Source of the DNA: Rhodothermales bacterium
GTDB taxonomy: Bacteria > Bacteroidota > Rhodothermia > Rhodothermales > VXPQ01
Assembly: GCA_951812345.1 (NCBI GenBank)
Contig: OX638295.1
Span: 496,501-560,500 of the forward strand
Length of the DNA: 64,000 nucleotides
Reading direction: 5' to 3'
The notes under the pieces were generated by a model. The model was not told the origin of the DNA. It saw only the letters and a list, made by a program, of their open reading frames with translations, and made no database searches. How positions within the stretch are numbered: position 1 is the stretch's first letter; every line of letters begins with the position of its first letter. Of this stretch, positions 1 through 64,000 are shown piece by piece. A program made the translations under genes and the position numbers.

Positions 1-499
1 TGATCACCGGGCGGTTGAATTTGGCGGCGAGCCGCACGAGCCGCAGCGCCTTGCGGTATCCTTCCGGATTCGGCATGCCGAAGCGCCGGTATTTCCGGCT
101 CTTCATGTCGCGCCCTTTCTGGTGCCCCATGATCATGACGGAGCGGTCGACGCCCCCGTATTCGGCGCCGCGAAACGTCGCGAATCCTCCCACGATCGCG
201 GGGTCGTCTCCATACAGGCGGTCGCCGTGCAATTCCACAAAGTCCTCCGTCATGGCCTCGATATAATCGAGCGTGTACGGCCTCATCGGGTGGCGGGCGA
301 TCTGTACGCGCTGCCACCGCGTCAGATTGCGGTAGATGGATGCGCGCAATTCGTCCACGCGAGCCTCCAGCGCAGCGATTTCCCGGGACAGGTCAACCTT
401 CGCGTCTTCCGTATCGAATGTCCTCATTTCGTCGAGCTTCTGCTCGAGTTCCACGAGAGGTTTTTCGAAATCCAGAAGATATTGAGGAGATGGCGTCAT
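1..499 (-). CDS. accA: Acetyl-CoA carboxylase carboxyltransferase subunit alpha (partial, 3' end outside window)
   Basis: This is the N-terminal 166 codons of AccA. With AccD it transfers carboxyl from carboxybiotin to acetyl-CoA to make malonyl-CoA for fatty acid synthesis in the cytoplasm. Reading the minus strand from the ATG at 499 gives the family's N-terminal helix ([15 protein letters not shown]), then [38 protein letters not shown] and the [14 protein letters not shown] stretch, all typical of AccA. The start codon overlaps the stop of the upstream glycosyltransferase gene (ATGA, 499-496), so the two are probably co-transcribed. The frame is open to the window edge. The identification is firm; only the C-terminal half is unseen. 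Confidence 0.95.
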
Positions 500-2625
500 G
501 AGCCGATGTGTTCGTGAATCCCGGCGGTGTCCTTGAGTGACCGGACGATAATATCCCAATCGAGAGACAGGGTCCGGTTTCTGACATAGAACCAGTAGGC
601 GGAATCAAGTTCGTCTACGGCGTCCCGGGGCAGGGTGACGACATCGACCACCGTGAAAACGCCGGGCCGGAGGTTCCATTCCGGAGGCGGGCGGTAATCG
701 GTGGTTTCGTCGTAACCGACCAGGGCGCGTCGTCCGAGAAGAATATCGAAAAAAAATTTCGTTTTACGTGCAAGGCGCGCCGGAAGCGAGTTTTGACCGG
801 CGAGGGGGGCGGTTGCCGCCAGCACGGGATGCATGACAAGACCGACCGCCGCAATGCCTTTTTCCAACAGACGTCGGGCTGCTGACGGGCGCGCGTGTAT
901 GAATGCGTCCCCTGTTTCTACGAGATTGACCATCGAAAGATCGTCCACCGATGCTCTGCCGATGACATGGTCTCGACCATCGGCAAGGATGCGGATGTGT
1001 ACGTTCAGGTCGTGCAGTTCCTGGATATACCGGAAAATGGACCGGTTCGAGAGCGCGGCGGAAGCAAAAACGACATCGTGGAGGCTCCCGAGACGGACCA
1101 TGTCGCGCAATTGCCCGGCGCGACCGAGCCATGCCGGATTCGGGCTTTCTGCAGACTTGCCGGGATCGTCTCCGGGCGTTTCTTCGTCAAGGCCGCGAAC
1201 AAGCGCTGCTTCGGGATCGCTTCCGTTGTGCACAGGCATTTCTTCGCCCGGCGTCACGAATCCTTTCAGGGAGAATGGGGGCCTCGGGTGCCGGGCAAGC
1301 ATGTTGTGCAGACGTATGGCCTCGTCCCGGTGTCCCACGAGGACGGCGTGTCGCCCGTGCATCGGTTCGGCGTCCCGGCGCATGCGGATCCACCGCGCGG
1401 TCCAGGACGCGAAGACAGCCACAGGCAAAGTGAGTAGTACGACAAGCCTTGAAAAGGCAATGGTTTTCACGAAAAAGGACAGCGCGGCCACGAGTAGGAG
1501 GCTTGCAAGTATGCCTATCGGGACGGAACGGAAAGAATTTTTGCGCCGGTATCCCCCCAGGGCGGCGATGCCTGTTACGGAGCCGAGGCCGTATATCGGC
1601 GCCACAACCGTAAAGAACAGCGGCACCACGCGGGTGTCGAGCATGGATGCATAGGCTGTCGCCAGAAGGCCTGCGGAGACATATACCATGCAGAAATCCA
1701 GGAGGGGCAAGGCGGCGATGCGTCCGAATTTCGCCGCCACGGACATCCCGGCCCGGAGCAAGATGCCGCATCGAAGCAACAGGGCCAGCAGTTTCGAGTA
1801 TCGACTCTCGAAATGCTTCTCCGTAAACCGGAGCATGGCTCCATAGAAAAGGCGCACGTAACGCAATTCGCCTTTCCGGGTGCTCTGCCCTTTATAATGA
1901 ATAATTTCCGTTTCCGGGGTATAGTAGATTTTCCAGCGGGCCTGCTGGATGCGGTAGCACAAGTCGATATCTTCCCCGTACATGAAGAAGTCTTCGTCGA
2001 AGAGGCCCGCTTCGGCGAGTGCAGCCCGCCGGATCATCATGCATGATCCGCTCAACGCATCCACCTCGGCCGTTTCGTCTTCCGGCAGGTGGGTCATGTT
2101 GTAGCGCCCGAACACAGGGCTGCGCGGAAAGAGCGCTGCGAGCCCGGTCATACGGAAGAAGGCCACGCGGGGCGTGGGGAAGGCGCGTCGGCTTTCCAGG
2201 GCGAACGTCCCGTCCGGATGCAGGATTTTGCACCCCGCGGCGCCGGCGTCCGGATGTTCGTCCAGGAATCGGACCAGCGTAACCAGCGTGTTTTCCTGTA
2301 CGATCGTATCCGGGTTCAGCACCAGAACATAGCGTCCGCGCGCCTTGCGGATCGCCTGGTTGTTGGCTGCGCTGAAGCCTGCGTTGCTTGCGTTGGCGAT
2401 CAGATGCGCTTCAGGAAAGTGCGTGCGCACCATCGCCGGGCTGCCGTCCACGGAGTTGTTATCGACCACGAACACTTCCATGTTCAGGCCGGCCTGTGCA
2501 CGGAACACAGAGCGGAGCGTCTGTTCGAGGAATTCCCGCACATTGTAATTGACGATAACGACCGAAAGGTCGATTACGTCCGTGCGGTGATCGACCGTCG
2601 CAGCAGAGGAATGCGATACATCCAT
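496..2625 (-). CDS. Family 2 glycosyltransferase fused to a sugar-transferase-like membrane region
   Basis: The protein has 709 residues. Residues about 19-260 form a GT-A glycosyltransferase family 2 domain, with LSVVIVNYN at the nucleotide-sugar fold, LNPDTIV carrying the metal-binding acidic motif, and [13 protein letters not shown] later. About four hydrophobic segments follow (roughly 300-405). Next comes a Rossmann-like region ([14 protein letters not shown]), as in the CoA-binding domain of undecaprenyl-phosphate sugar transferases. The tail ([20 protein letters not shown]) resembles the end of those sugar transferases, but the intervening catalytic region is short and poorly conserved. 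It probably acts in surface polysaccharide or lipid glycosylation at the inner membrane. It is the upstream partner of accA (4-bp overlap) and diverges from the act operon. Substrate unknown. Confidence 0.85.
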
Positions 2626-2791
2626 AAATGAGCAGATGAGTGCGCGGTTTAGCGCAGCGTTGCATGCGTAATTTATCCTAAATTCAATCGCAAAACGCCT
2701 TGCCGGTTCAATATAAGCATTACCTTATACGCTGCTTGGTCCGTCCGCGCTTCGGGAATTTCCCGATTCACGCAGTTTACATCCATTTCGC

Positions 2792-3439
2792 ATGCCTCAG
2801 ATTTTTCCCAAGGGAGCTAACGCGTTGCCCATCCTTTCCCTGGTTGGAGCGCTTGTCGGAGGCGTGGCGACTGTCGGCTTTGTCTGGTATTACTTTTCCC
2901 CGGAGTACACGGATGTGGGCTATGCTCCCGAACAGCCCGTACCGTACAGCCACCGGCTTCATGCAGGCGAATTGGGGCTGGATTGCCGGTATTGCCACAC
3001 GAATGTCGAAATGACCGCCGAGGCGAATCTGCCGCCCACCGAAACGTGCATGAACTGTCATGCGCAGGTGCAGACCGAGGCCCTGTCTCTGCAACCGGTG
3101 CGAAAAAGCTGGGCGGAAGATATGCCGGTGGAATGGATCAAGGTCAATTTTCTTCCGGATTATGTGCATTTCAGCCATGCCGCCCATGTCAATAACGGGG
3201 TGGGGTGCGAGACGTGTCATGGCCGGATAGACCTGATGGATGTCGTTTTCCAGGAAGAGCCGCTTTCCATGGGATGGTGCCTCGATTGTCACCGCAATCC
3301 GGAGGAGCAGTTGCGTCCCGATGAGACGGTGACTCTCATGGGATACGAACACCCGGCGGATTTCATGGAGCGCAATGCGGAGCGTATCGAACGGGAAGAT
3401 ATCAGTCCTCCCGTAAATTGCTCGGCTTGTCATTATTAG
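2792..3439 (+). CDS. actA: Alternative complex III pentahaem cytochrome c subunit ActA
   Basis: ActA is the multihaem cytochrome c of alternative complex III, which oxidises menaquinol and passes electrons to cytochrome c or directly to the caa3 oxidase. The 215-residue protein has one N-terminal membrane helix (about 12-35) and five CxxCH haem sites at residues 65-69, 86-90, 139-143, 163-167 and 210-214, the expected pentahaem count. The last haem site lies two residues from the C-terminus. It is the first gene of an actABCDEF run followed by SCO and cox genes, the usual Rhodothermus-like order. The 166-bp region upstream, shared with the divergent glycosyltransferase gene, should hold the operon promoter; I saw no convincing consensus there. 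Confidence 0.95.
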   Translation: MPQIFPKGANALPILSLVGALVGGVATVGFVWYYFSPEYTDVGYAPEQPVPYSHRLHAGELGLDCRYCHTNVEMTAEANLPPTETCMNCHAQVQTEALSLQPVRKSWAEDMPVEWIKVNFLPDYVHFSHAAHVNNGVGCETCHGRIDLMDVVFQEEPLSMGWCLDCHRNPEEQLRPDETVTLMGYEHPADFMERNAERIEREDISPPVNCSACHY

Positions 3440-3463
3440 AATGAGATCAGACGCGAGATCGGC

Positions 3464-6400
3464 ATGATCGACCTTCCTGTCCTGAGAGATGTAGAAACGC
3501 CAGCGCCGCGCGAGCGGTTCTGGCGTAGTCCGGCCGACCTTGAAGGGGGGCTCGGCGACCTGCATAACGGGGAGTTTATGCCGGGCGCAAGCGATCGTCC
3601 GGATGGCGCGTCCCGAAGGGATTTTCTGCGCATCATGGGCGCTTCCATGGCAATGGCCGGTTTGTCGGCCTGCCGGCGTCCCGTCGAACAAGTACTTCCG
3701 TACACGCGCCAGCCGGAAGAAATCGTTCCGGGAGAGCCTCTTCATTACGCTACGGGCATGCCGTACCGCGGGGTGCTGCGCCCGATTCTTGTGAAAAGCC
3801 ATGAAGGGCGTCCCACCAAGATAGAAGGGAACCCGGAGCACCCCATGTCCCGGGGGGCGACAGGGGCGTTCGAACAGGCCTCCATTCTCAATATGTATGA
3901 TCCGGATCGCTCGCAGCGCGTGCTGCGTCAGGGCGTCGGCGCAGAATGGCGGGAGTTCGTGCGTCTTGCGCAGGAACTGGACGGAGCTACCCGGATTGCG
4001 GTTGTGTCGCCGCCGACATCCTCTCCCACGATCCGGTCGCTTCGCGGCCGTCTTGCGGAGCGTTTTCCGGGAATGCAATGGATCACCTATGCGCCCGAAG
4101 GAAACGATCCGTCCCGAACGGCGCTGCGGACTGCGGAAGGGCGCACGGCGCGGCCTTTGTACCGGTTTTCCGATGCGGAGGTCATTGTCAGCCTGGACAG
4201 CGATTTCCTCGGTCCGACGGAGATCAATCTTCTGTCCAATACGGCGGAGTATGCTCAAAACAGACGGATGGCGTCTCCGGAGGATACTCCCGGCAGGTTG
4301 TATGTAATTGAGAGCAGTTATTCGCTTACGGGGGGCATGGCCGATCATCGCAAAAGGTTGCGCTCCGGCGAGATTCCTGCATTTGCGCAGGCGCTGGCAT
4401 CGCAATTAGGTATCGGTGAACTTCCAGGCGGGGGCGCCATGGAGGATGCGTTCCTGCGTGCAATGGTCCGTGACGTACAGGCGGCGGGTCCGCGCGCCGT
4501 GGTCGTTGCGGGCGATACCCAACCGCCCGAAGTCCATGCTCTGGCGGCGGCTATCAATCAGGCCCTCGGCGCAGTGGGCAGTACGGTTTCCTATCTGGAT
4601 GTGGATGAAGAGACGGAATCATCGCAGATCGAACGTTTCACCGCTCTGGTGACCGATATGCATGCCGGCGAGATCGACCTGCTTTTGATGTTGGGGGTCA
4701 ACCCGGTGTACAGTGCTCCGCCGGAATTCGATTTTGTCAATGGCATGGGCCGTGTTGCCCGGACGGTGCACCTCGGGTTGCATCTTGACGAAACAGGGCA
4801 GGCTGCAGAATGGCATATTCCGCAAACCCACTATCTCGAAGCATGGGGGGACGGTCGTGCATACGACGGTACGCTCTCTGTCGTTCAGCCGTTGATCGCG
4901 CCCCTGTACGAGGCGGCGAAGTCTGAAGCGGAAGTGCTCGGTCTGCTCGTAACCGGCATGGATACGCCGGGGTATGACCTCGTGCGGGAGCAGTGGTCGG
5001 CATATCTTCCCGGCGATGCGGAGCAGGCGTGGCGCAAGGCATTACACGACGGGTTCTTGCAGGACAGCAGCTATCCGGAGACGACCCCGGTATTAGAGGT
5101 CTCTTCCTTTTCTGTTTCGCCTCCCGGCGAGGAGGAAACCGAGGTCGTCATTCGCCTCGATCCGACCGTGCTGGACGGTTCGTACGCCAACAATGCCTGG
5201 ATGATGGAACTTCCCGATCCCACGACCAAGATTGTGTGGGATAATGTGGCGTTGATCGCTCCGGCAATGGCTGAGCGACTGGGCGTGTCGGCGAAATACG
5301 ACAAGGGGCAGTACGTCGTCGATGTGCTGGAAATCACCGTGGACGGCCGAAGCGTCCGGTTGCCTGCCTGGATACAACCGGGTCTGCCGGATCGCTCGGT
5401 GCACCTGACCATGGGATACGGGCGCAATATTTCAACCACTCGCCCGCCGAGGAAGGCCCGTTTCTTCGATCTGGATCATTATACCGATATCTACGCAGAC
5501 GGTCCGCTTGCGAATGGGGTCGGGGAAAACGTTTCCGTGCTGCGCCGTGCGGACATGCGCCGCGTGCTTTCCGGCGCCGAGGTGAAGACGACCGGGGATA
5601 CCTGGACGATCTCCACTACGCAGGAGCATGGCTACATGGAGGGGCGACCGCTTTTCCGCAAGGCCACCCTCTCGGAATTCAGGGAGCAACCTACATTTGC
5701 ACCGGATGCGGTTCCTCCGCTTCATGGGCAGGAAGAGTGGGAGGATTACCCTGCGCTTTGGCAGAAACAACATCCTTCCGAACAGCCCGCTACCACGGAA
5801 AATCTCTATTATGAGAATCAGTGGGGGATGGTTATCGACCTGAACACCTGCACGGGCTGCAACGCGTGCGTTGTCGCGTGTAACAGCGAGAACAATGTGC
5901 AGATGGTGGGCAAGGAAGAGGTAGGCCGCGGGCGCGAGATGCACTGGTTGCGCATTGACCGTTATTTCGTCTCCGGGGAAGAGGATACGGACAACCCGGC
6001 TATGGTCGTGCAGCCGGTGCCGTGTATGCACTGCGAGAACGCTCCTTGCGAAGCGGTGTGTCCAGTGGCGGCGACCGTGCATTCCCCGGATGGCACGAAC
6101 CAGATGATTTACAACCGCTGCATCGGTACGCGGTACTGCTCCAACAATTGCCCGTACAAGGTGCGCCGGTTCAGTTTCTTCAACTGGACGAAGACGTTGC
6201 CGGAAACGGTGCAGATGGCGCAGAATCCGAATGTGACGGTCCGTTTCCGGGGCGTCATGGAGAAATGCTCGTACTGCATCCAGCGTATCCGGGGAGCGCA
6301 GCAGACGGCGCGCCTTGCCGAGCGGGCGCTCCAGGACGGCGAAATCAAGACGGCGTGTCAGCAGGCGTGTCCCATGCAGAGCATTACGTTCGGCGATCTG

Positions 6401-6541
6401 AACAACCCGAACAGTGCGGTTGTGCAGGCGAGGAAAAACCCTCGTCGGTACGAAATGCTGGCCGAACTGTCCGTCAAGCCGCGCACCTCGTATCTGGCGC
6501 GCGTAACGAACCCGAACCCCGAACTCGAACCCCAGGGATAA
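3464..6541 (+). CDS. actB: Alternative complex III molybdopterin-like/iron-sulfur subunit ActB
   Basis: ActB has 1025 residues, the normal size for the fused form. The N-terminus carries a twin-arginine motif (RRDFLR, residues 51-56) followed by a hydrophobic stretch ending LSAC70, so Tat export and possibly lipidation are likely. The central region resembles the molybdopterin oxidoreductase fold, which in ACIII is known to lack the cofactor. The C-terminal third is a ferredoxin-like domain with four cysteine clusters beginning at C796 ([37 protein letters not shown], and CSYCIQRI with CQQACP), which would bind [3Fe-4S]/[4Fe-4S] centres. In the family it sits on the periplasmic face and takes electrons towards ActA/ActE. 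It lies 24 bp after actA. Confidence 0.95.
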
Positions 6542-6557
6542 TTTTCCGTCGAACGCA

Positions 6558-7937
6558 TTGGGTCATTCAACGAGTCATAGTACCGAGACGCCGCTGGTTA
6601 CCGGCAACCTGAGTTTTCACGAACTCACGGAACTGGTGGCGCGTCATGCGGAAAAGAAACCCCCCATGGGCTGGTACGTGGCTATCGGGATTTCTTCGCT
6701 GCTGTTGCTCAACCTGCTGGTGATGATCGCCTATCAGGTGTGGAATGGCGTGGGCGTTTGGGGCAACAACGTGCCTGTCGGATGGGGGTGGCCGATTGTC
6801 GATTTCGTGTTCTGGGTTGGTATCGGGCACGCCGGCACGCTGATTTCCGCCATTCTGTTTTTGTTCAGGCAGCGCTGGCGGACATCGATCAACCGGGCCG
6901 CGGAGGCCATGACGATCTTTGCCGTGATCTGCGCCCTGCTTTTCCCGACGATCCATGTGGGGCGGATATGGGTGATATACTGGACGCTTCCGATCCCGAA
7001 CCAGATGGACATGTGGCCGCAATTCAAGAGCCCGCTGTTGTGGGATGTTTTTGCGGTATCGAGTTATTTCATCGTTTCACTGCTGTTCTGGTATGTAGGG
7101 CTGATCCCGGATCTGGCTACGCTGCGCGACCGGGCCCGTTCGTTCATCAGGCAGCGCGTGCTGGGCATATTTTCCATGGGGTGGACCGGCTCCAACCGGC
7201 ACTGGCGCAACTACGAAAAGGCGTACCTGTTGCTGGCAGGTCTTGCCACGCCCCTTGTTCTTTCGGTGCACTCGGTGGTGTCGTTCGATTTTGCCGTATC
7301 CATCGTGCCTGGCTGGCACACCACCATTTTCCCGCCCTATTTCGTGGCGGGCGCCATTTTTTCCGGGTTCGCCATGGTGGTGACGCTCATGGTGATTGCC
7401 CGGAAGGTCTATGGCATCGAGGACCTGATCACGCTCAACCACCTCGAGAAGATGAACATCATCATTCTTCTTACGGGCTCGATGGTGGGTTTTGCGTACA
7501 TCACGGAGTTTTTCATTGCCTGGTATTCACAGGTCGGGTACGAGCAGTATGCTTTCATCAACCGCGCCACCGGGCCGTATGCATGGGCTTACTGGATCAT
7601 GATGTCGTGCAATCTCATTGCGCCCCAGGTGTTCTGGTTCAAGCGTCTGCGCCGCAATGTGCCGCTCATGTTCGCAATTTCCATTCTCGTGAACATTGGC
7701 ATGTGGTTCGAGCGTTTCGTGATCACTGTGATCTCGCTACATCGTGACTACCTGCCTTCCAGTTGGGGATACTTTACGCCCACCTGGGTCGATGTGATGA
7801 CCTTCGCAGGATCGTTCGGGCTGTTTCTGACCCTGTTTCTGCTCTTCCTGCGGTTTGCGCCGATGGTGGCGCTCTCTGAGGTCAAGGGTGTTGTGCCACA
7901 GGCCGATCCGCATTTTTATGACCAGGAATCGTCATGA
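6558..7937 (+). CDS. actC: Alternative complex III membrane subunit ActC (NrfD/PsrC family)
   Basis: ActC is the large quinol-interacting membrane subunit of ACIII. The 459-residue sequence has about ten hydrophobic helices, the NrfD/PsrC-like architecture expected for ActC, and opens with [16 protein letters not shown], as in other ActC proteins. The start used is TTG at 6558, because the next in-frame ATG (residue 37) would remove that conserved N-terminal stretch. The gene begins 16 bp after actB and its stop overlaps the actD start by 4 bp, indicating translational coupling. Confidence 0.93.
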
Positions 7938-8518
7938 AGAAGCTTCTTGCGCAAATAAAGGCGTCGATGGGCATCTACGAAAGCGAGCCCGTGTACGGGT
8001 TGCTTGCGGAGTTTGCCGATCCCGGAGCGCTGCTGCATGCGGCGTCCCAGGTGCGGGAGGCGGGCTATCGGCATTTCGACGTACATTCGCCCTTTCCCGT
8101 TCATGGCATGGACAAGGCCATGGGGCTGGGCAATTCGCTGGTCGGGTTTTTTACGTTGGGCGGCGGAATCACCGGTTTCGCGCTGGCCTACTGGTTGCAA
8201 TGGTGGACGGGCGCCGTGGCGTATCCCCTGAATATCAGCGGCAAGCCGTTTTTCGCCATCGAGCCGTCCATTCCCATCATGTTCGAATTGACGGTGCTTT
8301 TTGCGGCCTTTGGCGCGGTAGCGGGCATGTTTGCATTGAACGGGTTGCCGCGTCCGCATAGCCCGCTTTTTTACTCCCGCAATTTTACGCGGGCGACCGA
8401 CGACGCATTCTTTCTGCACATTGCGGCGTCGGACAAGTGTTTCGATCTCGAGGAGACCCGGCAGCTACTGGCGGATCTTGGCGGGTATCACGTGGAATTA
8501 CTCGCAGCACAAGAATGA
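7934..8518 (+). CDS. actD: Alternative complex III subunit ActD (DUF3341)
   Basis: The protein has 194 residues and matches the DUF3341/ActD layout: a soluble N-terminal part ([25 protein letters not shown]), two membrane helices (about 65-85 and 100-125), then a cytoplasmic tail. ActD is a structural subunit with no cofactor motif, and none is visible here. It overlaps actC by ATGA. A short hairpin (CCGGC, GCAA loop, GCCGG at 8534-8547) lies in the 52-bp gap before actE and could influence message stability, though that is inference. Confidence 0.92.
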
Positions 8519-8570
8519 CGACAGGCGGCGAGTCCGGCGCAAGCCGGTTTCCCGCGCACAAGGATGTTTT

Positions 8571-9209
8571 ATGCTCATGAAGAGATGGGGAACGGTCCTG
8601 GTGTTTGCAGCCTTCTTGCTGGCGTCCTGCCGCGGCACGACGCATGAGCATACGCCTATCCATCCCAACCTGAACATGGATTATCAGGAGCGGTTCGATC
8701 CGCAGGAGGCCAATGCCTTCTTCGCGGACGGGCGTTCCATGCGACCGCCCGTTCCCGGAACGGTTGCACGCGGTTTTTTGCGTGAGGATACACGGTTTCA
8801 CGAAGGGCGAAACGTCGACGGGAGTTATGTAGAGGCCATGCCGATTCCGCTGACGATAGAACTCCTGGAACACGGGCAAACCCGGTACGATATTTTCTGC
8901 ACCCCGTGTCATGGCGCCGCCGGCGATGGCGAAGGCATCATTACGACAGGCGGTTTCGGGTATACACCGGCCACGACCTATCACAGCGACCGGTTGCGTG
9001 AGGAAGCGGATGGCTATCTGTATGACGTGATTGCGAACGGCGTGCGCACCATGCCCGGATATGCACACCAGATTCCGGCAGCGGACCGATGGGCTATCGT
9101 GGCCTATATCCGGGCTCTTCAGCGCAGCCAGTATGCTTCTGAGGGCGACGTGCCCGCCGTACTCCTCGACGATATCCGGCGTGGGGTGGGCGCCGGGGAC
9201 AACGAATAG
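8571..9209 (+). CDS. actE: Alternative complex III monohaem cytochrome c lipoprotein ActE
   Basis: The protein has 212 residues. I chose ATG 8571 because it gives a clean lipoprotein signal (MLMKRWGTVLVFAAFLLASC) and is preceded by AAGGA at 8561; ATG 8577 is also possible. The frame is open further upstream but that part has no signal-peptide character. A single CxxCH (residues 110-114, CTPCHGAAGDGEG) gives one c-type haem in a class I cytochrome c fold. ActE is a membrane-anchored cytochrome of ACIII, thought to pass electrons to the oxidase. Confidence 0.93.
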   Translation: MLMKRWGTVLVFAAFLLASCRGTTHEHTPIHPNLNMDYQERFDPQEANAFFADGRSMRPPVPGTVARGFLREDTRFHEGRNVDGSYVEAMPIPLTIELLEHGQTRYDIFCTPCHGAAGDGEGIITTGGFGYTPATTYHSDRLREEADGYLYDVIANGVRTMPGYAHQIPAADRWAIVAYIRALQRSQYASEGDVPAVLLDDIRRGVGAGDNE

Positions 9210-9214
9210 ATTCG

Positions 9215-10459
9215 ATGGCGACACTGAAAAAGAGCCATATCACCCAGTGTTTACTGGATCCGTTTGCATCGACCGGCGCCGATGCACCGGATGCGTTCCG
9301 CTATAAGGGAGACTGGCGCATATGGGGAATTCCCTTGCTGGTCGGCGCGCTCGGGCTTACGTCGGGATTGTCGGGCTGGCTGGCGGATCCGCGTCAGTTT
9401 TATTTTTCGTACCTGATAGGGTGGGTATTCTGCCTGACGATTGCACTGGGAGCGTTGTTCTTCGTGCTTATCCAGCACCTGACAAGAGCTCGCTGGAGTA
9501 TCGTAGTGCGGCGTATGGCTGAAGCCTTGTTGTGGACGTTTCCGTTGCTGGCCGTGCTGGGCATTCCCGTTCTCTTCGGGCTGCACGATCTCTATCATTG
9601 GACGCATACGGAGGCCGTCGCAGCTGATCCTATCCTCGCCGGAAAGACACCCTATCTGAACGTCCCGTTTTTTCTGATACGTCTGGCGGTCTACTTCCTG
9701 GTGTGGAGTCTGCTCGCCTACCATCTGTACCGCAATTCGCTTGCACAGGATTGCACGGGCGATGCCGACATTCCGGCCCGTCAGCGCAAGGTGAGCGCCC
9801 TGGGGCTTGCGGCGGGAGCGGTTACCACTGCATTTGCGAGCTTCGACTTGCTGATGTCGCTTGACCCGCACTGGTTTTCGACCATTTTCGGGGTATACGT
9901 GTTTGCGGGCGCCTTCATGTCGATTCACGCATTGCTTGCGCTTTGCGCCATGATGCTCCAGGGCGTGGGCAACTTGAAGGGGGTCGTTACCACGGAGCAC
10001 TATCAGGACCTCGGCAAACTGACCTTCGCCTTCGTCGTGTTCTGGACGTACATTGCGTTCAGCCAGTACATGTTGATATGGTACGGCAACATACCGGAAG
10101 AAACGCTCTGGTATCGTCACCGCCTGAGTCATGGCTGGGAAGTGCACAGCGCTGTGCTGCTTCTGGGACATTTCGTCGTGCCCTTTTTCCTGTTGCTGTC
10201 GAGAGCCGTCAAGCGGTCCAGGCTGTTTCTCGGAGTAATCTGCGTCTGGCTGCTTGCAATGCAGTGGTTCGATATCCACTGGTTGGCCGCGCCGGTGCTG
10301 CATCCCGACGCCGCCACGATTCATTTTCTGGACGTTGCGAACTGGCTGGGGCTTTTCGGGATCGTGCTCGGCGTGTCCATGTACCGTCTCGTCCGACACA
10401 GCCTTGTTCCATGCCGGTCTCCCGGACTGGACGATTCGCTGCATTTTGAAAACACCTGA
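9215..10459 (+). CDS. actF: Alternative complex III membrane subunit ActF
   Basis: ActF is the second, smaller NrfD-like membrane subunit of ACIII. The 414-residue protein has about ten hydrophobic segments and the family's characteristic helices, such as FASFDLLMSLDPHWFSTIFG and TYIAFSQYMLIWYGNIPEET. No cofactor motif is expected. It begins 5 bp after actE, and a small membrane-protein gene follows 8 bp downstream, so the run is almost certainly one transcript. Confidence 0.93.
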   Translation: MATLKKSHITQCLLDPFASTGADAPDAFRYKGDWRIWGIPLLVGALGLTSGLSGWLADPRQFYFSYLIGWVFCLTIALGALFFVLIQHLTRARWSIVVRRMAEALLWTFPLLAVLGIPVLFGLHDLYHWTHTEAVAADPILAGKTPYLNVPFFLIRLAVYFLVWSLLAYHLYRNSLAQDCTGDADIPARQRKVSALGLAAGAVTTAFASFDLLMSLDPHWFSTIFGVYVFAGAFMSIHALLALCAMMLQGVGNLKGVVTTEHYQDLGKLTFAFVVFWTYIAFSQYMLIWYGNIPEETLWYRHRLSHGWEVHSAVLLLGHFVVPFFLLLSRAVKRSRLFLGVICVWLLAMQWFDIHWLAAPVLHPDAATIHFLDVANWLGLFGIVLGVSMYRLVRHSLVPCRSPGLDDSLHFENT

Positions 10460-10467
10460 CGCTGACC

Positions 10468-10866
10468 ATGTCGAATGCCACGGACATTTCGGAAGGGGCG
10501 CAATGGGTCGAAGGAACGGAGCGTCCGCACGTCGAGCCGGAAAGCATCGAGGCCGGTCAGATATTTGGTTTCGTGATTGTGATCGCGGTCCTCATTGGCC
10601 TGGCGGTCGTAGCGCTTTTTCAGTATACGGACCTTACGGCGCAAGAGGCGCTGGTGGAAGCTGCCGATCAGGGCATTTATCCCGAACTGGACGAAGTACG
10701 CCTGCATGCCACCGGGCTGCTTACGCAGTACGAGGTTCTCGCCGGGACGGAGGGACGGTATCGCATTCCCATAACGCGGGCCATGGAACTGATGGCGCAG
10801 GAGGCGCCGGTCCATCCCGACGAGTTCTATGCCTCCGAGTACATGGCTATCTACCGCCAGAGATGA
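10468..10866 (+). CDS. Small single-helix membrane protein of the act operon
   Basis: This 132-residue protein of unknown function lies between actF and the SCO gene. It has one transmembrane helix at about residues 32-50 (IFGFVIVIAVLIGLAVVALF), a short N-terminal tail and a soluble C-terminal part ending in HPDEFYASEYMAIYRQR. There is no haem, copper or iron-sulfur motif. It is 8 bp from actF and overlaps the next gene by ATGA, so it is embedded in the operon. Related operons often carry a small gene here. It may be an accessory ACIII or supercomplex subunit, but that rests on position only. Confidence 0.75.
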   Translation: MSNATDISEGAQWVEGTERPHVEPESIEAGQIFGFVIVIAVLIGLAVVALFQYTDLTAQEALVEAADQGIYPELDEVRLHATGLLTQYEVLAGTEGRYRIPITRAMELMAQEAPVHPDEFYASEYMAIYRQR

Positions 10867-11753
10867 CAGCCTGCCGCAAGCCATATCGAACCCTGGAGAG
10901 GGGGGGCGCCCGGCGGCTTTTGCCTGCGCTGTTTGTATGGGTCGTATCCGGCGCGACCGTGCTGGCCGCCGTTGCCGTTGCTCCGGTATTCGGGCAATCG
11001 ACAGCCGCGTTGCCTCCGCAGTTTGAAGGGATTGGCCTTGACCAGCGGATCGGCGCCGAGCCGCCCCGCGATCTGGTTTTTCGGAACGAAGACGGAGACG
11101 AGGTGGCCCTCGGTCGGTACTTCGATGGCAAACGGCCCGTATTGCTGACGCTGATTTATCACGAATGCCCCACCATGTGCAACGCGGTGCTACACGGGCT
11201 GACCGAAACGCTGAGGGAGATGCCCTGGACGCCCGGCGATCAATTCGATGTGGTGACGGTGAGTTTCAATCCGCTCGAGACGCCGGCATTGGCTGCGGAG
11301 AAGAAGGCCATGTATCTCGATATGCTGGGCAAGCCCGAAGCCGCGGACGGATGGCATTTCCTGACGGGAGAGGAGGCCTCGATCGCGGCGCTTACGGAAG
11401 CGGTGGGGTTCCGATATAACTGGATCGAGGAGGAGCAGATATACGCCCACCCGTTCACGCTCATTTTTCTGAGCGGGGAGGGGACCGTGATGCGGTACAT
11501 GCCCGGTATGCAGTTTGCCCCCTCGGACGTGCGGGCTGCGCTCATCGAGGTGTCGGAAGGGCGCGCGGGTTCGCCGCTCAACCGGGTCCTGCTGTATTGT
11601 CTGCAATATGACCCGAACGCTAATTCGTATGTGCTCCATGCCGTCAATCTGATGAAGTTCAGCGGCGGCCTGGCTGTCGTCATGCTGGGGTTGTTCTTTG
11701 TTGCGCTACGGCGCCGAGAGGCGCATCGCACATGGCCCGCATCCACCGCATAA
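10863..11753 (+). CDS. SCO1/SenC-family copper chaperone for CuA assembly
   Basis: SCO proteins deliver copper to the CuA centre of cytochrome oxidase subunit II on the periplasmic side. The start at ATG 10863 overlaps the preceding stop and gives a 296-residue protein. An N-terminal signal/anchor (about 17-45) is followed by the thioredoxin-like SCO fold. The copper-binding motif CPTMC is at residues 102-106 and the conserved distal histidine is H196 (YAHPFT). Unusually for the family, a C-terminal membrane helix (about 260-285, GGLAVVMLGLFFVAL) follows the fold. The caa3 genes start 97 bp downstream. Confidence 0.92.
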   Translation: MTACRKPYRTLERGGARRLLPALFVWVVSGATVLAAVAVAPVFGQSTAALPPQFEGIGLDQRIGAEPPRDLVFRNEDGDEVALGRYFDGKRPVLLTLIYHECPTMCNAVLHGLTETLREMPWTPGDQFDVVTVSFNPLETPALAAEKKAMYLDMLGKPEAADGWHFLTGEEASIAALTEAVGFRYNWIEEEQIYAHPFTLIFLSGEGTVMRYMPGMQFAPSDVRAALIEVSEGRAGSPLNRVLLYCLQYDPNANSYVLHAVNLMKFSGGLAVVMLGLFFVALRRREAHRTWPASTA

Positions 11754-11850
11754 CCCCCGGTTTTTTGCGCTTATATGGCGCCGCTCTTATTCAACGCATG
11801 AATATGTCCGTAGCAGGAGGCCCCGGCTCGGGAAACAGGAATCGGCAACC

Positions 11851-12786
11851 ATGACCGGATCGTTTTGGCTGCCCGATGGCGCGTCGACCCTGTCGTCCGA
11901 AATCGACAGCCTGTTTCACTTTGTAAATTGGGCAAGCATCATCCTTTTCGTAGGGGTGGTGGTAGCTATAGCGTACCTTGCGTATCGCTACCGGCGGCGG
12001 CCCGGCGGGCCCGCTCCGATGCGCGTGAAGCCGAACAAGATGGTGGAAATCTCGTGGGTGGTGCTACCCACGATCCTCGTGCTGATTGTTTTCAATTGGG
12101 GATTCCGGTTGTTCGTCGAGCAGAGCGTGGCGCCGCCGAACGCCTACGAGGTCTATGTGCGCGGCGCCATGTGGAAATGGGATTTCGAGTATCCGACTGG
12201 CGCCGTCACGACCAACGAATTGCACGTACCCGTAGACCGCCCTGTGCGCCTTGTCATGAGCAGCGCCGACGTGCTGCACAGTTTCTTCGTTCCGGCCTTT
12301 CGCGTCAAGCAGGATGTGCTGCCCAAACGGTATTCGGCGGTCTGGTTCGAGGCTACGCGCGTGGATACGTTTCAGGTGTTCTGTACGGAATACTGCGGAA
12401 TGGGGCATTCCGTGATGCTGGCCTCGGTCATTACCCATTCGCAGGGGGATTTCGAGGCATGGCTTGCCTCGGCGGGCGTGGACGAGGACACCCCGCTTCC
12501 CGAGCTGGGCGCGCAACTGTATCAGCAACAGGCTTGCATTGGATGCCACACTCTGGATGGGACGGAGATTATTGGCCCAACCTTCGCGGGATTATACGGA
12601 AAGACCGAAACGCTCGACGACGGGTCCACCGTGGTGGTGGACGACGACTACCTGCGCGAATCCATTGTTGACCCCAATGCAAAGATCGTGCAAGGATATG
12701 CTAATGTGCCTATGCCTGCCGGGTATACTGGCCTCAGCGAGCGGCAATTGTCCGCACTGATTGCCTTTATCCGGGAGCAACAATAA
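11851..12786 (+). CDS. ctaC: caa3-type cytochrome c oxidase subunit II (CuA and fused cytochrome c)
   Basis: The subunit has 311 residues. Two N-terminal membrane helices are followed by the cupredoxin domain with a complete CuA motif, C178-x-E180-x-C182-x3-H186-x2-M189 (CTEYCGMGHSVM). A C-terminal cytochrome c domain has CxxCH at residues 229-233 (CIGCH). That fusion defines the caa3 type. ATG 11851 was chosen over an open upstream extension because it begins just before the first helix. With ACIII directly upstream, electrons can pass from ActA/ActE to this haem c, then CuA and the haem-copper site in subunit I, as in Rhodothermus supercomplexes. Confidence 0.95.
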   Translation: MTGSFWLPDGASTLSSEIDSLFHFVNWASIILFVGVVVAIAYLAYRYRRRPGGPAPMRVKPNKMVEISWVVLPTILVLIVFNWGFRLFVEQSVAPPNAYEVYVRGAMWKWDFEYPTGAVTTNELHVPVDRPVRLVMSSADVLHSFFVPAFRVKQDVLPKRYSAVWFEATRVDTFQVFCTEYCGMGHSVMLASVITHSQGDFEAWLASAGVDEDTPLPELGAQLYQQQACIGCHTLDGTEIIGPTFAGLYGKTETLDDGSTVVVDDDYLRESIVDPNAKIVQGYANVPMPAGYTGLSERQLSALIAFIREQQ

Positions 12787-12834
12787 CGGGCGCGCACGGA
12801 CGCCGCCGTGTATGAAGACGGATCGACGGAATCT

Positions 12835-14553
12835 ATGACGGAAGACATTGATCGGAGCGAAGCAGCGCAGGCTCGGGATGCCGAAGAGCATTCCGGGCAC
12901 GGCGACTACATTACCCATGCGAAAAGCATCAGGTCATGGATGTTTTCCGTGGACCACAAGCGCATCGGTATCCTCTATGCCGTTACTGCAGCGATCGCTT
13001 TCCTTGCAGCAGGCGTCTTCGCATTGCTGGTGCGCGCCGAACTGCTGATACCCGGCGAGACCTTCCTGTCCGCCCAGAGCTACAACCAGTTGTTCTCGCT
13101 CCATGGCATCGTCATGGTGTTCGGGTTCATCATCCCCGCTATCCCGGGTTTTCTGGGCAATTTTCTGTTACCCATTCATCTGGGCGCAAAAGACGTAGCG
13201 TTTCCCCGGCTTAATCTCTTCAGCTACTATCTGTATTTGCTGGGCGTTATTCTCATCATCGTGGCGATGGTGGTCGGCAGTGTGGATACGGGGTGGACCT
13301 TCTACACGCCCTATTCTGCCCGCACGGGCCCCGCGGTGCTGTTTCTGGCCATGGCCGTTTTTATTGCAGGGTTCGCCTCGATTTTCACGGGGATCAATTT
13401 CATCGTTACGGTGCACAAGATGCGCGCGCCGGGCATGACGTGGAATCGCCTTCCGCTTTTTGTCTGGAGCATTTATTCGACGAGCATCGTGCAGGTGCTC
13501 GCCACTCCCGTACTCGGCATCACCGTATTGCTGCTTTTCCTGGAGCGCCTCCTCCAGATCGGCATTTTCGACCCGGCTCTCGGCGGAGATCCGATTCTTT
13601 TCCAGCATTTCTTCTGGTTCTACTCGCATCCGGCGGTATACATCATGATTCTGCCGGGCTTCGGGATCATTTCCGAATTGATCGCGACGTTTTCGAGGCA
13701 GCGCATTTACGGATACATGGCCATTGCGTTGTCTTCCGTGGCCATTGCGATGCTGGGTTTTCTGGTCTGGGGGCATCATATGTTCGTCTCCGGGCAATCC
13801 GTTATCTCCTCGGTCATTTTTTCGCTGATTACGTACCTGATCGGCATTCCGTCGGGGATCAAGGTGTTCAACTGGATCGCCACCATGTACAAGGGGTCCA
13901 TCTCGTTCAAGACCCCTATGCTGTACGCGCTTTCTTTTCTGGTGCTTTTCACGATCGGGGGCGTTACCGGCATCATGGTGGGCGTGCTGGCCGTGGATAT
14001 TCACCTGCATGACACCTATTACGTCGTGGGACATTTTCATTATGTGATGATGGGCGGCACGGTGATCGCACTGCTCGGCGGATTGCATTACTGGTGGCCG
14101 AAAATCACGGGACGCATGTACAACGAGGTGTGCGGGCAGATCGCTGCGTTTCTGATCTTCGTGGGACTGAACCTGACCTTTTTCACGCAACTCGTGCTGG
14201 GATCGCGCGGGATGCCCCGCCGCTATAACGACTACTTGCCCGAGTTCACATTCCTGCATCAGCTTTCCACGATAGGTTCGTGGATTATGGGGCTCGGCCT
14301 CTTTCTGGTGCTGGGATATTTGCTGGTTTCCCTTTTCCGGGGAAAGAAGGCCGGCGCGAATCCATGGGGGGGCGCTACGCTGGAATGGACCCATACGGGG
14401 CCGCGCCCGGATCCTCATAATTTCCATCGGACGCCGTTTGTCACGCGGGGCCCCTACGAGTTTGATCGGATCGGAATAACCCATACCGAAACCGCCGAAG
14501 CAGATCGGGATGCGGACCCTCCGGATGTCGTTCTGAACCAGGACCGGACGTAA
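12835..14553 (+). CDS. ctaD: caa3-type cytochrome c oxidase subunit I (A2 subtype)
   Basis: This is the catalytic subunit with haem a and the a3-CuB site. The 572-residue protein has at least twelve helices, [13 protein letters not shown] at the CuB/tyrosine helix, VWGHHMF with the paired CuB histidines, and [17 protein letters not shown] with the haem a and a3 ligands. SHPAVY, with Tyr-Ser and no glutamate, is the A2-subtype signature. I preferred ATG 12835 to the in-frame GTG at 12808. It sits between ctaC (49 bp) and ctaE (9 bp). Confidence 0.95.
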
Positions 14554-14562
14554 GTAAGCATC

Positions 14563-15231
14563 ATGGCCAATACGGGCACGGCAGAACATACCGCACAGGA
14601 GCGCTCCATGGCGCATCTGAAGCATTACTTCGTTTCGTCCGATCAGCAGTTCGACGCGGCGAAACTCGGGATGTGGCTTTTCCTCATCACGGAGATCCTT
14701 CTTTTCAGCGGGATGTTCGTGGCCTACGCCGTGTATCGTGTCTGGTATCCGGAGGTGTTTGCGATCGCTTCCACCGAGTTGAATCCCTGGCTGGGCGGTC
14801 TGAACACCGTGGTGCTGCTGGCCTCTTCCCTCACGGTGGCGCTGGCCATTCACGCTGCGCAGACCGACAAGCGCAGGGCGCTGGTGATCAACCTGTTTAT
14901 CACGGTGTTGCTGGCCGGCGTGTTCATGGTGGTGAAATACTTCGAGTACACGCACAAATTCCATCTGGGTATCTTTCCCGGCGGAAATTTTGCGTATGCG
15001 GAGATGAACCAGCCGATCGTTCCGATCTTCTTCAGCATCTATTATGTGATGACCGGTATTCACGGGGTGCATGTGCTGGTCGGTATGGGTGTATTAAGTT
15101 GGCTGGGCGTACGGGCGATCCGGGGGGATTTTCACAGCGGGTACTACACGCCTGTGGAGCTTTCCGGTCTGTACTGGCACCTTGTAGACATCATCTGGAT
15201 ATTTCTTTTTCCATTGCTTTATCTCATTTAG
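14563..15231 (+). CDS. ctaE: Cytochrome c oxidase subunit III (caa3 operon)
   Basis: The 222-residue membrane protein has about five helices and subunit III signatures: KLGMWLFLITEILLFSGMF near the N-terminus, a central EYTHKF loop, and ELSGLYWHLVDIIWIFLFPL at the end. Subunit III stabilises subunit I and the proton-uptake side. An alternative internal start exists at ATG 14608. The stop at 15231 is followed closely by the subunit IV gene. Confidence 0.94.
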   Translation: MANTGTAEHTAQERSMAHLKHYFVSSDQQFDAAKLGMWLFLITEILLFSGMFVAYAVYRVWYPEVFAIASTELNPWLGGLNTVVLLASSLTVALAIHAAQTDKRRALVINLFITVLLAGVFMVVKYFEYTHKFHLGIFPGGNFAYAEMNQPIVPIFFSIYYVMTGIHGVHVLVGMGVLSWLGVRAIRGDFHSGYYTPVELSGLYWHLVDIIWIFLFPLLYLI

Positions 15232-15264
15232 GTGCGAATCGGGACACCGGATCGCCTTGCGAGC

Positions 15265-15606
15265 ATGAAAGGGCACCATATCACTCCACGGAAAACGCTG
15301 TTGAAGGTATTCGCCGTCCTGGTGGCGCTAACCGCCCTGACGGCTCTCACAGCGCAAATTGATATAGGGGCGCTCAACATACCGCTGGCTCTTGCGATCG
15401 CGGGGACCAAGGCCCTGCTCGTGGTACTGTTTTTTATGGCTCTCAAGTACGACAAACCGGTCAATGCGCTGTTTTTCGCGCTGGGGATTCTTTTCGTGGT
15501 GGTATTCCTCACGTTCACCTTGTTCGACACCGCCTTCCGGGGCGATCTCGGTAATGTGGGGAAGGAAGCGATTTTGAACACGGAGGGGACGGGACAGGAC
15601 GAGTAA
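15265..15606 (+). CDS. Cytochrome c oxidase subunit IV family protein (caa3 operon)
   Basis: The protein has 113 residues and three predicted helices, including TKALLVVLFFMALKYDK, the usual second-helix motif of bacterial COX4/prokaryotic subunit IV proteins. ATG 15265 was chosen over an in-frame GTG at 15232 because the helices begin soon after it. It is the last gene of the 13-kb respiratory operon. The next gene is convergent and ends 78 bp away. I saw no clear intrinsic terminator in that gap. Confidence 0.88.
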   Translation: MKGHHITPRKTLLKVFAVLVALTALTALTAQIDIGALNIPLALAIAGTKALLVVLFFMALKYDKPVNALFFALGILFVVVFLTFTLFDTAFRGDLGNVGKEAILNTEGTGQDE

Positions 15607-15684
15607 AGGTGAATCGGAGCATTACTGGAAGGGCATTGCCTGAATGGGGATGCGGTTACATCCGTAGTGCAGGAACGATTCCCT

Positions 15685-16632
15685 CTACCGCCCCACCATC
15701 ACTGCCCGGTGCATCGTTCCGCGAGACGAGGCGATGCGTACGAAGTACAGGCCCGTTGCCAGTCCGCCTGTGTCGAGCACGGCGCTTCCGGGGAGAGACA
15801 GACGGGCTACGGGGACGGGGACCTGACGTCCGCGCACATCGAACATTTCGACCTGGACGTTATCTCCTGTCGCTCCCGAGACGGACACGGTAGTTTGTCC
15901 AACCGAGGGGTTGGGATAAATATCGATCCGGAGCGGCGTTTCCGGGGTTTCCCGCTCTACCGCTGTGACGTCCGCAAAGTTGCGCGCGCCGGGCGTGCCG
16001 TTCATCTGCGCCGATGCGCTCCAGCATTCGGGCAGATGATTATCGCACGTCGGATCGGTGAGCGCCAGGGTATAGCCGTCGCCGTCCGGTTCTTCAGGCC
16101 AGGGGGCCTTGTCGTCGTACGTGAGCGAGTCCGCTATGGCGCCCGATGCGTCAAAGATGCGCACGAGTTCCCCGCCGCCGGCCAGCCCGAAGCCCGCATC
16201 TCCCACTACATTGGACACGTCGGGATGTATGGCGGAGAAGCTGGCTATTTCCTCGGCGGCAACAAGGTATTCCCCGCTATTCAGGATCGTGCCGTCCGGA
16301 AACGCGAACACATTATCGTCGTTTTCGTCGGAATAGGTCCATCCGGTCAGATCAACATCGGTGGTACCGGCATTGTACAGTTCCACCCAGTCCATGCTTT
16401 CGTAATCGTCGTGCGAGTTGTAGTTGATCTCGTTGATGACGACGGTGTCGGCGGCTGCTATCCTGCCGATGTCCTTACTGGAAGGAGAAGTTGCCGATAC
16501 CGGTTGGCAGGGTAGCGAGACCACTCCTGCGACGATCAGTACACAGCCTATGAATCGCAGGACATGCGCGTTGCGCCGTGCAGGAGTCGCCCGAAAGGTT
16601 GTGGTTGTGCGGCGAGTTGTATCGAAGAACAT
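15685..16632 (-). CDS. Secreted lamin-tail-domain protein with type IX secretion sorting domain
   Basis: The protein has 315 residues. ATG 16632 was chosen because it places a basic n-region before a signal sequence (FIGCVLIVAGVVSLPCQPVSA). Residues about 55-180 form a lamin-tail domain (VVINEINYNS, MDWVELYNAG, DVDLTGWTYSDE). A Por-type C-terminal sorting domain follows (IDIYPNPSVGQTTVSV, VEMFDVRGRQV, GLYFVRI), which directs proteins through the type IX system to the cell surface in Bacteroidota. Its target is unknown. It stands alone between two respiratory operons and is divergent from the CydA-like gene. Confidence 0.88.
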   Translation of the reverse strand: MFFDTTRRTTTTFRATPARRNAHVLRFIGCVLIVAGVVSLPCQPVSATSPSSKDIGRIAAADTVVINEINYNSHDDYESMDWVELYNAGTTDVDLTGWTYSDENDDNVFAFPDGTILNSGEYLVAAEEIASFSAIHPDVSNVVGDAGFGLAGGGELVRIFDASGAIADSLTYDDKAPWPEEPDGDGYTLALTDPTCDNHLPECWSASAQMNGTPGARNFADVTAVERETPETPLRIDIYPNPSVGQTTVSVSGATGDNVQVEMFDVRGRQVPVPVARLSLPGSAVLDTGGLATGLYFVRIASSRGTMHRAVMVGR

Positions 16633-16700
16633 GTGGATGTCGTGAGGCCGGGAAGGGATAATAAATGTTGCATCAATATCGCAAAATCCCGTCAAAAATT

Positions 16701-16729
16701 TTGCACTCTCGCCGCCGGTTACGTATTCT
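16701..16729 (+). promoter_or_regulatory. Candidate sigma-70-type promoter of the CydA-like operon
   Basis: TTGCAC (16701-16706) and TATTCT (16724-16729) are separated by exactly 17 bp. The predicted transcription start near 16736 leaves a leader of about 40 nt before the ATG at 16776. An imperfect palindrome, TTGC-N9-GCAA (16668-16684), is centred about 60 bp upstream of that start, where an activator of the Crp/Fnr type could bind. This is a match by eye only. Confidence 0.45.
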
Positions 16730-16775
16730 TTGCCGCGAAGCACCCCTTTTTTTACCACGAAGACCAGGGACGCGG

Positions 16776-18521
16776 ATGAAACTGCTTGCGAGGAGATTGC
16801 CCTCCGGGGTTCTCCTGTTTTTGATGCTTGCGGGGTTGGCTCTTGTTGCGTTCTGGACGCCCGATGCGTGGGCTCAGGAAGCCCCCGGGCAAGTCGAGTA
16901 TCGCTCCTTTCCCGTCGTAGGCAGCCGCGTGGTGGTTTGGGTGATCGCCCAGTTGCATCTCATGTTCGGGGCGTTCGTGCTCGCCGTCCCGATGTTCGCG
17001 CTCACTATCGAGTTCATCGGTTTCCGCAACGGCGACAAGCGCTACGACGATCTGGCGTATGAATTCACGCGCCTTTTGTCGGTCTCTTTCTCCTTTACGG
17101 CCAGTCTCGGCGCGCTCCTGACCTTCTTCCTGTTCATTCTGTATCCGCGTTTGATGGAGTATCTGGTCTCCATCTTCGACTGGACATTCATGCTGTACGC
17201 ATGCGTCTTCTTTCTCGAAGCCGTCTTCCTGTACAGTTATTATTACGGATGGGGCAAGATGCCGAAGTGGTTGCACCTGGTCATCGGTCTCTGTCTCAAC
17301 CTGGTAGGCATCGCCATCATTTTCATTGCCGATTCCTGGCTCACCTTCATGAATTCCCCCAACGGCATCGACGCCGAAGGGAATCTGCTCAGCACCTGGG
17401 ACGCGATCAACAACTTCACGTGGATGCCCATCAACATCCACCGGCTCATCGCGAATATCTGCTTCGGAGGGTCGATCGCGGCGGCGTACGGGGCCTACAA
17501 GTTTCTTGGCGCGAAGACCGACGAAGAGCGGGCGCACTACGACTGGATGGGCTATATGGGCAATTTTATCGCGATCGCAGCGCTGCTCCCGCTGCCGTTC
17601 GCGGGCTATTGGCTGGGCCGTGAAATCTACGCCTTTTCCCAGAGCCTGGGCATTGCGCTCATGGGCGGCACGTTCTCCTGGCTGTTTATCATTCAGGCTG
17701 TGCTTATTGGCAACCTGTTCCTTGCAGCCAACTATTACCTGTGGCTGAGCATGGAGCGCATTCACGGGGCGGAGCGCTACCGCAAGTTCACCAAATGGTT
17801 GCTTGCTTCCATTACCGTCTGTTTCATTGTCTGGGCCACGCCGCATTCCCTGGTCGCCACGGTCGAGGAAGCCCGCGCTATGGGCGGGTCTCATCACCCG
17901 ATCCTGAATGTGCTGGGCGTGATGTCGGCCAAGAACACTGCCGTCAACGTGCTCATTCTCACCACATACCTGAGCTTTCTGTTTTACCGACGGGCCAACA
18001 AGGAGGCGACCGTTTCGTGGGCGAAAACCGGCAATATCGTGCAGTTCGGCATCCTGGCGGTGGTCGTGGGCGTTGTCATCTTCCTCGGGGTCTACGGCTA
18101 CTTTGTGGAGGCGTCCGTGCGGATCGGTTTGTCCATCCCGCAGGTGAGTCTGGTGCTCTTCGCCATGATTTCGATCACGATCATCGATGTCTTCATGTTC
18201 AGGAAGGCGAAGATTCTGGGACCGATCGAGTGGGGCAAAATTCCCAACCGGGCGCAGTATGCGCTCTTTTTCATTGCCATTACGTTTGCATGGACGATGG
18301 GCCTTATGGGCTACGTTCGTTCGGGCATTCGCCAGCACTGGCACGTCTACGGGGTTATGCGCGACACATCGGTGGATGCGTTTACCCCCACGCTGGGCTA
18401 CGCCGCCAATGTGGTGTCTGTGACGGTGCTGATTTTCTTTGCGTTTATCGCGGTCGTGTTTTTCCTTTCCAGTCTCGCGGGTAAGAAAAAACTCGATGCC
18501 GGGGAGGGGACATCGTCATGA
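16776..18521 (+). CDS. CydA-like (cytochrome bd superfamily) membrane oxidase subunit with N-terminal signal
   Basis: The protein has 581 residues. A cleavable-looking signal (LLFLMLAGLALVAFWTPDAWA) precedes a CydA-like core. QLHLMFGAFVLAVPM matches the first CydA helix with its haem-ligand histidine. FFLEAVFLYSYYYGW matches the helix carrying the second conserved glutamate, though the glutamate eight residues earlier is Leu here. NIHRLIAN matches the haem b558 histidine region. GIRQHWHVYGVM stands where CydA has GRQPW, and the glutamate three residues before that arginine is Ser here. No cydB is present. Instead three cytochrome c genes follow, starting with a 4-bp overlap, so electrons probably come from haem c rather than quinol. 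Whether it reduces oxygen is not shown by the sequence. Confidence 0.85.
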   Translation: MKLLARRLPSGVLLFLMLAGLALVAFWTPDAWAQEAPGQVEYRSFPVVGSRVVVWVIAQLHLMFGAFVLAVPMFALTIEFIGFRNGDKRYDDLAYEFTRLLSVSFSFTASLGALLTFFLFILYPRLMEYLVSIFDWTFMLYACVFFLEAVFLYSYYYGWGKMPKWLHLVIGLCLNLVGIAIIFIADSWLTFMNSPNGIDAEGNLLSTWDAINNFTWMPINIHRLIANICFGGSIAAAYGAYKFLGAKTDEERAHYDWMGYMGNFIAIAALLPLPFAGYWLGREIYAFSQSLGIALMGGTFSWLFIIQAVLIGNLFLAANYYLWLSMERIHGAERYRKFTKWLLASITVCFIVWATPHSLVATVEEARAMGGSHHPILNVLGVMSAKNTAVNVLILTTYLSFLFYRRANKEATVSWAKTGNIVQFGILAVVVGVVIFLGVYGYFVEASVRIGLSIPQVSLVLFAMISITIIDVFMFRKAKILGPIEWGKIPNRAQYALFFIAITFAWTMGLMGYVRSGIRQHWHVYGVMRDTSVDAFTPTLGYAANVVSVTVLIFFAFIAVVFFLSSLAGKKKLDAGEGTSS

Positions 18522-19342
18522 TGAACGCCATCAAGATATGCGTCTTTACCGTTCTCGTGGCCGCATTCTATAGCTACGTCAGCCAGATGGTGCCGCAGAC
18601 GGTGACGTATCCGCCCGAGGATACGGAACTCGGAGCCGACATGACCACGGAGGATCTGGTAGCCGCCGGCGAGGAAATCGCTTCGGGGAAGGGCACGTGT
18701 CTTACGTGTCATACCGTATCCGGGGAAACCGGAGGGCGTTTCCCCGATCTGGCGAACATCGGGCTGGTGGCTGCCGAGCGAAAAGAAGGCTTCAGCGACG
18801 TGGAGTACCTGGCCGAGTCGCTCTATGACCCGAATGAATATATTGTCGAAGGCTTTCTGCCCGGCATGACCCCTATCTCCGACCCGCCCATCGACCTGAA
18901 CGATCAGGAAATCCTTGCGGTGATTGCGTATCTCCAGAGTCTTGGCGGCGCCGCCACGGTTACGCTGGACACGGAGCTGCGCTGGCAGAGCGAAGAAAAT
19001 TCGGCCTCCGCATCGACTGCTGCGCAGGCAAGCGCGTCCGCGGCGCCTTCTTCAGAAAATTTGTCCGGGGAAGAACTGTTTACCATGTACGCCTGTGGCG
19101 TATGCCACAGCCTCACCGATCCCACGCCTCTGCTGGGTCCCAGTTTGTACAATGTGGGAAACGAGCTTTCGACCGCCGAGATATACGAGGCGATCATGGA
19201 TCCGGACGCCGTGGTATCGGAGGAATTTGTGGCGGGTCTGATGACGGCGCAACTGAGCGCCGTCGGATTCTACGACAAGATATCGTCCGGACAGCTCAAA
19301 ACGCTGGTTGATTACCTGGCGTCGCAAAAGGGAGGATCATGA
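18518..19342 (+). CDS. Membrane-anchored dihaem cytochrome c
   Basis: The protein has 274 residues. An N-terminal helix (about 5-24) anchors two class I cytochrome c domains. The first haem site is CLTCH at residues 61-65; the second is CGVCH at 193-197. The domains are joined by a low-complexity Ser/Ala linker of about 25 residues. TPISDPPIDLN and the region around VAGLMTAQ may supply the distal haem ligands. The gene overlaps the CydA-like gene by 4 bp and the next cytochrome gene by 4 bp, so it is very likely a subunit or electron donor of that complex on the periplasmic side. Confidence 0.88.
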   Translation: MMNAIKICVFTVLVAAFYSYVSQMVPQTVTYPPEDTELGADMTTEDLVAAGEEIASGKGTCLTCHTVSGETGGRFPDLANIGLVAAERKEGFSDVEYLAESLYDPNEYIVEGFLPGMTPISDPPIDLNDQEILAVIAYLQSLGGAATVTLDTELRWQSEENSASASTAAQASASAAPSSENLSGEELFTMYACGVCHSLTDPTPLLGPSLYNVGNELSTAEIYEAIMDPDAVVSEEFVAGLMTAQLSAVGFYDKISSGQLKTLVDYLASQKGGS

Positions 19343-20169
19343 ACATCATTATCCTGCTTGTGGTGTGTGCAGGGCTCGTAGCGTTGCGCTTCGTGCCGAA
19401 GATAAACATCCTCGGCTGGTTGGCGGGGTGGTGGATTGCTGTATTCGTTTTTCTGCGCTGGGGCATCGATCCGCCGCTGCCCACCTCGATCCAGGGGATG
19501 TTCGTCGCCATCCTCACGCTTGCGTTGTTGGCGTATTTATCGGCGAATTCGGCGCATTTCCGGTTTGTACTGGACCGGTTCGTGGCATTCACGACGCAGA
19601 AAAAGTATACGATCCCCCTGTTGGCGGTCATTGCGGTGCTGCCTTGTCTTGTGGCGCTCCGCGTGTATTTCGACGTGACGGAAGGGCCGGCGCCTCCTCT
19701 CAGCAGCCGCACGATTCATCCGCCGCCGCCTACCAGTATCGAAGTGGCCGGGAATACGATCGATCTTGTCAACGACGACAATCCGTACCGCGCCCTTGAA
19801 ACGGAAGACCCGGCAGCGTTCGAGGAGCATGTGGAGAACGGGCGCCGCGTGTACTACGAAAACTGCGTGTACTGCCACGGGGACGATATGGCGGGAGACG
19901 GCCTCTTCGCCCACGGGTTCGACCCCATTCCCGCGAATTTCCAGGACGCCACGACCATTGCCATGCTGCAGGAAGGCTACATTTTCTGGCGCATCGCCAA
20001 GGGCGGTCCGGGTCTGCCGAGCGAATCCACGCCCTGGCTTTCGGCCATGCCTGCCTGGGAAGACTTCCTCTCGGAAGAAGATATGTGGGATGTGACGCTT
20101 TTCCTGTACGATTTCACCGGACACCGACCGCGGGCGCGGGAGGATCATGGGGGGGGTGGGGACCATTAG
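19339..20169 (+). CDS. Membrane cytochrome c (monohaem) with three N-terminal helices
   Basis: The protein has 276 residues. Three hydrophobic segments fill the first 115 residues. A periplasmic domain follows with one CxxCH at 176-180 (CVYCHGDDMAGDGLF), and MPAW downstream is a likely methionine ligand. The protein ends in a Gly/His-rich tail. It overlaps the dihaem cytochrome gene by ATGA. The membrane part resembles nothing I can name; together with the CydA-like protein it may replace the missing CydB as the second membrane subunit, which is inference from gene order. Confidence 0.85.
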   Translation: MNIIILLVVCAGLVALRFVPKINILGWLAGWWIAVFVFLRWGIDPPLPTSIQGMFVAILTLALLAYLSANSAHFRFVLDRFVAFTTQKKYTIPLLAVIAVLPCLVALRVYFDVTEGPAPPLSSRTIHPPPPTSIEVAGNTIDLVNDDNPYRALETEDPAAFEEHVENGRRVYYENCVYCHGDDMAGDGLFAHGFDPIPANFQDATTIAMLQEGYIFWRIAKGGPGLPSESTPWLSAMPAWEDFLSEEDMWDVTLFLYDFTGHRPRAREDHGGGGDH

Positions 20170-20221
20170 AAATAACACCGACATAGCGATTCGCCCTGCT
20201 CGCCGGGAAAGACGCGCCGTT

Positions 20222-21760
20222 ATGCGTTTTTCCCGATGGGGCGCTATGTCGTGCGCTCTGGGAGCGTGTTTGTGCATCGCATTGCTTCCCCTGACCGTCT
20301 CGGCCCAACCCGCGCCCGACCTTGGCACCGACGAACAGCGCGAGGCCGGTCGCCTGCTGTACATGGACAAATGCGCGCAGTGTCACGGAGAAACCGGTAA
20401 AGGGGATGGGGTTGCGGCGCCCTTTATGCGCCCGATGCCCCGCGACTTTACGGCAGGCATCTACAAGGTGCGCACCACGCCGAGCGGCCAGTTGCCTACG
20501 GATGACGACCTCGTGCGGGTGATTCGCGACGGTATGCCTTACACGGGCATGCCTGCCTGGCCGCAGCTGAACGACGACGAAATCCGCAACCTTGTTTACT
20601 ACATAAAAACCTTTAACGACGATTTCTCCGGGCCGTACGGCGTTCCCGATGTAGTCGAGATTCCTGACCCTCCGTCGTTCAGCGAAGCGTCTGCTGAACG
20701 GGGGCGCGTGGTCTACGAAGAGAATCAGTGTTTCGATTGCCATGGCATGGCCGGCCGCGGCGACGGGCCTTCCGCTGTAACGCTGCAAGAGCAATGGGGC
20801 AACCATATCCGCCCCGCCGATCTTACGAAGCGCTGGACCTTCATAGGAGGCAACACGCGCGAGGACATCTATCGCACGTTCACGACGGGTCTCGACGGTT
20901 CGCCCATGCCGTCTTACAGCATTACCCCGATCGAAGACAGCTGGGCCCTCGTCGATTACGTCTATTCGCTGTCGCAGGACGAGCCCGATTATGCGACCTC
21001 TGCGACGGCGCAGTATGCAAACGATCCCGTCGACCCGGTGCAGGGCAGGGCAGCTTTCGGCGAGGAACGCGGCGCCTATTTTCCCGTGGTCGGACAGGTC
21101 ATTGAATCCGGACGGTCGTTTATGCCCGGCGTAGACGGCATCGAGATGAAAGCGCGCTACAATGCGGACGAGATCGCCATTCTTCTTTCATGGCACGACA
21201 TGTCCGCGGAGACGATGGGGAGCAATGCCCCGGATATGGAAGTTCCGCCCACGGAGCAGGTCGTTCGGGATACCGTGACAAGCATTTGGTCCGATGCGGT
21301 CGCCATACAGTTTCCCCAGGAACTTGCGCCGGGAGGTCTGCCGTATTTCCTTTTCGGGGACGCAAGACAGCCGGTCGATCTGTGGTTCGCCGATCTGGCT
21401 TCGGGAGAAGGCCGTTCGTACGTCGGACGCGGGAGTGGTAACCTGCTCGCTGGCGAAACCTCCCCGTCCGTCCGTGCGACCTACGAGGACGGTGCATGGA
21501 CCGCTGTCTTCACCATGCCGCGCGACGAGCGTTTTGCGGAAGATACTTTCGTCCCGATCGCCTTCTCGGTATGGGACGGTTTCAACGACGAACGGGGCAA
21601 TCGCCGGGGCGTCACGGGATGGTACTATATGTACCTCGAGCCCTCCGAGCGTCCTTCGCCGGTGATGCCCATGCTGCGCGCCGCCGGGCTCACGCTTCTT
21701 GTTCTCCTGAGCATCGTTGGCTTGGTACGCTTCCGGCATCGCACCTCCGTTCCCGCCTGA
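20222..21760 (+). CDS. Dihaem cytochrome c fused to an ethylbenzene-dehydrogenase-like haem-binding domain
   Basis: ATG 20222 gives a 512-residue protein with a signal peptide (CLCIALLPLTVSA). Two cytochrome c domains follow, with haem sites at 51-55 (CAQCHGETGKGDG) and 170-174 (CFDCHGMAGRGDG) and methionine-ligand-like motifs GMPYTGMPAW and GSPMPSY. From about residue 330 the sequence (SIWSDAVAIQFPQEL, PYFLFGDARQPVDLW) resembles the b-haem-binding gamma subunit of ethylbenzene/DMSO dehydrogenases. A C-terminal helix anchors it. It would be a periplasmic three-haem electron carrier. The open frame upstream overlaps the previous gene and looks non-coding. Confidence 0.83.
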   Translation: MRFSRWGAMSCALGACLCIALLPLTVSAQPAPDLGTDEQREAGRLLYMDKCAQCHGETGKGDGVAAPFMRPMPRDFTAGIYKVRTTPSGQLPTDDDLVRVIRDGMPYTGMPAWPQLNDDEIRNLVYYIKTFNDDFSGPYGVPDVVEIPDPPSFSEASAERGRVVYEENQCFDCHGMAGRGDGPSAVTLQEQWGNHIRPADLTKRWTFIGGNTREDIYRTFTTGLDGSPMPSYSITPIEDSWALVDYVYSLSQDEPDYATSATAQYANDPVDPVQGRAAFGEERGAYFPVVGQVIESGRSFMPGVDGIEMKARYNADEIAILLSWHDMSAETMGSNAPDMEVPPTEQVVRDTVTSIWSDAVAIQFPQELAPGGLPYFLFGDARQPVDLWFADLASGEGRSYVGRGSGNLLAGETSPSVRATYEDGAWTAVFTMPRDERFAEDTFVPIAFSVWDGFNDERGNRRGVTGWYYMYLEPSERPSPVMPMLRAAGLTLLVLLSIVGLVRFRHRTSVPA

Positions 21761-21787
21761 TTTTTCCGAGGTCAGCCCCTCGTATCT

Positions 21788-23092
21788 ATGGAAGCCGCCC
21801 GTTCCCTGTCCTTCCTGTCTTCTTCCGGTGGATACCGTCCCTCGCTCGTTTCCTGGAATCTGACCAGGAAATGCAATCTCAAGTGCCCCCATTGCTATAT
21901 GGAAGGGGGTACCGCCGAAGAAAACGAATTGACCACGGAAGAATGTCTTGCGCTGATCGACGAGATGGAAGCGCTCGGCACGGAGATGCTCATTCTTACC
22001 GGCGGGGAGCCGCTTTTGCGCCGTGACATCTACGAGATTGCGCAGACAGCCTCTGCAAAGGGAATGTGGGTGGTCATGGGCACGAACGGGGTCATGGTCA
22101 ATGATTTCGTTGCCCGCAAGATGGTGGAATGCGGTGTCAAGGGGGTTGGCATCAGCATCGATTCCATCGACCCGGATAAGCACAACGCCTTTCGCGGTGG
22201 CCCGAACGCCTGGGAGCATTCGGTGCGCGCCCTCGAAATATGTCGCCGGCATGGCCTCGAAGTGCTCGTGCAAACGACCGTCATGGACATGAACCGGGAT
22301 GAAATTCCGGAACTCATGGCGTTTGCGCGGGAGAAAGGCGCCTGGTCCTTTAACCTGTATTTTCTGGTGCAGACGGGCCGGGGACAGGAGATGAACGATC
22401 TTTCCGCCGCCGACACAGATGCGATGCTCCGGGAAATGGTGAAGGTGCAGGACGAGCACCGTCCCATGCTGGTTCGCTCGAAATGCGCCCCGCAATTCAA
22501 GCAGATCGCGTACGACGAGGGGCTTGGCGGACTGGAGAGCGGCGGCTGCATGGCCGGTACGCAATATTGCCGCATCACGCCGGGCGGGAATGTCACGCCG
22601 TGCCCGTACATGACGGTGGTAGCCGGAAACGTCCGCGAACAGTCTTTCGCCGAGATATGGACTTCTTCTCCCGTGTTGACGGATTTACGCGATCCTTCCC
22701 GGCTCAAGGGCAAATGCGGCGCATGCGAGTTCAACGAACTCTGCGGCGGTTGCCGCTGCCGGGCTCAGGCCTCTTTTGAGGACTATCTTGCCGAAGATCC
22801 GGCCTGTCTTTACCAGCCGACCGGCAGGACACTCGAACGATACGATATAGAGTGGTCTCCCGAAGCGCAAAAGCGGCTCGACCGTATCCCGATCTCCTTT
22901 ATTCGCGACAAAGTCCGTAAGGGCCTTGAAGCGTATGCGGACCGGCATGGCGTACGTCGCATCTCCGCCGGCGTCATGCAGGAAGCTCTTGCAGGCATGG
23001 ATCGGGGGGCGCCGTCTTTTTCGGCGACCACTGCGAAACCGTCGGACTCCGGGGTTATTAAAGAACCCGTTACCCCGGAACGATTCCTATAA
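21788..23092 (+). CDS. Radical SAM/SPASM protein, AhbD/NirJ-like, with C-terminal PCP_red-like domain
   Basis: The protein has 434 residues. The radical SAM cluster motif is C29-x3-C33-x2-C36 (CNLKCPHC), and LTGGEPLLRRD is the GGE motif. A SPASM region has many cysteines (CMAGTQYC, CGACEFNELCGGCRC) for auxiliary iron-sulfur clusters. YFLVQTGRGQEM is like AhbD, which decarboxylates iron-coproporphyrin, and NirJ, which modifies the d1 haem precursor. Residues about 360-405 (WSPEAQKRLDRIP, then GVRRISAGVMQEA) resemble the small PCP_red domain. The likely role is tetrapyrrole side-chain chemistry for the CydA-like complex, but the substrate cannot be read from sequence. Confidence 0.85.
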   Translation: MEAARSLSFLSSSGGYRPSLVSWNLTRKCNLKCPHCYMEGGTAEENELTTEECLALIDEMEALGTEMLILTGGEPLLRRDIYEIAQTASAKGMWVVMGTNGVMVNDFVARKMVECGVKGVGISIDSIDPDKHNAFRGGPNAWEHSVRALEICRRHGLEVLVQTTVMDMNRDEIPELMAFAREKGAWSFNLYFLVQTGRGQEMNDLSAADTDAMLREMVKVQDEHRPMLVRSKCAPQFKQIAYDEGLGGLESGGCMAGTQYCRITPGGNVTPCPYMTVVAGNVREQSFAEIWTSSPVLTDLRDPSRLKGKCGACEFNELCGGCRCRAQASFEDYLAEDPACLYQPTGRTLERYDIEWSPEAQKRLDRIPISFIRDKVRKGLEAYADRHGVRRISAGVMQEALAGMDRGAPSFSATTAKPSDSGVIKEPVTPERFL

Positions 23093-23124
23093 CCAACCAT
23101 ACTCCTTCATTTACCAACCCATTC

Positions 23125-23919
23125 ATGGAAAAGCTTGACGCAAAAACGCTCACAGAGCAGGTGCAGGTAACCAACGGGGTCGCCCGTCTCAAAAAGAACG
23201 GCGCCGACCGGAATCTTGACGTCATTGAGCTCCCGGAGAAATTCATCCGGTGGCAGCTCGACTACAAGCACAGCATTTACGACGCCATCGAGCAGGATCA
23301 GTACATCGCGTTCAACGCGGGGCATCTGCCTGTTGTGGCCACATGGGCTGACGATGCGCTTGTTCCCAACCTGGCCAACAAGGGCGTAGGGTTCACTCCC
23401 AAGGATGAACATATCGATTATTACCTCGAACTGGTGGAAGATGCCGTTGCTCAGATACAGGCATTACCGCCCCATGCCGTGAACGAGACGCGCGATCTGC
23501 GCATCCGGACGGCCCGCGAGTTGTATTCCCATCCCGAGCATATCGACTGGCGGCGCGTCGGGCTCCTCGAAATTTTTGAGGGATCCACGCTCAAAAATCT
23601 TGTCGAGAATCCCTTTGCGTCCGTGCTTTGGACCGGCAATTCCCCGGTGTTCGTCAGTTATCAGGCGGACTGTGTGGTGGAAATCATCGAGCCGGAAGAC
23701 AAACGGTACCGTTTCCCCTGGGCGATGCGCCGCCTGTTCGAATACGAGCCATTCCATGTGGTCCAGACCATTTATCCTTATTCGTACTGCTTCTGGATCT
23801 ACCGCTGGAAGGACAAGACGCCCAAACGCCGTTATCCCGGAAAACGGAGCGACAACACTGTCAACGAGGCCGGCGGCGTGGTCGACAAACAGGCCATGAA
23901 CGGACAGGGTCAGGCGTAG
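23125..23919 (+). CDS. Conserved-looking protein of unknown function in the CydA-like operon
   Basis: This 264-residue soluble protein is one I do not recognise. There is no signal peptide or membrane segment. It is rich in aromatic residues towards the C-terminus (FPWAMRRLFEYEPFHVV, YPYSYCFWIYRWKDK) and contains two isolated cysteines. The C-terminal 30 residues look disordered. It begins 32 bp after the radical SAM gene and is followed after 52 bp by a ferredoxin gene, so it probably belongs to the same maturation or electron-supply group. Codon use and GC look like its neighbours. Confidence 0.7.
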   Translation: MEKLDAKTLTEQVQVTNGVARLKKNGADRNLDVIELPEKFIRWQLDYKHSIYDAIEQDQYIAFNAGHLPVVATWADDALVPNLANKGVGFTPKDEHIDYYLELVEDAVAQIQALPPHAVNETRDLRIRTARELYSHPEHIDWRRVGLLEIFEGSTLKNLVENPFASVLWTGNSPVFVSYQADCVVEIIEPEDKRYRFPWAMRRLFEYEPFHVVQTIYPYSYCFWIYRWKDKTPKRRYPGKRSDNTVNEAGGVVDKQAMNGQGQA

Positions 23920-23971
23920 AAGGTCCTTTCCGGATCGTTTCGAATCCATTTTCATCCATTGCTTTGCGGCC

Positions 23972-24187
23972 ATGCCTCACATGATCACAGATGCCTGCGC
24001 GCAATGCAGCCTGTGCGTGGATGTGTGTCCGATCAGCGCGATCTCGCCCGGAGATCCGATCTACGTCATTGACGATACCTGTTGCGATTTTATGGAATGT
24101 GTCGTTGAGTGCCCTGAGGAAGCCATCGTGCCGATTCCGGACTGGAAGGAACCTGTCGCCGTATCCGATAGGGAGGTGGCGTCATGA
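23972..24187 (+). CDS. Small ferredoxin with one standard and one atypical 4Fe-4S motif
   Basis: The protein has 71 residues. The first cluster motif is standard: C9-x2-C12-x2-C15-x3-C19-P. The second is C37-C38-x4-C43-x3-C47-P; the usual second cysteine (position 40) is Phe, and C38 may take its place. The overall length and ending resemble YfhL-type 2[4Fe-4S] ferredoxins. It overlaps the next gene by ATGA. It probably supplies electrons to the radical SAM enzyme or a PCP_red protein in the same run. Confidence 0.87.
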   Translation: MPHMITDACAQCSLCVDVCPISAISPGDPIYVIDDTCCDFMECVVECPEEAIVPIPDWKEPVAVSDREVAS

Positions 24188-24780
24188 CCGGATCGCTGGT
24201 AACCCGTTTCGTGTTGCAGGATTTTGTGGATGCGGCGGCCCACAGTTATGCCGCTTCGGCTCCCGAGCAGGGGCGTGCCGGGCGGTTGCTTCTGCTTGGG
24301 GAGACCTCGCAAGTCCAGGAAGGATGGCGGTCGTGGACGGACGCCGTGCGCCTGTATGCCGATGTGGCGTACAGGCCCGAATGGGATGCGGCCGCGGCCC
24401 GCGCCGCTGCGCAGTTCGGCGTGGCGATCGAGCAGGAATTTCCGGGCGATCTGATTCCCTTACCGGCAGGAGCCGAACAACGGCACCGGCTTGTCCGGGA
24501 CCTGCCGGACTCCGGGTTGAGTTTGTGGCATTTCGATCCGTACTCGGTGGCGTTCCGGCACGTGGCCCGCGGCGACGAACCGGACTACCATATTGTGCTG
24601 GCCTATATGAAACATGGCTGGATCGAGAAGGAAGAGATGGACGAACGCCTCACGGCGCTTCTTCCCGAGTTTTCCATGGAAACGATCGCACAGGACCCGG
24701 CGGAGTTTCGCCGTAAGTACAAGGGTTTGCTTCAAATGGGAGAGCGCCTCGAACCCGGCACCGTACACCGTCCTTTCTGA
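24184..24780 (+). CDS. Unknown soluble protein
   Basis: The protein has 198 residues, with no membrane segment and no metal motif. I cannot place it in a family. It is translationally coupled to the ferredoxin (4-bp overlap). Features visible are an Ala-rich helix (AAAARAAAQFGVAIEQEF), a central SLWHFDPYSVAFRHVARG stretch, and a helical C-terminal third (EKEEMDERLTALLPEFSMET). A cytoplasmic role alongside the ferredoxin is inferred from context only. Confidence 0.68.
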   Translation: MTGSLVTRFVLQDFVDAAAHSYAASAPEQGRAGRLLLLGETSQVQEGWRSWTDAVRLYADVAYRPEWDAAAARAAAQFGVAIEQEFPGDLIPLPAGAEQRHRLVRDLPDSGLSLWHFDPYSVAFRHVARGDEPDYHIVLAYMKHGWIEKEEMDERLTALLPEFSMETIAQDPAEFRRKYKGLLQMGERLEPGTVHRPF

Positions 24781-24794
24781 TTCCGCCTGCCATC

Positions 24795-25199
24795 ATGGAG
24801 CCGTCCCGGGACATAGCGCCGCCTGATGCGCTCGAAGCGCGTGCCGCCGAGTTGGCCGCGAGGCGTCTTGACTGGAACGAACTGGATTTTGTAGGCTGGA
24901 AGGAATTTCGCCGCATGGCGCCGGCCATTGTACGCATGGAAACGGGACGCCTGGAGCGAATCATGGAAGAGGCCGAGCCGGGCAGCGATTCCTACAACGC
25001 GATGGTGCGGGCGCGTTTCGAGATGAATGCCTTCGCCGAGGGACTGGAAGAGGCGGAACGTTCTTGCCTCCCGAGCCGCGCCGACCGCCTCCGGCGCGCC
25101 CTGCTTGCCGTTTCGCTCCTTGCAGAAGATTCCGAAACGCTGCGATATGTTATGTACCGCCTCACGTACATTTACGACCGCCTCAAACTGATCTATTAG
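24795..25199 (+). CDS. Unknown small helical protein
   Basis: The protein has 134 residues and is predicted to be mostly helical and charged (ARAAELAARRLDWNELDF, RARFEMNAFAEGLEEAER), ending in a Tyr-rich stretch (RYVMYRLTYIYDRLKLIY). There are no cysteine motifs; a single Cys sits near residue 92. It starts 15 bp after the preceding gene and ends 6 bp before the universal-stress fusion gene, so it is part of the operon. Function unknown. Confidence 0.65.
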   Translation: MEPSRDIAPPDALEARAAELAARRLDWNELDFVGWKEFRRMAPAIVRMETGRLERIMEEAEPGSDSYNAMVRARFEMNAFAEGLEEAERSCLPSRADRLRRALLAVSLLAEDSETLRYVMYRLTYIYDRLKLIY

Positions 25200-25204
25200 C
25201 CGTT

Positions 25205-27139
25205 ATGTACAAGACTATATTCGTTCCGGTCGACAATTCGGACCATTCGATGGCGAGCATCGACCTTGCCATCGAACTGGCGAAGCGGTTCGATGGGGAG
25301 CTCGTGGGCAGCCATGCCTACGCAGCCCGTATGCACGATTACCGCTTCAAGCAGATGGAGTTTACGCTGCCCGAGGAGTATCTCGTTGAAGAGGAGATGG
25401 AAAAACAGCGGAAGGTGCACGACACGCTCATCACGATGGGTCTCGAACTGATTTCGGATTCGTACCTGACCGTGATGGACAAACGGTGCCGCGAGGAAAA
25501 ATTGCCCTTCCAGCCGAAGATGTACGATGGAAAGAACTGGAAGATCATCGTACAGGACATCGAGGAGAGCGACTACGATCTGGTCGTGATGGGGGCGCTC
25601 GGTCTCGGCGCCGTTCGCGACAGTGTGCTGGGTAGCGTATGCTCTCGGGTCGTGCGGCGGGCGCGCACCGACATGCTTGTCGTCAAGAACACGGATGCCT
25701 TCGACCATCAGATGAACGGGCACGCCGTGGGCGAACCCGATGGCGGGCACATCGTGGTGGCCGTTGACGGCAGCCCCGAGTCTTTCGCCGGTCTGAAAAC
25801 GGCCCTCGAACTGGGCCGGAAGCTGGACAAGCGCGTGGAGGCGGTGTCGGTCTACGACCCCTACCTGCATTACGCGATGTTCAACAGCATCGTGCATGTG
25901 CTGACCGAAAAGGCTTCGAAGGTATTCCGGTTCAAGGAGCAGGAGCAGCTCCACGAAGAGGTTATCGACACGGGGCTTGCGAAGATATACCAGTCGCATC
26001 TCGAAGTGGCGCATCGCGTTGCCGCCGAAGAGGGCGTGGACCTGAAGATCACGCTGCTCGACGGCAAGGCCTTCGACAAGATTCTCCAGTACGTGCGCCG
26101 CGAAAAGCCCTGGCTGCTTGTCATGGGTCGCATCGGGGTGCATAGCGACGAAGACATGGACATCGGCAGCAATACGGAAAACCTGCTGCGGATGGTTTCC
26201 TGTAATGTGTTGTTGTCGAGCAGGCGGTACACGCCCCCGCTCGACGTGCGGGCCGAAGAATCCATGATCTGGACGGACGAGGCCACGGCCATTCTCAATA
26301 CGGCTCCCGATTTTGCCCGCAACATTGCGCGTACGACGATCCATCGGTGGGCCATGGAACGTGGCCACTCCGTGATCACTCAAAAGGTGGTCGAGCAGGC
26401 GATGGCGACCATTCTGCCGGAATCCGCCATGCGATCTATGGGAATCATTGCCGAATCCGTGGCTCGCGAAAACATTGCCGCCGTCGATGAAGTGACGTAC
26501 GTGTGCAGCCGGTGCGGCTACGCGGCGCGCGGATTCAAGCCCGCCGTGTGTGCTGTCTGCGGGGCCGCTCCCGAGGAGTTTCAGGAAATCGACAAGGAGG
26601 CGCTCCGCAAGCTGGCGCCGCTCGAAGGCGCCGTCGAAGAGGTCGAAACCTTCGACAAGAAGAAGATCAAATGGACGCGGGATGCTCGCGAACTGCTCAG
26701 GAAGGTCCCTGACGGGTACCAGATGCGCCGCGCCCGCGCGCAGATCGAAAAGAGCACGCGTGTCAAGGGACTCGATACGATCACCCGCGACATGGTGGCT
26801 GCGGCAGTGAGCGATTTACTCGAGGATACTTCGGTGCTTTCTGCGCCCGGCTCCGGGTTGAAGGAGAATCCGGCAGAGCAGGCTCCGGAACGGGAATCCG
26901 TTGCTGTCGAATTGATCGACAAGGGGGCATACAAGTGGACGCCGGACGCTTGGGCTCGCCTCGAACGGGTCCCCGAAGGATTTATGCGCGACAAGACGAA
27001 GGGGCGGATGGAAACGGCCGCAGACGGGCATAACACCACTATCGTCACGCTGGAGATTGCCGAAGAAGGGCTGGAAGTGTCCCGGAAAGCCATGGAAGAG
27101 GCCATTCGCAAGCAGCAGGAGGAAAAGGCCGCGTCGTGA
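25205..27139 (+). CDS. Tandem universal-stress-protein domains fused to rubredoxin-like and three PCP_red-like domains
   Basis: The protein has 644 residues. ATG 25205 was chosen because it begins exactly at a UspA domain (MYKTIFVPVDNSDHSMASID); the longer open frame overlaps the previous gene. Two UspA-like domains span about 1-170 and 178-345; VVMGALGLGAVRDSVLGSV is the nucleotide-binding loop of the first. The C-terminal 300 residues hold PCP_red-like units at about 354-400 (IWTDEATAIL), 488-535 (IKWTRDARELL) and 576-625 (YKWTPDAWARL). Between the first two is a rubredoxin-like zinc/iron site, C434, C437, C449, C452. This may be a nucleotide-responsive redox or scaffold protein for haem maturation. 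The architecture is seen directly; the function is inferred. Confidence 0.85.
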   Translation: MYKTIFVPVDNSDHSMASIDLAIELAKRFDGELVGSHAYAARMHDYRFKQMEFTLPEEYLVEEEMEKQRKVHDTLITMGLELISDSYLTVMDKRCREEKLPFQPKMYDGKNWKIIVQDIEESDYDLVVMGALGLGAVRDSVLGSVCSRVVRRARTDMLVVKNTDAFDHQMNGHAVGEPDGGHIVVAVDGSPESFAGLKTALELGRKLDKRVEAVSVYDPYLHYAMFNSIVHVLTEKASKVFRFKEQEQLHEEVIDTGLAKIYQSHLEVAHRVAAEEGVDLKITLLDGKAFDKILQYVRREKPWLLVMGRIGVHSDEDMDIGSNTENLLRMVSCNVLLSSRRYTPPLDVRAEESMIWTDEATAILNTAPDFARNIARTTIHRWAMERGHSVITQKVVEQAMATILPESAMRSMGIIAESVARENIAAVDEVTYVCSRCGYAARGFKPAVCAVCGAAPEEFQEIDKEALRKLAPLEGAVEEVETFDKKKIKWTRDARELLRKVPDGYQMRRARAQIEKSTRVKGLDTITRDMVAAAVSDLLEDTSVLSAPGSGLKENPAEQAPERESVAVELIDKGAYKWTPDAWARLERVPEGFMRDKTKGRMETAADGHNTTIVTLEIAEEGLEVSRKAMEEAIRKQQEEKAAS

Positions 27140-27160
27140 CGAAGGCCCTGGGGGGTGTGG

Positions 27161-28054
27161 ATGAAAACCTGGCACGATATAGCAACTGATGGGGGTTCCG
27201 ATGTGGCGGGCCAGGTGGCGGTGCAGGCCGACCGGCTTGCGGAACGTCTCAGCGATATTCGCTATATCGTCGCTGTAATGAGCGGCAAGGGAGGGGTTGG
27301 AAAGAGCACTGTGGCGGTGAATCTTGCGGCAGCGCTGGCTCGCAATGGCGCGCGCATCGGTCTCGTAGATGGGGATATCAACGGTCCATCCCTCGGACGC
27401 ATGACCGGCGTGCAGGCGACGACCCCGCCACAACGCACAGGAGGGGCTGTTTCTCCTCCCGAAACAACGTTGGGCGTACGCGTCATGTCCATGGCTCTGT
27501 TTTTGCGCGACGAGACGACGCCCGTAACATGGGATGCCCCGTCCCAATCCGGCGGGGCCGCCTGGCGCGGGCTCCGCGAGGCAGGCGCATTGCGGGAGCT
27601 TATTGCGGATACCGCATGGGGCGCGCTGGATATGCTCCTTGTCGATCTGCCGCCCGGCTCGGATCGTTTGCCGACGCTTGCCGATGTGGCGCCGCGCATC
27701 GATGCGGCCGTTGTGGTTACCATTCCTTCGGCAGTGGCCCTCGATGTGGTAGGTCGCTCCGTGCGCATGATTCAGCAACACCTCGATGTGTCGTCGCTGG
27801 GGCTTGTCGAAAATATGGCGTCGCATGCTTGCCCGCATTGCGGACAGGCAGATCCGCTGTATCCGCCAGGCCGTACGGATCGGTTGGCCAGGACCCTCGA
27901 TGTGCCCGTGCTGGCTCGTATCCCCTTTGATCCTGTTCTCGGCATGGCTGCCGATGAAGGCCATTCATACGTGTACGAACATCCGGATCGCCCGGCCGCG
28001 TGCGCCTTCACTGAACTGGCCGATCAACTTAAACTTCTGCTGGATGCCTCATGA
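27161..28054 (+). CDS. Mrp/NBP35-family P-loop ATPase (iron-sulfur carrier type)
   Basis: The protein has 297 residues. A deviant Walker A, MSGKGGVGKST (residues 40-50), with DGDINGPS and DMLLVDLPPGS, places it in the MinD/Mrp group. C224-x2-C227 (CPHCG) matches the CxxC by which Mrp-type proteins bind a bridging [4Fe-4S] cluster. The central switch region is more diverged than in housekeeping Mrp, and the N-terminal DUF59 domain is absent. ATG 27161 is preferred to GTG 27155. It overlaps the next gene by ATGA. The likely role is cluster delivery to the radical SAM, ferredoxin and rubredoxin-like proteins nearby. Confidence 0.88.
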   Translation: MKTWHDIATDGGSDVAGQVAVQADRLAERLSDIRYIVAVMSGKGGVGKSTVAVNLAAALARNGARIGLVDGDINGPSLGRMTGVQATTPPQRTGGAVSPPETTLGVRVMSMALFLRDETTPVTWDAPSQSGGAAWRGLREAGALRELIADTAWGALDMLLVDLPPGSDRLPTLADVAPRIDAAVVVTIPSAVALDVVGRSVRMIQQHLDVSSLGLVENMASHACPHCGQADPLYPPGRTDRLARTLDVPVLARIPFDPVLGMAADEGHSYVYEHPDRPAACAFTELADQLKLLLDAS

Positions 28055-28530
28055 AATTTCTTTGCGTGGAATGTGACGAGGCCATGAGCCTCGCCGAAAC
28101 GCGCGGTCCCGACCGCGGCTCCATGACGGTGATTTTCGGTTGCCCCGTGTGCGGCAGGCAAACGGCCATGCTGACCAATGCAAGCGAGACGCAGGTGGTG
28201 CGCTCTCTTGGCGTGAAGATCGGGGGGCAAGCTGTGTCTGCCGAGCCTATGGAAGGCATACGGACCGGACTGGCGGCCTCGTCGGTCGGGGTTTCCGGTC
28301 CTGGTGCGGAAGGCGGGGCTTCGAAATGTCCGTTTACAGGCATGGTCAACGAAGCCTTTGTACGCAGCGACATGCCCTGGACGGAGGGGGCGCGCCAGCG
28401 CATGGAGAATATCCCTGCTTCTGCCCGCGGCATGGTCATGCAAAGCGTGGAGCGCTATGCCGAAGCGGAAGGACTCGCCGAAGTCACCGAGACCGTCCTG
28501 GACCGGGCGCGCAGCGGCATGGGCATGTAA
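28051..28530 (+). CDS. Zinc-ribbon protein with C-terminal PCP_red-like domain
   Basis: The protein has 159 residues. Two CxxC pairs, C5/C8 and C31/C34 (CPVCG), form a probable zinc or iron ribbon at the N-terminus. A Gly/Ala-rich linker follows, with KCPFTG in it. Residues about 109-157 (MPWTEGARQRMENIP, then VERYAEAEGLAEVTETV) are a fifth PCP_red-like unit in this operon. The gene is translationally coupled to the Mrp-like ATPase. The stop is directly followed by a solo MITE end (28532-28571). Confidence 0.78.
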   Translation: MKFLCVECDEAMSLAETRGPDRGSMTVIFGCPVCGRQTAMLTNASETQVVRSLGVKIGGQAVSAEPMEGIRTGLAASSVGVSGPGAEGGASKCPFTGMVNEAFVRSDMPWTEGARQRMENIPASARGMVMQSVERYAEAEGLAEVTETVLDRARSGMGM

Positions 28531-28531
28531 A

Positions 28532-28571
28532 GTGAAGCGCTGATCGAAGCGGACTTGATCAGAGCATCCCT
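28532..28571. repeat. Degenerate solo end of the AGGATACTCTGAT element
   Basis: GCGCTGATCGAAGCGG followed by TTGATCAGAGCATCCCT matches, with a few changes, the right end of the MITE family (compare the reverse complement of 59535-59575 and the copy at 53871-53910). It fills the gap between two plus-strand genes and ends 9 bp before the CopD-like start codon. It is probably an old, truncated insertion. Confidence 0.6.
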
Positions 28572-28579
28572 GAAAAACC

Positions 28580-29032
28580 ATGTTCACTTTTCGCGCCGTC
28601 GTTCTATGGATTCACCTGGCGGCGATCATCGTCTGGGTGGGCGGGATGATCGTCGTACCGTTTGTGGCGATGCCCGCCGTGCGCCGGTTTGGGGCCGAAC
28701 ACCTTGATCCCGGACGCGCCGCTACGCTTATCGAGACGCTGGTGCGCCGGTTCCAGCGGTTCAGCAGGGAGCTTTTCTTCACTATTCTGCTGACAGGGAT
28801 TTTCAATCTCATCAATGCGGGGTGGCTGACGAACTTCAGCTACCCGTCCGCTTATCTCCAACTGGTTGGCGCCAAGTTCGTCCTGTTCCTTACGATGGGC
28901 GTGAACCAGGCATGGTACAGCCTGGCGCTCGTGCCCCGGGGGAAAACGCGGACGGCCCTGTGGTCTGCGCTTGTCAACGCCGCACTTGCTGCGGTCGTGT
29001 TGTACCTGGGGCTCAGGTTGCGATTCGGATGA
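28580..29032 (+). CDS. CopD-like integral membrane protein
   Basis: The protein has 150 residues and four hydrophobic helices. LWIHLAAIIVWVGGMIV at the N-terminus is the CopD/DUF420-like histidine helix, and WYSLALVPRG follows in the third loop. Members of this group are linked with copper or haem handling in membranes. It is the last plus-strand gene of the CydA-like cluster, 49 bp after the zinc-ribbon gene, with a degenerate MITE end between them. Its 3' end overlaps the convergent gene by 20 bp. Confidence 0.72.
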   Translation: MFTFRAVVLWIHLAAIIVWVGGMIVVPFVAMPAVRRFGAEHLDPGRAATLIETLVRRFQRFSRELFFTILLTGIFNLINAGWLTNFSYPSAYLQLVGAKFVLFLTMGVNQAWYSLALVPRGKTRTALWSALVNAALAAVVLYLGLRLRFG

Positions 29033-29495
29033 TTGCGGCGATTTCTCCGGAAACATCCCCGGATTCCGCAAGCCTCCGTCGGAAATTTTCCGCATTACCC
29101 CCGATGTCTTCCAACAGATAGCCTGCGTCTTTCATCAGGCTCCGCCAGCGGTCGTCCATTGGGATGCACCGCGAGGCAATCATGGCATCCGGCAGCATGT
29201 CGATGCGCAGTTCGAAGAAACGGTGGAACCGCTCCATGGCGGCCAGTTCCACGGGATCGAAAGCGTCTCTGAAGGTCTCCGCTGCCTCGGGCGCCATATC
29301 GCCCTTCAGCCCATCCATATACCGCTCGCTCGGAACATACACGTCATCGAACCAGGCGCAAGCCAGTTCGTACGCCAACCTCGAACGTCCGAGGCGCTGC
29401 GACATCGTTTCCTGCGCTTCCTCGCTTGTCAGCAAGCCGAGCAGAGTAGCGACGCGCCGGCGGTGATCGGGGGAGGGAGCAAGGGGTTTGGGCAT
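29013..29495 (-). CDS. Hypothetical soluble protein
   Basis: The protein is 160 residues from ATG 29495; a TTG at 29519 would add eight residues. I do not recognise it. It is charged and helical (SEEAQETMSQRLGRSRLAYE, ELAAMERFHRFFELRIDML) and has no metal motif or membrane segment. It is convergent with the CopD-like gene, overlapping it by 20 bp. Its promoter region contains the 30-bp tandem repeat at 29521-29670, which may affect its expression. Confidence 0.7.
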   Translation of the reverse strand: MPKPLAPSPDHRRRVATLLGLLTSEEAQETMSQRLGRSRLAYELACAWFDDVYVPSERYMDGLKGDMAPEAAETFRDAFDPVELAAMERFHRFFELRIDMLPDAMIASRCIPMDDRWRSLMKDAGYLLEDIGGNAENFRRRLAESGDVSGEIAAIIRIAT

Positions 29496-29520
29496 GGCAT
29501 TGCAGGCAGGGTAGCGCAAG

Positions 29521-29670
29521 GTCCAACGGAATGAAACGCCTATCCGAAGAGTCCAACGGAATGAAACGCCTATCCGAAGAGTCCAACGGAATGAAACGCC
29601 TATCCGAAGAGTCCAACGGAATGAAACGCCTATCCGAAGAGTCCAACGGAATGAAACGCCTATCCGAAGA
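29521..29670. repeat. Perfect 30-bp tandem repeat, five copies
   Basis: A unit beginning GTCCAACGGA and ending TATCCGAAGA is repeated five times without a single mismatch at 29521, 29551, 29581, 29611 and 29641. No spacers separate the units, so this is not CRISPR. The unit length is a multiple of three; one minus-strand frame reads SSDRRFIPLD five times, but this frame runs antisense to no known gene and has no coding context. The whole stretch 29496-29819 (324 bp) between divergent genes holds this repeat and, after it, AT-rich sequence (29671-29720) that may contain a promoter for the GLPGLI gene. Identical copies imply recent expansion. Confidence 0.95.
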
Positions 29671-29819
29671 AAACAATCTCAGGTAACCCGGCAAACAATA
29701 TATTTATTCCGACGTTCGTTGTATACGTGTTCCGGTCGGGTTTGTACGGGATGTTTCTTCGACACATTGCCTGCGTGCGAACCATGTGCTCCCCCCTTAA
29801 TTTTGCCGTACGCCTTGCA

Positions 29820-30635
29820 ATGCGTTCCGTTTGCAGGGGAATGGCCCTTTTACTCCTGTTGGTCACTGTCCCGTATGCTTTGGTCCTGCCGCCAGCGCTT
29901 GCCCAAACGGCGGGAACGATCCGTTACCAGCGAACCGTAAAGCCGGAAATTCCCGAGGATTTCGAGTTGCCGCCCGCTCTGCGAGAAATGCAAGAGGAGA
30001 TATTGGCCTCGATGTCGGCGGTGGATACTACGGTCTGGCGCCTCCACTTCACGGAAAAGGCGTCGGTTATGATGGCGACCCCGGATTCGGCGGCAATCCC
30101 CGGTCGATCGGTGAACCGTTCCCGGGGGGATGTCAATATTCGCATTCGTACGCGAGGACGCCTGCGGGAGCGTACCGTAACGTACACCGATCTCGAAGCC
30201 TGGACGGTCACTGAACGGAAAGACTTTCTGGGCCGCGCTTTTCTGATACGAGGCGACCGGCCCGAATATGCATGGCGCCTCACGGGCGAACAGGGCGAGT
30301 ACCTCGGTTTTGCATGCCAGAAGGCGGTCACGGAAGCGGACAGCGCCACGGTAGAAGCCTGGTTCGCCCCGGAACTTCCCGTATCGGTCGGTCCTGCCTC
30401 GTTCGGAGGGTTGCCCGGTGCGATTCTGGTGCTGTCTATCGACAGGGAAAATCCTACTACCTACAGCGCTACGCACGTTTCGCTCGATGCGCCTGACGAA
30501 GCGTTGATCCGGGCGCCGGAAAAAGGGAAGGTCGTTACGCAGGAGGAGTTTGCCGCCATTCGGAAGGAAAAACTGGAAGAAATGCAGGGCCGGGGCGGTA
30601 ACAGGACCGTTATCCGGCGGATTGGCCGACGCTGA
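29820..30635 (+). CDS. GLPGLI family secreted protein
   Basis: ATG 29820 gives a 271-residue protein with a signal sequence (MALLLLLVTVPYALVLPPALA); earlier in-frame ATGs exist at 29751 and 29784. The hallmark GLPGAI occurs at about residues 201-206, in the GLPGLI position, preceded by the WFAPELPVSVGPASFGG region typical of this Bacteroidota family. Its function is unknown, but the genes usually stand before a TonB-dependent receptor, as here (54 bp). It is probably periplasmic or outer-membrane associated. Confidence 0.85.
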   Translation: MRSVCRGMALLLLLVTVPYALVLPPALAQTAGTIRYQRTVKPEIPEDFELPPALREMQEEILASMSAVDTTVWRLHFTEKASVMMATPDSAAIPGRSVNRSRGDVNIRIRTRGRLRERTVTYTDLEAWTVTERKDFLGRAFLIRGDRPEYAWRLTGEQGEYLGFACQKAVTEADSATVEAWFAPELPVSVGPASFGGLPGAILVLSIDRENPTTYSATHVSLDAPDEALIRAPEKGKVVTQEEFAAIRKEKLEEMQGRGGNRTVIRRIGRR

Positions 30636-30689
30636 CGTCCGGGCATCCGCTTTGTTTTCGCTATCCCAATGTACTCCCAACCGATCGTT

Positions 30690-33503
30690 ATGAAATATGT
30701 ATGCATGGGTTGGCAGGCGGCAAGCCTCCGGGTAGTTGCTTGTCTTTTTGTCTGCCTCCTGGGTACGGAAACAGCTACGGCTCAGAATAGCCGTTTCGAG
30801 GTTACCGGCGTGGTCGTGGATTCGACGGGCGTGGGGCTTCCGAGCGCGACGGTGGTGGCGCTCACCCGCGAAGATTCGGTTATGACCCGGTTCTCGACGA
30901 CCGATCGGGACGGGGCGTTTACCCTTCGGCGTGTTCCCGAAGGCGCGTATATCCTGCAGATCACCTATGTCGGGTTCCGGGCGCACCGGCAGGACATGGA
31001 TCTGTCGGGCGGCGACTACGATGCGGGGACCATCGTACTCGAAGCCTCGACGGTCGAACTGGACGAACTGGTGATCGGCGCCGAGCACATACCCATTGTC
31101 GTTAAAGTAGATACGCTCGAATACAATGCTGCTGCCTTCGCGACGCGCCCCAACGACATGGTGGAAGACTTGCTCCGGCGATTGCCTGGCATAGAGGTAG
31201 AGGACGACGGCACAATCCGGGCGCAAGGGGAAGAAGTGCAGAAAGTGCTGGTCGAGAACAAGGAATTTTTTGGAGACGATCCCGCCATTGCCACCAAAAA
31301 CCTGCCCGCGAATGTGGTCGAAAAGGTGCAGGTATACGATAAAGCGTCGGACATGGAGGAGTTTACCGGTATCGAGGACGGAGAGGATGTCAAAACCATC
31401 AATCTGGATCTGAAAGAAGAGGCGGAAAGAGGATATTTCGGTCATTTGACGGGGGGATACGGGAGCGAGGAGCACTACGACGGCAATGTTTCCGTAAACC
31501 GCTTCGGCCCGTCCACGCAGTGGTCTCTCATCGGGAACGTCAACAACGTCAACCGGCAGAATTTTTCGTTCGGCGATATCCTTACGATGATGGGAGGAAT
31601 GCAGGCGATGGGCGGGTCCATAACCTTTCGGAGTGGCGCTTCCGGTTTTTCCTCCAACCGGGACGGGTTGTCGGAGACCGTTTCGGTCGGGCTCAATGCG
31701 AACAGGGATTTCGGAGAGAATACCTGGGCCCACGCCAGTTATTTCCTGTCGAACGTGGATAACCGGCAGGATCGCGTGGCGCAGCAGCAGCAATTGCTTG
31801 GGCCCGTGCAGTCTTCTTTCGTGAACGAGACCGGCGGGCAGACCAGCGATAACCTGACCCACCGGTTGACCGTGAACGCCTCTCACGAATTAGGGGAAGG
31901 GCACGACCTGCGACTGCGCGGCGGACTGACGGCGGGCGCCTCCTCGCTGGCGAATATTTCGGAGACCGTTACGCTGGCTCGGGGGGCGACCGAGAACGCG
32001 GCCCTGGCCGATTACAGGTCGGAAAGCGACAACCTGGGCGCAAACGGTTCGCTGACATGGCGTCGTCGGCTCGACGAAAAGGGTCGCAGTCTGGTGGGAG
32101 AAGTGCGGGGCCGCCTGAACGACGACGACATGTCCGGCGATCTCCGTTCGATTACACGGTTTTTCGAGGAGGGGAACGTACTTTCCCGCGACGAAATCAT
32201 GCAGTTGCAAACACGTCCAGGGAGTTCGTTGCAATCGACGCAACAGCTTTCGTATATCGAACCTGTCGGGGAAGGGGGTAGGCTGGAATTTCAAGTAGAG
32301 AGCCGGCAGTTGGAGGAAGAACGCAGGCAGTCGGTGTTCGACATGGTATCCGGCGCTTCCGTTTTCAACGACAGGCTTTCCTCCGGCTACGACCGTACGT
32401 ATTCCTATGTGCAGGGCGGCGTTCGATACCAGGCAAGCGGAGAAAAATTCAAGGCCGGTATAGGCGCCAATCTGCAAAAATCGACGCTGGCCGGGAATAT
32501 TGTCGGCTTGACCGGCGAGGAGGTCCACGCACGGATCGAAAACGCATACACACATGTGTTGCCCCGGGCGAATTTCAGGTATGATCTTGGCGAACGGATG
32601 GATTTATCGCTGGAGTACTCGGGGCGTGCGCGGGAACCGTCCATTACCGATCTGCAACCCCTTACGAACAACACCAATCCACTGCTTGTGCGTACGGGAA
32701 ATCCTGCGCTGAAGCCGGAATATCGTCACAACGTCGATCTGCGTTTCTCTTTCTACGATCCCTTCACGTTTACGAAGGTGTTCGTGTTTGCCCGGAGCAC
32801 CTACGTGAACAACGACATTGTGCAGTCGAGAGTCGTGGACGAACGGTTCCGACAGGTCATTACCTCGGTCAATGCGGACGGCTCCTGGCGGTTCTCGGGA
32901 AGCGTTCATTTCGGTACGCCTGTCCGTCCCCTCGGCCTGGAAATCAATGTGTCCAATAATCCGGTATTCGAGCGCAGCCTCGAATATGTCAACGAGGCCG
33001 AGAACAGGGCGCGCATCCTGCGCCATACGATCGATGTCGGCCTGAATAATCGGAATACGGACCTGTTCGATATACGGGCAGGCGCCCGGTACACCTTCAA
33101 TGCGGCGGACTACTCGCTGAACGAGGAGCAGAATCGGCAGTACGTCAATCGTACCTACTACGCCGATGCGACGCTGTATTTCACCGAAAAATGGCGCGTA
33201 ACCGGTTCGTTCGATTACCGGACCTATTCTCGGGAAGTGTTCGGCGACGTCGGCAGCGTGCCCATCCTGGGGGCTTCAGTTGCGCGGTCCTTGATGAACG
33301 AACGCGCCGACATCGAACTGACAGGATTCGATCTGCTCGGACGGAACGAGGATGTCCGGTTTTCCAATACGAACACGTACATCCGGGAGGAGCGGATCGC
33401 TTCGCTGGGGCGTTACGTTCTGCTTAAATTCTCGTACCGACTTTCTCCCGGTTCAGGCGCCGGATCGAAACGCAGGGGGCGCGGCCTACGAATAAATCTA
33501 TAG
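30690..33503 (+). CDS. TonB-dependent receptor-like outer membrane beta-barrel protein
   Basis: The protein is 937 residues from ATG 30690 (ATG 30669 is also in frame). A signal peptide ends near ATATAQ. A carboxypeptidase-regulatory-like domain follows (VTGVVVDSTGVGLPSATV, GAYILQITYVGFRAH), then a plug-like domain (NDMVEDLLRRLPGIEVEDDG, VLVENKEFFGDDP) and a long beta-barrel rich in aromatic and Asn residues. This is the Bacteroidota outer-membrane-beta-barrel/TonB receptor group that accompanies GLPGLI proteins; its substrate is unknown. The stop codon TAG (33501-33503) overlaps the first bases of a MITE, so the original C-terminus may have been altered by insertion. Confidence 0.9.
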   Translation: MKYVCMGWQAASLRVVACLFVCLLGTETATAQNSRFEVTGVVVDSTGVGLPSATVVALTREDSVMTRFSTTDRDGAFTLRRVPEGAYILQITYVGFRAHRQDMDLSGGDYDAGTIVLEASTVELDELVIGAEHIPIVVKVDTLEYNAAAFATRPNDMVEDLLRRLPGIEVEDDGTIRAQGEEVQKVLVENKEFFGDDPAIATKNLPANVVEKVQVYDKASDMEEFTGIEDGEDVKTINLDLKEEAERGYFGHLTGGYGSEEHYDGNVSVNRFGPSTQWSLIGNVNNVNRQNFSFGDILTMMGGMQAMGGSITFRSGASGFSSNRDGLSETVSVGLNANRDFGENTWAHASYFLSNVDNRQDRVAQQQQLLGPVQSSFVNETGGQTSDNLTHRLTVNASHELGEGHDLRLRGGLTAGASSLANISETVTLARGATENAALADYRSESDNLGANGSLTWRRRLDEKGRSLVGEVRGRLNDDDMSGDLRSITRFFEEGNVLSRDEIMQLQTRPGSSLQSTQQLSYIEPVGEGGRLEFQVESRQLEEERRQSVFDMVSGASVFNDRLSSGYDRTYSYVQGGVRYQASGEKFKAGIGANLQKSTLAGNIVGLTGEEVHARIENAYTHVLPRANFRYDLGERMDLSLEYSGRAREPSITDLQPLTNNTNPLLVRTGNPALKPEYRHNVDLRFSFYDPFTFTKVFVFARSTYVNNDIVQSRVVDERFRQVITSVNADGSWRFSGSVHFGTPVRPLGLEINVSNNPVFERSLEYVNEAENRARILRHTIDVGLNNRNTDLFDIRAGARYTFNAADYSLNEEQNRQYVNRTYYADATLYFTEKWRVTGSFDYRTYSREVFGDVGSVPILGASVARSLMNERADIELTGFDLLGRNEDVRFSNTNTYIREERIASLGRYVLLKFSYRLSPGSGAGSKRRGRGLRINL

Positions 33504-33741
33504 GATACTCTGATTAAGTTCGCAAAGCTCAGAGGCTGAGAGGGGTGTGCTGGCAAGGAATGACGAAGCGGTGTGGCAGGCCCCACACAATGAGAAATGA
33601 TGCGGCCTCTCCCGAAGGGTGCGTCACGTCCGCGATGCTCCGAATCCGCAGTGTTTTCCGCTGATTCCGACGATGGAATCATGACATCCTATCCGCGCGA
33701 AAGTAAAATGCTGAGCGAAGTGGTTTTGATCAGAGTATCCT
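33502..33741. mobile_element. MITE-like element, about 240 bp (inverted ends AGGATACTCTGAT)
   Basis: The left end AGGATACTCTGAT (33502-33514) and right end ATCAGAGTATCCT (33729-33741) are exact inverted repeats; including flanking TAT/ATA the match is 16 bp. The interior shares CTCAGAGGCTGAGAGG, the GGAATGACGAAGC block, the CCCGAAGGG stretch and GCAGTGTTTTCCGCT with the element at 49548-49803, in the opposite orientation. No plausible protein is encoded. This element accounts for the 307-bp space between the TonB receptor and the convergent hypothetical gene. Confidence 0.88.
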
Positions 33742-33810
33742 ATAACTATTGCATGAGAGGGTTCATTTTGCGCCTCCGGCAGGACAGTCCATCGATCCCG
33801 CTTTCCCCCG

Positions 33811-34182
33811 TCATAAATCCATACTCGGCAGGTCCGTCCACTTCGGTTCGCCTTCGGGCTTGAAGTTCTGCGTAGCCACGAAATTCCATCCTTCGTGGAA
33901 ATTGAGTTTGTACTTCCCGCCTCCGAAGCGTTCGAACAGATATCCCTCCGGGTCCCGGAACAGATCCATGCATTCCGCTGCCGGGAGACGGTCCAGTCCC
34001 TTGAAGCGGACCGATCCGCGCCAGGGTTCCTGCACCAGAATGGTCACGGTGGACGATCCGAGGAGGCGCATGAAGGCCGCATCCAGATCGGACATGTCCG
34101 GGTCGTCTATTCCCCGGCGCTCGAAGCTCTTGCGCACGTAAGGTTCGAACAGGGGCCAAAGCCATTCCATCTTTTCACACAA
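33811..34182 (-). CDS. Hypothetical small protein
   Basis: The protein has 123 residues and no recognised family. It has no signal or membrane segment and is rich in Phe/Trp (MEWLWPLFEPYVRKSFERRG, YKLNFHEGWNFVATQNF). A second in-frame start lies four codons in (34170). It is divergent from the cupredoxin lipoprotein gene with an 88-bp shared upstream region, and its 3' end is 69 bp from a MITE. Confidence 0.65.
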   Translation of the reverse strand: MCEKMEWLWPLFEPYVRKSFERRGIDDPDMSDLDAAFMRLLGSSTVTILVQEPWRGSVRFKGLDRLPAAECMDLFRDPEGYLFERFGGGKYKLNFHEGWNFVATQNFKPEGEPKWTDLPSMDL

Positions 34183-34197
34183 ATTTATTTTTAGTAT

Positions 34198-34206
34198 TGC
34201 TATACT
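34198..34206 (+). promoter_or_regulatory. Candidate extended -10 promoter for the second oxidase operon
   Basis: TGC followed by TATACT (34201-34206) forms an extended -10 element 65 bp upstream of the lipoprotein ATG at 34271. A second -10-like sequence, GATAAT, is at 34213-34218. No good -35 accompanies either. The region is markedly AT-rich compared with its surroundings. Confidence 0.35.
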
Positions 34207-34270
34207 ATCGACGATAATTGTGCATAGATACGCACATACCGTTTCTTAACCAAACGCAAGAACGTTCCCC

Positions 34271-35053
34271 ATGAACAGAATTACGTTTTACATGCTCCCG
34301 CTCGCTCTGGTCGCGATGCTTATCGCGGGCTGCGGCGGCGGTGGCGCCGACGCGGGCGGCGACTCCACGGAAGGCGGCGATACGGCCGCAGAGGAATATA
34401 CACCGGCGGGAAGTGCTGTTGTGTCGGGCTCCATTCAGTTTACGGGTACGGCCCCTGAGCAGCCAGAGCTTAATCTCGATCGCGAGTGCATGGCCCTGCG
34501 CGAGGCGCCGGCCCTCAGCCGGAAGATCGTTGTCAACGACAACGGCACGCTGCGCTGGGTGTTCGTGCACGTCAAGGACGGCCTCGGAGATATGACGTTC
34601 CCGGCGCGTTCCGAGCCGGTTGTGCTGGATCAGGTAGGATGCACCTATGAGCCGCATGTGTTCGGCGTGCAGGCCGGACAGCCCATCAAGATTCGTAACA
34701 GCGACCCCCTGCTGCACAACATTCATGCACTGCCGGAAGCGAACCGTCCGTTCAATTTCGGGATGCCCACGGCAGGCCAGGAGCGCGAGGAAACCTTCCG
34801 GGTTCCCGAGATCATGGCCCGCATCAAGTGCGACGTGCATCCCTGGATGGAATCCTGGGCCGGCGTCACGGCGCATCCCTATTTCAGTACATCCGACGAA
34901 GCGGGTGGATACTCCATAGGCGATCTGCCTGCAGGCGACTATGTCATCGAAGCCTGGCACGAAGAATACGGTGTGCAGGAGCAGAGCGTGAGTGTGGCCG
35001 ACGGCGAATCCGTTATGCTCGACTTTACCTTCGGCGACGGAGCAGAGGCGTAA
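34271..35053 (+). CDS. Lipoprotein with cupredoxin-like domain and probable type-1 copper site
   Basis: The protein has 260 residues. The signal ends with the lipobox LIAGC20, followed by a Gly/Asp-rich linker. The domain at about 50-205 resembles plastocyanin-like proteins. Candidate copper ligands are H149 (LLHNIH), C187, H190 and M193 (CDVHPWM). The C-terminal part (GGYSIGDLPAGDYVIEAWHE) is a carboxypeptidase-regulatory-like beta-sandwich. It lies 104 bp before the A1-type oxidase subunit I gene, so it may be the periplasmic electron donor to that oxidase. That is inference from position and ligands; some family members lack copper. Confidence 0.82.
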   Translation: MNRITFYMLPLALVAMLIAGCGGGGADAGGDSTEGGDTAAEEYTPAGSAVVSGSIQFTGTAPEQPELNLDRECMALREAPALSRKIVVNDNGTLRWVFVHVKDGLGDMTFPARSEPVVLDQVGCTYEPHVFGVQAGQPIKIRNSDPLLHNIHALPEANRPFNFGMPTAGQEREETFRVPEIMARIKCDVHPWMESWAGVTAHPYFSTSDEAGGYSIGDLPAGDYVIEAWHEEYGVQEQSVSVADGESVMLDFTFGDGAEA

Positions 35054-35157
35054 GCGCCGGCAATGACACGCGTCCGGCGCGGTAAGGCGGTTTGTCATGC
35101 TGCGCCGGGCGCGAGCCGGTCATCTATTTTCCTGACGAATAAGTCCTATTGATCATT

Positions 35158-36936
35158 ATGGCTGATCACGCAGCCGTCCCGGAAGGCCACCACGGGGAAG
35201 ACGTTCACCATACCTCCTTCTGGAGGAAATACATTTTCTCGACTGACCACAAGGTCATCGGGATTCAGTACGGCATTACAGCACTTCTTTTTCTGCTGTT
35301 CGGGTTCTCTCTCGTGATGCTCATGCGGTGGCAGCTCGCCTATCCCGGAGAGCCGGTGCCGCTGATCGGCTGGCTTTTCACCGACGACACGATGCCCGGG
35401 GGGATCATGCTCCCCGAATTTTACAACCAACTGGGCGCCATGCACGGCACCATCATGGTGTTTCTGGGCATCGTGCCGCTGGCGGTGGGGGCGTTCGGCA
35501 ACTACATCGTCCCGCTGCAGATCGGTGCGCCGGACATGGCGTTTCCGAAGCTCAATATGGCCAGTTACTGGGCCTTTTTCGTGGGCGGCGTGATCATGCT
35601 GGGCAGTTTCTTTGTGCCTGCCGGCGCCGCCAAGGCCGGCTGGACTTCGTATGCCCCCTTGTCTGTCATCGAGTCGATGGGGCAGACGATGTGGCTTCTT
35701 GGCATGGTTTTTCTCATTACGTCATCCCTGCTGGGCGCCGTCAATTTCCTGACGACCATCGTGCAGCTTCGGGCCGAGGGGATGACCTTCATGCGGATGC
35801 CCTTCTTCGTGTGGGCGCAGTTCATCACGTCTTTTCTGTTGCTGCTGGCGTTTCCGCCACTGGAAGCTGCCGCTTTCCTGCAACTGTCCGACCGCTTGCT
35901 CGACACCAGTTTCTTTATGCCGTCGGGGCTTGTTGTAAGCGGCGAGGTGGTCGATGTGGCGGGCGGGGGCAGTCCATTGCTTTGGCAGCATCTGTTCTGG
36001 TTCCTCGCTCACCCGGAGGTGTATGTACTGGTGCTGCCGGCCATGGGTATCGTTGCGGAGATCATCGCCAACAACTCGCGGAAGCCGCTCCGGGGATACA
36101 AGGCGATGGTGTATTCCCTGATTTTCCTCGGCTTCATGTCGTTCATCGTCTGGGCGCACCACATGTTCATTACCGGAATGGGGCAGGCGATGAGCGTGTT
36201 TTTCCAGACCACCACGATGATTATCTCGATCCCGTCGGTGATTATTCTTACGGCGCTTTTTCTGTCGCTGTGGGGGGGGTCTATCCGGTTCACGACGCCC
36301 ATGCTCTTTGCGCTGGGCTTTTTGCCCATGTTCGGCATCGGCGGGCTCACGGGGTTGCCGTTGGGGTTGGCTCCCACCGATATTCCCCTGCACGATACCT
36401 ACTACGTGATCGGGCACTTCCATTATGTGGTGGCGCCGGGCACTATTCTCGCCCTCATGGCCGGCATTTATTACTGGTTCCCGAAGATGACCGGGCGAAC
36501 CATGAACGACACGCTCGGCAAGATCCACTTCTGGGGTACGATCGTCAGCATGAATTTTATCTTCTTCCCCATGCTCATTCAGGGGATGGCCGGCGTTTCG
36601 CGGCGGTTGTATGACGGCGGGGAGATTTACGCCCATGCACAGGATGTGATCGTCTACAACGAAGTGATGTCGATCGCCTCATGGGTGCTGTTCGTTTTCC
36701 AGATCCCGTTTATCGTGAATCTTCTTATCAGCCTGAAGAAGGGGAAAGCGGCCACAGACAACCACTGGGACGCCACGACCATCGAATGGTCGGCGGCCCC
36801 GTCTCCGCCTGTCGGGCACGGCAACTTCCACGACCTGCCGCAGGTGTACCGGGATCCGTACGAATACAGCCACCCGGACCATGACGAAGATTACTGGCCG
36901 CAGAATGCTCCGCCTGCCGAAGCATCGGAAGATTAA
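35158..36936 (+). CDS. Cytochrome c oxidase subunit I (A1-type, second oxidase)
   Basis: The protein is 592 residues from ATG 35158 (an in-frame TTG lies 9 bp upstream). Haem-copper signatures are LFWFLAHPEVYVLVLP (CuB histidine, cross-linked tyrosine and the glutamate of the A1 proton path), VWAHHMFITG, and HDTYYVIGHFHYVVAPG. Its HPEVY differs from the HPAVY of the caa3 enzyme in this window, so the cell has two distinct A-family oxidases. Subunit III follows after 56 bp, while subunit II is last in the operon, an unusual order. Confidence 0.95.
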   Translation: MADHAAVPEGHHGEDVHHTSFWRKYIFSTDHKVIGIQYGITALLFLLFGFSLVMLMRWQLAYPGEPVPLIGWLFTDDTMPGGIMLPEFYNQLGAMHGTIMVFLGIVPLAVGAFGNYIVPLQIGAPDMAFPKLNMASYWAFFVGGVIMLGSFFVPAGAAKAGWTSYAPLSVIESMGQTMWLLGMVFLITSSLLGAVNFLTTIVQLRAEGMTFMRMPFFVWAQFITSFLLLLAFPPLEAAAFLQLSDRLLDTSFFMPSGLVVSGEVVDVAGGGSPLLWQHLFWFLAHPEVYVLVLPAMGIVAEIIANNSRKPLRGYKAMVYSLIFLGFMSFIVWAHHMFITGMGQAMSVFFQTTTMIISIPSVIILTALFLSLWGGSIRFTTPMLFALGFLPMFGIGGLTGLPLGLAPTDIPLHDTYYVIGHFHYVVAPGTILALMAGIYYWFPKMTGRTMNDTLGKIHFWGTIVSMNFIFFPMLIQGMAGVSRRLYDGGEIYAHAQDVIVYNEVMSIASWVLFVFQIPFIVNLLISLKKGKAATDNHWDATTIEWSAAPSPPVGHGNFHDLPQVYRDPYEYSHPDHDEDYWPQNAPPAEASED

Positions 36937-36992
36937 TGCGAGACCGGACTGCCTGCCGTATGTATGAAACCCGTTTGTGAACCCTGACCGCC

Positions 36993-37610
36993 ATGCAAAT
37001 TCCATTCACCGTTGCGCCCCGGCCTGATACGGGCGTGAACAATGCAAAGATCGGGGTGTGGCTTTTTCTCGCCTCCGAAGTCATGCTGTTCGGCGGACTG
37101 TTCTCGGCATATATCTTCCTGCGCATCGGCGCCCCGGAATGGCCCGGCGAGATAGGCGGACATATGTACGAACGGGCTTCGGACATTCTGAATGTTCCGC
37201 TGGCCACCCTCAACACGATCATACTTATCGGGTCGAGCGTTACGATGGTGATGTCCTGGGCATCCCTTGCGATGAAACGGTTCGACCGGTACCGGTTGTA
37301 TATGGGCGCCACCATTGCACTCGGCTTCGCCTTCCTGATCGTAAAGGCCTTCGAGTACGGCGAAAAGTTCAGCCACGGATACCTGCCCGCCGAAAACAAT
37401 TTCCTTGCCATCTACTTCGTGTTGACCGGCTTGCACGGCCTGCACGTGATCGGCGGCATTATCGTCAACATGTACTTCATGTGGCCGGGCGCCCGCATGT
37501 GGAAGACCGACCCGAAACGATTCACGAACCGGATCGAGATCGCGGGCCTTTACTGGCACTTTGTCGATCTCGTATGGATATTCCTCTTTCCGACGATTTA
37601 CCTGCTTTAA
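36993..37610 (+). CDS. Cytochrome c oxidase subunit III (second oxidase)
   Basis: The protein has 205 residues and about five helices. KIGVWLFLASEVMLFGGLFSA and IEIAGLYWHFVDLVWIFLFP are the usual first- and last-helix motifs of subunit III. It stabilises the catalytic subunit. It is followed after 39 bp by the subunit IV gene. Confidence 0.94.
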   Translation: MQIPFTVAPRPDTGVNNAKIGVWLFLASEVMLFGGLFSAYIFLRIGAPEWPGEIGGHMYERASDILNVPLATLNTIILIGSSVTMVMSWASLAMKRFDRYRLYMGATIALGFAFLIVKAFEYGEKFSHGYLPAENNFLAIYFVLTGLHGLHVIGGIIVNMYFMWPGARMWKTDPKRFTNRIEIAGLYWHFVDLVWIFLFPTIYLL

Positions 37611-37649
37611 TACTCCAGGCGTGCAGACCTGGTCAACGTACAGCGCATT

Positions 37650-37967
37650 ATGAGCGAGCATTCTGTTGAGGAAATAAAAAAGCACGTACGCGTGTACATG
37701 CTTGTTTTCGGGTCGCTGGCTGTCCTTACGGCGGTCACGGTAGTCGTGGGCTATCTTGAACTGCCCTTTGTGCCGGCGCTCATTGTCGCCTTGCTGATTG
37801 CGACCGTCAAGGCGGGGCTGGTGGCGGCCTATTTCATGCACCTCGTTTCGGAGGAGCAGGTTATACGGTCGCTGGTGTGGCTCAGTCTCGGACTGTTATT
37901 GGTCATGTTCCTTTTGTTCAGCGTGTATTACGTGGACCAGATCGGTCTCATGATTTTCGGATTCTGA
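37650..37967 (+). CDS. Cytochrome c oxidase subunit IV family protein (second oxidase)
   Basis: The protein has 105 residues and three helices. IATVKAGLVAAYFMHLVSEE is the conserved central helix of bacterial COX4 proteins. It starts with a short soluble tail (MSEHSVEEIKKHVR). The next small gene starts 2 bp after its stop. Confidence 0.9.
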   Translation: MSEHSVEEIKKHVRVYMLVFGSLAVLTAVTVVVGYLELPFVPALIVALLIATVKAGLVAAYFMHLVSEEQVIRSLVWLSLGLLLVMFLLFSVYYVDQIGLMIFGF

Positions 37968-37969
37968 CC

Positions 37970-38179
37970 ATGTCGTTGAAGGCCTTCCATATCGTATTCA
38001 TCGTGGCCTCGGCGCTGTTGTCCCTGGGCTTCGGAGTATGGGCTCTTACGGGCGATGGCGCGTTTTCGGCTGCGGCTGCGGGGGTTGCGTTTCTCGTGGG
38101 CGCCGCACTGGTTGTCTACGGTGTGCGTTTCCTGAAAAAGGTAGCGCGTACCGGGTATATCGCCGGAGGTAAATTATGA
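37970..38179 (+). CDS. Small two-helix membrane protein in the oxidase operon
   Basis: ATG 37970 gives 69 residues containing two hydrophobic helices (HIVFIVASALLSLGFGVWAL and AAAAGVAFLVGAALVVYGV) and a basic C-terminus (LKKVARTGYIAGGKL). It is 2 bp from subunit IV and overlaps the next gene by ATGA. Small proteins of this sort are common in Rhodothermales oxidase operons; function unknown. Confidence 0.75.
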   Translation: MSLKAFHIVFIVASALLSLGFGVWALTGDGAFSAAAAGVAFLVGAALVVYGVRFLKKVARTGYIAGGKL

Positions 38180-38478
38180 TAGGCGCTGTCCGTCGTATCA
38201 CTGTTTCCGCCGCCGTGCTCAGCCTGGCGTGGCTGGTTCTGCTTCCTTATACGGCTGCTGCTTGTGAGGTGTGCTGGGGCGCCAACGCTACGGCAAATCC
38301 GACGACACAGGGCATCAGCATGGCCATGTTGCTCCTGATCGGAGTAACGGGTTTCGTGGGCGGGGGCGTTGGAGCATTTTTTCTTCGTATGCGCCGCCGG
38401 GCCCGGTTGCTTGCCCGGGGCGAGGCCGTTATGACGGAGGAGGGCGAGTTACGCCCTGTGAAAGGAGATTTTACTTGA
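38176..38478 (+). CDS. Small membrane protein with CxxC motif in the oxidase operon
   Basis: The protein has 100 residues. A signal-like first helix ends at TAAACEVCWGA, exposing a CxxC near the mature N-terminus. A second helix (ISMAMLLLIGVTGFVGGGVGAFF) is followed by a basic cytoplasmic tail. The CxxC could bind copper or act as a thiol pair during CuA assembly of the adjacent subunit II, but this is inference. It overlaps the preceding gene by 4 bp and lies 66 bp before subunit II. Confidence 0.75.
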   Translation: MIGAVRRITVSAAVLSLAWLVLLPYTAAACEVCWGANATANPTTQGISMAMLLLIGVTGFVGGGVGAFFLRMRRRARLLARGEAVMTEEGELRPVKGDFT

Positions 38479-38544
38479 TGAAACGGTTCGCGGGACAGCA
38501 CAGAGTATCCATATGAATTTCCATCAATCCGCCCGGCAATTCAC

Positions 38545-39315
38545 ATGTTAAAGTGGCTTGACCTCACGAATTATCTCGGGCTGCCCGAGGCGGCGTCGGC
38601 GCAAAGTGCGGAAATCGACGCCATGATGGGGCTGGTGCATTGGCTGATGCTGGTGCTTTTCCTCATCTGGGCGCCCTTCTTTCTCTATACGTTGTACCGT
38701 TTCCGGGCTTCCAGAAACCCGAAAGCCGACTATTACGGGACCACGTCACACTTCTCGACCTACCAGGAAGTGGGCGTGATCGTAGCGGAACTGGTGCTGC
38801 TTTTCGCGTTCGCGATTCCGACCTGGGGGGCGCTTCGCATGGAGGAAAATTATCCGTCCGAGGAGGAGTCCACCGTCGTACATGTGATCGCCGAGCAGTT
38901 TGCCTGGAACATCCATTATCCGGGGCCTGACGGCGTGTTCGGGCAACGGGACATTCATCTGGTGGACCTGCAAACCAATCCGATCGGTTTACAGCCGGAC
39001 GATCCTGCGGGCGCGGACGACATCGTGACCCTCAACGAGTTGCACGTGCCTGTGCACAAGCCGGTGATCGTGCATCTCACGTCCAAGGATGTGATTCACA
39101 GTTTCACCCTGACCGAAATGCGGGTCAAGCAGGACGCTATTCCCGGATTGTCCATCCCCCTTTATTTCACGCCCATCCGCACGGGCGACTGGGAAATCGC
39201 TTGCGCGCAACTCTGCGGCGTGGGTCACTATCGGATGCGCGGCTATTTCACGGTGCACACGGCGGAGGGGTATGCCGCATGGCTGGCGGAGCAGTCCGAA
39301 CGGGCCGGGGTATAG
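38545..39315 (+). CDS. Cytochrome c oxidase subunit II (CuA only, second oxidase)
   Basis: The protein has 256 residues. Two membrane helices (about 28-55 and 72-95) are followed by the cupredoxin domain with CuA ligands C220, C224, H228 and M231 (CAQLCGVGHYRM). The glutamate of the classical motif is Gln here. No cytochrome c domain follows, unlike the caa3 subunit II in this window, so an external donor is required; the copper lipoprotein at 34271 is a candidate. It closes the operon. Confidence 0.94.
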   Translation: MLKWLDLTNYLGLPEAASAQSAEIDAMMGLVHWLMLVLFLIWAPFFLYTLYRFRASRNPKADYYGTTSHFSTYQEVGVIVAELVLLFAFAIPTWGALRMEENYPSEEESTVVHVIAEQFAWNIHYPGPDGVFGQRDIHLVDLQTNPIGLQPDDPAGADDIVTLNELHVPVHKPVIVHLTSKDVIHSFTLTEMRVKQDAIPGLSIPLYFTPIRTGDWEIACAQLCGVGHYRMRGYFTVHTAEGYAAWLAEQSERAGV

Positions 39316-39348
39316 CGGTTTTCCAAGTTTGACGCGCCGTAGATCGTC

Positions 39349-39377
39349 TTGATTTTTTGACTGGGGGTCGGTACGAT
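39349..39377 (+). promoter_or_regulatory. Candidate sigma-70-type promoter upstream of the MpaB-like gene
   Basis: TTGATT (39349-39354), 17-bp spacer and TACGAT (39372-39377) lie in the 194-bp gap after the oxidase operon. Each box matches consensus at about four of six positions. It would give a leader of about 125 nt before ATG 39510. Confidence 0.3.
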
Positions 39378-39509
39378 GTTCAAGTTGTACCTCGGGCGAA
39401 TTCACTACGAACGATATTCCTCGAATCGCTGTCATATGTGGTATAGCCGGGGGCCCCAGCGGTTTGTATTCGCCGTGATTCTTCTCACCGCTTTTCCATC
39501 GGCGTGAGT

Positions 39510-40706
39510 ATGCCTGGTTCAACCGTACGGAATGGGCTGAAGGTACCGTCTGTCTACCAGGCCGGGTATGATCGTACCTGTGCGCTCAATCCGCATCTTG
39601 CCGATCAATACATCAAGCATACGTGCATTGGCGATCCTCTCGCCGATGCGGTCATAGATTCCCTGGCCCCGTTTTCACCGGGGGAAGTAAACCGGTTCAT
39701 CAAGGCCGGCATGCAACAGGACGTAGAGGTCCTGGCCGACGCTCCCAGGTTGCTTCGCGATTTCTTCGATTCGATCGAATCGCCGCCCGAGTGGTTCGAT
39801 CCGGCTATCCTGAGAGGGGGTTACCGGGCTTTTCATAGTTATTCGGATTTGTTTATACCGGCTTTTTTCGTGGCCACCTTGCAGAATGCGTCTACCTTGA
39901 TAGCCAAGGCGTTCTATGCTTCGGGTCGGACCATGAGCGGTTTCGGTCCGCGGCGAGTCCGGCAGAACACTCGGCATTTTATTGAGATCATGTTGCCAGG
40001 CGCCCTTGATCGCCAGGGAGACGGCTGGAAACTGTCCGTGCGCATCAGACTGGTACATGCGCAACTCAGACGGCTGATCCGCGATCAGGGTAACTGGGAC
40101 GAAGAGGTTTTCGGTACGCCGCTTAGCGCTGCGCACATGGCGCTCGCATCCGCCAATTTCTCCGCGACCACGCTGCGGCAGGCAGAGAGACTCGGAGCCG
40201 AAATGGACGAAGAGATGCGTCGCGGCTACATGCATGCCTGGCGTTACGCTTCCTCGCTGATCGGCACCCCCGAGTTTTTTCTGTTCGAGGGCGACGAGGG
40301 AGAAACCCATGAACTGTATCGTATCGCCACCTCGTGCGAGCCTCCGCCTTCCGATGAGTCGGTCGTTATTGCGAATGCCCTGGTCAATGCGTTGCCCAAG
40401 ATTGCCGGCAAAACCGAGCTCGCAGAGCACCAGGCCTTTTTGAGCCGCACATACCGGGTCTCCAGGGCATTGCTTGGCGACGATCTCGCAGACCAGCTCC
40501 AGTTCCCGCAATGCGAGACCAAGGGACTCTTGGGGCGGATGCGATTACTGCGCCAGGTTCACGCCATGTCCCACAAGTTGGCTCCAAACATCGCCCAGAA
40601 GTGGCGGGGCAATAATTTCGTCTTTTTGCTGGAAGCGTCCATGCTGGACGATCTCAGATACCGATTGCCCGATCACTTGCAAGCGAACATGGCGACGCCA
40701 TGGTAA
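39510..40706 (+). CDS. MpaB-family (DUF2236) oxygenase-like protein
   Basis: The protein is 398 residues from ATG 39510 (an in-frame GTG lies two codons earlier). The core RIRLVHAQLRRLIRDQGNW and the preceding ARNTRHF-like helix (RVRQNTRHFIEIMLPGAL) match the DUF2236/MpaB/latex-clearing-protein-like fold, a haem-b protein family with the proximal His in the arginine-rich helix. Members are oxygenases or of unknown activity. The stop overlaps the sulfotransferase gene by 7 bp, so the two are coupled. Its substrate is unknown. Confidence 0.8.
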   Translation: MPGSTVRNGLKVPSVYQAGYDRTCALNPHLADQYIKHTCIGDPLADAVIDSLAPFSPGEVNRFIKAGMQQDVEVLADAPRLLRDFFDSIESPPEWFDPAILRGGYRAFHSYSDLFIPAFFVATLQNASTLIAKAFYASGRTMSGFGPRRVRQNTRHFIEIMLPGALDRQGDGWKLSVRIRLVHAQLRRLIRDQGNWDEEVFGTPLSAAHMALASANFSATTLRQAERLGAEMDEEMRRGYMHAWRYASSLIGTPEFFLFEGDEGETHELYRIATSCEPPPSDESVVIANALVNALPKIAGKTELAEHQAFLSRTYRVSRALLGDDLADQLQFPQCETKGLLGRMRLLRQVHAMSHKLAPNIAQKWRGNNFVFLLEASMLDDLRYRLPDHLQANMATPW

Positions 40707-41740
40707 AACCTGTGCCTATTCCCCCTGTCCTGGTTCTGAGTACCGGACGATGTGGATCGACCATGGTGTCGAACATTCTGAACCGGCACCCGCGCGTTCT
40801 CAGTCTTTCCGAGTTTTACAGCTACATCGGGATAGGTACGTTTCGCCCGCGACGGACCACCGGCGATTGGATGTGGGATCGCTTCAGTAAGCAACAGCAC
40901 AGGACCCGTCTCATGTTGCGGGAGCCTGTTCCGGAGTTGATCTATCCGTTCGATTCTCCGAATGCTCGCTTCACGCAAGGCGATGTACCGCCGATTATGT
41001 GCGCCGCGCTTCCCCATATCACGGATGAGCATGAGGCGCTGTTCGACGAGCTCGAACCGGTGGTTCGGGGACAACCCAGGCAGGCGCCTGCCGATCATGT
41101 GCGACATCTTTTCGGATGGCTGTGCGAACGGTTTGACCGGAGCGTATGGGTCGAACGCTCAGGCGGATCGTTGTTGTATGCTTCCAGGCTGCTGCGTCTG
41201 TTTCCTGAAATGCGAGTGATCCATGTGTATCGCGACGGGCGTGAGACAACCATTTCCATGAGTCGTCATTACCTCTTTCGTCTCATTCTGGCGACCTTGC
41301 AGAAGATGCAATTCGGTGGCCTTGACGCCATGGCTTTGTTGTACCGAAGGAAGCTTTGGGAAGCCATCAATCCCTATATGGAGCCTTTGTCTCGCATCGT
41401 CACCAAGCCTGAGAACTTGCCGTTCGACAAGCTCACGCTTCCTGGTTTTGCGGCGCTCTGGAGCGCACTGATCGAGCTGGGAGATCATATGGTGGGCGAT
41501 CTGCCGCCCGATCGCCTCCTGAATCTGAAGTTCGAAGATATGCAAGCGGAGCCGGAAGCCGAGATCCGGCGACTTATCCGGTTCATCGACCCGTCTCTGG
41601 AAGATGACAACTGGATTCGTGAAACCTGCACCATTCCACGGCAGACGCCGTCGAAATTTGCGCAACTCGACCCGGGTGAACAGACCGCTATCACCGAAGC
41701 ATGCCGTCCTGGACTCGAGATCCTCGGTTATCCGGTTTGA
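40700..41740 (+). CDS. Sulfotransferase family protein
   Basis: The protein has 346 residues. VLVLSTGRCGSTMVSNIL is the 5'-phosphosulfate-binding loop of PAPS-dependent sulfotransferases, and MRVIHVYRDGRETTISMSRH supplies the 3'-phosphate-binding Arg and Ser. It would transfer sulfate from PAPS to an unknown acceptor in the cytoplasm. It overlaps the MpaB-like gene by 7 bp, suggesting a shared small-molecule pathway. The 3' end overlaps the convergent DUF1499 gene by 13 bp. Confidence 0.85.
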   Translation: MVKPVPIPPVLVLSTGRCGSTMVSNILNRHPRVLSLSEFYSYIGIGTFRPRRTTGDWMWDRFSKQQHRTRLMLREPVPELIYPFDSPNARFTQGDVPPIMCAALPHITDEHEALFDELEPVVRGQPRQAPADHVRHLFGWLCERFDRSVWVERSGGSLLYASRLLRLFPEMRVIHVYRDGRETTISMSRHYLFRLILATLQKMQFGGLDAMALLYRRKLWEAINPYMEPLSRIVTKPENLPFDKLTLPGFAALWSALIELGDHMVGDLPPDRLLNLKFEDMQAEPEAEIRRLIRFIDPSLEDDNWIRETCTIPRQTPSKFAQLDPGEQTAITEACRPGLEILGYPV

Positions 41741-42318
41741 ATCCGGTGGCAGAGTTTTTCGATGCGTTTCCGGTTGACCCGGAAGTCCCAGAAGCCATAC
41801 TGCGAGGTCGAGCGGATGTGGATCATTGCATGCCCGGCAAAAAGGCGGCACTCGATGTCGTCCAGGATCCACGGGCTTACCATCCAGACGCCGTGCAGGT
41901 ACTCGTCCGTTTCGTTGAGGATAGTGGTTCTCCAGGAGGAGATCAACGCATTCCTGAACCGCAGGAATGCGTCGGCCGGATCCTCGGAAACAGCCAACGT
42001 TGCGTAGCAGGTCATCTTCCTGGTCGAGCGAATGTGGATCGTAGCGTGCTCGGTGCATAGGCGCAATTCGATGTGATCCAGACCCAATGGGGTTCGGCAG
42101 TCCGAGAGCAGCCTGCTTCGATAGGTCGCATGCACATACTCGTCCGTCGCGGTGAGGACGACGGTACGACGCAAGGAAGCCACCCAGTTTCTGACCTGCA
42201 GGAATTCGTCGGCCGGATCCCCCGGAACCGTAAAAGAGGCGACGCGATGCGGATCCGAGGCGGCTCGACTGCACACGCAACCGGATCCGTCCAGAGAGGG
42301 CGCGAATTTTACGGGCAT
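41728..42318 (-). CDS. Tandemly duplicated DUF1499-like protein
   Basis: ATG 42318 gives 196 residues made of two similar halves. The first (FLQVRNWVASLRRTVVLTAT, then DEYVHATYRSRLL and ATIHIRSTRK) and the second (FLRFRNALISSWRTTILNET, then DEYLHGVWMVSPWI and AMIHIRSTSQ) both follow the DUF1499 pattern, in which one copy is usual. The N-terminal CVCSRAASDPHRVASF matches the family's opening motif. Only the second half keeps the ending FRVNRKRIE. Function unknown. The 285-bp stretch upstream to 42603 shows no gene or recognisable signal. Confidence 0.75.
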   Translation of the reverse strand: MPVKFAPSLDGSGCVCSRAASDPHRVASFTVPGDPADEFLQVRNWVASLRRTVVLTATDEYVHATYRSRLLSDCRTPLGLDHIELRLCTEHATIHIRSTRKMTCYATLAVSEDPADAFLRFRNALISSWRTTILNETDEYLHGVWMVSPWILDDIECRLFAGHAMIHIRSTSQYGFWDFRVNRKRIEKLCHRIQTG

Positions 42319-42603
42319 GGTATTTGGTTGGATTGGGGCTTTTTTGCGGGGACCCGGCGCGGGATGATGGAGGGATTGGGTATAAGAAGGCTGGCTGGGG
42401 CTTGTTCCGGGATGGGAGCGGTGTGGCGGGCTTTCAGCGAGATATCTACGCTGGCGAATCACGCTCGAACTCGGTTATCAGGAAATTCCGAATAACTGCT
42501 GACTAAAACCGCCCAAAGCCCGCCTATCCTTTCCCGCTCCGCCCCCACTCCATGAAACGCCCGGTACCGCTCGGCGTTAGCAATAAGATTGTTTTTCCCG
42601 TAC

Positions 42604-45489
42604 ATGCCATTATCCATGACCACACATAGAATCGTTGCGGGCGCCGTTTTTCTGTTCGCGCTCGTGCTTTACGGGCTTACCGTAGCGCCGACCGCTTCTT
42701 TCTGGGACGCCGGCGAATTCATTGCCATCGCGAATCTGCTCGAGGTATCCCATCCCCCCGGAGCGCCGTTTTACATGCTTGTCGGGCGCCTCTTCTCCAT
42801 GTTTGCGCCGACCGCGTACGTGGCCCTTTCCGTAAACTTCGTATCCGTACTCGCCAGCGCCGCGACAGTGCTACTCACCCACCTGATCATCATCCGGCTT
42901 GTGCGTGAGTGGCAGGTACAGGAAAGAGGCGAGGAGGACCCGTCCCCGGAACACCGCATCGCGGCCCTGGCCGGCGGCGTCATAGGGGCCCTCACGTTCG
43001 CCGCCACGGATTCGTTCTGGTTCAATGCCGTTGAAGCCGAGGTCTACGGTTTGTCGATGTGCTTCACGGCGCTGGTCGTCTGGCTGGTCATGAAGTGGAG
43101 CGAGGAGACCCGCAAAGAAGAGAATGCGTTCGCCGGGGAACAGCGCCCACTGGGACGGCACGCTCACCGGTATCTCATCCTCATCTCCTATCTGGTGGGC
43201 CTTGCTATCGGGGTGCATCTGCTCAACCTGCTTGCCGTATTTTTTATTGCCCTGATCGTTTATTTCACGGAAATCGAAAAACCTTCCTGGGGAGCGGGGA
43301 AACGGTGGCGCGGCATATTGTGGACCGGATGCGCCTCCGTCGTCATTTTCCTGGTCGTGTATCCTGGTGTCGTGCAGTATCTCCCAACCATAGCCGGGCA
43401 AACAGGGAGTCCCGTGCTGTTCATGCTGTTCGTGATTGCCGCGGCGACGTTCGGCGTATGGTACACACACAAGAAAAGGTGGGCCACGGCAAACCTCATC
43501 GCCCTGAGCTTGGCCGTCGTGCTCATCGGGTATTCGAGCTACGCGCTGATCTTCATCCGTAGCGCCGCCGATCCCCCTATCGACGAGAACGACCCGGAAA
43601 CGACCGAGGCGATCGTTTCCTACCTGAAACGCGAACAATACGGCGCGTTGCCGCTCCTGAAGGGGTACACGTTCGACAACCGGATCAACGACGTCGATTT
43701 CTCGAACGAGAAATTCTTTCCTCGCAGGTACTCGCAAGAACCGGCGCACCGCCCCTACTATGCGCTGTACGATTCGGACTGGGAGTTCTTCCGGAAATAT
43801 CAGGTCGGGCACATGTACATCCGCTACTTCCTGTGGCAATTCATGGGCAGGGCAAGCGATGTGCAGGATGCGCCGCCGGCCACTGGAATCGGATTTATCG
43901 ATGAGCGTATCGGGGCGAACGACTACCTCATGACAACACCCTCGACAAGGGCTTCCCGGAACGTGTACTATGCGCTGCCGTTGCTCCTGGGGTTGATCGG
44001 CGCCGGTTTTCACTTCAACCGGGACTGGCGCCGGGCGCTGAGTGTGCTTACGCTATTTCTCATCACGGGCCTCGGGATCATCGTATATCTGAACCAGACG
44101 CCGTTGCAGCCTCGCGAGCGGGATTACGCCTATGTGGCCAGCTTCTTCGCATTCTCCCTGTGGATCGGACTGGGGGCCACGGGCATTCTGTACTCCCTGC
44201 GAGAAATGGTTCATACGGCGTGGGACCAGCGAAAGGTGCGCGGCGCCATGCTGGCGCTGGGGGCGGTCCTGTTTCTTGCAGCGCCTGCCTGGATGGTACG
44301 GGAGAACTGGTTCGAGCACGACCGGTCCGGCAATTACGTCGCGCCGGATTATGCCTGGAACATGCTGAACGGTCTGGAGGAGGAAGCTATCCTGTTCACC
44401 AATGGAGACAATGACACATTTCCACTCTGGTACCTGCAGGAGGTCGAGGGCCAGCGGACGGATGTGCGCGTCGTCAACCTGTCGCTGCTCAACACCCCCT
44501 GGTATATCCGGCAACTCAAAAACCAGTGGTCGCGGGAATCGTCGCCGCTTCCCTTCTCCATGTCCGACGACAGGATCGACCGGATCGGCGCGATTGCGTG
44601 GACTCCCCGGGATATCGAGCTGCCGGTGAATACCGACCGGTTCGCACCGGAATCCGAGATATTCCTGCCTGGGATCGCCGACACCAACCTGATCATGAAC
44701 CCGATGCGCTGGCGACTAGAGGGGCGGCCCTACAACGACGAGACCAACATGTTGTATATCGCCGACCAGGCCTCGCTGGACATCGTGGTCACAAACGCGC
44801 GGGAAGGATGGCAGCGCCCCGTGTACTTTGCTGTGACGACAAGTCCGGACGGCCAACTCGGTTTGCAGGATTTCTTCCACCTTGAGGGACAGGCATTCAA
44901 GACTGTACCCGTCCGGCACGGAGGAGGGTTCGGCCGGGTCGTGCCGTCCGTAGGGTTCGGTACTCTGGCGAATTTCCGGTTCCGCAACCTGAACAATCCG
45001 AACGTCTACTACGACGAGACGACCCGCGGTATGGTGGACAACTACCGCAACATTTTCGCCCACACCGCCCAATCGCTTGCTTTCGCCGGAGAAACGGAGC
45101 ACGCAGCGACACTGCTCGACACCCTGATGGTAAGGGTGCCGTTCGATACGATCCCCGGCGACGAGCAATCGTATCTGTTGTTGGCGCGGGCGTATTTCGA
45201 AGCCGGGTATGTCGAGAAGGCCGTCGATGTCGCAAAGGGCGCCGAACCGCTCGTATTGCGCCGCCTCGAACAAGCCGAGACGGATCGCGATCTGGAACTT
45301 GCCGGATCGTACCTGCAAATATTTCGGAGCATTTATCTCCAGGGGAAGGATTATGACGCCGCGTCGGCGCTCAGCGGACGCCTTGCGGACCTTCTCGGGG
45401 ATTCCACGATGAGGACATCGGTGGAAGATTACCGGCGGATGAACGAGGAATACGAACGATCGCTCGAAGAAGAGGCTAACGGCGAATAG
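42604..45489 (+). CDS. DUF2723 multi-pass membrane protein (protein O-mannosyltransferase-like)
   Basis: The protein is 961 residues from ATG 42604; ATG 42616 and a TTG at 42589 are alternatives. The N-terminal LYGLTVAPTASFWDAGEFIA is the DUF2723 signature, with the Asp-Glu pair that corresponds to the catalytic acidic motif of GT-C glycosyltransferases. About twelve helices span the first 560 residues. A large periplasmic domain follows, then a TPR-like helical tail (YLLLARAYFEAGYVEKAVDV). It probably transfers sugar from a lipid-linked donor in the periplasm. It stands alone with about 280 bp free upstream. Confidence 0.88.
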   Translation: MPLSMTTHRIVAGAVFLFALVLYGLTVAPTASFWDAGEFIAIANLLEVSHPPGAPFYMLVGRLFSMFAPTAYVALSVNFVSVLASAATVLLTHLIIIRLVREWQVQERGEEDPSPEHRIAALAGGVIGALTFAATDSFWFNAVEAEVYGLSMCFTALVVWLVMKWSEETRKEENAFAGEQRPLGRHAHRYLILISYLVGLAIGVHLLNLLAVFFIALIVYFTEIEKPSWGAGKRWRGILWTGCASVVIFLVVYPGVVQYLPTIAGQTGSPVLFMLFVIAAATFGVWYTHKKRWATANLIALSLAVVLIGYSSYALIFIRSAADPPIDENDPETTEAIVSYLKREQYGALPLLKGYTFDNRINDVDFSNEKFFPRRYSQEPAHRPYYALYDSDWEFFRKYQVGHMYIRYFLWQFMGRASDVQDAPPATGIGFIDERIGANDYLMTTPSTRASRNVYYALPLLLGLIGAGFHFNRDWRRALSVLTLFLITGLGIIVYLNQTPLQPRERDYAYVASFFAFSLWIGLGATGILYSLREMVHTAWDQRKVRGAMLALGAVLFLAAPAWMVRENWFEHDRSGNYVAPDYAWNMLNGLEEEAILFTNGDNDTFPLWYLQEVEGQRTDVRVVNLSLLNTPWYIRQLKNQWSRESSPLPFSMSDDRIDRIGAIAWTPRDIELPVNTDRFAPESEIFLPGIADTNLIMNPMRWRLEGRPYNDETNMLYIADQASLDIVVTNAREGWQRPVYFAVTTSPDGQLGLQDFFHLEGQAFKTVPVRHGGGFGRVVPSVGFGTLANFRFRNLNNPNVYYDETTRGMVDNYRNIFAHTAQSLAFAGETEHAATLLDTLMVRVPFDTIPGDEQSYLLLARAYFEAGYVEKAVDVAKGAEPLVLRRLEQAETDRDLELAGSYLQIFRSIYLQGKDYDAASALSGRLADLLGDSTMRTSVEDYRRMNEEYERSLEEEANGE

Positions 45490-45556
45490 CTTGGCGGCAG
45501 GCAAAAAGAGCGTAGTGGAAAGCCGGGTACTGCTCTCTACATGGAAATGTGAAAAT

Positions 45557-45585
45557 TTGACAGAAACGGGCTTTGCCTGTATATT
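45557..45585 (+). promoter_or_regulatory. Strong sigma-70-type promoter of the cold-shock gene
   Basis: TTGACA (45557-45562), a 17-bp spacer and TATATT (45580-45585) are a near-perfect match to consensus. The transcript would begin near 45592, leaving a leader of about 115 nt before ATG 45707. Long leaders are typical of cold-shock mRNAs. The overlapping TATTTTTG at 45586 also fits the Bacteroidota -7 box, but no -33 TTG is correctly spaced. Confidence 0.6.
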
Positions 45586-45706
45586 TATTTTTGTATATTT
45601 ATTACGTGCCGGATTTTTGCCGGAAATTCGGTACGGACTCCATGGAAAACCTCGTGCTAAACAGACTGCCTACCGCCAAACGATCCCGAATTCCAGAGGC
45701 ATTGTC

Positions 45707-46000
45707 ATGAGCACGCACCGGAGCGTTGTAAAATGGTTCGACGCCAAAAGAGGTTACGGCTTCATCGTGCATCCCGACGGGGAAGCAGATATTTTTGTGC
45801 ATTACTCCTCGATTCAAACGGAAGAGCGGTTCAAAACGTTGCGTAAGGAACAGGCCGTTACGTTCGACCTGGAGGAAGGTGACAAGGGGCTGCACGCCAT
45901 CAATGTCGTGCCCGACGAAGAAGAAGATTTTGACGGCCCCGTGTCGGAAGACGACGAGGTTCCCCCGGAAACAGAGGAATATCCCGAGGAGACGTACTGA
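45707..46000 (+). CDS. Cold-shock domain protein with acidic tail
   Basis: The protein has 97 residues. The first 67 are a CspA-type OB fold with both RNA-binding motifs, KRGYGFIV (RNP1) and DIFVHYSSI (RNP2). The last 30 residues are almost entirely acidic (PDEEEDFDGPVSEDDEVPPE). The start was set at ATG 45707 because the cold-shock fold begins there; the open frame upstream is the leader. It binds single-stranded RNA/DNA and probably aids translation at low temperature. Confidence 0.93.
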   Translation: MSTHRSVVKWFDAKRGYGFIVHPDGEADIFVHYSSIQTEERFKTLRKEQAVTFDLEEGDKGLHAINVVPDEEEDFDGPVSEDDEVPPETEEYPEETY

Positions 46001-46057
46001 GGCGCTATCGGGCCCTTTCCTCAAGCAATTCTTCGTTTTTCGCAGGCGCCCCCTGTT

Positions 46058-46513
46058 ATGCCCTTCGCTTTTTCCGACAAGGATTTTGATCGCATCGCCA
46101 GCGTGCTGGGAGTACCGGCCCGGCACGAACCTGCGCTGGTCCGCTACGAACTTCTCGACGAAGCCAGCGGCCGGCGGCTCTCGCTGGAAATCACGCCTGA
46201 ATTGGATCTACCGCAGGATGTGCGGGACGATCAGGCCGGAAATCTCATCTCCGTATACGCTATCGGCTCTTTCCTGCAACTTCAGGGATGTACGGGGTTC
46301 ATCGCCAGCGAAGAACTGGGGGAAGTTCTTTTCTTTGCACGCCGCGCAGGGACCGCTCACGGACTCGTGATCGAGCGGGAAGCAGGATGCTCCCTGTATT
46401 CGAACGTGGACGAACGCCTACTCTCCGCCGACTTTACGCAGTTGGCCCCGGAACTCATAATGAGCAGCGTTGCGCTCTCGATGACCGAGACACTCTTCGA
46501 CGACCTTCGTTGA
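46058..46513 (+). CDS. Hypothetical protein upstream of ybeY
   Basis: The protein has 151 residues and no family that I recognise. It is soluble, with no signal peptide, and acidic, with alternating strands and helices (RYELLDEASGRRLSLEITPE, GLVIEREAGCSLYSNVDERL). Its stop TGA shares bases with the ybeY start (46511-46515), so it is translationally coupled to YbeY and probably expressed with it. Confidence 0.7.
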   Translation: MPFAFSDKDFDRIASVLGVPARHEPALVRYELLDEASGRRLSLEITPELDLPQDVRDDQAGNLISVYAIGSFLQLQGCTGFIASEELGEVLFFARRAGTAHGLVIEREAGCSLYSNVDERLLSADFTQLAPELIMSSVALSMTETLFDDLR

Positions 46514-46974
46514 TGCACGGGGGAAAAGCCGATCCGGGAGACCATTTTACGGTAGCGTTGCAGCACCCTTCCTGTAACCTCCCTGCAGATCGTTTCCGCC
46601 GTGTATTGACGCATGTACTGTCTGCCGAAGGCGTAACAGCCCGGCACCTCGTGCTGGTGGTGACCGGTCGCAAGGCGGTGCAGAATCTGCACCGGCGCTA
46701 CCGGGCATGCGACGAGCCTACGGACGTACTGGCCTTCGACTACCATCCTGCAAAAGAGGAAACAAAGGGGCAGATCGTGGACGGAGAAATCTACATTGAT
46801 TTCGATACGGCCTGTGAACGTTGCCACGAATTCGGTGCGGACGCGGAAGAAGAAGCCATGCGCTATGCGATTCACGGCCTCTTGCATCTGATCGGCTACT
46901 TCGACAAAACCCCGGCCGAGAAAGCAAAAATGCGCGCGCTGGAAGACCGTTACCTGCGCGCAACGGAGCATTAA
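46513..46974 (+). CDS. ybeY: Endoribonuclease YbeY
   Basis: ATG 46513 gives 153 residues. YbeY is a metal-dependent RNase for 16S rRNA 3'-end maturation and ribosome quality control. EPTDVLAFDY and GEIYIDFDTA are typical, and the active-site segment is HGLLHLIGYFDKTPAEKAKM. The third metal-ligand histidine of the usual HxxxHxxGYxH is replaced by Asp-Lys here, as is common in Bacteroidota YbeY, so I do not treat it as inactive. Confidence 0.9.
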   Translation: MHGGKADPGDHFTVALQHPSCNLPADRFRRVLTHVLSAEGVTARHLVLVVTGRKAVQNLHRRYRACDEPTDVLAFDYHPAKEETKGQIVDGEIYIDFDTACERCHEFGADAEEEAMRYAIHGLLHLIGYFDKTPAEKAKMRALEDRYLRATEH

Positions 46975-47017
46975 CGGTCATGATTGGCAGGAATCTTCCA
47001 TTTTCCTGTCATATTCG

Positions 47018-47046
47018 TTGATAATTTCGCGCCGATTCCGTAATAC
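47018..47046 (+). promoter_or_regulatory. Candidate sigma-70-type promoter of hpf
   Basis: TTGATA (47018-47023), 17-bp spacer and TAATAC (47041-47046) precede the hpf ATG at 47102. The predicted start near 47053 leaves a leader of about 50 nt. It is a good match in both boxes and spacing. Confidence 0.5.
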
Positions 47047-47101
47047 GAAGGGGGCGCATCTGCGCTGTATCATAAGGTTGTTCGACGTAAAGAGGTATTC
47101 T

Positions 47102-47416
47102 ATGCAAACACAGATCACGGCCCGTCATTTCGATGCTCCTTCAACGCTCAGGGAATATGCCGAAACCCGGCTGACGAAGCTCGAACGGGTGTACGACGGC
47201 ATTACGGAAGCACGCATCGTATTCTCAGAGAATGGCCACCCGGACAAGATAAAATCCGCTGAAATCATTGTGCATGTGTACCAGCAGACGCTCACGGCTG
47301 CGAGCGACGGCGCCACCCACGAGGAAGCCGTCGACGAATGCGCGAAGATACTGCGTCGCCGGCTCAAGAAATACAAGGCGCGGCTACGCTCCACAAGTCA
47401 GAACTATCAGAAATAG
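47102..47416 (+). CDS. hpf: Ribosome hibernation-promoting factor, short form
   Basis: The protein has 104 residues and corresponds to the HPF/YfiA N-terminal domain only (short form). MQTQITARHFDAPSTLREYAE and the Lys/Arg-rich C-terminal helix (LRRRLKKYKARLR) are typical; the acidic loop and basic helix bind the 30S decoding region to inactivate or pair ribosomes in stationary phase. The upstream open frame (from 47018) is non-coding leader containing the promoter. It is 15 bp before the DoxX-like gene. Confidence 0.88.
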   Translation: MQTQITARHFDAPSTLREYAETRLTKLERVYDGITEARIVFSENGHPDKIKSAEIIVHVYQQTLTAASDGATHEEAVDECAKILRRRLKKYKARLRSTSQNYQK

Positions 47417-47431
47417 ATCATACGTACATCC

Positions 47432-48580
47432 ATGACTCTGTCGCATCGCATCGAGGCGAACCGCGATCTTGCCTTCGACCTGCTTCGCATATATCTCGGG
47501 GTCGGGCTCTTTGTCCGCGGCCTGTTTTTTTTGATCCGTCCGGACACCTTTACCGCGCTCGTAGCGGGAAGCGAGGCGTCCATACTCGCATCGTCCGGCG
47601 TGATGTATATCGTGGTGTGCGTACACCTGCTGGGAGGCGCCATGATCGCCGTCGGCCTGTTTACGCGCCTCGCTGTGCTGCTGCAAGTACCGGTTCTGGC
47701 GGGCGCCGTCTTCCTGGTCCATCTCAGGGGCGGCGTATTCACGGCGGGACAATCGCTGGAATTCTCGGCGCTTGTGCTGTTTCTGCTGATCCCGATCTTT
47801 CTGCACGGATCCGGCCGGTGGTCCGTCGATGCGTCATGGAGCGCGCGGCGGTTCGTCCCGTTTCGTTCGATTGGCGACCGGCTTGAGCGCCTCGGCAACA
47901 TCGCGTTCGAATTGCTCAGAATCTATCTCGGTATCGGGCTTTTCGCGCGAGGGGTCCTGTTTATATCGAACTCTTCCGCGTTCATCGATCTGCTCGGCTC
48001 CTCGTCGTCGGCGTGGCTTACCTCCGTGGTGCTGATCCACTATGTGGCGCTGTCCCACCTCGTCGGCGGGGTCCTGATCGCCGTCGGTCTTTTCACGCGC
48101 GTCGCTGCGATGGTCCAGTTGCCGATCCTCATCGGGGCCGTTTTCGTCATTCATTTGCAGAGCGGGCTGCTCGCCGCCACGCAATCGCTGGAGTTCTCGG
48201 CGCTCGTCCTGTTCCTGCTGATCCTGCTCGTGCTGTGGGGATCCGGCAGGTTATCGGTGGACAGGCACATCGTGGAACGGCCCGCAGGCGCAGAGCACTA
48301 CCGTCATGCGCAGGCGCTCGGCAAAGAAGCTACCGAGGCGGAACCGCTCCTGCCGTCGGAGTTCTCCCCCGCGCCCGCCGCCGCTTGTTCCTGTGGGCAT
48401 GGCCAGGAGCATTCGCGCGTCTCCCCGCACGTTCGCTACGGCATGTTCAGCGCGGTGTTCTTCCTGGTCGGCGCCACGGGCCCGCCCAAGGAGATCGTGT
48501 TCCGATGCGGAGATTGTGGCGAGACCGTGACCAGAACGCGAGAGCCGGAGGCGTTGCGGAAGCATCGGTATCAGCGGTAG
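47432..48580 (+). CDS. Internally duplicated DoxX-family membrane protein with C-terminal zinc ribbon
   Basis: The protein has 382 residues. Two DoxX-like four-helix units occupy about 10-135 and 148-285; they repeat almost the same phrases (LLRIYLGVGLFVRGLFFL / LLRIYLGIGLFARGVLFI, and LEFSALVLFLLI followed by GSGRWSVD / GSGRLSVD). The last 80 residues are soluble, with CSCGHGQEH and a C-x2-C ribbon (CGDCGETVTR). DoxX proteins are linked with thiol or quinone redox chemistry in membranes, but no activity can be assigned. The duplication is visible in the sequence. Confidence 0.82.
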   Translation: MTLSHRIEANRDLAFDLLRIYLGVGLFVRGLFFLIRPDTFTALVAGSEASILASSGVMYIVVCVHLLGGAMIAVGLFTRLAVLLQVPVLAGAVFLVHLRGGVFTAGQSLEFSALVLFLLIPIFLHGSGRWSVDASWSARRFVPFRSIGDRLERLGNIAFELLRIYLGIGLFARGVLFISNSSAFIDLLGSSSSAWLTSVVLIHYVALSHLVGGVLIAVGLFTRVAAMVQLPILIGAVFVIHLQSGLLAATQSLEFSALVLFLLILLVLWGSGRLSVDRHIVERPAGAEHYRHAQALGKEATEAEPLLPSEFSPAPAAACSCGHGQEHSRVSPHVRYGMFSAVFFLVGATGPPKEIVFRCGDCGETVTRTREPEALRKHRYQR

Positions 48581-48595
48581 GGGGAATACGGCACG

Positions 48596-48802
48596 ATGGC
48601 TGAACTGGATGAGTTTACAAGGCAAGGACTCGAGTGCCTGCGGCAAGCGGTTGCCGAAGCGCTGGAGCGCAAGCGCAAACTGGGTCAGTACGCCGTGTTC
48701 TGGCGGGATGATCGCGTGGTTTTCGAGGGGCCCGACGCGCCTGAAGAACAATCCGGGCCTGAGCCGAGCGCTGCAAATGAACCGGAGCCGCCGCAAAATT
48801 GA
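48596..48802 (+). CDS. Small hypothetical protein
   Basis: The protein has 68 residues, starting 15 bp after the DoxX-like gene. The first 45 residues are helical (TRQGLECLRQAVAEALERKR) and the end is Pro/Glu-rich. No family is recognised. Its 3' end lies 13 bp from the convergent rsmI gene. Its coding status rests on spacing and composition. Confidence 0.55.
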   Translation: MAELDEFTRQGLECLRQAVAEALERKRKLGQYAVFWRDDRVVFEGPDAPEEQSGPEPSAANEPEPPQN

Positions 48803-48815
48803 GCCCCATGATCCA

Positions 48816-49505
48816 TCACCCCCACAACTCCATCGTAACGCCGGCCCCCGCCACGACCAGCACGATCTCCCCCCGGACCTTGGGCTGTTCTTCGAGAAAA
48901 GCCGCCAGTTCTCCCACCGTTCCCCGCCGGATTTCCTCGAACTTCTTGGTCATTTCCCGCGCGACCGCTGCCGGACGATCGGGTCCGAAGACGTCCGCAA
49001 ACCGGTTCATCGTGGCGGCGGCCCGGTGCGGCGATTCGTAAAAAACCATGGTCCGCGGTTCGTTCCGCAGCGCTTCGAGCCTTGAGCGCCGCCCCTTTTT
49101 TACGGGCAGGAACCCTTCGAAAACGAAGCGCTCCGAGGGAAGCGCCGAAACGGTGAGCGCAGGGATAACGGCGGTAGGTCCGGGCAGCGCCTCCACGGGA
49201 ATGTCGTGTTGCTTGCATGTTCGTACCAGATAGAATCCCGGATCCGAAATCCCCGGCGACCCGGCGTCGCTTATGAGGGCGATGCGTTGTCCCGCCTGCA
49301 TCCGCTCGACGAGGTCCGGCGTCCGGCGCCGTTCGTTATGTTCATGGTAACTGATGGTCGGCGTGCCGATTTCGTAGCGGGCAAGGAGTATGCCCGAGGT
49401 GCGCGTATCCTCGCAGGCGATCAGGTCCACTTCCTTCAGAATACGGAGGGCACGGAGCGTAATGTCTTCGAGGTTGCCGATCGGCGTGGGGACGAGATAC
49501 AGCAT
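48816..49505 (-). CDS. rsmI: 16S rRNA (cytidine-2'-O)-methyltransferase RsmI
   Basis: RsmI 2'-O-methylates C1402 of 16S rRNA using SAM. The 229-residue protein has the full set of family motifs: LYLVPTPIGNLEDITLRAL at the N-terminus, ACEDTRTSG, ISDAGSPGISDPG, ALPGPTAVIPAL and FYESPHR. It is slightly shorter than some homologues, lacking the C-terminal extension. A 256-bp MITE separates it from the upstream minus-strand lptF/G gene. Confidence 0.95.
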   Translation of the reverse strand: MLYLVPTPIGNLEDITLRALRILKEVDLIACEDTRTSGILLARYEIGTPTISYHEHNERRRTPDLVERMQAGQRIALISDAGSPGISDPGFYLVRTCKQHDIPVEALPGPTAVIPALTVSALPSERFVFEGFLPVKKGRRSRLEALRNEPRTMVFYESPHRAAATMNRFADVFGPDRPAAVAREMTKKFEEIRRGTVGELAAFLEEQPKVRGEIVLVVAGAGVTMELWG

Positions 49506-49547
49506 CGGACAGGCAGGGGATCGTACGGCGCGTGTCGTTATGGCTTA

Positions 49548-49803
49548 AGGATACTCTGATCAAATCCACTTTGATCAGCGCTTCACGCTCGTGCGTAAAA
49601 GATATTGTAATTGCATCGTTGAAATTAGCGGGAAACACTGCGGATTCGGGGCCTCGCGGGCGTGAAGCGCCCTTCGGGAGGCAGAGAGGGGCACGCTGGC
49701 TGTGTCATTCCTCATTATGTGGGGCCTGCCACATTGCTTCGTCATTCCTTGCCAGCGCACCCCTTTCAGCCTCTGAACTTCGCGGACTTAATCAGAGTAT
49801 CCT
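49548..49803. mobile_element. MITE-like element, 256 bp, uninterrupted reference copy
   Basis: The ends AGGATACTCTGAT (49548) and ATCAGAGTATCCT (to 49803) are flanked by TA on both sides. It has the same interior as the outer element at 59454-59896, without the inner insertion; the uninterrupted TTAGCGGGAAACACTGCG (TA at 49626-49627) is the empty site. The interior hairpin includes ATGTGGGGCCTGCCACAT. There is no coding potential. It lies between lptF/G and rsmI, and its right end encodes the last residues of the lptF/G product. Confidence 0.92.
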
Positions 49804-51229
49804 TATGTCTTTGCAACAGGCGCAGGAGCCGGGTGCGGAGAGGCGTTGTGGCGCGCAGATCCAGCGTTACGTAGACCATCAGCCATAGCCCTGCTGCGAT
49901 CATCACAAGGTTGGCGATCCACATACCGATCCAGGGTTCGAGAAAGCCGCGGTCCGCCAGCTTTTCTCCCTGTACGAGCGTCACCCAGTAAAAGAGGAAA
50001 ATACCCGCTGCCGGAATGCCTGCCGAAGTCAGACCGCCGCGCCGGGTGCTCAGCCCCAGCGGGGCGCCTATGAGCATGAAAATAAGACACGCGATGGCGA
50101 TGGAGTACTTCTTGTGGATCTCCACCAGAAACCGGTCGGCTCGCTGCAATTCCCAAGCGATGCCGCGCTGCGTATCGTCAATAATCATACGCATATTCCG
50201 GGCGTTCTCTATGGCTTTGGCAAGGACCTGTTCGTCCCCCGGGGGAGCGCGCCCGGACGATGCGGCTATCCCGGTTTCTCCTGCCGGGAGCGCTGCAAGG
50301 AAGGGTTCTTTTGCACCCGGCATGCTGCTTTCCGGCGCATTGCTCCCAAAGTTCCCCGGCTCGAAATACGCGCTAAGGCGGACAAGAGATGAATCGATGC
50401 TTTGCCGAAGGGAATCGACAAAGCCGATCATGTCCCGGGAAGGCATGGTGCGATCCGAACGATTGGTCCGGCTTTCCTCCGAACGCTCGAAGGCGAATTC
50501 GGAAGCGTCCAGCGTCATGCGGTGCTTGTCGAAAGTGAGCCGTTCGTAGCGCTCTTCGGCTCGGAAGAACTGTTGTCCTTCCGGCATACGGTGTATTTCG
50601 CCGTCGAGCAGGGTAAGCGCCAACTCCGGTCGGTCCGACAGGGGGAGCAGGCGCCCCTCGCGCGCCTTGATCACGGTTTGGGCATTGTCCGTGTAGTCGT
50701 AGATGAGAATATCCTCCAGCGTTCCGGAGCCGGCGGCGACATGCTGCACGAGGATGCTGTAGTCTCGTACCCCCTCGTAGAACATGCCGGGGCGCAACTC
50801 GAAGTCCGGACGCTTCTTGCGTATGTCGTACCACAGGTTGCGGGCGCGGAAGTTCGCCTCCGGCAACACACGGTTATTGAAGTACGTCATGCCGGTGGCG
50901 ACAAATACCCCGATCAGGAGTGTGGGCCAGATAAGCCGGATAGGCGAGACGCCGGATGCCTTGATCACGACCCAGGCCCGGGATTCGGCGATGCGTCCGA
51001 ATGTCATCATGGTGCCGATAAGGAGCGACATCGGCACGGCGAGAACCACCATGTAGGCCAGATTATAGGCGATGAGTTCCAGCAGGACTCCCAGGGGCAG
51101 CCCCTTGCCCGCCAGGTCGGGCAGGTACTTGATCAGAAACTGCATCACCAGCAGGAACATGAGCGTTCCCAACCATCCGAGAACGCGTCCCGGGAGCATG
51201 CGCAGAATGAGTACGTGAAGCCGTTTCAT
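49766..51229 (-). CDS. LptF/LptG-family lipopolysaccharide export permease
   Basis: The protein is 487 residues from ATG 51229. LptF/G proteins are the membrane partners of LptB that extract LPS from the inner membrane. Three N-terminal and three C-terminal helices flank a periplasmic domain (about 130-370). YNLAYMVVLAVPMSLLIGTMMTFGR is the family's first coupling region, and LIGAPLGLSTRRGG the second. The final residues KDTLIKSAKFRG are encoded by a MITE right end (49766-49803), so the natural C-terminus has been replaced. The gene overlaps the MBL-hydrolase gene by ATGA. Confidence 0.88.
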   Translation of the reverse strand: MKRLHVLILRMLPGRVLGWLGTLMFLLVMQFLIKYLPDLAGKGLPLGVLLELIAYNLAYMVVLAVPMSLLIGTMMTFGRIAESRAWVVIKASGVSPIRLIWPTLLIGVFVATGMTYFNNRVLPEANFRARNLWYDIRKKRPDFELRPGMFYEGVRDYSILVQHVAAGSGTLEDILIYDYTDNAQTVIKAREGRLLPLSDRPELALTLLDGEIHRMPEGQQFFRAEERYERLTFDKHRMTLDASEFAFERSEESRTNRSDRTMPSRDMIGFVDSLRQSIDSSLVRLSAYFEPGNFGSNAPESSMPGAKEPFLAALPAGETGIAASSGRAPPGDEQVLAKAIENARNMRMIIDDTQRGIAWELQRADRFLVEIHKKYSIAIACLIFMLIGAPLGLSTRRGGLTSAGIPAAGIFLFYWVTLVQGEKLADRGFLEPWIGMWIANLVMIAAGLWLMVYVTLDLRATTPLRTRLLRLLQRHKDTLIKSAKFRG

Positions 51230-51867
51230 GAGGGGAATAGAAGGAACGGGTTCGTGCGCCGCTCCTCGCCAATGGTCGTGACAGGGCCGTGACCGGGATA
51301 GACGTGCACCGTATCCCCGAGGGAAACAATCTTCTCGAAAATGGACCGCATCAGTTCGGGCAGGTCCCCGCGCCAAAGGTCCGTACGCCCGATGGATCCC
51401 TGAAAAAGCACATCCCCGGAAATTACTGCCTGCGAGGCAGCGTCGTAGAAGGAGATCGATCCCGGGGAATGCCCCGGCGTGTGCAGCACGGCAAGCGATG
51501 CGTTGCCGAAATGCACCCGGTCTTCTTCGTTCAGAAAGCCTTCCGGCTCTGGCGGGGTTTCGATGGGTTCTCCGAACATTTTGGCCAGCTCGTCAGCCTG
51601 CTCGATAAACACCTGGTCTTCGCGGTGCATCAGAAAGCCCATTCCGAACGCGCGCGCAAAGTGTGCGCATCCGAAGATATGGTCGATATGCCCATGCGTT
51701 AACAGCAGGCGGCGAACGGTCAGTTCCCGGTCGGCGATGTAGCGCTCGACCTGTGCGCATTCTTCCGGGGTCGAGCAGGACGGATCGATCAGCACCGCCT
51801 CGCCTTCGTCATGGCAGACATAACAATTCGTCTGGAACGGATTGCAGGTGAATCCCTGTATCTGCAT
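51226..51867 (-). CDS. MBL-fold metallo-hydrolase (glyoxalase II-like)
   Basis: The protein is 213 residues from ATG 51867; the open frame upstream is intergenic. The metal site H58-x-H60-x-D62-H63 (THGHIDHIFG) and later TPGHSPGS and YPGHGP place it in the short glyoxalase II-like hydrolase group, which cleaves thioesters such as S-acyl-glutathione or related thiols. Because bshA is nearby, a bacillithiol thioester is a possible substrate, but that is inference. It is translationally coupled to the downstream lptF/G gene. Confidence 0.9.
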   Translation of the reverse strand: MQIQGFTCNPFQTNCYVCHDEGEAVLIDPSCSTPEECAQVERYIADRELTVRRLLLTHGHIDHIFGCAHFARAFGMGFLMHREDQVFIEQADELAKMFGEPIETPPEPEGFLNEEDRVHFGNASLAVLHTPGHSPGSISFYDAASQAVISGDVLFQGSIGRTDLWRGDLPELMRSIFEKIVSLGDTVHVYPGHGPVTTIGEERRTNPFLLFPS

Positions 51868-51971
51868 GGCGCGGGGCGCTGAGTCAATCGATTCGGGCAA
51901 AACTCTTGCTACATACGCCGTCTGTTCGCGTTCCGCCCTGAGCGATGGGTTGGCCCCGGAGCGAATACGGC

Positions 51972-52004
51972 AACGGCCCCGCCTGTGATGCAAGCGGGGC
52001 CGTT
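51972..52004. terminator. Strong GC-rich hairpin, possible bidirectional terminator
   Basis: AACGGCCCCGC (51972-51982) and GCGGGGCCGTT (51994-52004) pair perfectly around an 11-nt loop. It lies between the tonB gene and the MBL-hydrolase gene, both on the minus strand, where transcription should end. There is no clear U-tract on either side, so it may act with Rho or as a stability element. Confidence 0.5.
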
Positions 52005-52079
52005 CTGCCAGCAGTTCTCGCCGGATCAAACGACAGGAAAGAAGGACCGAAAGCTCCTCCCTGGCCTGATCCTGTATGC

Positions 52080-52095
52080 GAGTATCCTTATGTCT
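52080..52095. repeat. Fragment of a MITE end next to the tonB stop
   Basis: GAGTATCCTTATGTCT is identical to the right junction of the MITE at 49803, including six bases of flanking sequence. Only half an end remains (the ATCA part is missing). It overlaps the last codons of the tonB gene. Confidence 0.45.
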
Positions 52096-52513
52096 GTGCG
52101 AGCTTGAAGGCAATCGGGATGGTCATCCGCACCTTGACGGGTTCTCCGTCCTGCATGCCGGGCGTGAATTTCGCCTGACTCACGGCACGTACGGCCTCCT
52201 CGTCGAGGCCGGAGCCCACACCCCGGGTAACCACCACGTCCTGTACATCGCCCTGTTCGTTGACCACGAATTGCACGAATACGCGTCCTTCCACGCCCGC
52301 CTCGCGGGCGCTTTCAGGGTAGGTCACCTCACTTTGGATAGCAGCCATCCCCCCGACGAGCTCGGGCATATCCTCGACAATTACGTATACGTCATCTTGC
52401 GCCACTCCAGGGGTCGAAGCAGACCGGGGCAAAACGAGATACGCCAGCAGGAATCCGGCGCAAAGCGCTACCGAGGCGATAACGACCCTGTTTTTCATGA
52501 GTGCTGTCAGCAT
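52088..52513 (-). CDS. TonB-family energy-transducer protein
   Basis: The protein is 141 residues from ATG 52513; ATG 52498 is an alternative. An N-terminal membrane anchor (VVIASVALCAGFLLAYLVL) is followed almost directly by a TonB C-terminal domain (VTYPESAREAGVEGRVFVQF, LDEEAVRAVSQAKFTPG). The Pro-rich spacer of a classical TonB is missing, so the protein is unlikely to span the periplasm alone. It may assist receptors such as the one at 30690. The hairpin at 51972-52004 lies downstream. Confidence 0.85.
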   Translation of the reverse strand: MLTALMKNRVVIASVALCAGFLLAYLVLPRSASTPGVAQDDVYVIVEDMPELVGGMAAIQSEVTYPESAREAGVEGRVFVQFVVNEQGDVQDVVVTRGVGSGLDEEAVRAVSQAKFTPGMQDGEPVKVRMTIPIAFKLAQT

Positions 52514-52681
52514 GGCTGTTTCCGGGTGTTTGTGGGTGAATCCGCGGGGGTTTAAAAAATGATTAATAAGATTTTTCGGATAAAGTTGCAAGGGGGGGCG
52601 TGGTAAACCAACCGATGCTCCCCCATGAATGTGTGATCGATTCGTTTCTTTCCGCCGGTCTGCAAACCCGGCGTCGAGGCG

Positions 52682-53815
52682 TCAGGCCATTTCCAGAGCC
52701 TGCTCGTAGTAGGCCTCGTACATAGGCACGATCCGGTCCTGATCGAACATCTCCACAGCCCGGCGGCGGGCGCCCTCCGCAAGACGCTGATGCAGCGCAT
52801 CATCGCTTAGAATGGCGCGGGTTTTTTCCGTCATCGCATCGATGTCGCCAAGCGGGCACAGGAAGCCTGTTTCGCCGTCCACGTTCAGTTCCGGCAGCCC
52901 CCCGATATCGCTCGACACGATCGGCACGTTGCACGCCATGGCTTCCAGCGCGGCCAGGCCGAACGTTTCCGAGCCGCTGGGAATGAGAAACACATCGGCG
53001 ATGGATAGCAATTCCTCGATAGGCTCCTGTTTGCCAAGAAAGCGAATCTTTTCCCATACTCCCAGTTCGCGGGCCAGCCGCTCGGCGGACATCCGGTCCG
53101 GTCCGTCCCCTGCGAGCAGCAGATTCACGGCCATGCCGTCCTGCACGAGGCGGTGAAAAACGCGGATCACGTCCTCCACGCGCTTCACGGGGCGGAAATT
53201 CGAGACATGCACCATGATTTTCCCGCCACCCGGGCACACCGCCTGCTTGAATGCTTTGTTTTCGCAGCGGCGGAAGCGCGTCGTGTCGATGAAATTGGGA
53301 ATGACCTCAATCGGCGTATCGACCTGAAAATGCAGCTGCGTTTCGTTGCGGAGGTATTCGGAGACCGCCGTTACGCCGTCGGAGTGGTTGATCGCATGAT
53401 TCACCACTGGCGCAAAGCCCGGATCCTGCCCCACCAGCGTAATGTCCGTGCCGTGCAGCGTAGTGAATACCGGAACGTACAGACCCTGCTCGCGCAGAAT
53501 TTCCCGGGCCAGTACGGCGCTTGTGGCATGGGGAATGGCGTAATGTACATGCAGGAGATCGAGGTGCTCGAACCGTGCCACGTCCACCATCTTGCCCGTG
53601 AGGGCCAGCGAATAGGGAGGGTATTCGAAGAGCGGGTACGTATTGACGGCTACCTCGTGGAAGGAAATGTTTTCCGTAACATGCGCCAGCCGGAACGGCA
53701 TGGAGTATGCGATGAAATGAATCTGGTGTCCTCTGAGCGCAAGAGCCTTGCCCAATTCCGTGGCGACGACCCCGCTCCCCCCGTACACGGGATAACATGT
53801 AATGCCAATATTCAC
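52682..53815 (-). CDS. bshA: N-acetyl-alpha-D-glucosaminyl L-malate synthase BshA
   Basis: BshA is a GT4 glycosyltransferase catalysing the first step of bacillithiol synthesis, UDP-GlcNAc plus L-malate. The 377-residue protein begins MNIGITCYPVYGGSGVVATE, the family-specific opening. HVHYAIPHATSA, TTLHGTDITLVG, VIPNFIDT and PSGSETFGLAALEAMACNVP are further BshA/GT4 motifs, with the E-x7-E-type end loop. BshA is known in Bacteroidota. The gene is followed by 168 bp with no gene before tonB. Confidence 0.93.
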   Translation of the reverse strand: MNIGITCYPVYGGSGVVATELGKALALRGHQIHFIAYSMPFRLAHVTENISFHEVAVNTYPLFEYPPYSLALTGKMVDVARFEHLDLLHVHYAIPHATSAVLAREILREQGLYVPVFTTLHGTDITLVGQDPGFAPVVNHAINHSDGVTAVSEYLRNETQLHFQVDTPIEVIPNFIDTTRFRRCENKAFKQAVCPGGGKIMVHVSNFRPVKRVEDVIRVFHRLVQDGMAVNLLLAGDGPDRMSAERLARELGVWEKIRFLGKQEPIEELLSIADVFLIPSGSETFGLAALEAMACNVPIVSSDIGGLPELNVDGETGFLCPLGDIDAMTEKTRAILSDDALHQRLAEGARRRAVEMFDQDRIVPMYEAYYEQALEMA

Positions 53816-53870
53816 AGGTATTCGTTTGTTTGTCCGGCTCGCGGAGCAATGAATATGTTCGATATGCGTA

Positions 53871-53910
53871 AGGATGCTCTGAGCGAAGCGGTTTTGATCA
53901 GAGTATCCCT
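53871..53910. mobile_element. Minimal 40-bp MITE (two ends only)
   Basis: AGGATGCTCTGAG (one end, two changes) and TTGATCAGAGTATCCCT (other end) are joined by GCGAAGCGGT. It is a miniature of the family with the interior deleted. It sits between the divergent bshA and outer-membrane-protein genes and could carry or disturb their promoters. Confidence 0.7.
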
Positions 53911-53997
53911 AACGGAGAAACTTGCATTGGCGGTTAAGGTTGCATCTTCATGCATGCCGGGTTGCACGAACTATCACTATCCATGCGGAGCGTTTTT

Positions 53998-54678
53998 ATG
54001 CGAAAAGCAGTTTGTTCGATCGGTTTGGTCCTGATATTTTGCGGGGTCGCGGCGATGCCCGCGAACGCGCAGGTAGGTGTTGCCGGAGGGGTAATATTTT
54101 CTGAACTGGGCGACATCGCGGCGAACGACCAGACGGCTTCACTCAAGCGGGTTCCCGGATGGCACGTTCATCTGTGGGTTAATCTGCCGCTGGGGTCGTT
54201 CGCGCTGCGTCCCGGATTGCGGTATATGGATGCAGGCCGGCTTTTCAATCCGTCCAATACGTCGGGATTTGTCACGACGCCGGATCCGGTGGACTTTGGT
54301 GGTGCCCCGGATACCGGGTTTCCGGATGTTGCCGGCTCTGTCACCGACGACCACTTCGTGACGTACATTGAAATTCCGATAGACGTACGGTACCAGTACG
54401 ACCTTTCTTTCATTTCCCCGTACGCATTGGTCGGACCTGTCTTGCGATTCGCCACGGACACCAACAATCAGGACCGTCTGCGTACGCTCAGCATGGCTGC
54501 TGCCGTAGGGGTGGGTCTGGAAATTCGATTGGCCGGCTTGCGGTTTTATCCTGAGGTGAAGCGGACCTTCGGCGTGTCCGGATTCACCAACGACGAGTAC
54601 GAGTTTGCCGATGTCGTTATACGTCCCGAGGAGCAGCGCCTTAATACGACCATGCTCAGTATCGGGATCGGTTTTTGA
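53998..54678 (+). CDS. Outer membrane beta-barrel protein (PorT-like)
   Basis: The protein is 226 residues from ATG 53998 (an in-frame ATG 53983 is also possible). A signal peptide (LVLIFCGVAAMPANA) is followed by amphipathic beta strands (HVHLWVNLPLGSFALRPGLRY, YIEIPIDVRYQYDLSFISPYALVGP, LNTTMLSIGIGF) ending in Phe, the usual end of an outer membrane barrel. The pattern resembles the outer-membrane-beta-barrel/PorT domain of Bacteroidota. It probably has eight strands. Function unknown. Confidence 0.8.
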   Translation: MRKAVCSIGLVLIFCGVAAMPANAQVGVAGGVIFSELGDIAANDQTASLKRVPGWHVHLWVNLPLGSFALRPGLRYMDAGRLFNPSNTSGFVTTPDPVDFGGAPDTGFPDVAGSVTDDHFVTYIEIPIDVRYQYDLSFISPYALVGPVLRFATDTNNQDRLRTLSMAAAVGVGLEIRLAGLRFYPEVKRTFGVSGFTNDEYEFADVVIRPEEQRLNTTMLSIGIGF

Positions 54679-54714
54679 CCTTTCGGCGCGGTTCTCTGCG
54701 CATTTCGGTGCGTC

Positions 54715-55905
54715 ATGCCGTCCCTGAACATCGTAGCTGACGAGAATATTCCGCTGGTGAGCGATCTGTTCGGTTCGCTTGGGCCGGTGCGCATGCTGTC
54801 GGGCCGGGATATGACCCCGGAGACGGTCCGGCATGCGGATGTGCTGCTCGTGCGCAGCGTCACCCGCGTCGATGCGGCGCTGCTCGACGGCAGCGCGGTC
54901 CGGTTCGTGGGCTCGGCGACGTCCGGTCTGGATCATATCGACGCCGGGTACCTGCGACAGCGCGGGATTCCGTTCGCCTATGCGCCGGGCTCCAACGCGG
55001 ATTCGGTAGTCGAGTACGTACTGGCGACGCTTCTTTATCTGGCGGTAAACCGGGGAGAGGCCCTCGGAGACAAGACGCTGGGCATTGTGGGATGCGGGCG
55101 CATCGGGAGCCGGCTGGCCGCGCGAGCCGCCGCGCTGGGCATGAAGGCGCTGTTGTGCGATCCGCCGCTTGCGGAGGCGGACGACCCGGCGGGAACGGCG
55201 CGCAACTATCTCCCACTGGATACCCTGATCGAGCAGGTGGATGCGCTCACCTTTCATGTACCGCTTGTCCGGGAAGGGCCGCATCGCACGTGGCATATGA
55301 TCGGCCACGACGAACTGGCTGCACTGCGTCCCGGAGCCTGTTTGATTAATACGTCGCGCGGGGCCGTTTTCGACAACGAGGCGCTTCTTGAGGCATTGCA
55401 GCACACTGAAAGACGACCTGCTGCGGTGGTGCTCGATGTGTGGGAGGGCGAGCCCGTTCCCTCTGCTGCGCTGCTGCGCTGCGTGGACATCGCCACGCCC
55501 CATATCGCCGGGTACTCGTACGACGGAAAGGTGGCGGGTACATACATGCTCCGTGACGCCATGGCGTCGCTGCCGGGCATGCAAATGCCTGTAGCAGAGG
55601 GAGGCGCTGGCGAAGCGTGCGGGAGAGTGGAGCCGCTTCCTGTATGCGCCTCTGATCCTGTCCTGCCGGAAACGGAGTGGTTACACCATCTGGTCCGAAG
55701 CATGTACGATGTATGGCGCGACGACCGCTGTATGAGGGGGTCATGGCCCGACTCGGATGAGGCGGCGGCGCTCCGCTTCACAGAACTCCGGCGAACGTAC
55801 CCCGAGCGACGCGCCTTTTCGATCCGGCAACTGGACCGGGGACACGTACCGGATGCACTGCACAGGGCGGTTCGGGAAGGCCTGGGCGTACAGATCGGCT
55901 CGTGA
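54715..55905 (+). CDS. pdxB: Erythronate-4-phosphate dehydrogenase PdxB
   Basis: PdxB oxidises 4-phospho-erythronate in DXP-dependent pyridoxal phosphate synthesis. The 396-residue protein starts NIVADENIPLVSDLFGSLGPV, the PdxB-specific N-terminus. NAD-binding GIVGCGRIGSR lies near residue 123. The catalytic triad of D-2-hydroxyacid dehydrogenases is present: Arg in NTSRGAVFDN, Glu in DVWEGEP, and His in TPHIAGYSYDGK. The C-terminal third corresponds to the PdxB dimerisation domain. pdxJ of the same pathway is 1 kb downstream on the other strand. Confidence 0.92.
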   Translation: MPSLNIVADENIPLVSDLFGSLGPVRMLSGRDMTPETVRHADVLLVRSVTRVDAALLDGSAVRFVGSATSGLDHIDAGYLRQRGIPFAYAPGSNADSVVEYVLATLLYLAVNRGEALGDKTLGIVGCGRIGSRLAARAAALGMKALLCDPPLAEADDPAGTARNYLPLDTLIEQVDALTFHVPLVREGPHRTWHMIGHDELAALRPGACLINTSRGAVFDNEALLEALQHTERRPAAVVLDVWEGEPVPSAALLRCVDIATPHIAGYSYDGKVAGTYMLRDAMASLPGMQMPVAEGGAGEACGRVEPLPVCASDPVLPETEWLHHLVRSMYDVWRDDRCMRGSWPDSDEAAALRFTELRRTYPERRAFSIRQLDRGHVPDALHRAVREGLGVQIGS

Positions 55906-56004
55906 TCCGGCGCGTCGCCGCCCCGGTCAGGCCCTGCCCCCAAACAAGCGCAGGAAGCGCAGCCGAGGTTTACCGGGGCAAGGGCCTGCTATATCCACAA
56001 CCTG

Positions 56005-56916
56005 TCAGGCCTGGTAACCGAACGAGCGCAGGAATGCGGGTCGATTGCGCCAATCGCTTCGGACCTTCACATGCAGATCCAGATATACGGATCGGCCCAG
56101 GAAGGCCTCGATGTCCTTCCGCGCCGCCGTGCCCAGCCGCTTCAGGGCATGCCCCCTTTTTCCGATCAGAATACCCTTTTGCGTATCCGCCGTCAGCACG
56201 ATTTCGGCGGATACGAAGTCCTTTTCGTTCTCTCGTTCTTCAAAGTGCACAATGCGTACTTCGGTGGAGTACGGAATTTCCTGCCGGTACAGCCGGAATA
56301 CTTTCTCCCTGATGATCTCGGCCACGAAGAAGCGTTCCGGGCGGTCGCTGATCATGTCCTTCGGGTAGAGAGGCGGCCCGGCCGGAAGGCGCTTCAGGAT
56401 AGCGTCCAGCAGAACGTCCAGATTCGTACCCTTTCGGGCTGAAATGGGCACGACGTCATCGAAATCGCCCAGCGCGAGCCAGGCTTCAACGAGAGGCAGG
56501 GCGTCTTCCTGTCGGATAAGGTCCATTTTGTTCAGGGCGAGTATGGCGGGTCGGCCCTGGATGATATCCACCCCGGGTGTGTCGGGCACGCCGCGAGAGG
56601 CGTCGACTATGAACACCAGCAGATCTGCATCGGCCACCGCATCCCGCACGGCGTGCATCATCGCCCTGTGCAGTCCGTACCGTGGGGCTACGATGCCTGG
56701 TGTGTCGAGAAAGATGATCTGGTGATCGTCCGCAGACAACATGGCGGGAATTCGGTGGCGCGTGGTTTGCGGTTTCCGGGTCACGATGGACAGTTTTTGT
56801 CCGATGAGGGCATTCAGCAGGGTGCTCTTCCCCACATTCGGTTGCCCCGCCAGCGCGACATAGCCGCATCGGTGGCCTTCAGGAATGTCTTCCGGCATGA
56901 GGAGCGGGGAATCCAT
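56005..56916 (-). CDS. era: GTPase Era
   Basis: Era binds 16S rRNA and assists 30S maturation. The 303-residue protein has G1 GQPNVGKSTLLNALIG, G2 region, G3 DTPGIV, G4 NKMD, and a C-terminal KH domain with GKRGHALKRLGTAARKDIE and VKVRSDWR. All key residues are intact. It lies 39 bp downstream of pdxJ on the same strand and may be co-transcribed with it. Confidence 0.96.
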   Translation of the reverse strand: MDSPLLMPEDIPEGHRCGYVALAGQPNVGKSTLLNALIGQKLSIVTRKPQTTRHRIPAMLSADDHQIIFLDTPGIVAPRYGLHRAMMHAVRDAVADADLLVFIVDASRGVPDTPGVDIIQGRPAILALNKMDLIRQEDALPLVEAWLALGDFDDVVPISARKGTNLDVLLDAILKRLPAGPPLYPKDMISDRPERFFVAEIIREKVFRLYRQEIPYSTEVRIVHFEERENEKDFVSAEIVLTADTQKGILIGKRGHALKRLGTAARKDIEAFLGRSVYLDLHVKVRSDWRNRPAFLRSFGYQA

Positions 56917-56955
56917 GGTTTTTCGTCGATGCGCGGGTGTGTGCCGAATGGTGCG

Positions 56956-57681
56956 TCAGGATTTTACGATATGCCGCATTTCCCGAACAGCCTGTTCCAT
57001 GCCGACGAGGATGGCCCGCGCTATCACGGCAAAGCCAATGGACACTTCCCGGATATGAGGGACCGTGGCTCGAAACGCGGGGTAGTTGCAGTAGTCGAGC
57101 CCATGGCCGGCGTGCACGACGAGGCCGGCGGCGTGGGCGTGCTCGGCGGCCCGGGCCAGTTCCCCTGCACATCGTTCGCGTTCGTTCGCGTTCGTTGCAT
57201 TGGCGAAATCCCCTGTGTGCAGTTCGATGCAATCGGCCCCGGTTTCCAGGGTTGCGTCGATCTCGTCGAGAACGGGATCGACAAAGAGCGCCACTTCTTC
57301 TACGCCGGCTTGCCGCAATTGCGCAACGACATCGCGGAGACGTTTCCGGTGGGCAATCACGTCCAGACCACATTCCGTCGTTACTTCCTCACGTCGTTCC
57401 GGCACAAGCGTAGCCAGTTCCGGTTGCACCTCGCAGCAAATACGTACGACATCGGGGTCTGTAGACAGTTCAAAATCAAGCTTTGTCCGCACCACTTGTT
57501 TCAAGAGGCGTACATCGCGTTCGGTGATATGGCGGCGATCTTCCCGTAAATGGAAAACGATGCCGTCGGCTCCCGCAGCCTCCGCAGCTGCTGCGGCGTG
57601 GACCGGATCGGGCAACGTTTCCTTGCGGGCGTTTCGCAGCGTGGCCACATGATCTATGTTGATGAGCAGGTCGGTTGTCAT
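56956..57681 (-). CDS. pdxJ: Pyridoxine 5'-phosphate synthase PdxJ
   Basis: PdxJ condenses DXP with 3-amino-2-oxopropyl phosphate to form PNP, the last ring-closing step of vitamin B6 synthesis. ATG 57681 gives 241 residues. INIDHVATLRNAR, GIVFHLREDRRHI, NTE-like segments, FVDPVLDE, IELHTGDFA and VHAGHGLDY are the PdxJ motifs, including the catalytic Glu/His positions. Together with pdxB it indicates that the organism makes B6 by the DXP-dependent route. A short MITE lies 100 bp upstream. Confidence 0.95.
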   Translation of the reverse strand: MTTDLLINIDHVATLRNARKETLPDPVHAAAAAEAAGADGIVFHLREDRRHITERDVRLLKQVVRTKLDFELSTDPDVVRICCEVQPELATLVPERREEVTTECGLDVIAHRKRLRDVVAQLRQAGVEEVALFVDPVLDEIDATLETGADCIELHTGDFANATNANERERCAGELARAAEHAHAAGLVVHAGHGLDYCNYPAFRATVPHIREVSIGFAVIARAILVGMEQAVREMRHIVKS

Positions 57682-57781
57682 GGAAATTACCGGTATGGCG
57701 AACGGGCGGGCTGGCTGGGTCCGCTTATAACAATATCGCAATCTACGGGAGAAATTCCGTTCTCTGTGCAGATAGCGTTAC

Positions 57782-57844
57782 GGATACTCTGATCAAAACC
57801 ACTCCTCTCAGCCTCTGCGCTTTGCGGACTTAATCAGAGTATCT
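57782..57844. mobile_element. Short MITE, 63 bp
   Basis: The left end GGATACTCTGATCAAAACCAC and right end TTAATCAGAGTATCT flank a short interior (CTCAGCCTCTGCGCTTTGCGG) matching the right third of the longer copies. The interior is otherwise deleted. It sits between the divergent pdxJ and membrane-protein genes. Confidence 0.8.
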
Positions 57845-57981
57845 CTTGCATGGTTGCTTTTCGGGGTATGTTCATGTATTTTTTCGCAGGGGCGGGCCGC
57901 ATTGTGCGTATGTACCGTGGAGTATGGTTCCCGTTTCTTATTCGTAAGACAATCAGAACACCGCGGGAACAGGAGCGCACT

Positions 57982-58443
57982 ATGGCGTTAGGCACCCAGA
58001 ACAAACGTACCCTTATTCAGGTGGCTTTGGGGATACTTATCCTCTGCATGGGGTATTTCCTCTATGCTTCAATTACAGAACCCTGGGAAGCTGTGGAGCG
58101 CCAGGAGGAACTCACGGAGCGCACCCGCCTGCGCATGAGCAATATCAGGGCGGCGCTCATCCGGTTCGACGAACAGACCGGGCGTTTCCCAGGTTCTCTG
58201 GACAGCCTGCATATCTGGGTGCAAACCGATTCGGCGACCCAGGCGCATAGCGACAGTATTTTCGGTAGCGGCACGGATCTCGATTCCTTTATTTTTTCTC
58301 CTCGTACGGGGGCGCAATTCGAGTACGAAATCAACGATACGTCGCGCGTCATGATGTATCTGCTCAGCGATCCGGATTCCGACGATGAGATCGGAAGCCT
58401 TGAACCGGATCCTACCCAATTGAACGCCGCGACCTGGGAGTAG
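57982..58443 (+). CDS. Single-helix protein with a pseudopilin-like soluble domain
   Basis: The protein is 153 residues from ATG 57982, preceded by AGGAG (57971-57975), a clear Shine-Dalgarno. One N-terminal helix (TLIQVALGILILCMGYFLYA) leads into IRAALIRFDEQTGRFPGSLDSL, which resembles the post-helix region of GspG-type pseudopilins. No prepilin-peptidase site is visible, so it is not a standard pilin. It is 53 bp before the next gene, with which it probably forms a unit. Confidence 0.7.
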   Translation: MALGTQNKRTLIQVALGILILCMGYFLYASITEPWEAVERQEELTERTRLRMSNIRAALIRFDEQTGRFPGSLDSLHIWVQTDSATQAHSDSIFGSGTDLDSFIFSPRTGAQFEYEINDTSRVMMYLLSDPDSDDEIGSLEPDPTQLNAATWE

Positions 58444-58496
58444 TCTCGCGGACGGCGGCGAACGCCGGGTATTTATCGCGCCGACCAACCTGATTC

Positions 58497-59444
58497 ATGG
58501 ACGCGTACGTACGTACGGGGGTCGATATTGCAGGCCGCGCGGTCCGCTACGCCGAGGTAGTGCAGGATGCGTCGGGATGCCGGCTATCGCGACTCGGGCG
58601 CATTGATGTGGACGAGGATGTGCTTGGCAGTATGCTCGCCGGTCTGGACGATGAGCGCATTCATGCGGTTTCAGGGGCGCTTGCAGAGGTTTTTTCCAGA
58701 CCGGAGAACGGTAACGGGATTGACGATCTGCGCATTTCGGTTTCTCCTCGGGCAGGCCATTCCTTTCGTGTGCCGCTTTCTGCGGAAGCCGGACCGGATG
58801 TCCGGCGGAGTTGTATCAGGCAAGCGATCGATCTGCTCATAGCGCCGGAACAGCCACTGCGTATCACGGCCGATGTGATCCCCAATGAAGCGATGCCCCG
58901 CGGTGCTGCGGTGGCATGGGCGCATGTGCTGGTGGTCGGAGAGCGTCTTGACGAACGCCTGCGGCATCTTGTTCGGGACGTGCCGGCGAAGCGCACGCGG
59001 CTCATGTCCGGTGCACAAGCGGCAGCCGGTATGATCGGATGCACGGAAGCTGCAAGGGAAGGCGCCGGGGAAGATCCCTGTACGTTGGGGATCGGCTGGT
59101 ATGGCGACCGCCTCGACTACGTCTTTTGCACGGGCAAAGTCTGGCGTTTTAGCGGGTTTGCGGAAGGCGTGGAACCCATCGATGCGGCATACCTGAGCGT
59201 GCACACGGCGTCCCGGTTCGGAATATCCCCGTCGGGTGTGAAAACGGTCTACGTGTACGGGGATACCGCTCCCGACGCCTTGTTTTCCGAGCTCCGGGCC
59301 GTGTTCGGCGGGGATATCCGGGCGCTGCATCCTGCGGCGCTTCGGGACGTTTCTATTACATGCTCGCCATCCGATATGGATGTTCCGGCCTATGCCGGGT
59401 GCATCGGCGCCGCCCTGTACGAAGGCGAGGAATTCTTTTTCTGA
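58497..59444 (+). CDS. Unknown protein, possibly PilM/GspL-like actin fold
   Basis: The protein has 315 residues, with no membrane segment. The beginning (VRTGVDIAGRAVRYAEVVQD) resembles the phosphate-1 strand of PilM/actin-like proteins, and the ending (DVPAYAGCIGAALYEGEEF) resembles the AxxGxAL ending of that group. The middle (GIGWYGDRLDYVFCTGKVWRF) is compatible with the second half of the fold. Together with the pseudopilin-like neighbour it suggests a type II/IV-secretion-related pair, but I am not sure of either. A MITE begins 9 bp after the stop. Confidence 0.65.
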   Translation: MDAYVRTGVDIAGRAVRYAEVVQDASGCRLSRLGRIDVDEDVLGSMLAGLDDERIHAVSGALAEVFSRPENGNGIDDLRISVSPRAGHSFRVPLSAEAGPDVRRSCIRQAIDLLIAPEQPLRITADVIPNEAMPRGAAVAWAHVLVVGERLDERLRHLVRDVPAKRTRLMSGAQAAAGMIGCTEAAREGAGEDPCTLGIGWYGDRLDYVFCTGKVWRFSGFAEGVEPIDAAYLSVHTASRFGISPSGVKTVYVYGDTAPDALFSELRAVFGGDIRALHPAALRDVSITCSPSDMDVPAYAGCIGAALYEGEEFFF

Positions 59445-59453
59445 GTTATTTGA

Positions 59454-59896
59454 AGGATACTCTGATAAAAACCACTTCGTTCAGCGCTTCACGTTCGCAA
59501 GTACAGGATATCATGATTTCATCATCGGAATTTAAGGATACTCTGATCAAAACCGCTTCGCTCAGCACTTCACGTTTGTCCGCAAAGCTCAGAGGCTGCG
59601 AAAAGTGTGCTGGCCGTGTCATTCCTCATTATGTGGGACCTACCACATTGCTTCGTCATTCCTTGCCAGCACACTTTTCGCAGCCTCTGAGCTTTGCGGA
59701 CTTAATCAGAGTATCCTTAGCGGGAAACACTGCGAATTCGGGGCGTCGCGAACGTGAAGCGCCCTTCGGGAGGCAGAGAGGGGCACGCTGGCCGTGTCAT
59801 TCCTCATTATGTGGGGCCTGCCACATTGCTTCGTCATTCCTTGCCAGCGCACCCCTTTCAGCCTCTGAATCTTTGCGGATTTAATCAGAGTATCCT
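59454..59896. mobile_element. MITE-like element interrupted by a second copy
   Basis: The left end AGGATACTCTGAT starts at 59454 and the right end ATCAGAGTATCCT finishes at 59896. Removing the inner element (59535-59717 plus one TA) leaves about 258 bp, co-linear with the copy at 49548-49803, including AGCGGGAAACACTGCG and ATGTGGGGCCTGCCACAT. It fills most of the 466-bp gap between the PilM-like gene and rsmD; the remaining bases show nothing else. Its right end lies 14 bp before the rsmD start. Confidence 0.9.
59535..59717. mobile_element. Inner MITE, 183 bp, with perfect 35-bp inverted repeat and TA target duplication
   Basis: The ends AGGATACTCTGATCAAA and TTAATCAGAGTATCCT are flanked by TA on each side (59533-59534 and 59718-59719), where the uninterrupted copy has a single TA (49626-49627). 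Inside, 59579-59613 and 59666-59700 are exact 35-bp reverse complements around a 52-nt loop that itself contains ATGTGG and CCACAT. Transcripts would form a very stable stem. There is no coding potential. Confidence 0.92.
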
Positions 59897-59910
59897 TAAA
59901 CCGTTCCGTC

Positions 59911-60537
59911 GTGAGAATTATTGCGGGAAAATTCGCTCGCAGGGAGCTTTTCGCTCCGAAAGGTCTCCGGACCCGGCCGACCACGAGCCGGACGCGGGAG
60001 TCGCTTTTTCATCTTGCGGAAAACCGGAGAGAATTCGCCGACGCATCCGTGCTCGATCTGTTCGCCGGCGCCGGAACCATAGGGTTCGAGGCGCTTTCCC
60101 GCGGCGCCCGCTCGGTCGTTTTCGTGGAAAAGGAAGGCCGTGTGCTTCAGGTTGCGCGGCGGAATGCACGCAAACTGGATGTGGAAGATCAATGCATCTT
60201 TTTACGGGCGGACGCCGTACGTTACCTGCGCCGCTACAAGGGACCGGCGTTCGATTTCATTGTCGCCGATCCGCCGTACGACCTCGAAGCCATGCCGGAA
60301 CTGCCTTCTTTGGCGCTGCCCCATACAGCGGAAGGGGGGCTGTTTATCCTCGAACATGACCGGCGTATCTTTTTCGACCGGGAACCGGCGCATCCCGACC
60401 TGGACGTTTCCCGGCCGTACGGGCGCACCGTGGTGTCGGTGTTCCGGCGTGAGCAGGCTGTTGTTCCGGAGTCCGCCGGCGCCGAACATGCTCCGACGGG
60501 TGGGACTATCCCCGGAGCGTCAGGCGGAGGCAGTTAA
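59911..60537 (+). CDS. rsmD: 16S rRNA (guanine(966)-N(2))-methyltransferase RsmD
   Basis: RsmD methylates G966 of 16S rRNA. The 208-residue protein starts at GTG 59911, because the family opening MRIIAGKFARRELFAP begins there. TRPTTSRTRESLFHL, LDLFAGAGTIGFEALSRGA (SAM site) and the catalytic DPPYDL are present. The last 25 residues are low-complexity and not typical. There is no Shine-Dalgarno, and the upstream 457 bp are MITE, so its promoter must lie within the element or in the gene before it. Confidence 0.93.
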   Translation: MRIIAGKFARRELFAPKGLRTRPTTSRTRESLFHLAENRREFADASVLDLFAGAGTIGFEALSRGARSVVFVEKEGRVLQVARRNARKLDVEDQCIFLRADAVRYLRRYKGPAFDFIVADPPYDLEAMPELPSLALPHTAEGGLFILEHDRRIFFDREPAHPDLDVSRPYGRTVVSVFRREQAVVPESAGAEHAPTGGTIPGASGGGS

Positions 60538-60624
60538 ACCGGTAAGACCGGACGGTACTTCGGTACCCGATAGCACGGTCATGGCGCGGAACCGTAGCAT
60601 TACGAACACACAACCTGTCAAGTA

Positions 60625-61116
60625 ATGGATATACGTCCCAAACGGGCGCTTTATCCCGGCACATTCGATCCGTTTACGTTCGGACACCTCGATATCCTCG
60701 AGCGCGCGGTGGCGTTGTTCGACAGGGTGGAGGTGACTGTGGCCGTCAATGCCGAGAAGGAAACGATTTTTCCCATCAAGGAGCGGTGCGACCTGATTCG
60801 CCAGTGCGTACGGCATTTGACCGGCGTCGAAGTGGTTGCCCATGAGGGGTTGATCGCGGACCGCGCCCGGGAAACCGGCGCCGCTGTGCTGATTCGAGGG
60901 CTTCGGCAGTCCCGCGATTTCGATTACGAACTGCCCATGGCGCTGGCGAACCGGGAACTCCGGAAAGACCTCGAAACCGTTTTTTTACCTGCTTCGGGGC
61001 GGCATGCACTGGTAAGCGGCACGCTGGTGCGCGACATTCTTCGCTGGAACGGCGATGTGTCGGCCTTCGTACCCGAACCTGTTTTGGACGCGCTTGCGCG
61101 GCGCGCCCGTCCATAA
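60625..61116 (+). CDS. coaD: Phosphopantetheine adenylyltransferase CoaD
   Basis: CoaD makes dephospho-CoA from ATP and 4'-phosphopantetheine. The 163-residue protein has the T/HxGH nucleotidyltransferase motif in YPGTFDPFTFGHLDI, RGLRQSRDFDYELPMALANR, and the C-terminal loop HALVSGTLVRDILRWNGDVSAFVP. The usual ISSS there is reduced to VSGT. The length is normal. It is followed by the aminotransferase gene after 34 bp. Confidence 0.95.
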   Translation: MDIRPKRALYPGTFDPFTFGHLDILERAVALFDRVEVTVAVNAEKETIFPIKERCDLIRQCVRHLTGVEVVAHEGLIADRARETGAAVLIRGLRQSRDFDYELPMALANRELRKDLETVFLPASGRHALVSGTLVRDILRWNGDVSAFVPEPVLDALARRARP

Positions 61117-61150
61117 TTTTTGTAATTCCCGAATTTTTGCAATTCCCATC

Positions 61151-62347
61151 ATGATTCGTTTCAATCCTAACGTGGAATCCGTTCGGCCCTCCGCTACGCT
61201 GGCGATGACCGGGCGCGCAAAGCAACTGCGGCGAGAGGGTCTTCCCATCATTGGTCTTAGCGCCGGAGAACCTGATTTCGACACGCCTGCGCCGATCGTC
61301 GAGGCGGGTCAGGCCGCCATCCGGGAAGGGTATACCCGGTATACGGAGAACATGGGTATGCTCGCCTTGCGCGAAGCGATTTGCCGAAAATTCGAGGAGG
61401 ATAATGGGCTTGCGTACACACCGGATCAGATACTTTGCTCCAGCGGCGCCAAGCAGTCGGTCGCGCTTGCCGTGGCAGCGCTCTGTCGTCCCGGCGACGA
61501 AGTGCTTATCCCGGCGCCGTACTGGGTGAGTTATCCGGAGATGGTCCGCCTTGCAGGCGCTACGCCCAAGCCCCTTGCCACCACCGCAGACGACGAATAT
61601 CGTCTCAACCCTTCCGCTCTGGAGGAAGCCATAGGCGACGCCACGCGCATGCTGATCCTGTGTTCGCCCTCCAATCCCACCGGTTCGGTGTATCCCCGGG
61701 AGGAACTGGAGGCGCTGGCCGAGGTGTTGCAGCGGCGTCCGGACGTGTTCGTGCTCTCGGACGAGATTTACGAGCATGTTCTTTTCGACGCAGAGCACGT
61801 TGCGTTTGCCTCGCTCCCCGGCATGAAGGAGCGGACAATCATGGTAAACGGTTTTTCGAAAGCCTACGCCATGACCGGCTGGCGTTTGGGGTATATGGCG
61901 GCCGACCCGTCCATCGTGAAAACGTCGGCGAAAATACAGGGACAGACGACCTCGGCGCCGTGCAGCATTACCCAGAGGGCCGGCATTGCCGCGCTGGAAA
62001 TGGACAAGCGGTATGTGACGGACATGGTGAGCCGGTTCCGCGAGCGCCGCGATTTCGTACTTGAGCAACTTGCCGCCATCGACGGCATCCGTTGCCCGCG
62101 TCCCGAGGGCGCTTTTTATCTCTTCCCGGACGTATCCGTCTATCTTGGCTCGATGTCCGCTTCCGGCAGGGCCATCGAAACAAGCGAGGACCTGTGTTTC
62201 TATCTCCTTGAAGAACATCATGTGGCGCTCGTGCCGGGGGGCGCCTTCGGCGATCCCGGAGGCCTGCGTATTTCGTACGCCGCTTCCACGGAAGATTTGC
62301 AGGAAGCCATGCGCCGGATCGCCAAGGGGCTTTCCGAGCTCCGCTGA
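61151..62347 (+). CDS. Class I/II pyridoxal-phosphate aminotransferase (aspartate aminotransferase type)
   Basis: The protein is 398 residues from ATG 61151. SAGEPDFDTP, YTENMGMLALREAI, SNPTGSVYP and the PLP-lysine region NGFSKAYAMTGWRLGY (K237) are typical of the aspC/prephenate-type aminotransferases (subgroup Ib). PSGAFYLF-like EGAFYLFPD and RISYA near the C-terminus complete the active site. It probably transaminates aspartate and 2-oxoglutarate, although aromatic substrates are possible for this subgroup. Confidence 0.9.
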   Translation: MIRFNPNVESVRPSATLAMTGRAKQLRREGLPIIGLSAGEPDFDTPAPIVEAGQAAIREGYTRYTENMGMLALREAICRKFEEDNGLAYTPDQILCSSGAKQSVALAVAALCRPGDEVLIPAPYWVSYPEMVRLAGATPKPLATTADDEYRLNPSALEEAIGDATRMLILCSPSNPTGSVYPREELEALAEVLQRRPDVFVLSDEIYEHVLFDAEHVAFASLPGMKERTIMVNGFSKAYAMTGWRLGYMAADPSIVKTSAKIQGQTTSAPCSITQRAGIAALEMDKRYVTDMVSRFRERRDFVLEQLAAIDGIRCPRPEGAFYLFPDVSVYLGSMSASGRAIETSEDLCFYLLEEHHVALVPGGAFGDPGGLRISYAASTEDLQEAMRRIAKGLSELR

Positions 62348-62399
62348 CGCCTGACCTTTCCCTTCCACGGCCTTTCTTTGCCTCATATATCCCGCATGT

Positions 62400-63635
62400 A
62401 TGTATCCGTCGCATAGCGATCCTCCCGTATTCTCTGCAGAGACAGATCATGTCGTCGGCGCCGTTTCCGGCGGTTCCGATGCAGGGAAAGGCCGGGATCG
62501 CTACTGGCTCCATGCGCTGCTCTTTGTCGTTACGCTGGCGACCACGGTGTGGGCGGGGGCTACGCTGACTTCCCGGCTGGCGGTGTATGCGATGGAGGGA
62601 TGGCCGGCATTTCTGGTCGACGGCTTGCGTTTTGGGATACCCCTGCTTCTTTTTCTGACCGTGCACGAGTTCGGGCATTATTTCGCCGCCCGGCTTCATG
62701 GCGTGGCCACTTCGCTGCCATACTACATTCCCTGTCCTCCTTACCCTTTCATCACCGTGGGTACGCTGGGCGCGGTGATCCGGATCAGAGAGCCGGTGCC
62801 CAGTTTGCGGAAGTTGTTCGATATCGGCGCCGCCGGGCCGCTCGCCGGTTTTGTCGTCGCCCTTGGTATCCTTCTTGCGGCCTTTGCCGCCTTGCCGCCC
62901 GTTTCGTATATCTTCGGCGTGGGGCCGGGGCACGAGGCCATTCACCAGTATGTAGAACAATTCGGCAGGTATCCGGACAGTCTGACCGGATTGGGCGACG
63001 GGGCGGGTGCGCTGGTCGTGGGCGACACGCTGTTGTATATGCTGCTCAAACAATTTTTCACGGATGTGCCCCCCAACTGGGAGATGTACCACTATCCTGT
63101 GCTGTTTGCCGGGTGGCTGGGGCTGTTTTTTACGGCGCTGAACCTGCTCCCCATCGGGCAACTCGACGGCGGACACATTACCTATGCGCTATTCGGCCGC
63201 GTCTGGCATGCCCGGCTCGCCCGGGGATTTTTTCTGGTGTTGCTGCTTTCGGGCGCCATCGGGTTCGTGCTCGAAATTTCGCCGCCTCTCTACGAAATGC
63301 ATCCGTTTTTCGGGACCGGTTCCTGGTTTATCCTTGCAGGGATCCTGTATTTCTATCTGGCGAAACTGTTCGGCGGGAATCTGAAGCGCATTGCTCTTGC
63401 CATGGCGGGCCTTATGGCATTGGCTGCGCTTGCAGAGAACGCCCTGCCGTGGATGCAGAATTTCGCCTACAGCGGCTGGCTGCTCTGGTGCGTGTTGCTC
63501 ATATATCTGGTCAAGATCGATCATCCCCCGGTGCTTCATGAGCAGCCCTTGACTCCGGGGCGCATGGCGCTGGGCCTTCTCAGCCTGTTTATTTTTATCC
63601 TGTGTTTCAGCTTCAGGCCCCTGTATGTCGCGTGA
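62400..63635 (+). CDS. Site-2-protease-type membrane metalloprotease (M50)
   Basis: The protein has 411 residues and about nine helices. The zinc-binding HExxH is in HEFGHYFAARLHGV, and the third ligand Asp is in NLLPIGQLDGGH. TSLPYYIPCPPYPFITVGTLGAVIR is the conserved stretch of the S2P group without PDZ domain. It would cleave membrane-spanning substrates within the bilayer, for example in stress signalling. Its start overlaps a short out-of-frame ATG at 62396. Substrate unknown. Confidence 0.88.
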   Translation: MYPSHSDPPVFSAETDHVVGAVSGGSDAGKGRDRYWLHALLFVVTLATTVWAGATLTSRLAVYAMEGWPAFLVDGLRFGIPLLLFLTVHEFGHYFAARLHGVATSLPYYIPCPPYPFITVGTLGAVIRIREPVPSLRKLFDIGAAGPLAGFVVALGILLAAFAALPPVSYIFGVGPGHEAIHQYVEQFGRYPDSLTGLGDGAGALVVGDTLLYMLLKQFFTDVPPNWEMYHYPVLFAGWLGLFFTALNLLPIGQLDGGHITYALFGRVWHARLARGFFLVLLLSGAIGFVLEISPPLYEMHPFFGTGSWFILAGILYFYLAKLFGGNLKRIALAMAGLMALAALAENALPWMQNFAYSGWLLWCVLLIYLVKIDHPPVLHEQPLTPGRMALGLLSLFIFILCFSFRPLYVA

Positions 63636-63856
63636 CTGCCGGGCAGCGTCCATACCTGTCTTTCGGGGATATTGGGGCGTCGGGGATCTTTTATAACGAA
63701 GGCCTGTTAAGACCCTCTGTCCGGCATCTGTCGTAACGTTTTGCATACGCTGCGCATTACCGGTCGCACCCTGTCCTTTCCACTTGACGGAGCGTTGATG
63801 AGCGCAGATTGATACGGTTTCGTTTTTCCGAATCTGAACCCCTCGGGACGCTCGTC

Positions 63857-64000
63857 TTGCTCTATTCCTTTCGCTATCCGGCAGCGGTTCTTGCCGCAGG
63901 AATCCTCGCCCTGAGTGCGTGCGATCAGGCGCCCGGCCCGCTTGACGATGCGGGCACTCCGCCGGAGTTGTCCGATTTTTCCTTTTCGCCGCATCAGTTT
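63857..64000 (+). CDS. Lipoprotein, partial (runs off the window)
   Basis: From TTG 63857 the frame reads a signal sequence, LLYSFRYPAAVLAAGILALSAC, with a lipobox LSAC, then DQAPGPLDDAGTPPELSDFS to the window end. An in-frame TTG at 63809 is an alternative start. The mature protein is unseen, so no function can be given. The 221 bp upstream show no gene; no promoter stands out. Confidence 0.6.
   Translation, partial: MLYSFRYPAAVLAAGILALSACDQAPGPLDDAGTPPELSDFSFSPHQF

Follow-up and report, generated by a model that had tools for sequence, protein, structure and literature searches.

A Universal Stress Domain Fusion with PCP_red Units as a Candidate Maturation Factor for Noncanonical bd-Like CydA Complexes

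Introduction

In a stretch of 64,000 nt from a Rhodothermales bacterium (contig OX638295.1; hereafter the window, meaning this stretch in its full length), one gene encodes two universal stress protein (Usp) domains, three PCP_red units, and a rubredoxin-like site in a single polypeptide next to genes for an oxidase-like complex. This raises the question of whether the protein is genuine and, if so, what it does there. Here, we describe its domains, its distribution, and its partner genes, and weigh the functions that these would allow.

Domain Architecture of the Fusion

The fusion and its domains are located as follows, all on the plus strand and in window coordinates (genome coordinates of the genome-scale Pfam scans minus 496,500):

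25205–27139, +: Usp-Usp-PCP_red-rubredoxin-PCP_red-PCP_red fusion, 644 aa
25205–25687, +: Usp domain 1, G2xG9xGS motif GALGLGAVRDSVLGS, inserted conserved helices with H37, H44, and H72
25748–26215, +: Usp domain 2, G2xG9xGS motif GRIGVHSDEDMDIGS, inserted conserved helices with H222 and H250
26270–26401, +: PCP_red unit 1 (Pfam), residues 356–399
26498–26581, +: rubrerythrin-type rubredoxin knuckle, residues 432–459, with C434, C437, C449, and C452
26672–26806, +: PCP_red unit 2 (Pfam)
26936–27064, +: PCP_red unit 3 (Pfam)

The gene is a single open reading frame with an ATG at 25205, a stop at 27139, and no internal stop codons, and Pfam revealed the order Usp, Usp, PCP_red, rubredoxin-like knuckle, PCP_red, PCP_red. 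The two Usp domains (residues 1–161 and the next c. 160 residues) matched with an E-value of 1.4e-40 and 139.6 bits (Pfam cut-off 24) and the three PCP_red units with an E-value of 1.3e-26 and 92.8 bits (cut-off 32.5), so that both the tandem UspA domains and the three PCP_red units of the original prediction turned out to be real. It had also placed a rubredoxin-like site formed by four cysteines between PCP_red units. These cysteines are present as two CxxC pairs, located precisely after unit 1 and before units 2 and 3; C434 and C437 are conserved in 81 of 81 homologues and C449 and C452 in 80 of 81, the exception being a gap in a sequence that stops at a contig edge (L019). In the window fusion, the knuckle remained below the Pfam cut-off (18.8 bits vs. 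26.5; E-value 0.0011), and the same knuckle type passed it in a relative of c. 900 aa (44.8 bits). Judged from the sequence, the bound metal could equally be zinc or redox-active iron.

The G2xG9xG(S/T) motif that characterizes ATP-binding Usp proteins occurs in each of the two Usp domains of the window fusion, and likewise in both domains of most of the 34 relatives examined. By this motif the pair fits the ATP-binding class, and nucleotide binding is predicted. An AlphaFold model of the fusion (mean pLDDT 73, pTM 0.50) matched tandem Usp proteins, the top TM match being TTHA0350, which was solved with ATP (target TM 0.83). By our reading of the alignment, each Usp domain seems to contain a helical insertion that is absent or shorter in ordinary Usp proteins. 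The family-invariant residues located in or near these insertions, which include H37, H44, H72, H222, H250, and H313, are retained even by relatives with just 32–35% identity, and more than 150 columns were invariant across 20 diverse sequences. A Pfam scan of the whole 2.82-Mb genome revealed no Usp domains other than the two of the fusion, and the fusion operon also accounts for all five PCP_red domains encoded there.

Distribution and Variants

Scanning of GTDB genomes returned 107 loci, 80 of which encode the fusion with 45–98% identity. It was found in Rhodothermales, in Calditrichia (Calditrichota), in a single Marinimicrobia MAG, and in some 65 genomes of the Nitrospira type, including the complete chromosome of N. 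defluvii. Apart from one contig-truncated case, the 80 loci align from residue 1 or 2 to residue 634–644. An artificial join of two genes at 26200–26300, raised as a caveat in the original prediction, is excluded, since the frame is unbroken over the Usp/PCP_red junction at these loci in several phyla, and an assembly artefact or a chance fusion is likewise ruled out by this conserved full-length frame. The domain order, which had been thought to correspond to no standard protein, is not unique to the window genome and is standard in Nitrospira.

Relatives of the fusion were found as tandem Usp proteins only (360–389 aa), as Usp-Usp-PCP_red proteins without rubredoxin (463–562 aa), as full fusions, and as versions of c. 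900 aa with five PCP_red stretches and several CxxC pairs. The latter (L132:5578–8307, L133:5979–8681, and L134:6459–9155) carry six CxxC motifs, with the five PCP_red stretches scanned in L132, and adjoin a separate PCP_red-repeat protein. In a tree of the Usp region, rooted by midpoint only, the tandem-only forms constituted one deep branch (100/100), and the rubredoxin-less forms (94/91) were nested among the full ones. This nesting points to at least one loss of the rubredoxin, which is therefore not essential, and a stepwise accretion from tandem Usp via PCP_red to rubredoxin was dropped in favor of loss, as far as a midpoint root suggests it.

The bd-Like Complex and Its Co-occurrence with the Fusion

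Upstream of the fusion, the window harbors the following genes:

16665–18521, +: noncanonical bd-like CydA protein, start codon uncertain
18518–19342, +: diheme cytochrome c of the bd-like complex
19339–20169, +: monoheme cytochrome c of the bd-like complex
20147–21760, +: alternative-NxrC-like subunit, two cytochrome c and ethylbenzene dehydrogenase/DMSO reductase II heme-b domains

The CydA-like protein, both cytochromes c, and the diheme alternative NxrC are thus encoded in a single cluster. According to the passages of PMC6606698 on N. moscoviensis, bd-like_3 and alt_NxrC_2 form a cluster with two cytochromes c that is conserved in Nitrospina and anammox bacteria, and the relevant passages of PMC3578206 describe bd-like proteins as having kept a portion of canonical CydA and the heme-b ligands, as lacking the quinol-binding residues, and as "enigmatic" in function. 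The passages of both papers on this cluster make no mention of a Usp fusion or a PCP_red radical SAM protein. For Kuenenia, the table of the nxr cluster in PMC6423088 lists uspA (kustd1706) together with cydA (kustd1712), a pairing that we regard as a suggestive parallel only.

In the phylum of the window (296 genomes), the fusion and the bd-like CydA occur together in eight of eight genomes and in none of the 288 others. The CydA-like gene of these eight genomes shares 72–79% identity with that of the window, and the remaining CydA matches of the phylum (E-values of c. 1e-20 to 1e-25) look canonical. Likewise, both genes are found in the same five of 40 Calditrichota genomes and in none of the other 35. 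Among 198 Nitrospirota genomes, 83 harbored the fusion or a relative and 84 a CydA-like gene, with both in 81 and neither in 112 (Fisher p 3.6e-49, uncorrected for kinship, many of the genomes being related Nitrospira). Two genomes were fusion-only and three CydA-only, one of the latter (G331) possessing a contig-cut copy (L162). As exceptions there remain two MAGs that have the fusion but lack a CydA-like match, two in which the situation is reversed, and a Marinimicrobia MAG of 1.9 Mb in which the fusion and the radical SAM gene are present without any CydA-like match.

In Nitrospira, the CydA-like genes are located away from the fusion; in N. defluvii, the fusion lies at c. 0.52 Mb and the CydA-like genes lie at c. 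0.87 and c. 3.26 Mb. Since the genes co-occur there although unlinked, linkage or hitchhiking is no explanation. The tie to the neighboring oxidase-like complex that had been predicted is strongly supported by this co-occurrence in three phyla, including non-adjacent genes in Nitrospira, and on genomic grounds the fusion accompanies noncanonical bd-like CydA complexes.

Several further arrangements were observed around these genes. The tandem-only loci L140 and L141 adjoin a bd-like cydA, two cytochromes c, and a radical SAM gene. At L140 (109–3558) and L159 (8017–9998), the bd-like cluster adjoins DMSO-reductase type II alpha, beta, and gamma subunits (one contig), and at L141 (2–2397) it adjoins a molybdopterin subunit and a chaperone, so that in tandem-Usp-only Nitrospirota the oxidoreductase and the bd-like complex apparently share one operon. 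Just upstream of the bd-like cluster, the window (10254–15231) also carries SCO-like, COX2-cytochrome c, and heme-copper oxidase subunit I and III genes; the genome would accordingly possess a conventional cytochrome oxidase as well, with subunits I and III as putative assignments.

The Radical SAM Partner and Other Neighbors

Between the complex and the fusion, and downstream of the latter, we identified the following genes:

21788–23092, +: NirJ2/AhbD-like radical SAM/SPASM protein with C-terminal PCP_red (22853–22987), constant partner
23125–23919, +: 264-aa protein of unassigned family
24184–24780, +: 198-aa protein without Pfam or NCBIfam match
24795–25199, +: 134-aa protein, stopping 5 nt ahead of the fusion
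27155–28054, +: Mrp/NBP35-type (NUBPL) P-loop iron-sulfur carrier-like ATPase, 15 nt downstream of the fusion
28051–28530, +: zinc-ribbon-like protein with C-terminal PCP_red (28378–28512)
28580–29032, +: small CopD-like membrane protein, sub-threshold Pfam match

Of 100 loci that encode the fusion or one of its relatives, 95 have a radical SAM gene on the same strand, usually adjacent, and three of the other five are contig ends. The product of this gene has a CxxxCxxC motif and a SPASM domain. In the window, in Nitrospira, and in the deep relatives, the top models were NirJ2 and AhbD, which belong to heme d1 and heme b, respectively; they outscore peptide maturases by more than 130 bits. In the window and in the deep relatives, the scores stay well below the equivalog cut-offs of 500, the window protein reaching 354.6 bits for NirJ2 and 307.4 bits for AhbD. 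The window genome also has hemE, hemF, hemH, and hemL, the usual oxygen-dependent heme b genes, so that ordinary heme b does not depend on the radical SAM enzyme. This disfavors a role as ordinary heme b synthase and argues for a special product, its substrate probably being heme or a heme precursor. Enzymes of the NirJ/AhbD type remove or convert propionate side chains (reviewed in PMC7242693).

A C-terminal PCP_red was detected on the radical SAM protein of the window and on the Nitrospira sequences scanned, and most members scanned overall have PCP_red. Its placement varies by lineage, with three units on the radical SAM protein at L138 and four on a small separate neighbor at L132. Such shifting among neighbors suggests that fusion and radical SAM protein share a complex, and different carriers in different lineages are as expected if the two are partners. 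PCP_red is also found on BchB and on chlorite-dismutase-family heme proteins, supporting its reading as a recurrent domain of tetrapyrrole proteins. Chlorophyll synthesis was rejected as a role, since PCP_red is confined to the fusion operon and the match to BchB is limited to the tail.

As separate observations, other Nitrospirota MAGs carry PCP_red fused to a chlorite-dismutase-family domain (L188:3036–4061, L189:2240–3256, and L194:3083–4117; the first two Pfam-scanned, the third assigned by sequence resemblance), and many Nitrospira have a UbiE-type methyltransferase and a B12-binding radical SAM gene directly upstream of the fusion (L041:7272–9835), the latter with a slr0320-type top match below the cut-off. 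Downstream of the fusion, the ATPase of the Mrp/NBP35 type and the PCP_red protein with the zinc ribbon would fit an operon for iron-sulfur and cofactor handling, and relatives of the CopD-like protein adjoin the fusion in Nitrospira too. Members of the 264-aa family are located beside tandem-Usp genes in distant Nitrospirota (L142, L143, L150, and L159); one distant member revealed a weak PNPOx_N match, and that of L159 adjoins DMSO-reductase II subunits.

Proposed Function and Alternatives

Altogether, we propose, with a probability of about one half, that the fusion is a dedicated cytoplasmic maturation or assembly factor for the complex of bd-like CydA, cytochrome c, and alternative NxrC, working with the radical SAM enzyme; it would probably be needed for building this complex. 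The tandem Usp core would bind ATP and act as a nucleotide-dependent switch or scaffold, while the PCP_red units, common to both proteins, may join them and/or contact the tetrapyrrole substrate, a contact that we infer from the recurrent fusion of this domain. The radical SAM enzyme would alter heme or a heme precursor, which would then be handed to the bd-like complex, and the rubredoxin knuckle would be an optional add-on that either holds zinc in a structural role or relays electrons to the radical SAM enzyme. More tentatively, the module of fusion and PCP_red radical SAM protein may make and install a modified heme or another cofactor derived from heme, as yet undescribed, in bd-like complexes, including those of the nitrite-oxidizing Nitrospira, with the stress-protein fold as an ATP-dependent cofactor handler.

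The fusion could instead be a sensor of ATP, energy, or redox state that regulates the complex or the radical SAM enzyme by nucleotide level and builds nothing. Tandem Usp proteins are thought to be nucleotide-dependent regulators, the model resembles TTHA0350, UspE, and Rv2623, both G2xG9xG(S/T) motifs are kept even in the deep tandem-Usp-only relatives, and the co-occurrence with the bd-like complex would fit equally well. However, a pure sensor leaves the constant radical SAM partner and the common PCP_red units unexplained, and the Pfam scan detected neither a DNA-binding nor a kinase domain in the fusion, so that we consider this reading rather unlikely.

It also seems improbable that a peptide or protein is the target of the radical SAM/SPASM partner, e.g., for a cross-link in CydA or a cytochrome, with the fusion presenting the substrate. 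SPASM domains typically occur in maturases of peptides and proteins, and sequence matches among solved structures include PqqE, SkfB, and the anaerobic sulfatase maturase; yet the score lead of the NirJ2/AhbD models and the recurrence of PCP_red on tetrapyrrole enzymes point elsewhere, and no small precursor peptide gene was recognized, though without a dedicated search.

Similarly doubtful is the rubredoxin site as the heart of the fusion, passing electrons to the radical SAM enzyme or the oxidase. Its four cysteines are near-invariant in the full-length clade, the c. 900-aa relatives multiply the CxxC motifs to six, and radical SAM enzymes require a reductant. Against this, both the rubredoxin-less fused clade and the lineage without the whole C-terminal arm still possess a bd-like CydA as well as the radical SAM partner, and because these simpler relatives retain the partner, the rubredoxin is not core. 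In addition, the top match is a rubrerythrin-type knuckle below the cut-off, and c-type cytochromes are assembled outside the cytoplasm, apart from a cytoplasmic Usp protein. Of the two roles originally predicted, cofactor insertion is thus compatible with the constant NirJ2/AhbD-type partner, whereas electron delivery is unsupported as a core function.

Very improbable is a general stress protein that came to lie in a respiratory island by chance. Usp domains are common and often lie within respiratory gene regions, but the unlinked co-occurrence in Nitrospira, the constant partner, the whole-length identity across phyla, and the status as sole Usp protein of the genome all disfavor it.

A gene pair present in nearly every genome with these bd-like oxidases, linked or not, offers a direct handle on their assembly and cofactor, and if our proposal of a maturation factor is correct, Usp domains, usually vague in function, would gain a concrete partner and task. 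In the literature searched, which covered few subscription papers, we found no description of the fusion/radical SAM module or its architecture.

Comparison with Known Systems

The gene content of the N. moscoviensis bd-like_3/alt_NxrC_2 cluster, as given in the passages of PMC6606698 and PMC3578206 on it, is matched by the cluster in the window. With the tandem Usp proteins TTHA0350, UspE/YdaA, and Rv2623, the fusion shares two Usp domains with the ATP motif in both, but it adds long conserved helical insertions with family-invariant histidines in both domains, a C-terminal PCP_red/rubredoxin arm, and dedicated partner genes. BchB of the dark-operative protochlorophyllide reductase (2KRU, 3AEK) has the same C-terminal PCP_red family; in contrast, the fusion is without the nitrogenase-like catalytic domain and matches in the PCP_red tail only (63 bits vs. 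509). Finally, the radical SAM partner resembles NirJ2 and AhbD in its top-scoring models, its CxxxCxxC motif, and its SPASM domain, but differs from them in its scores (355 and 307 bits vs. 500) and in carrying a C-terminal PCP_red.
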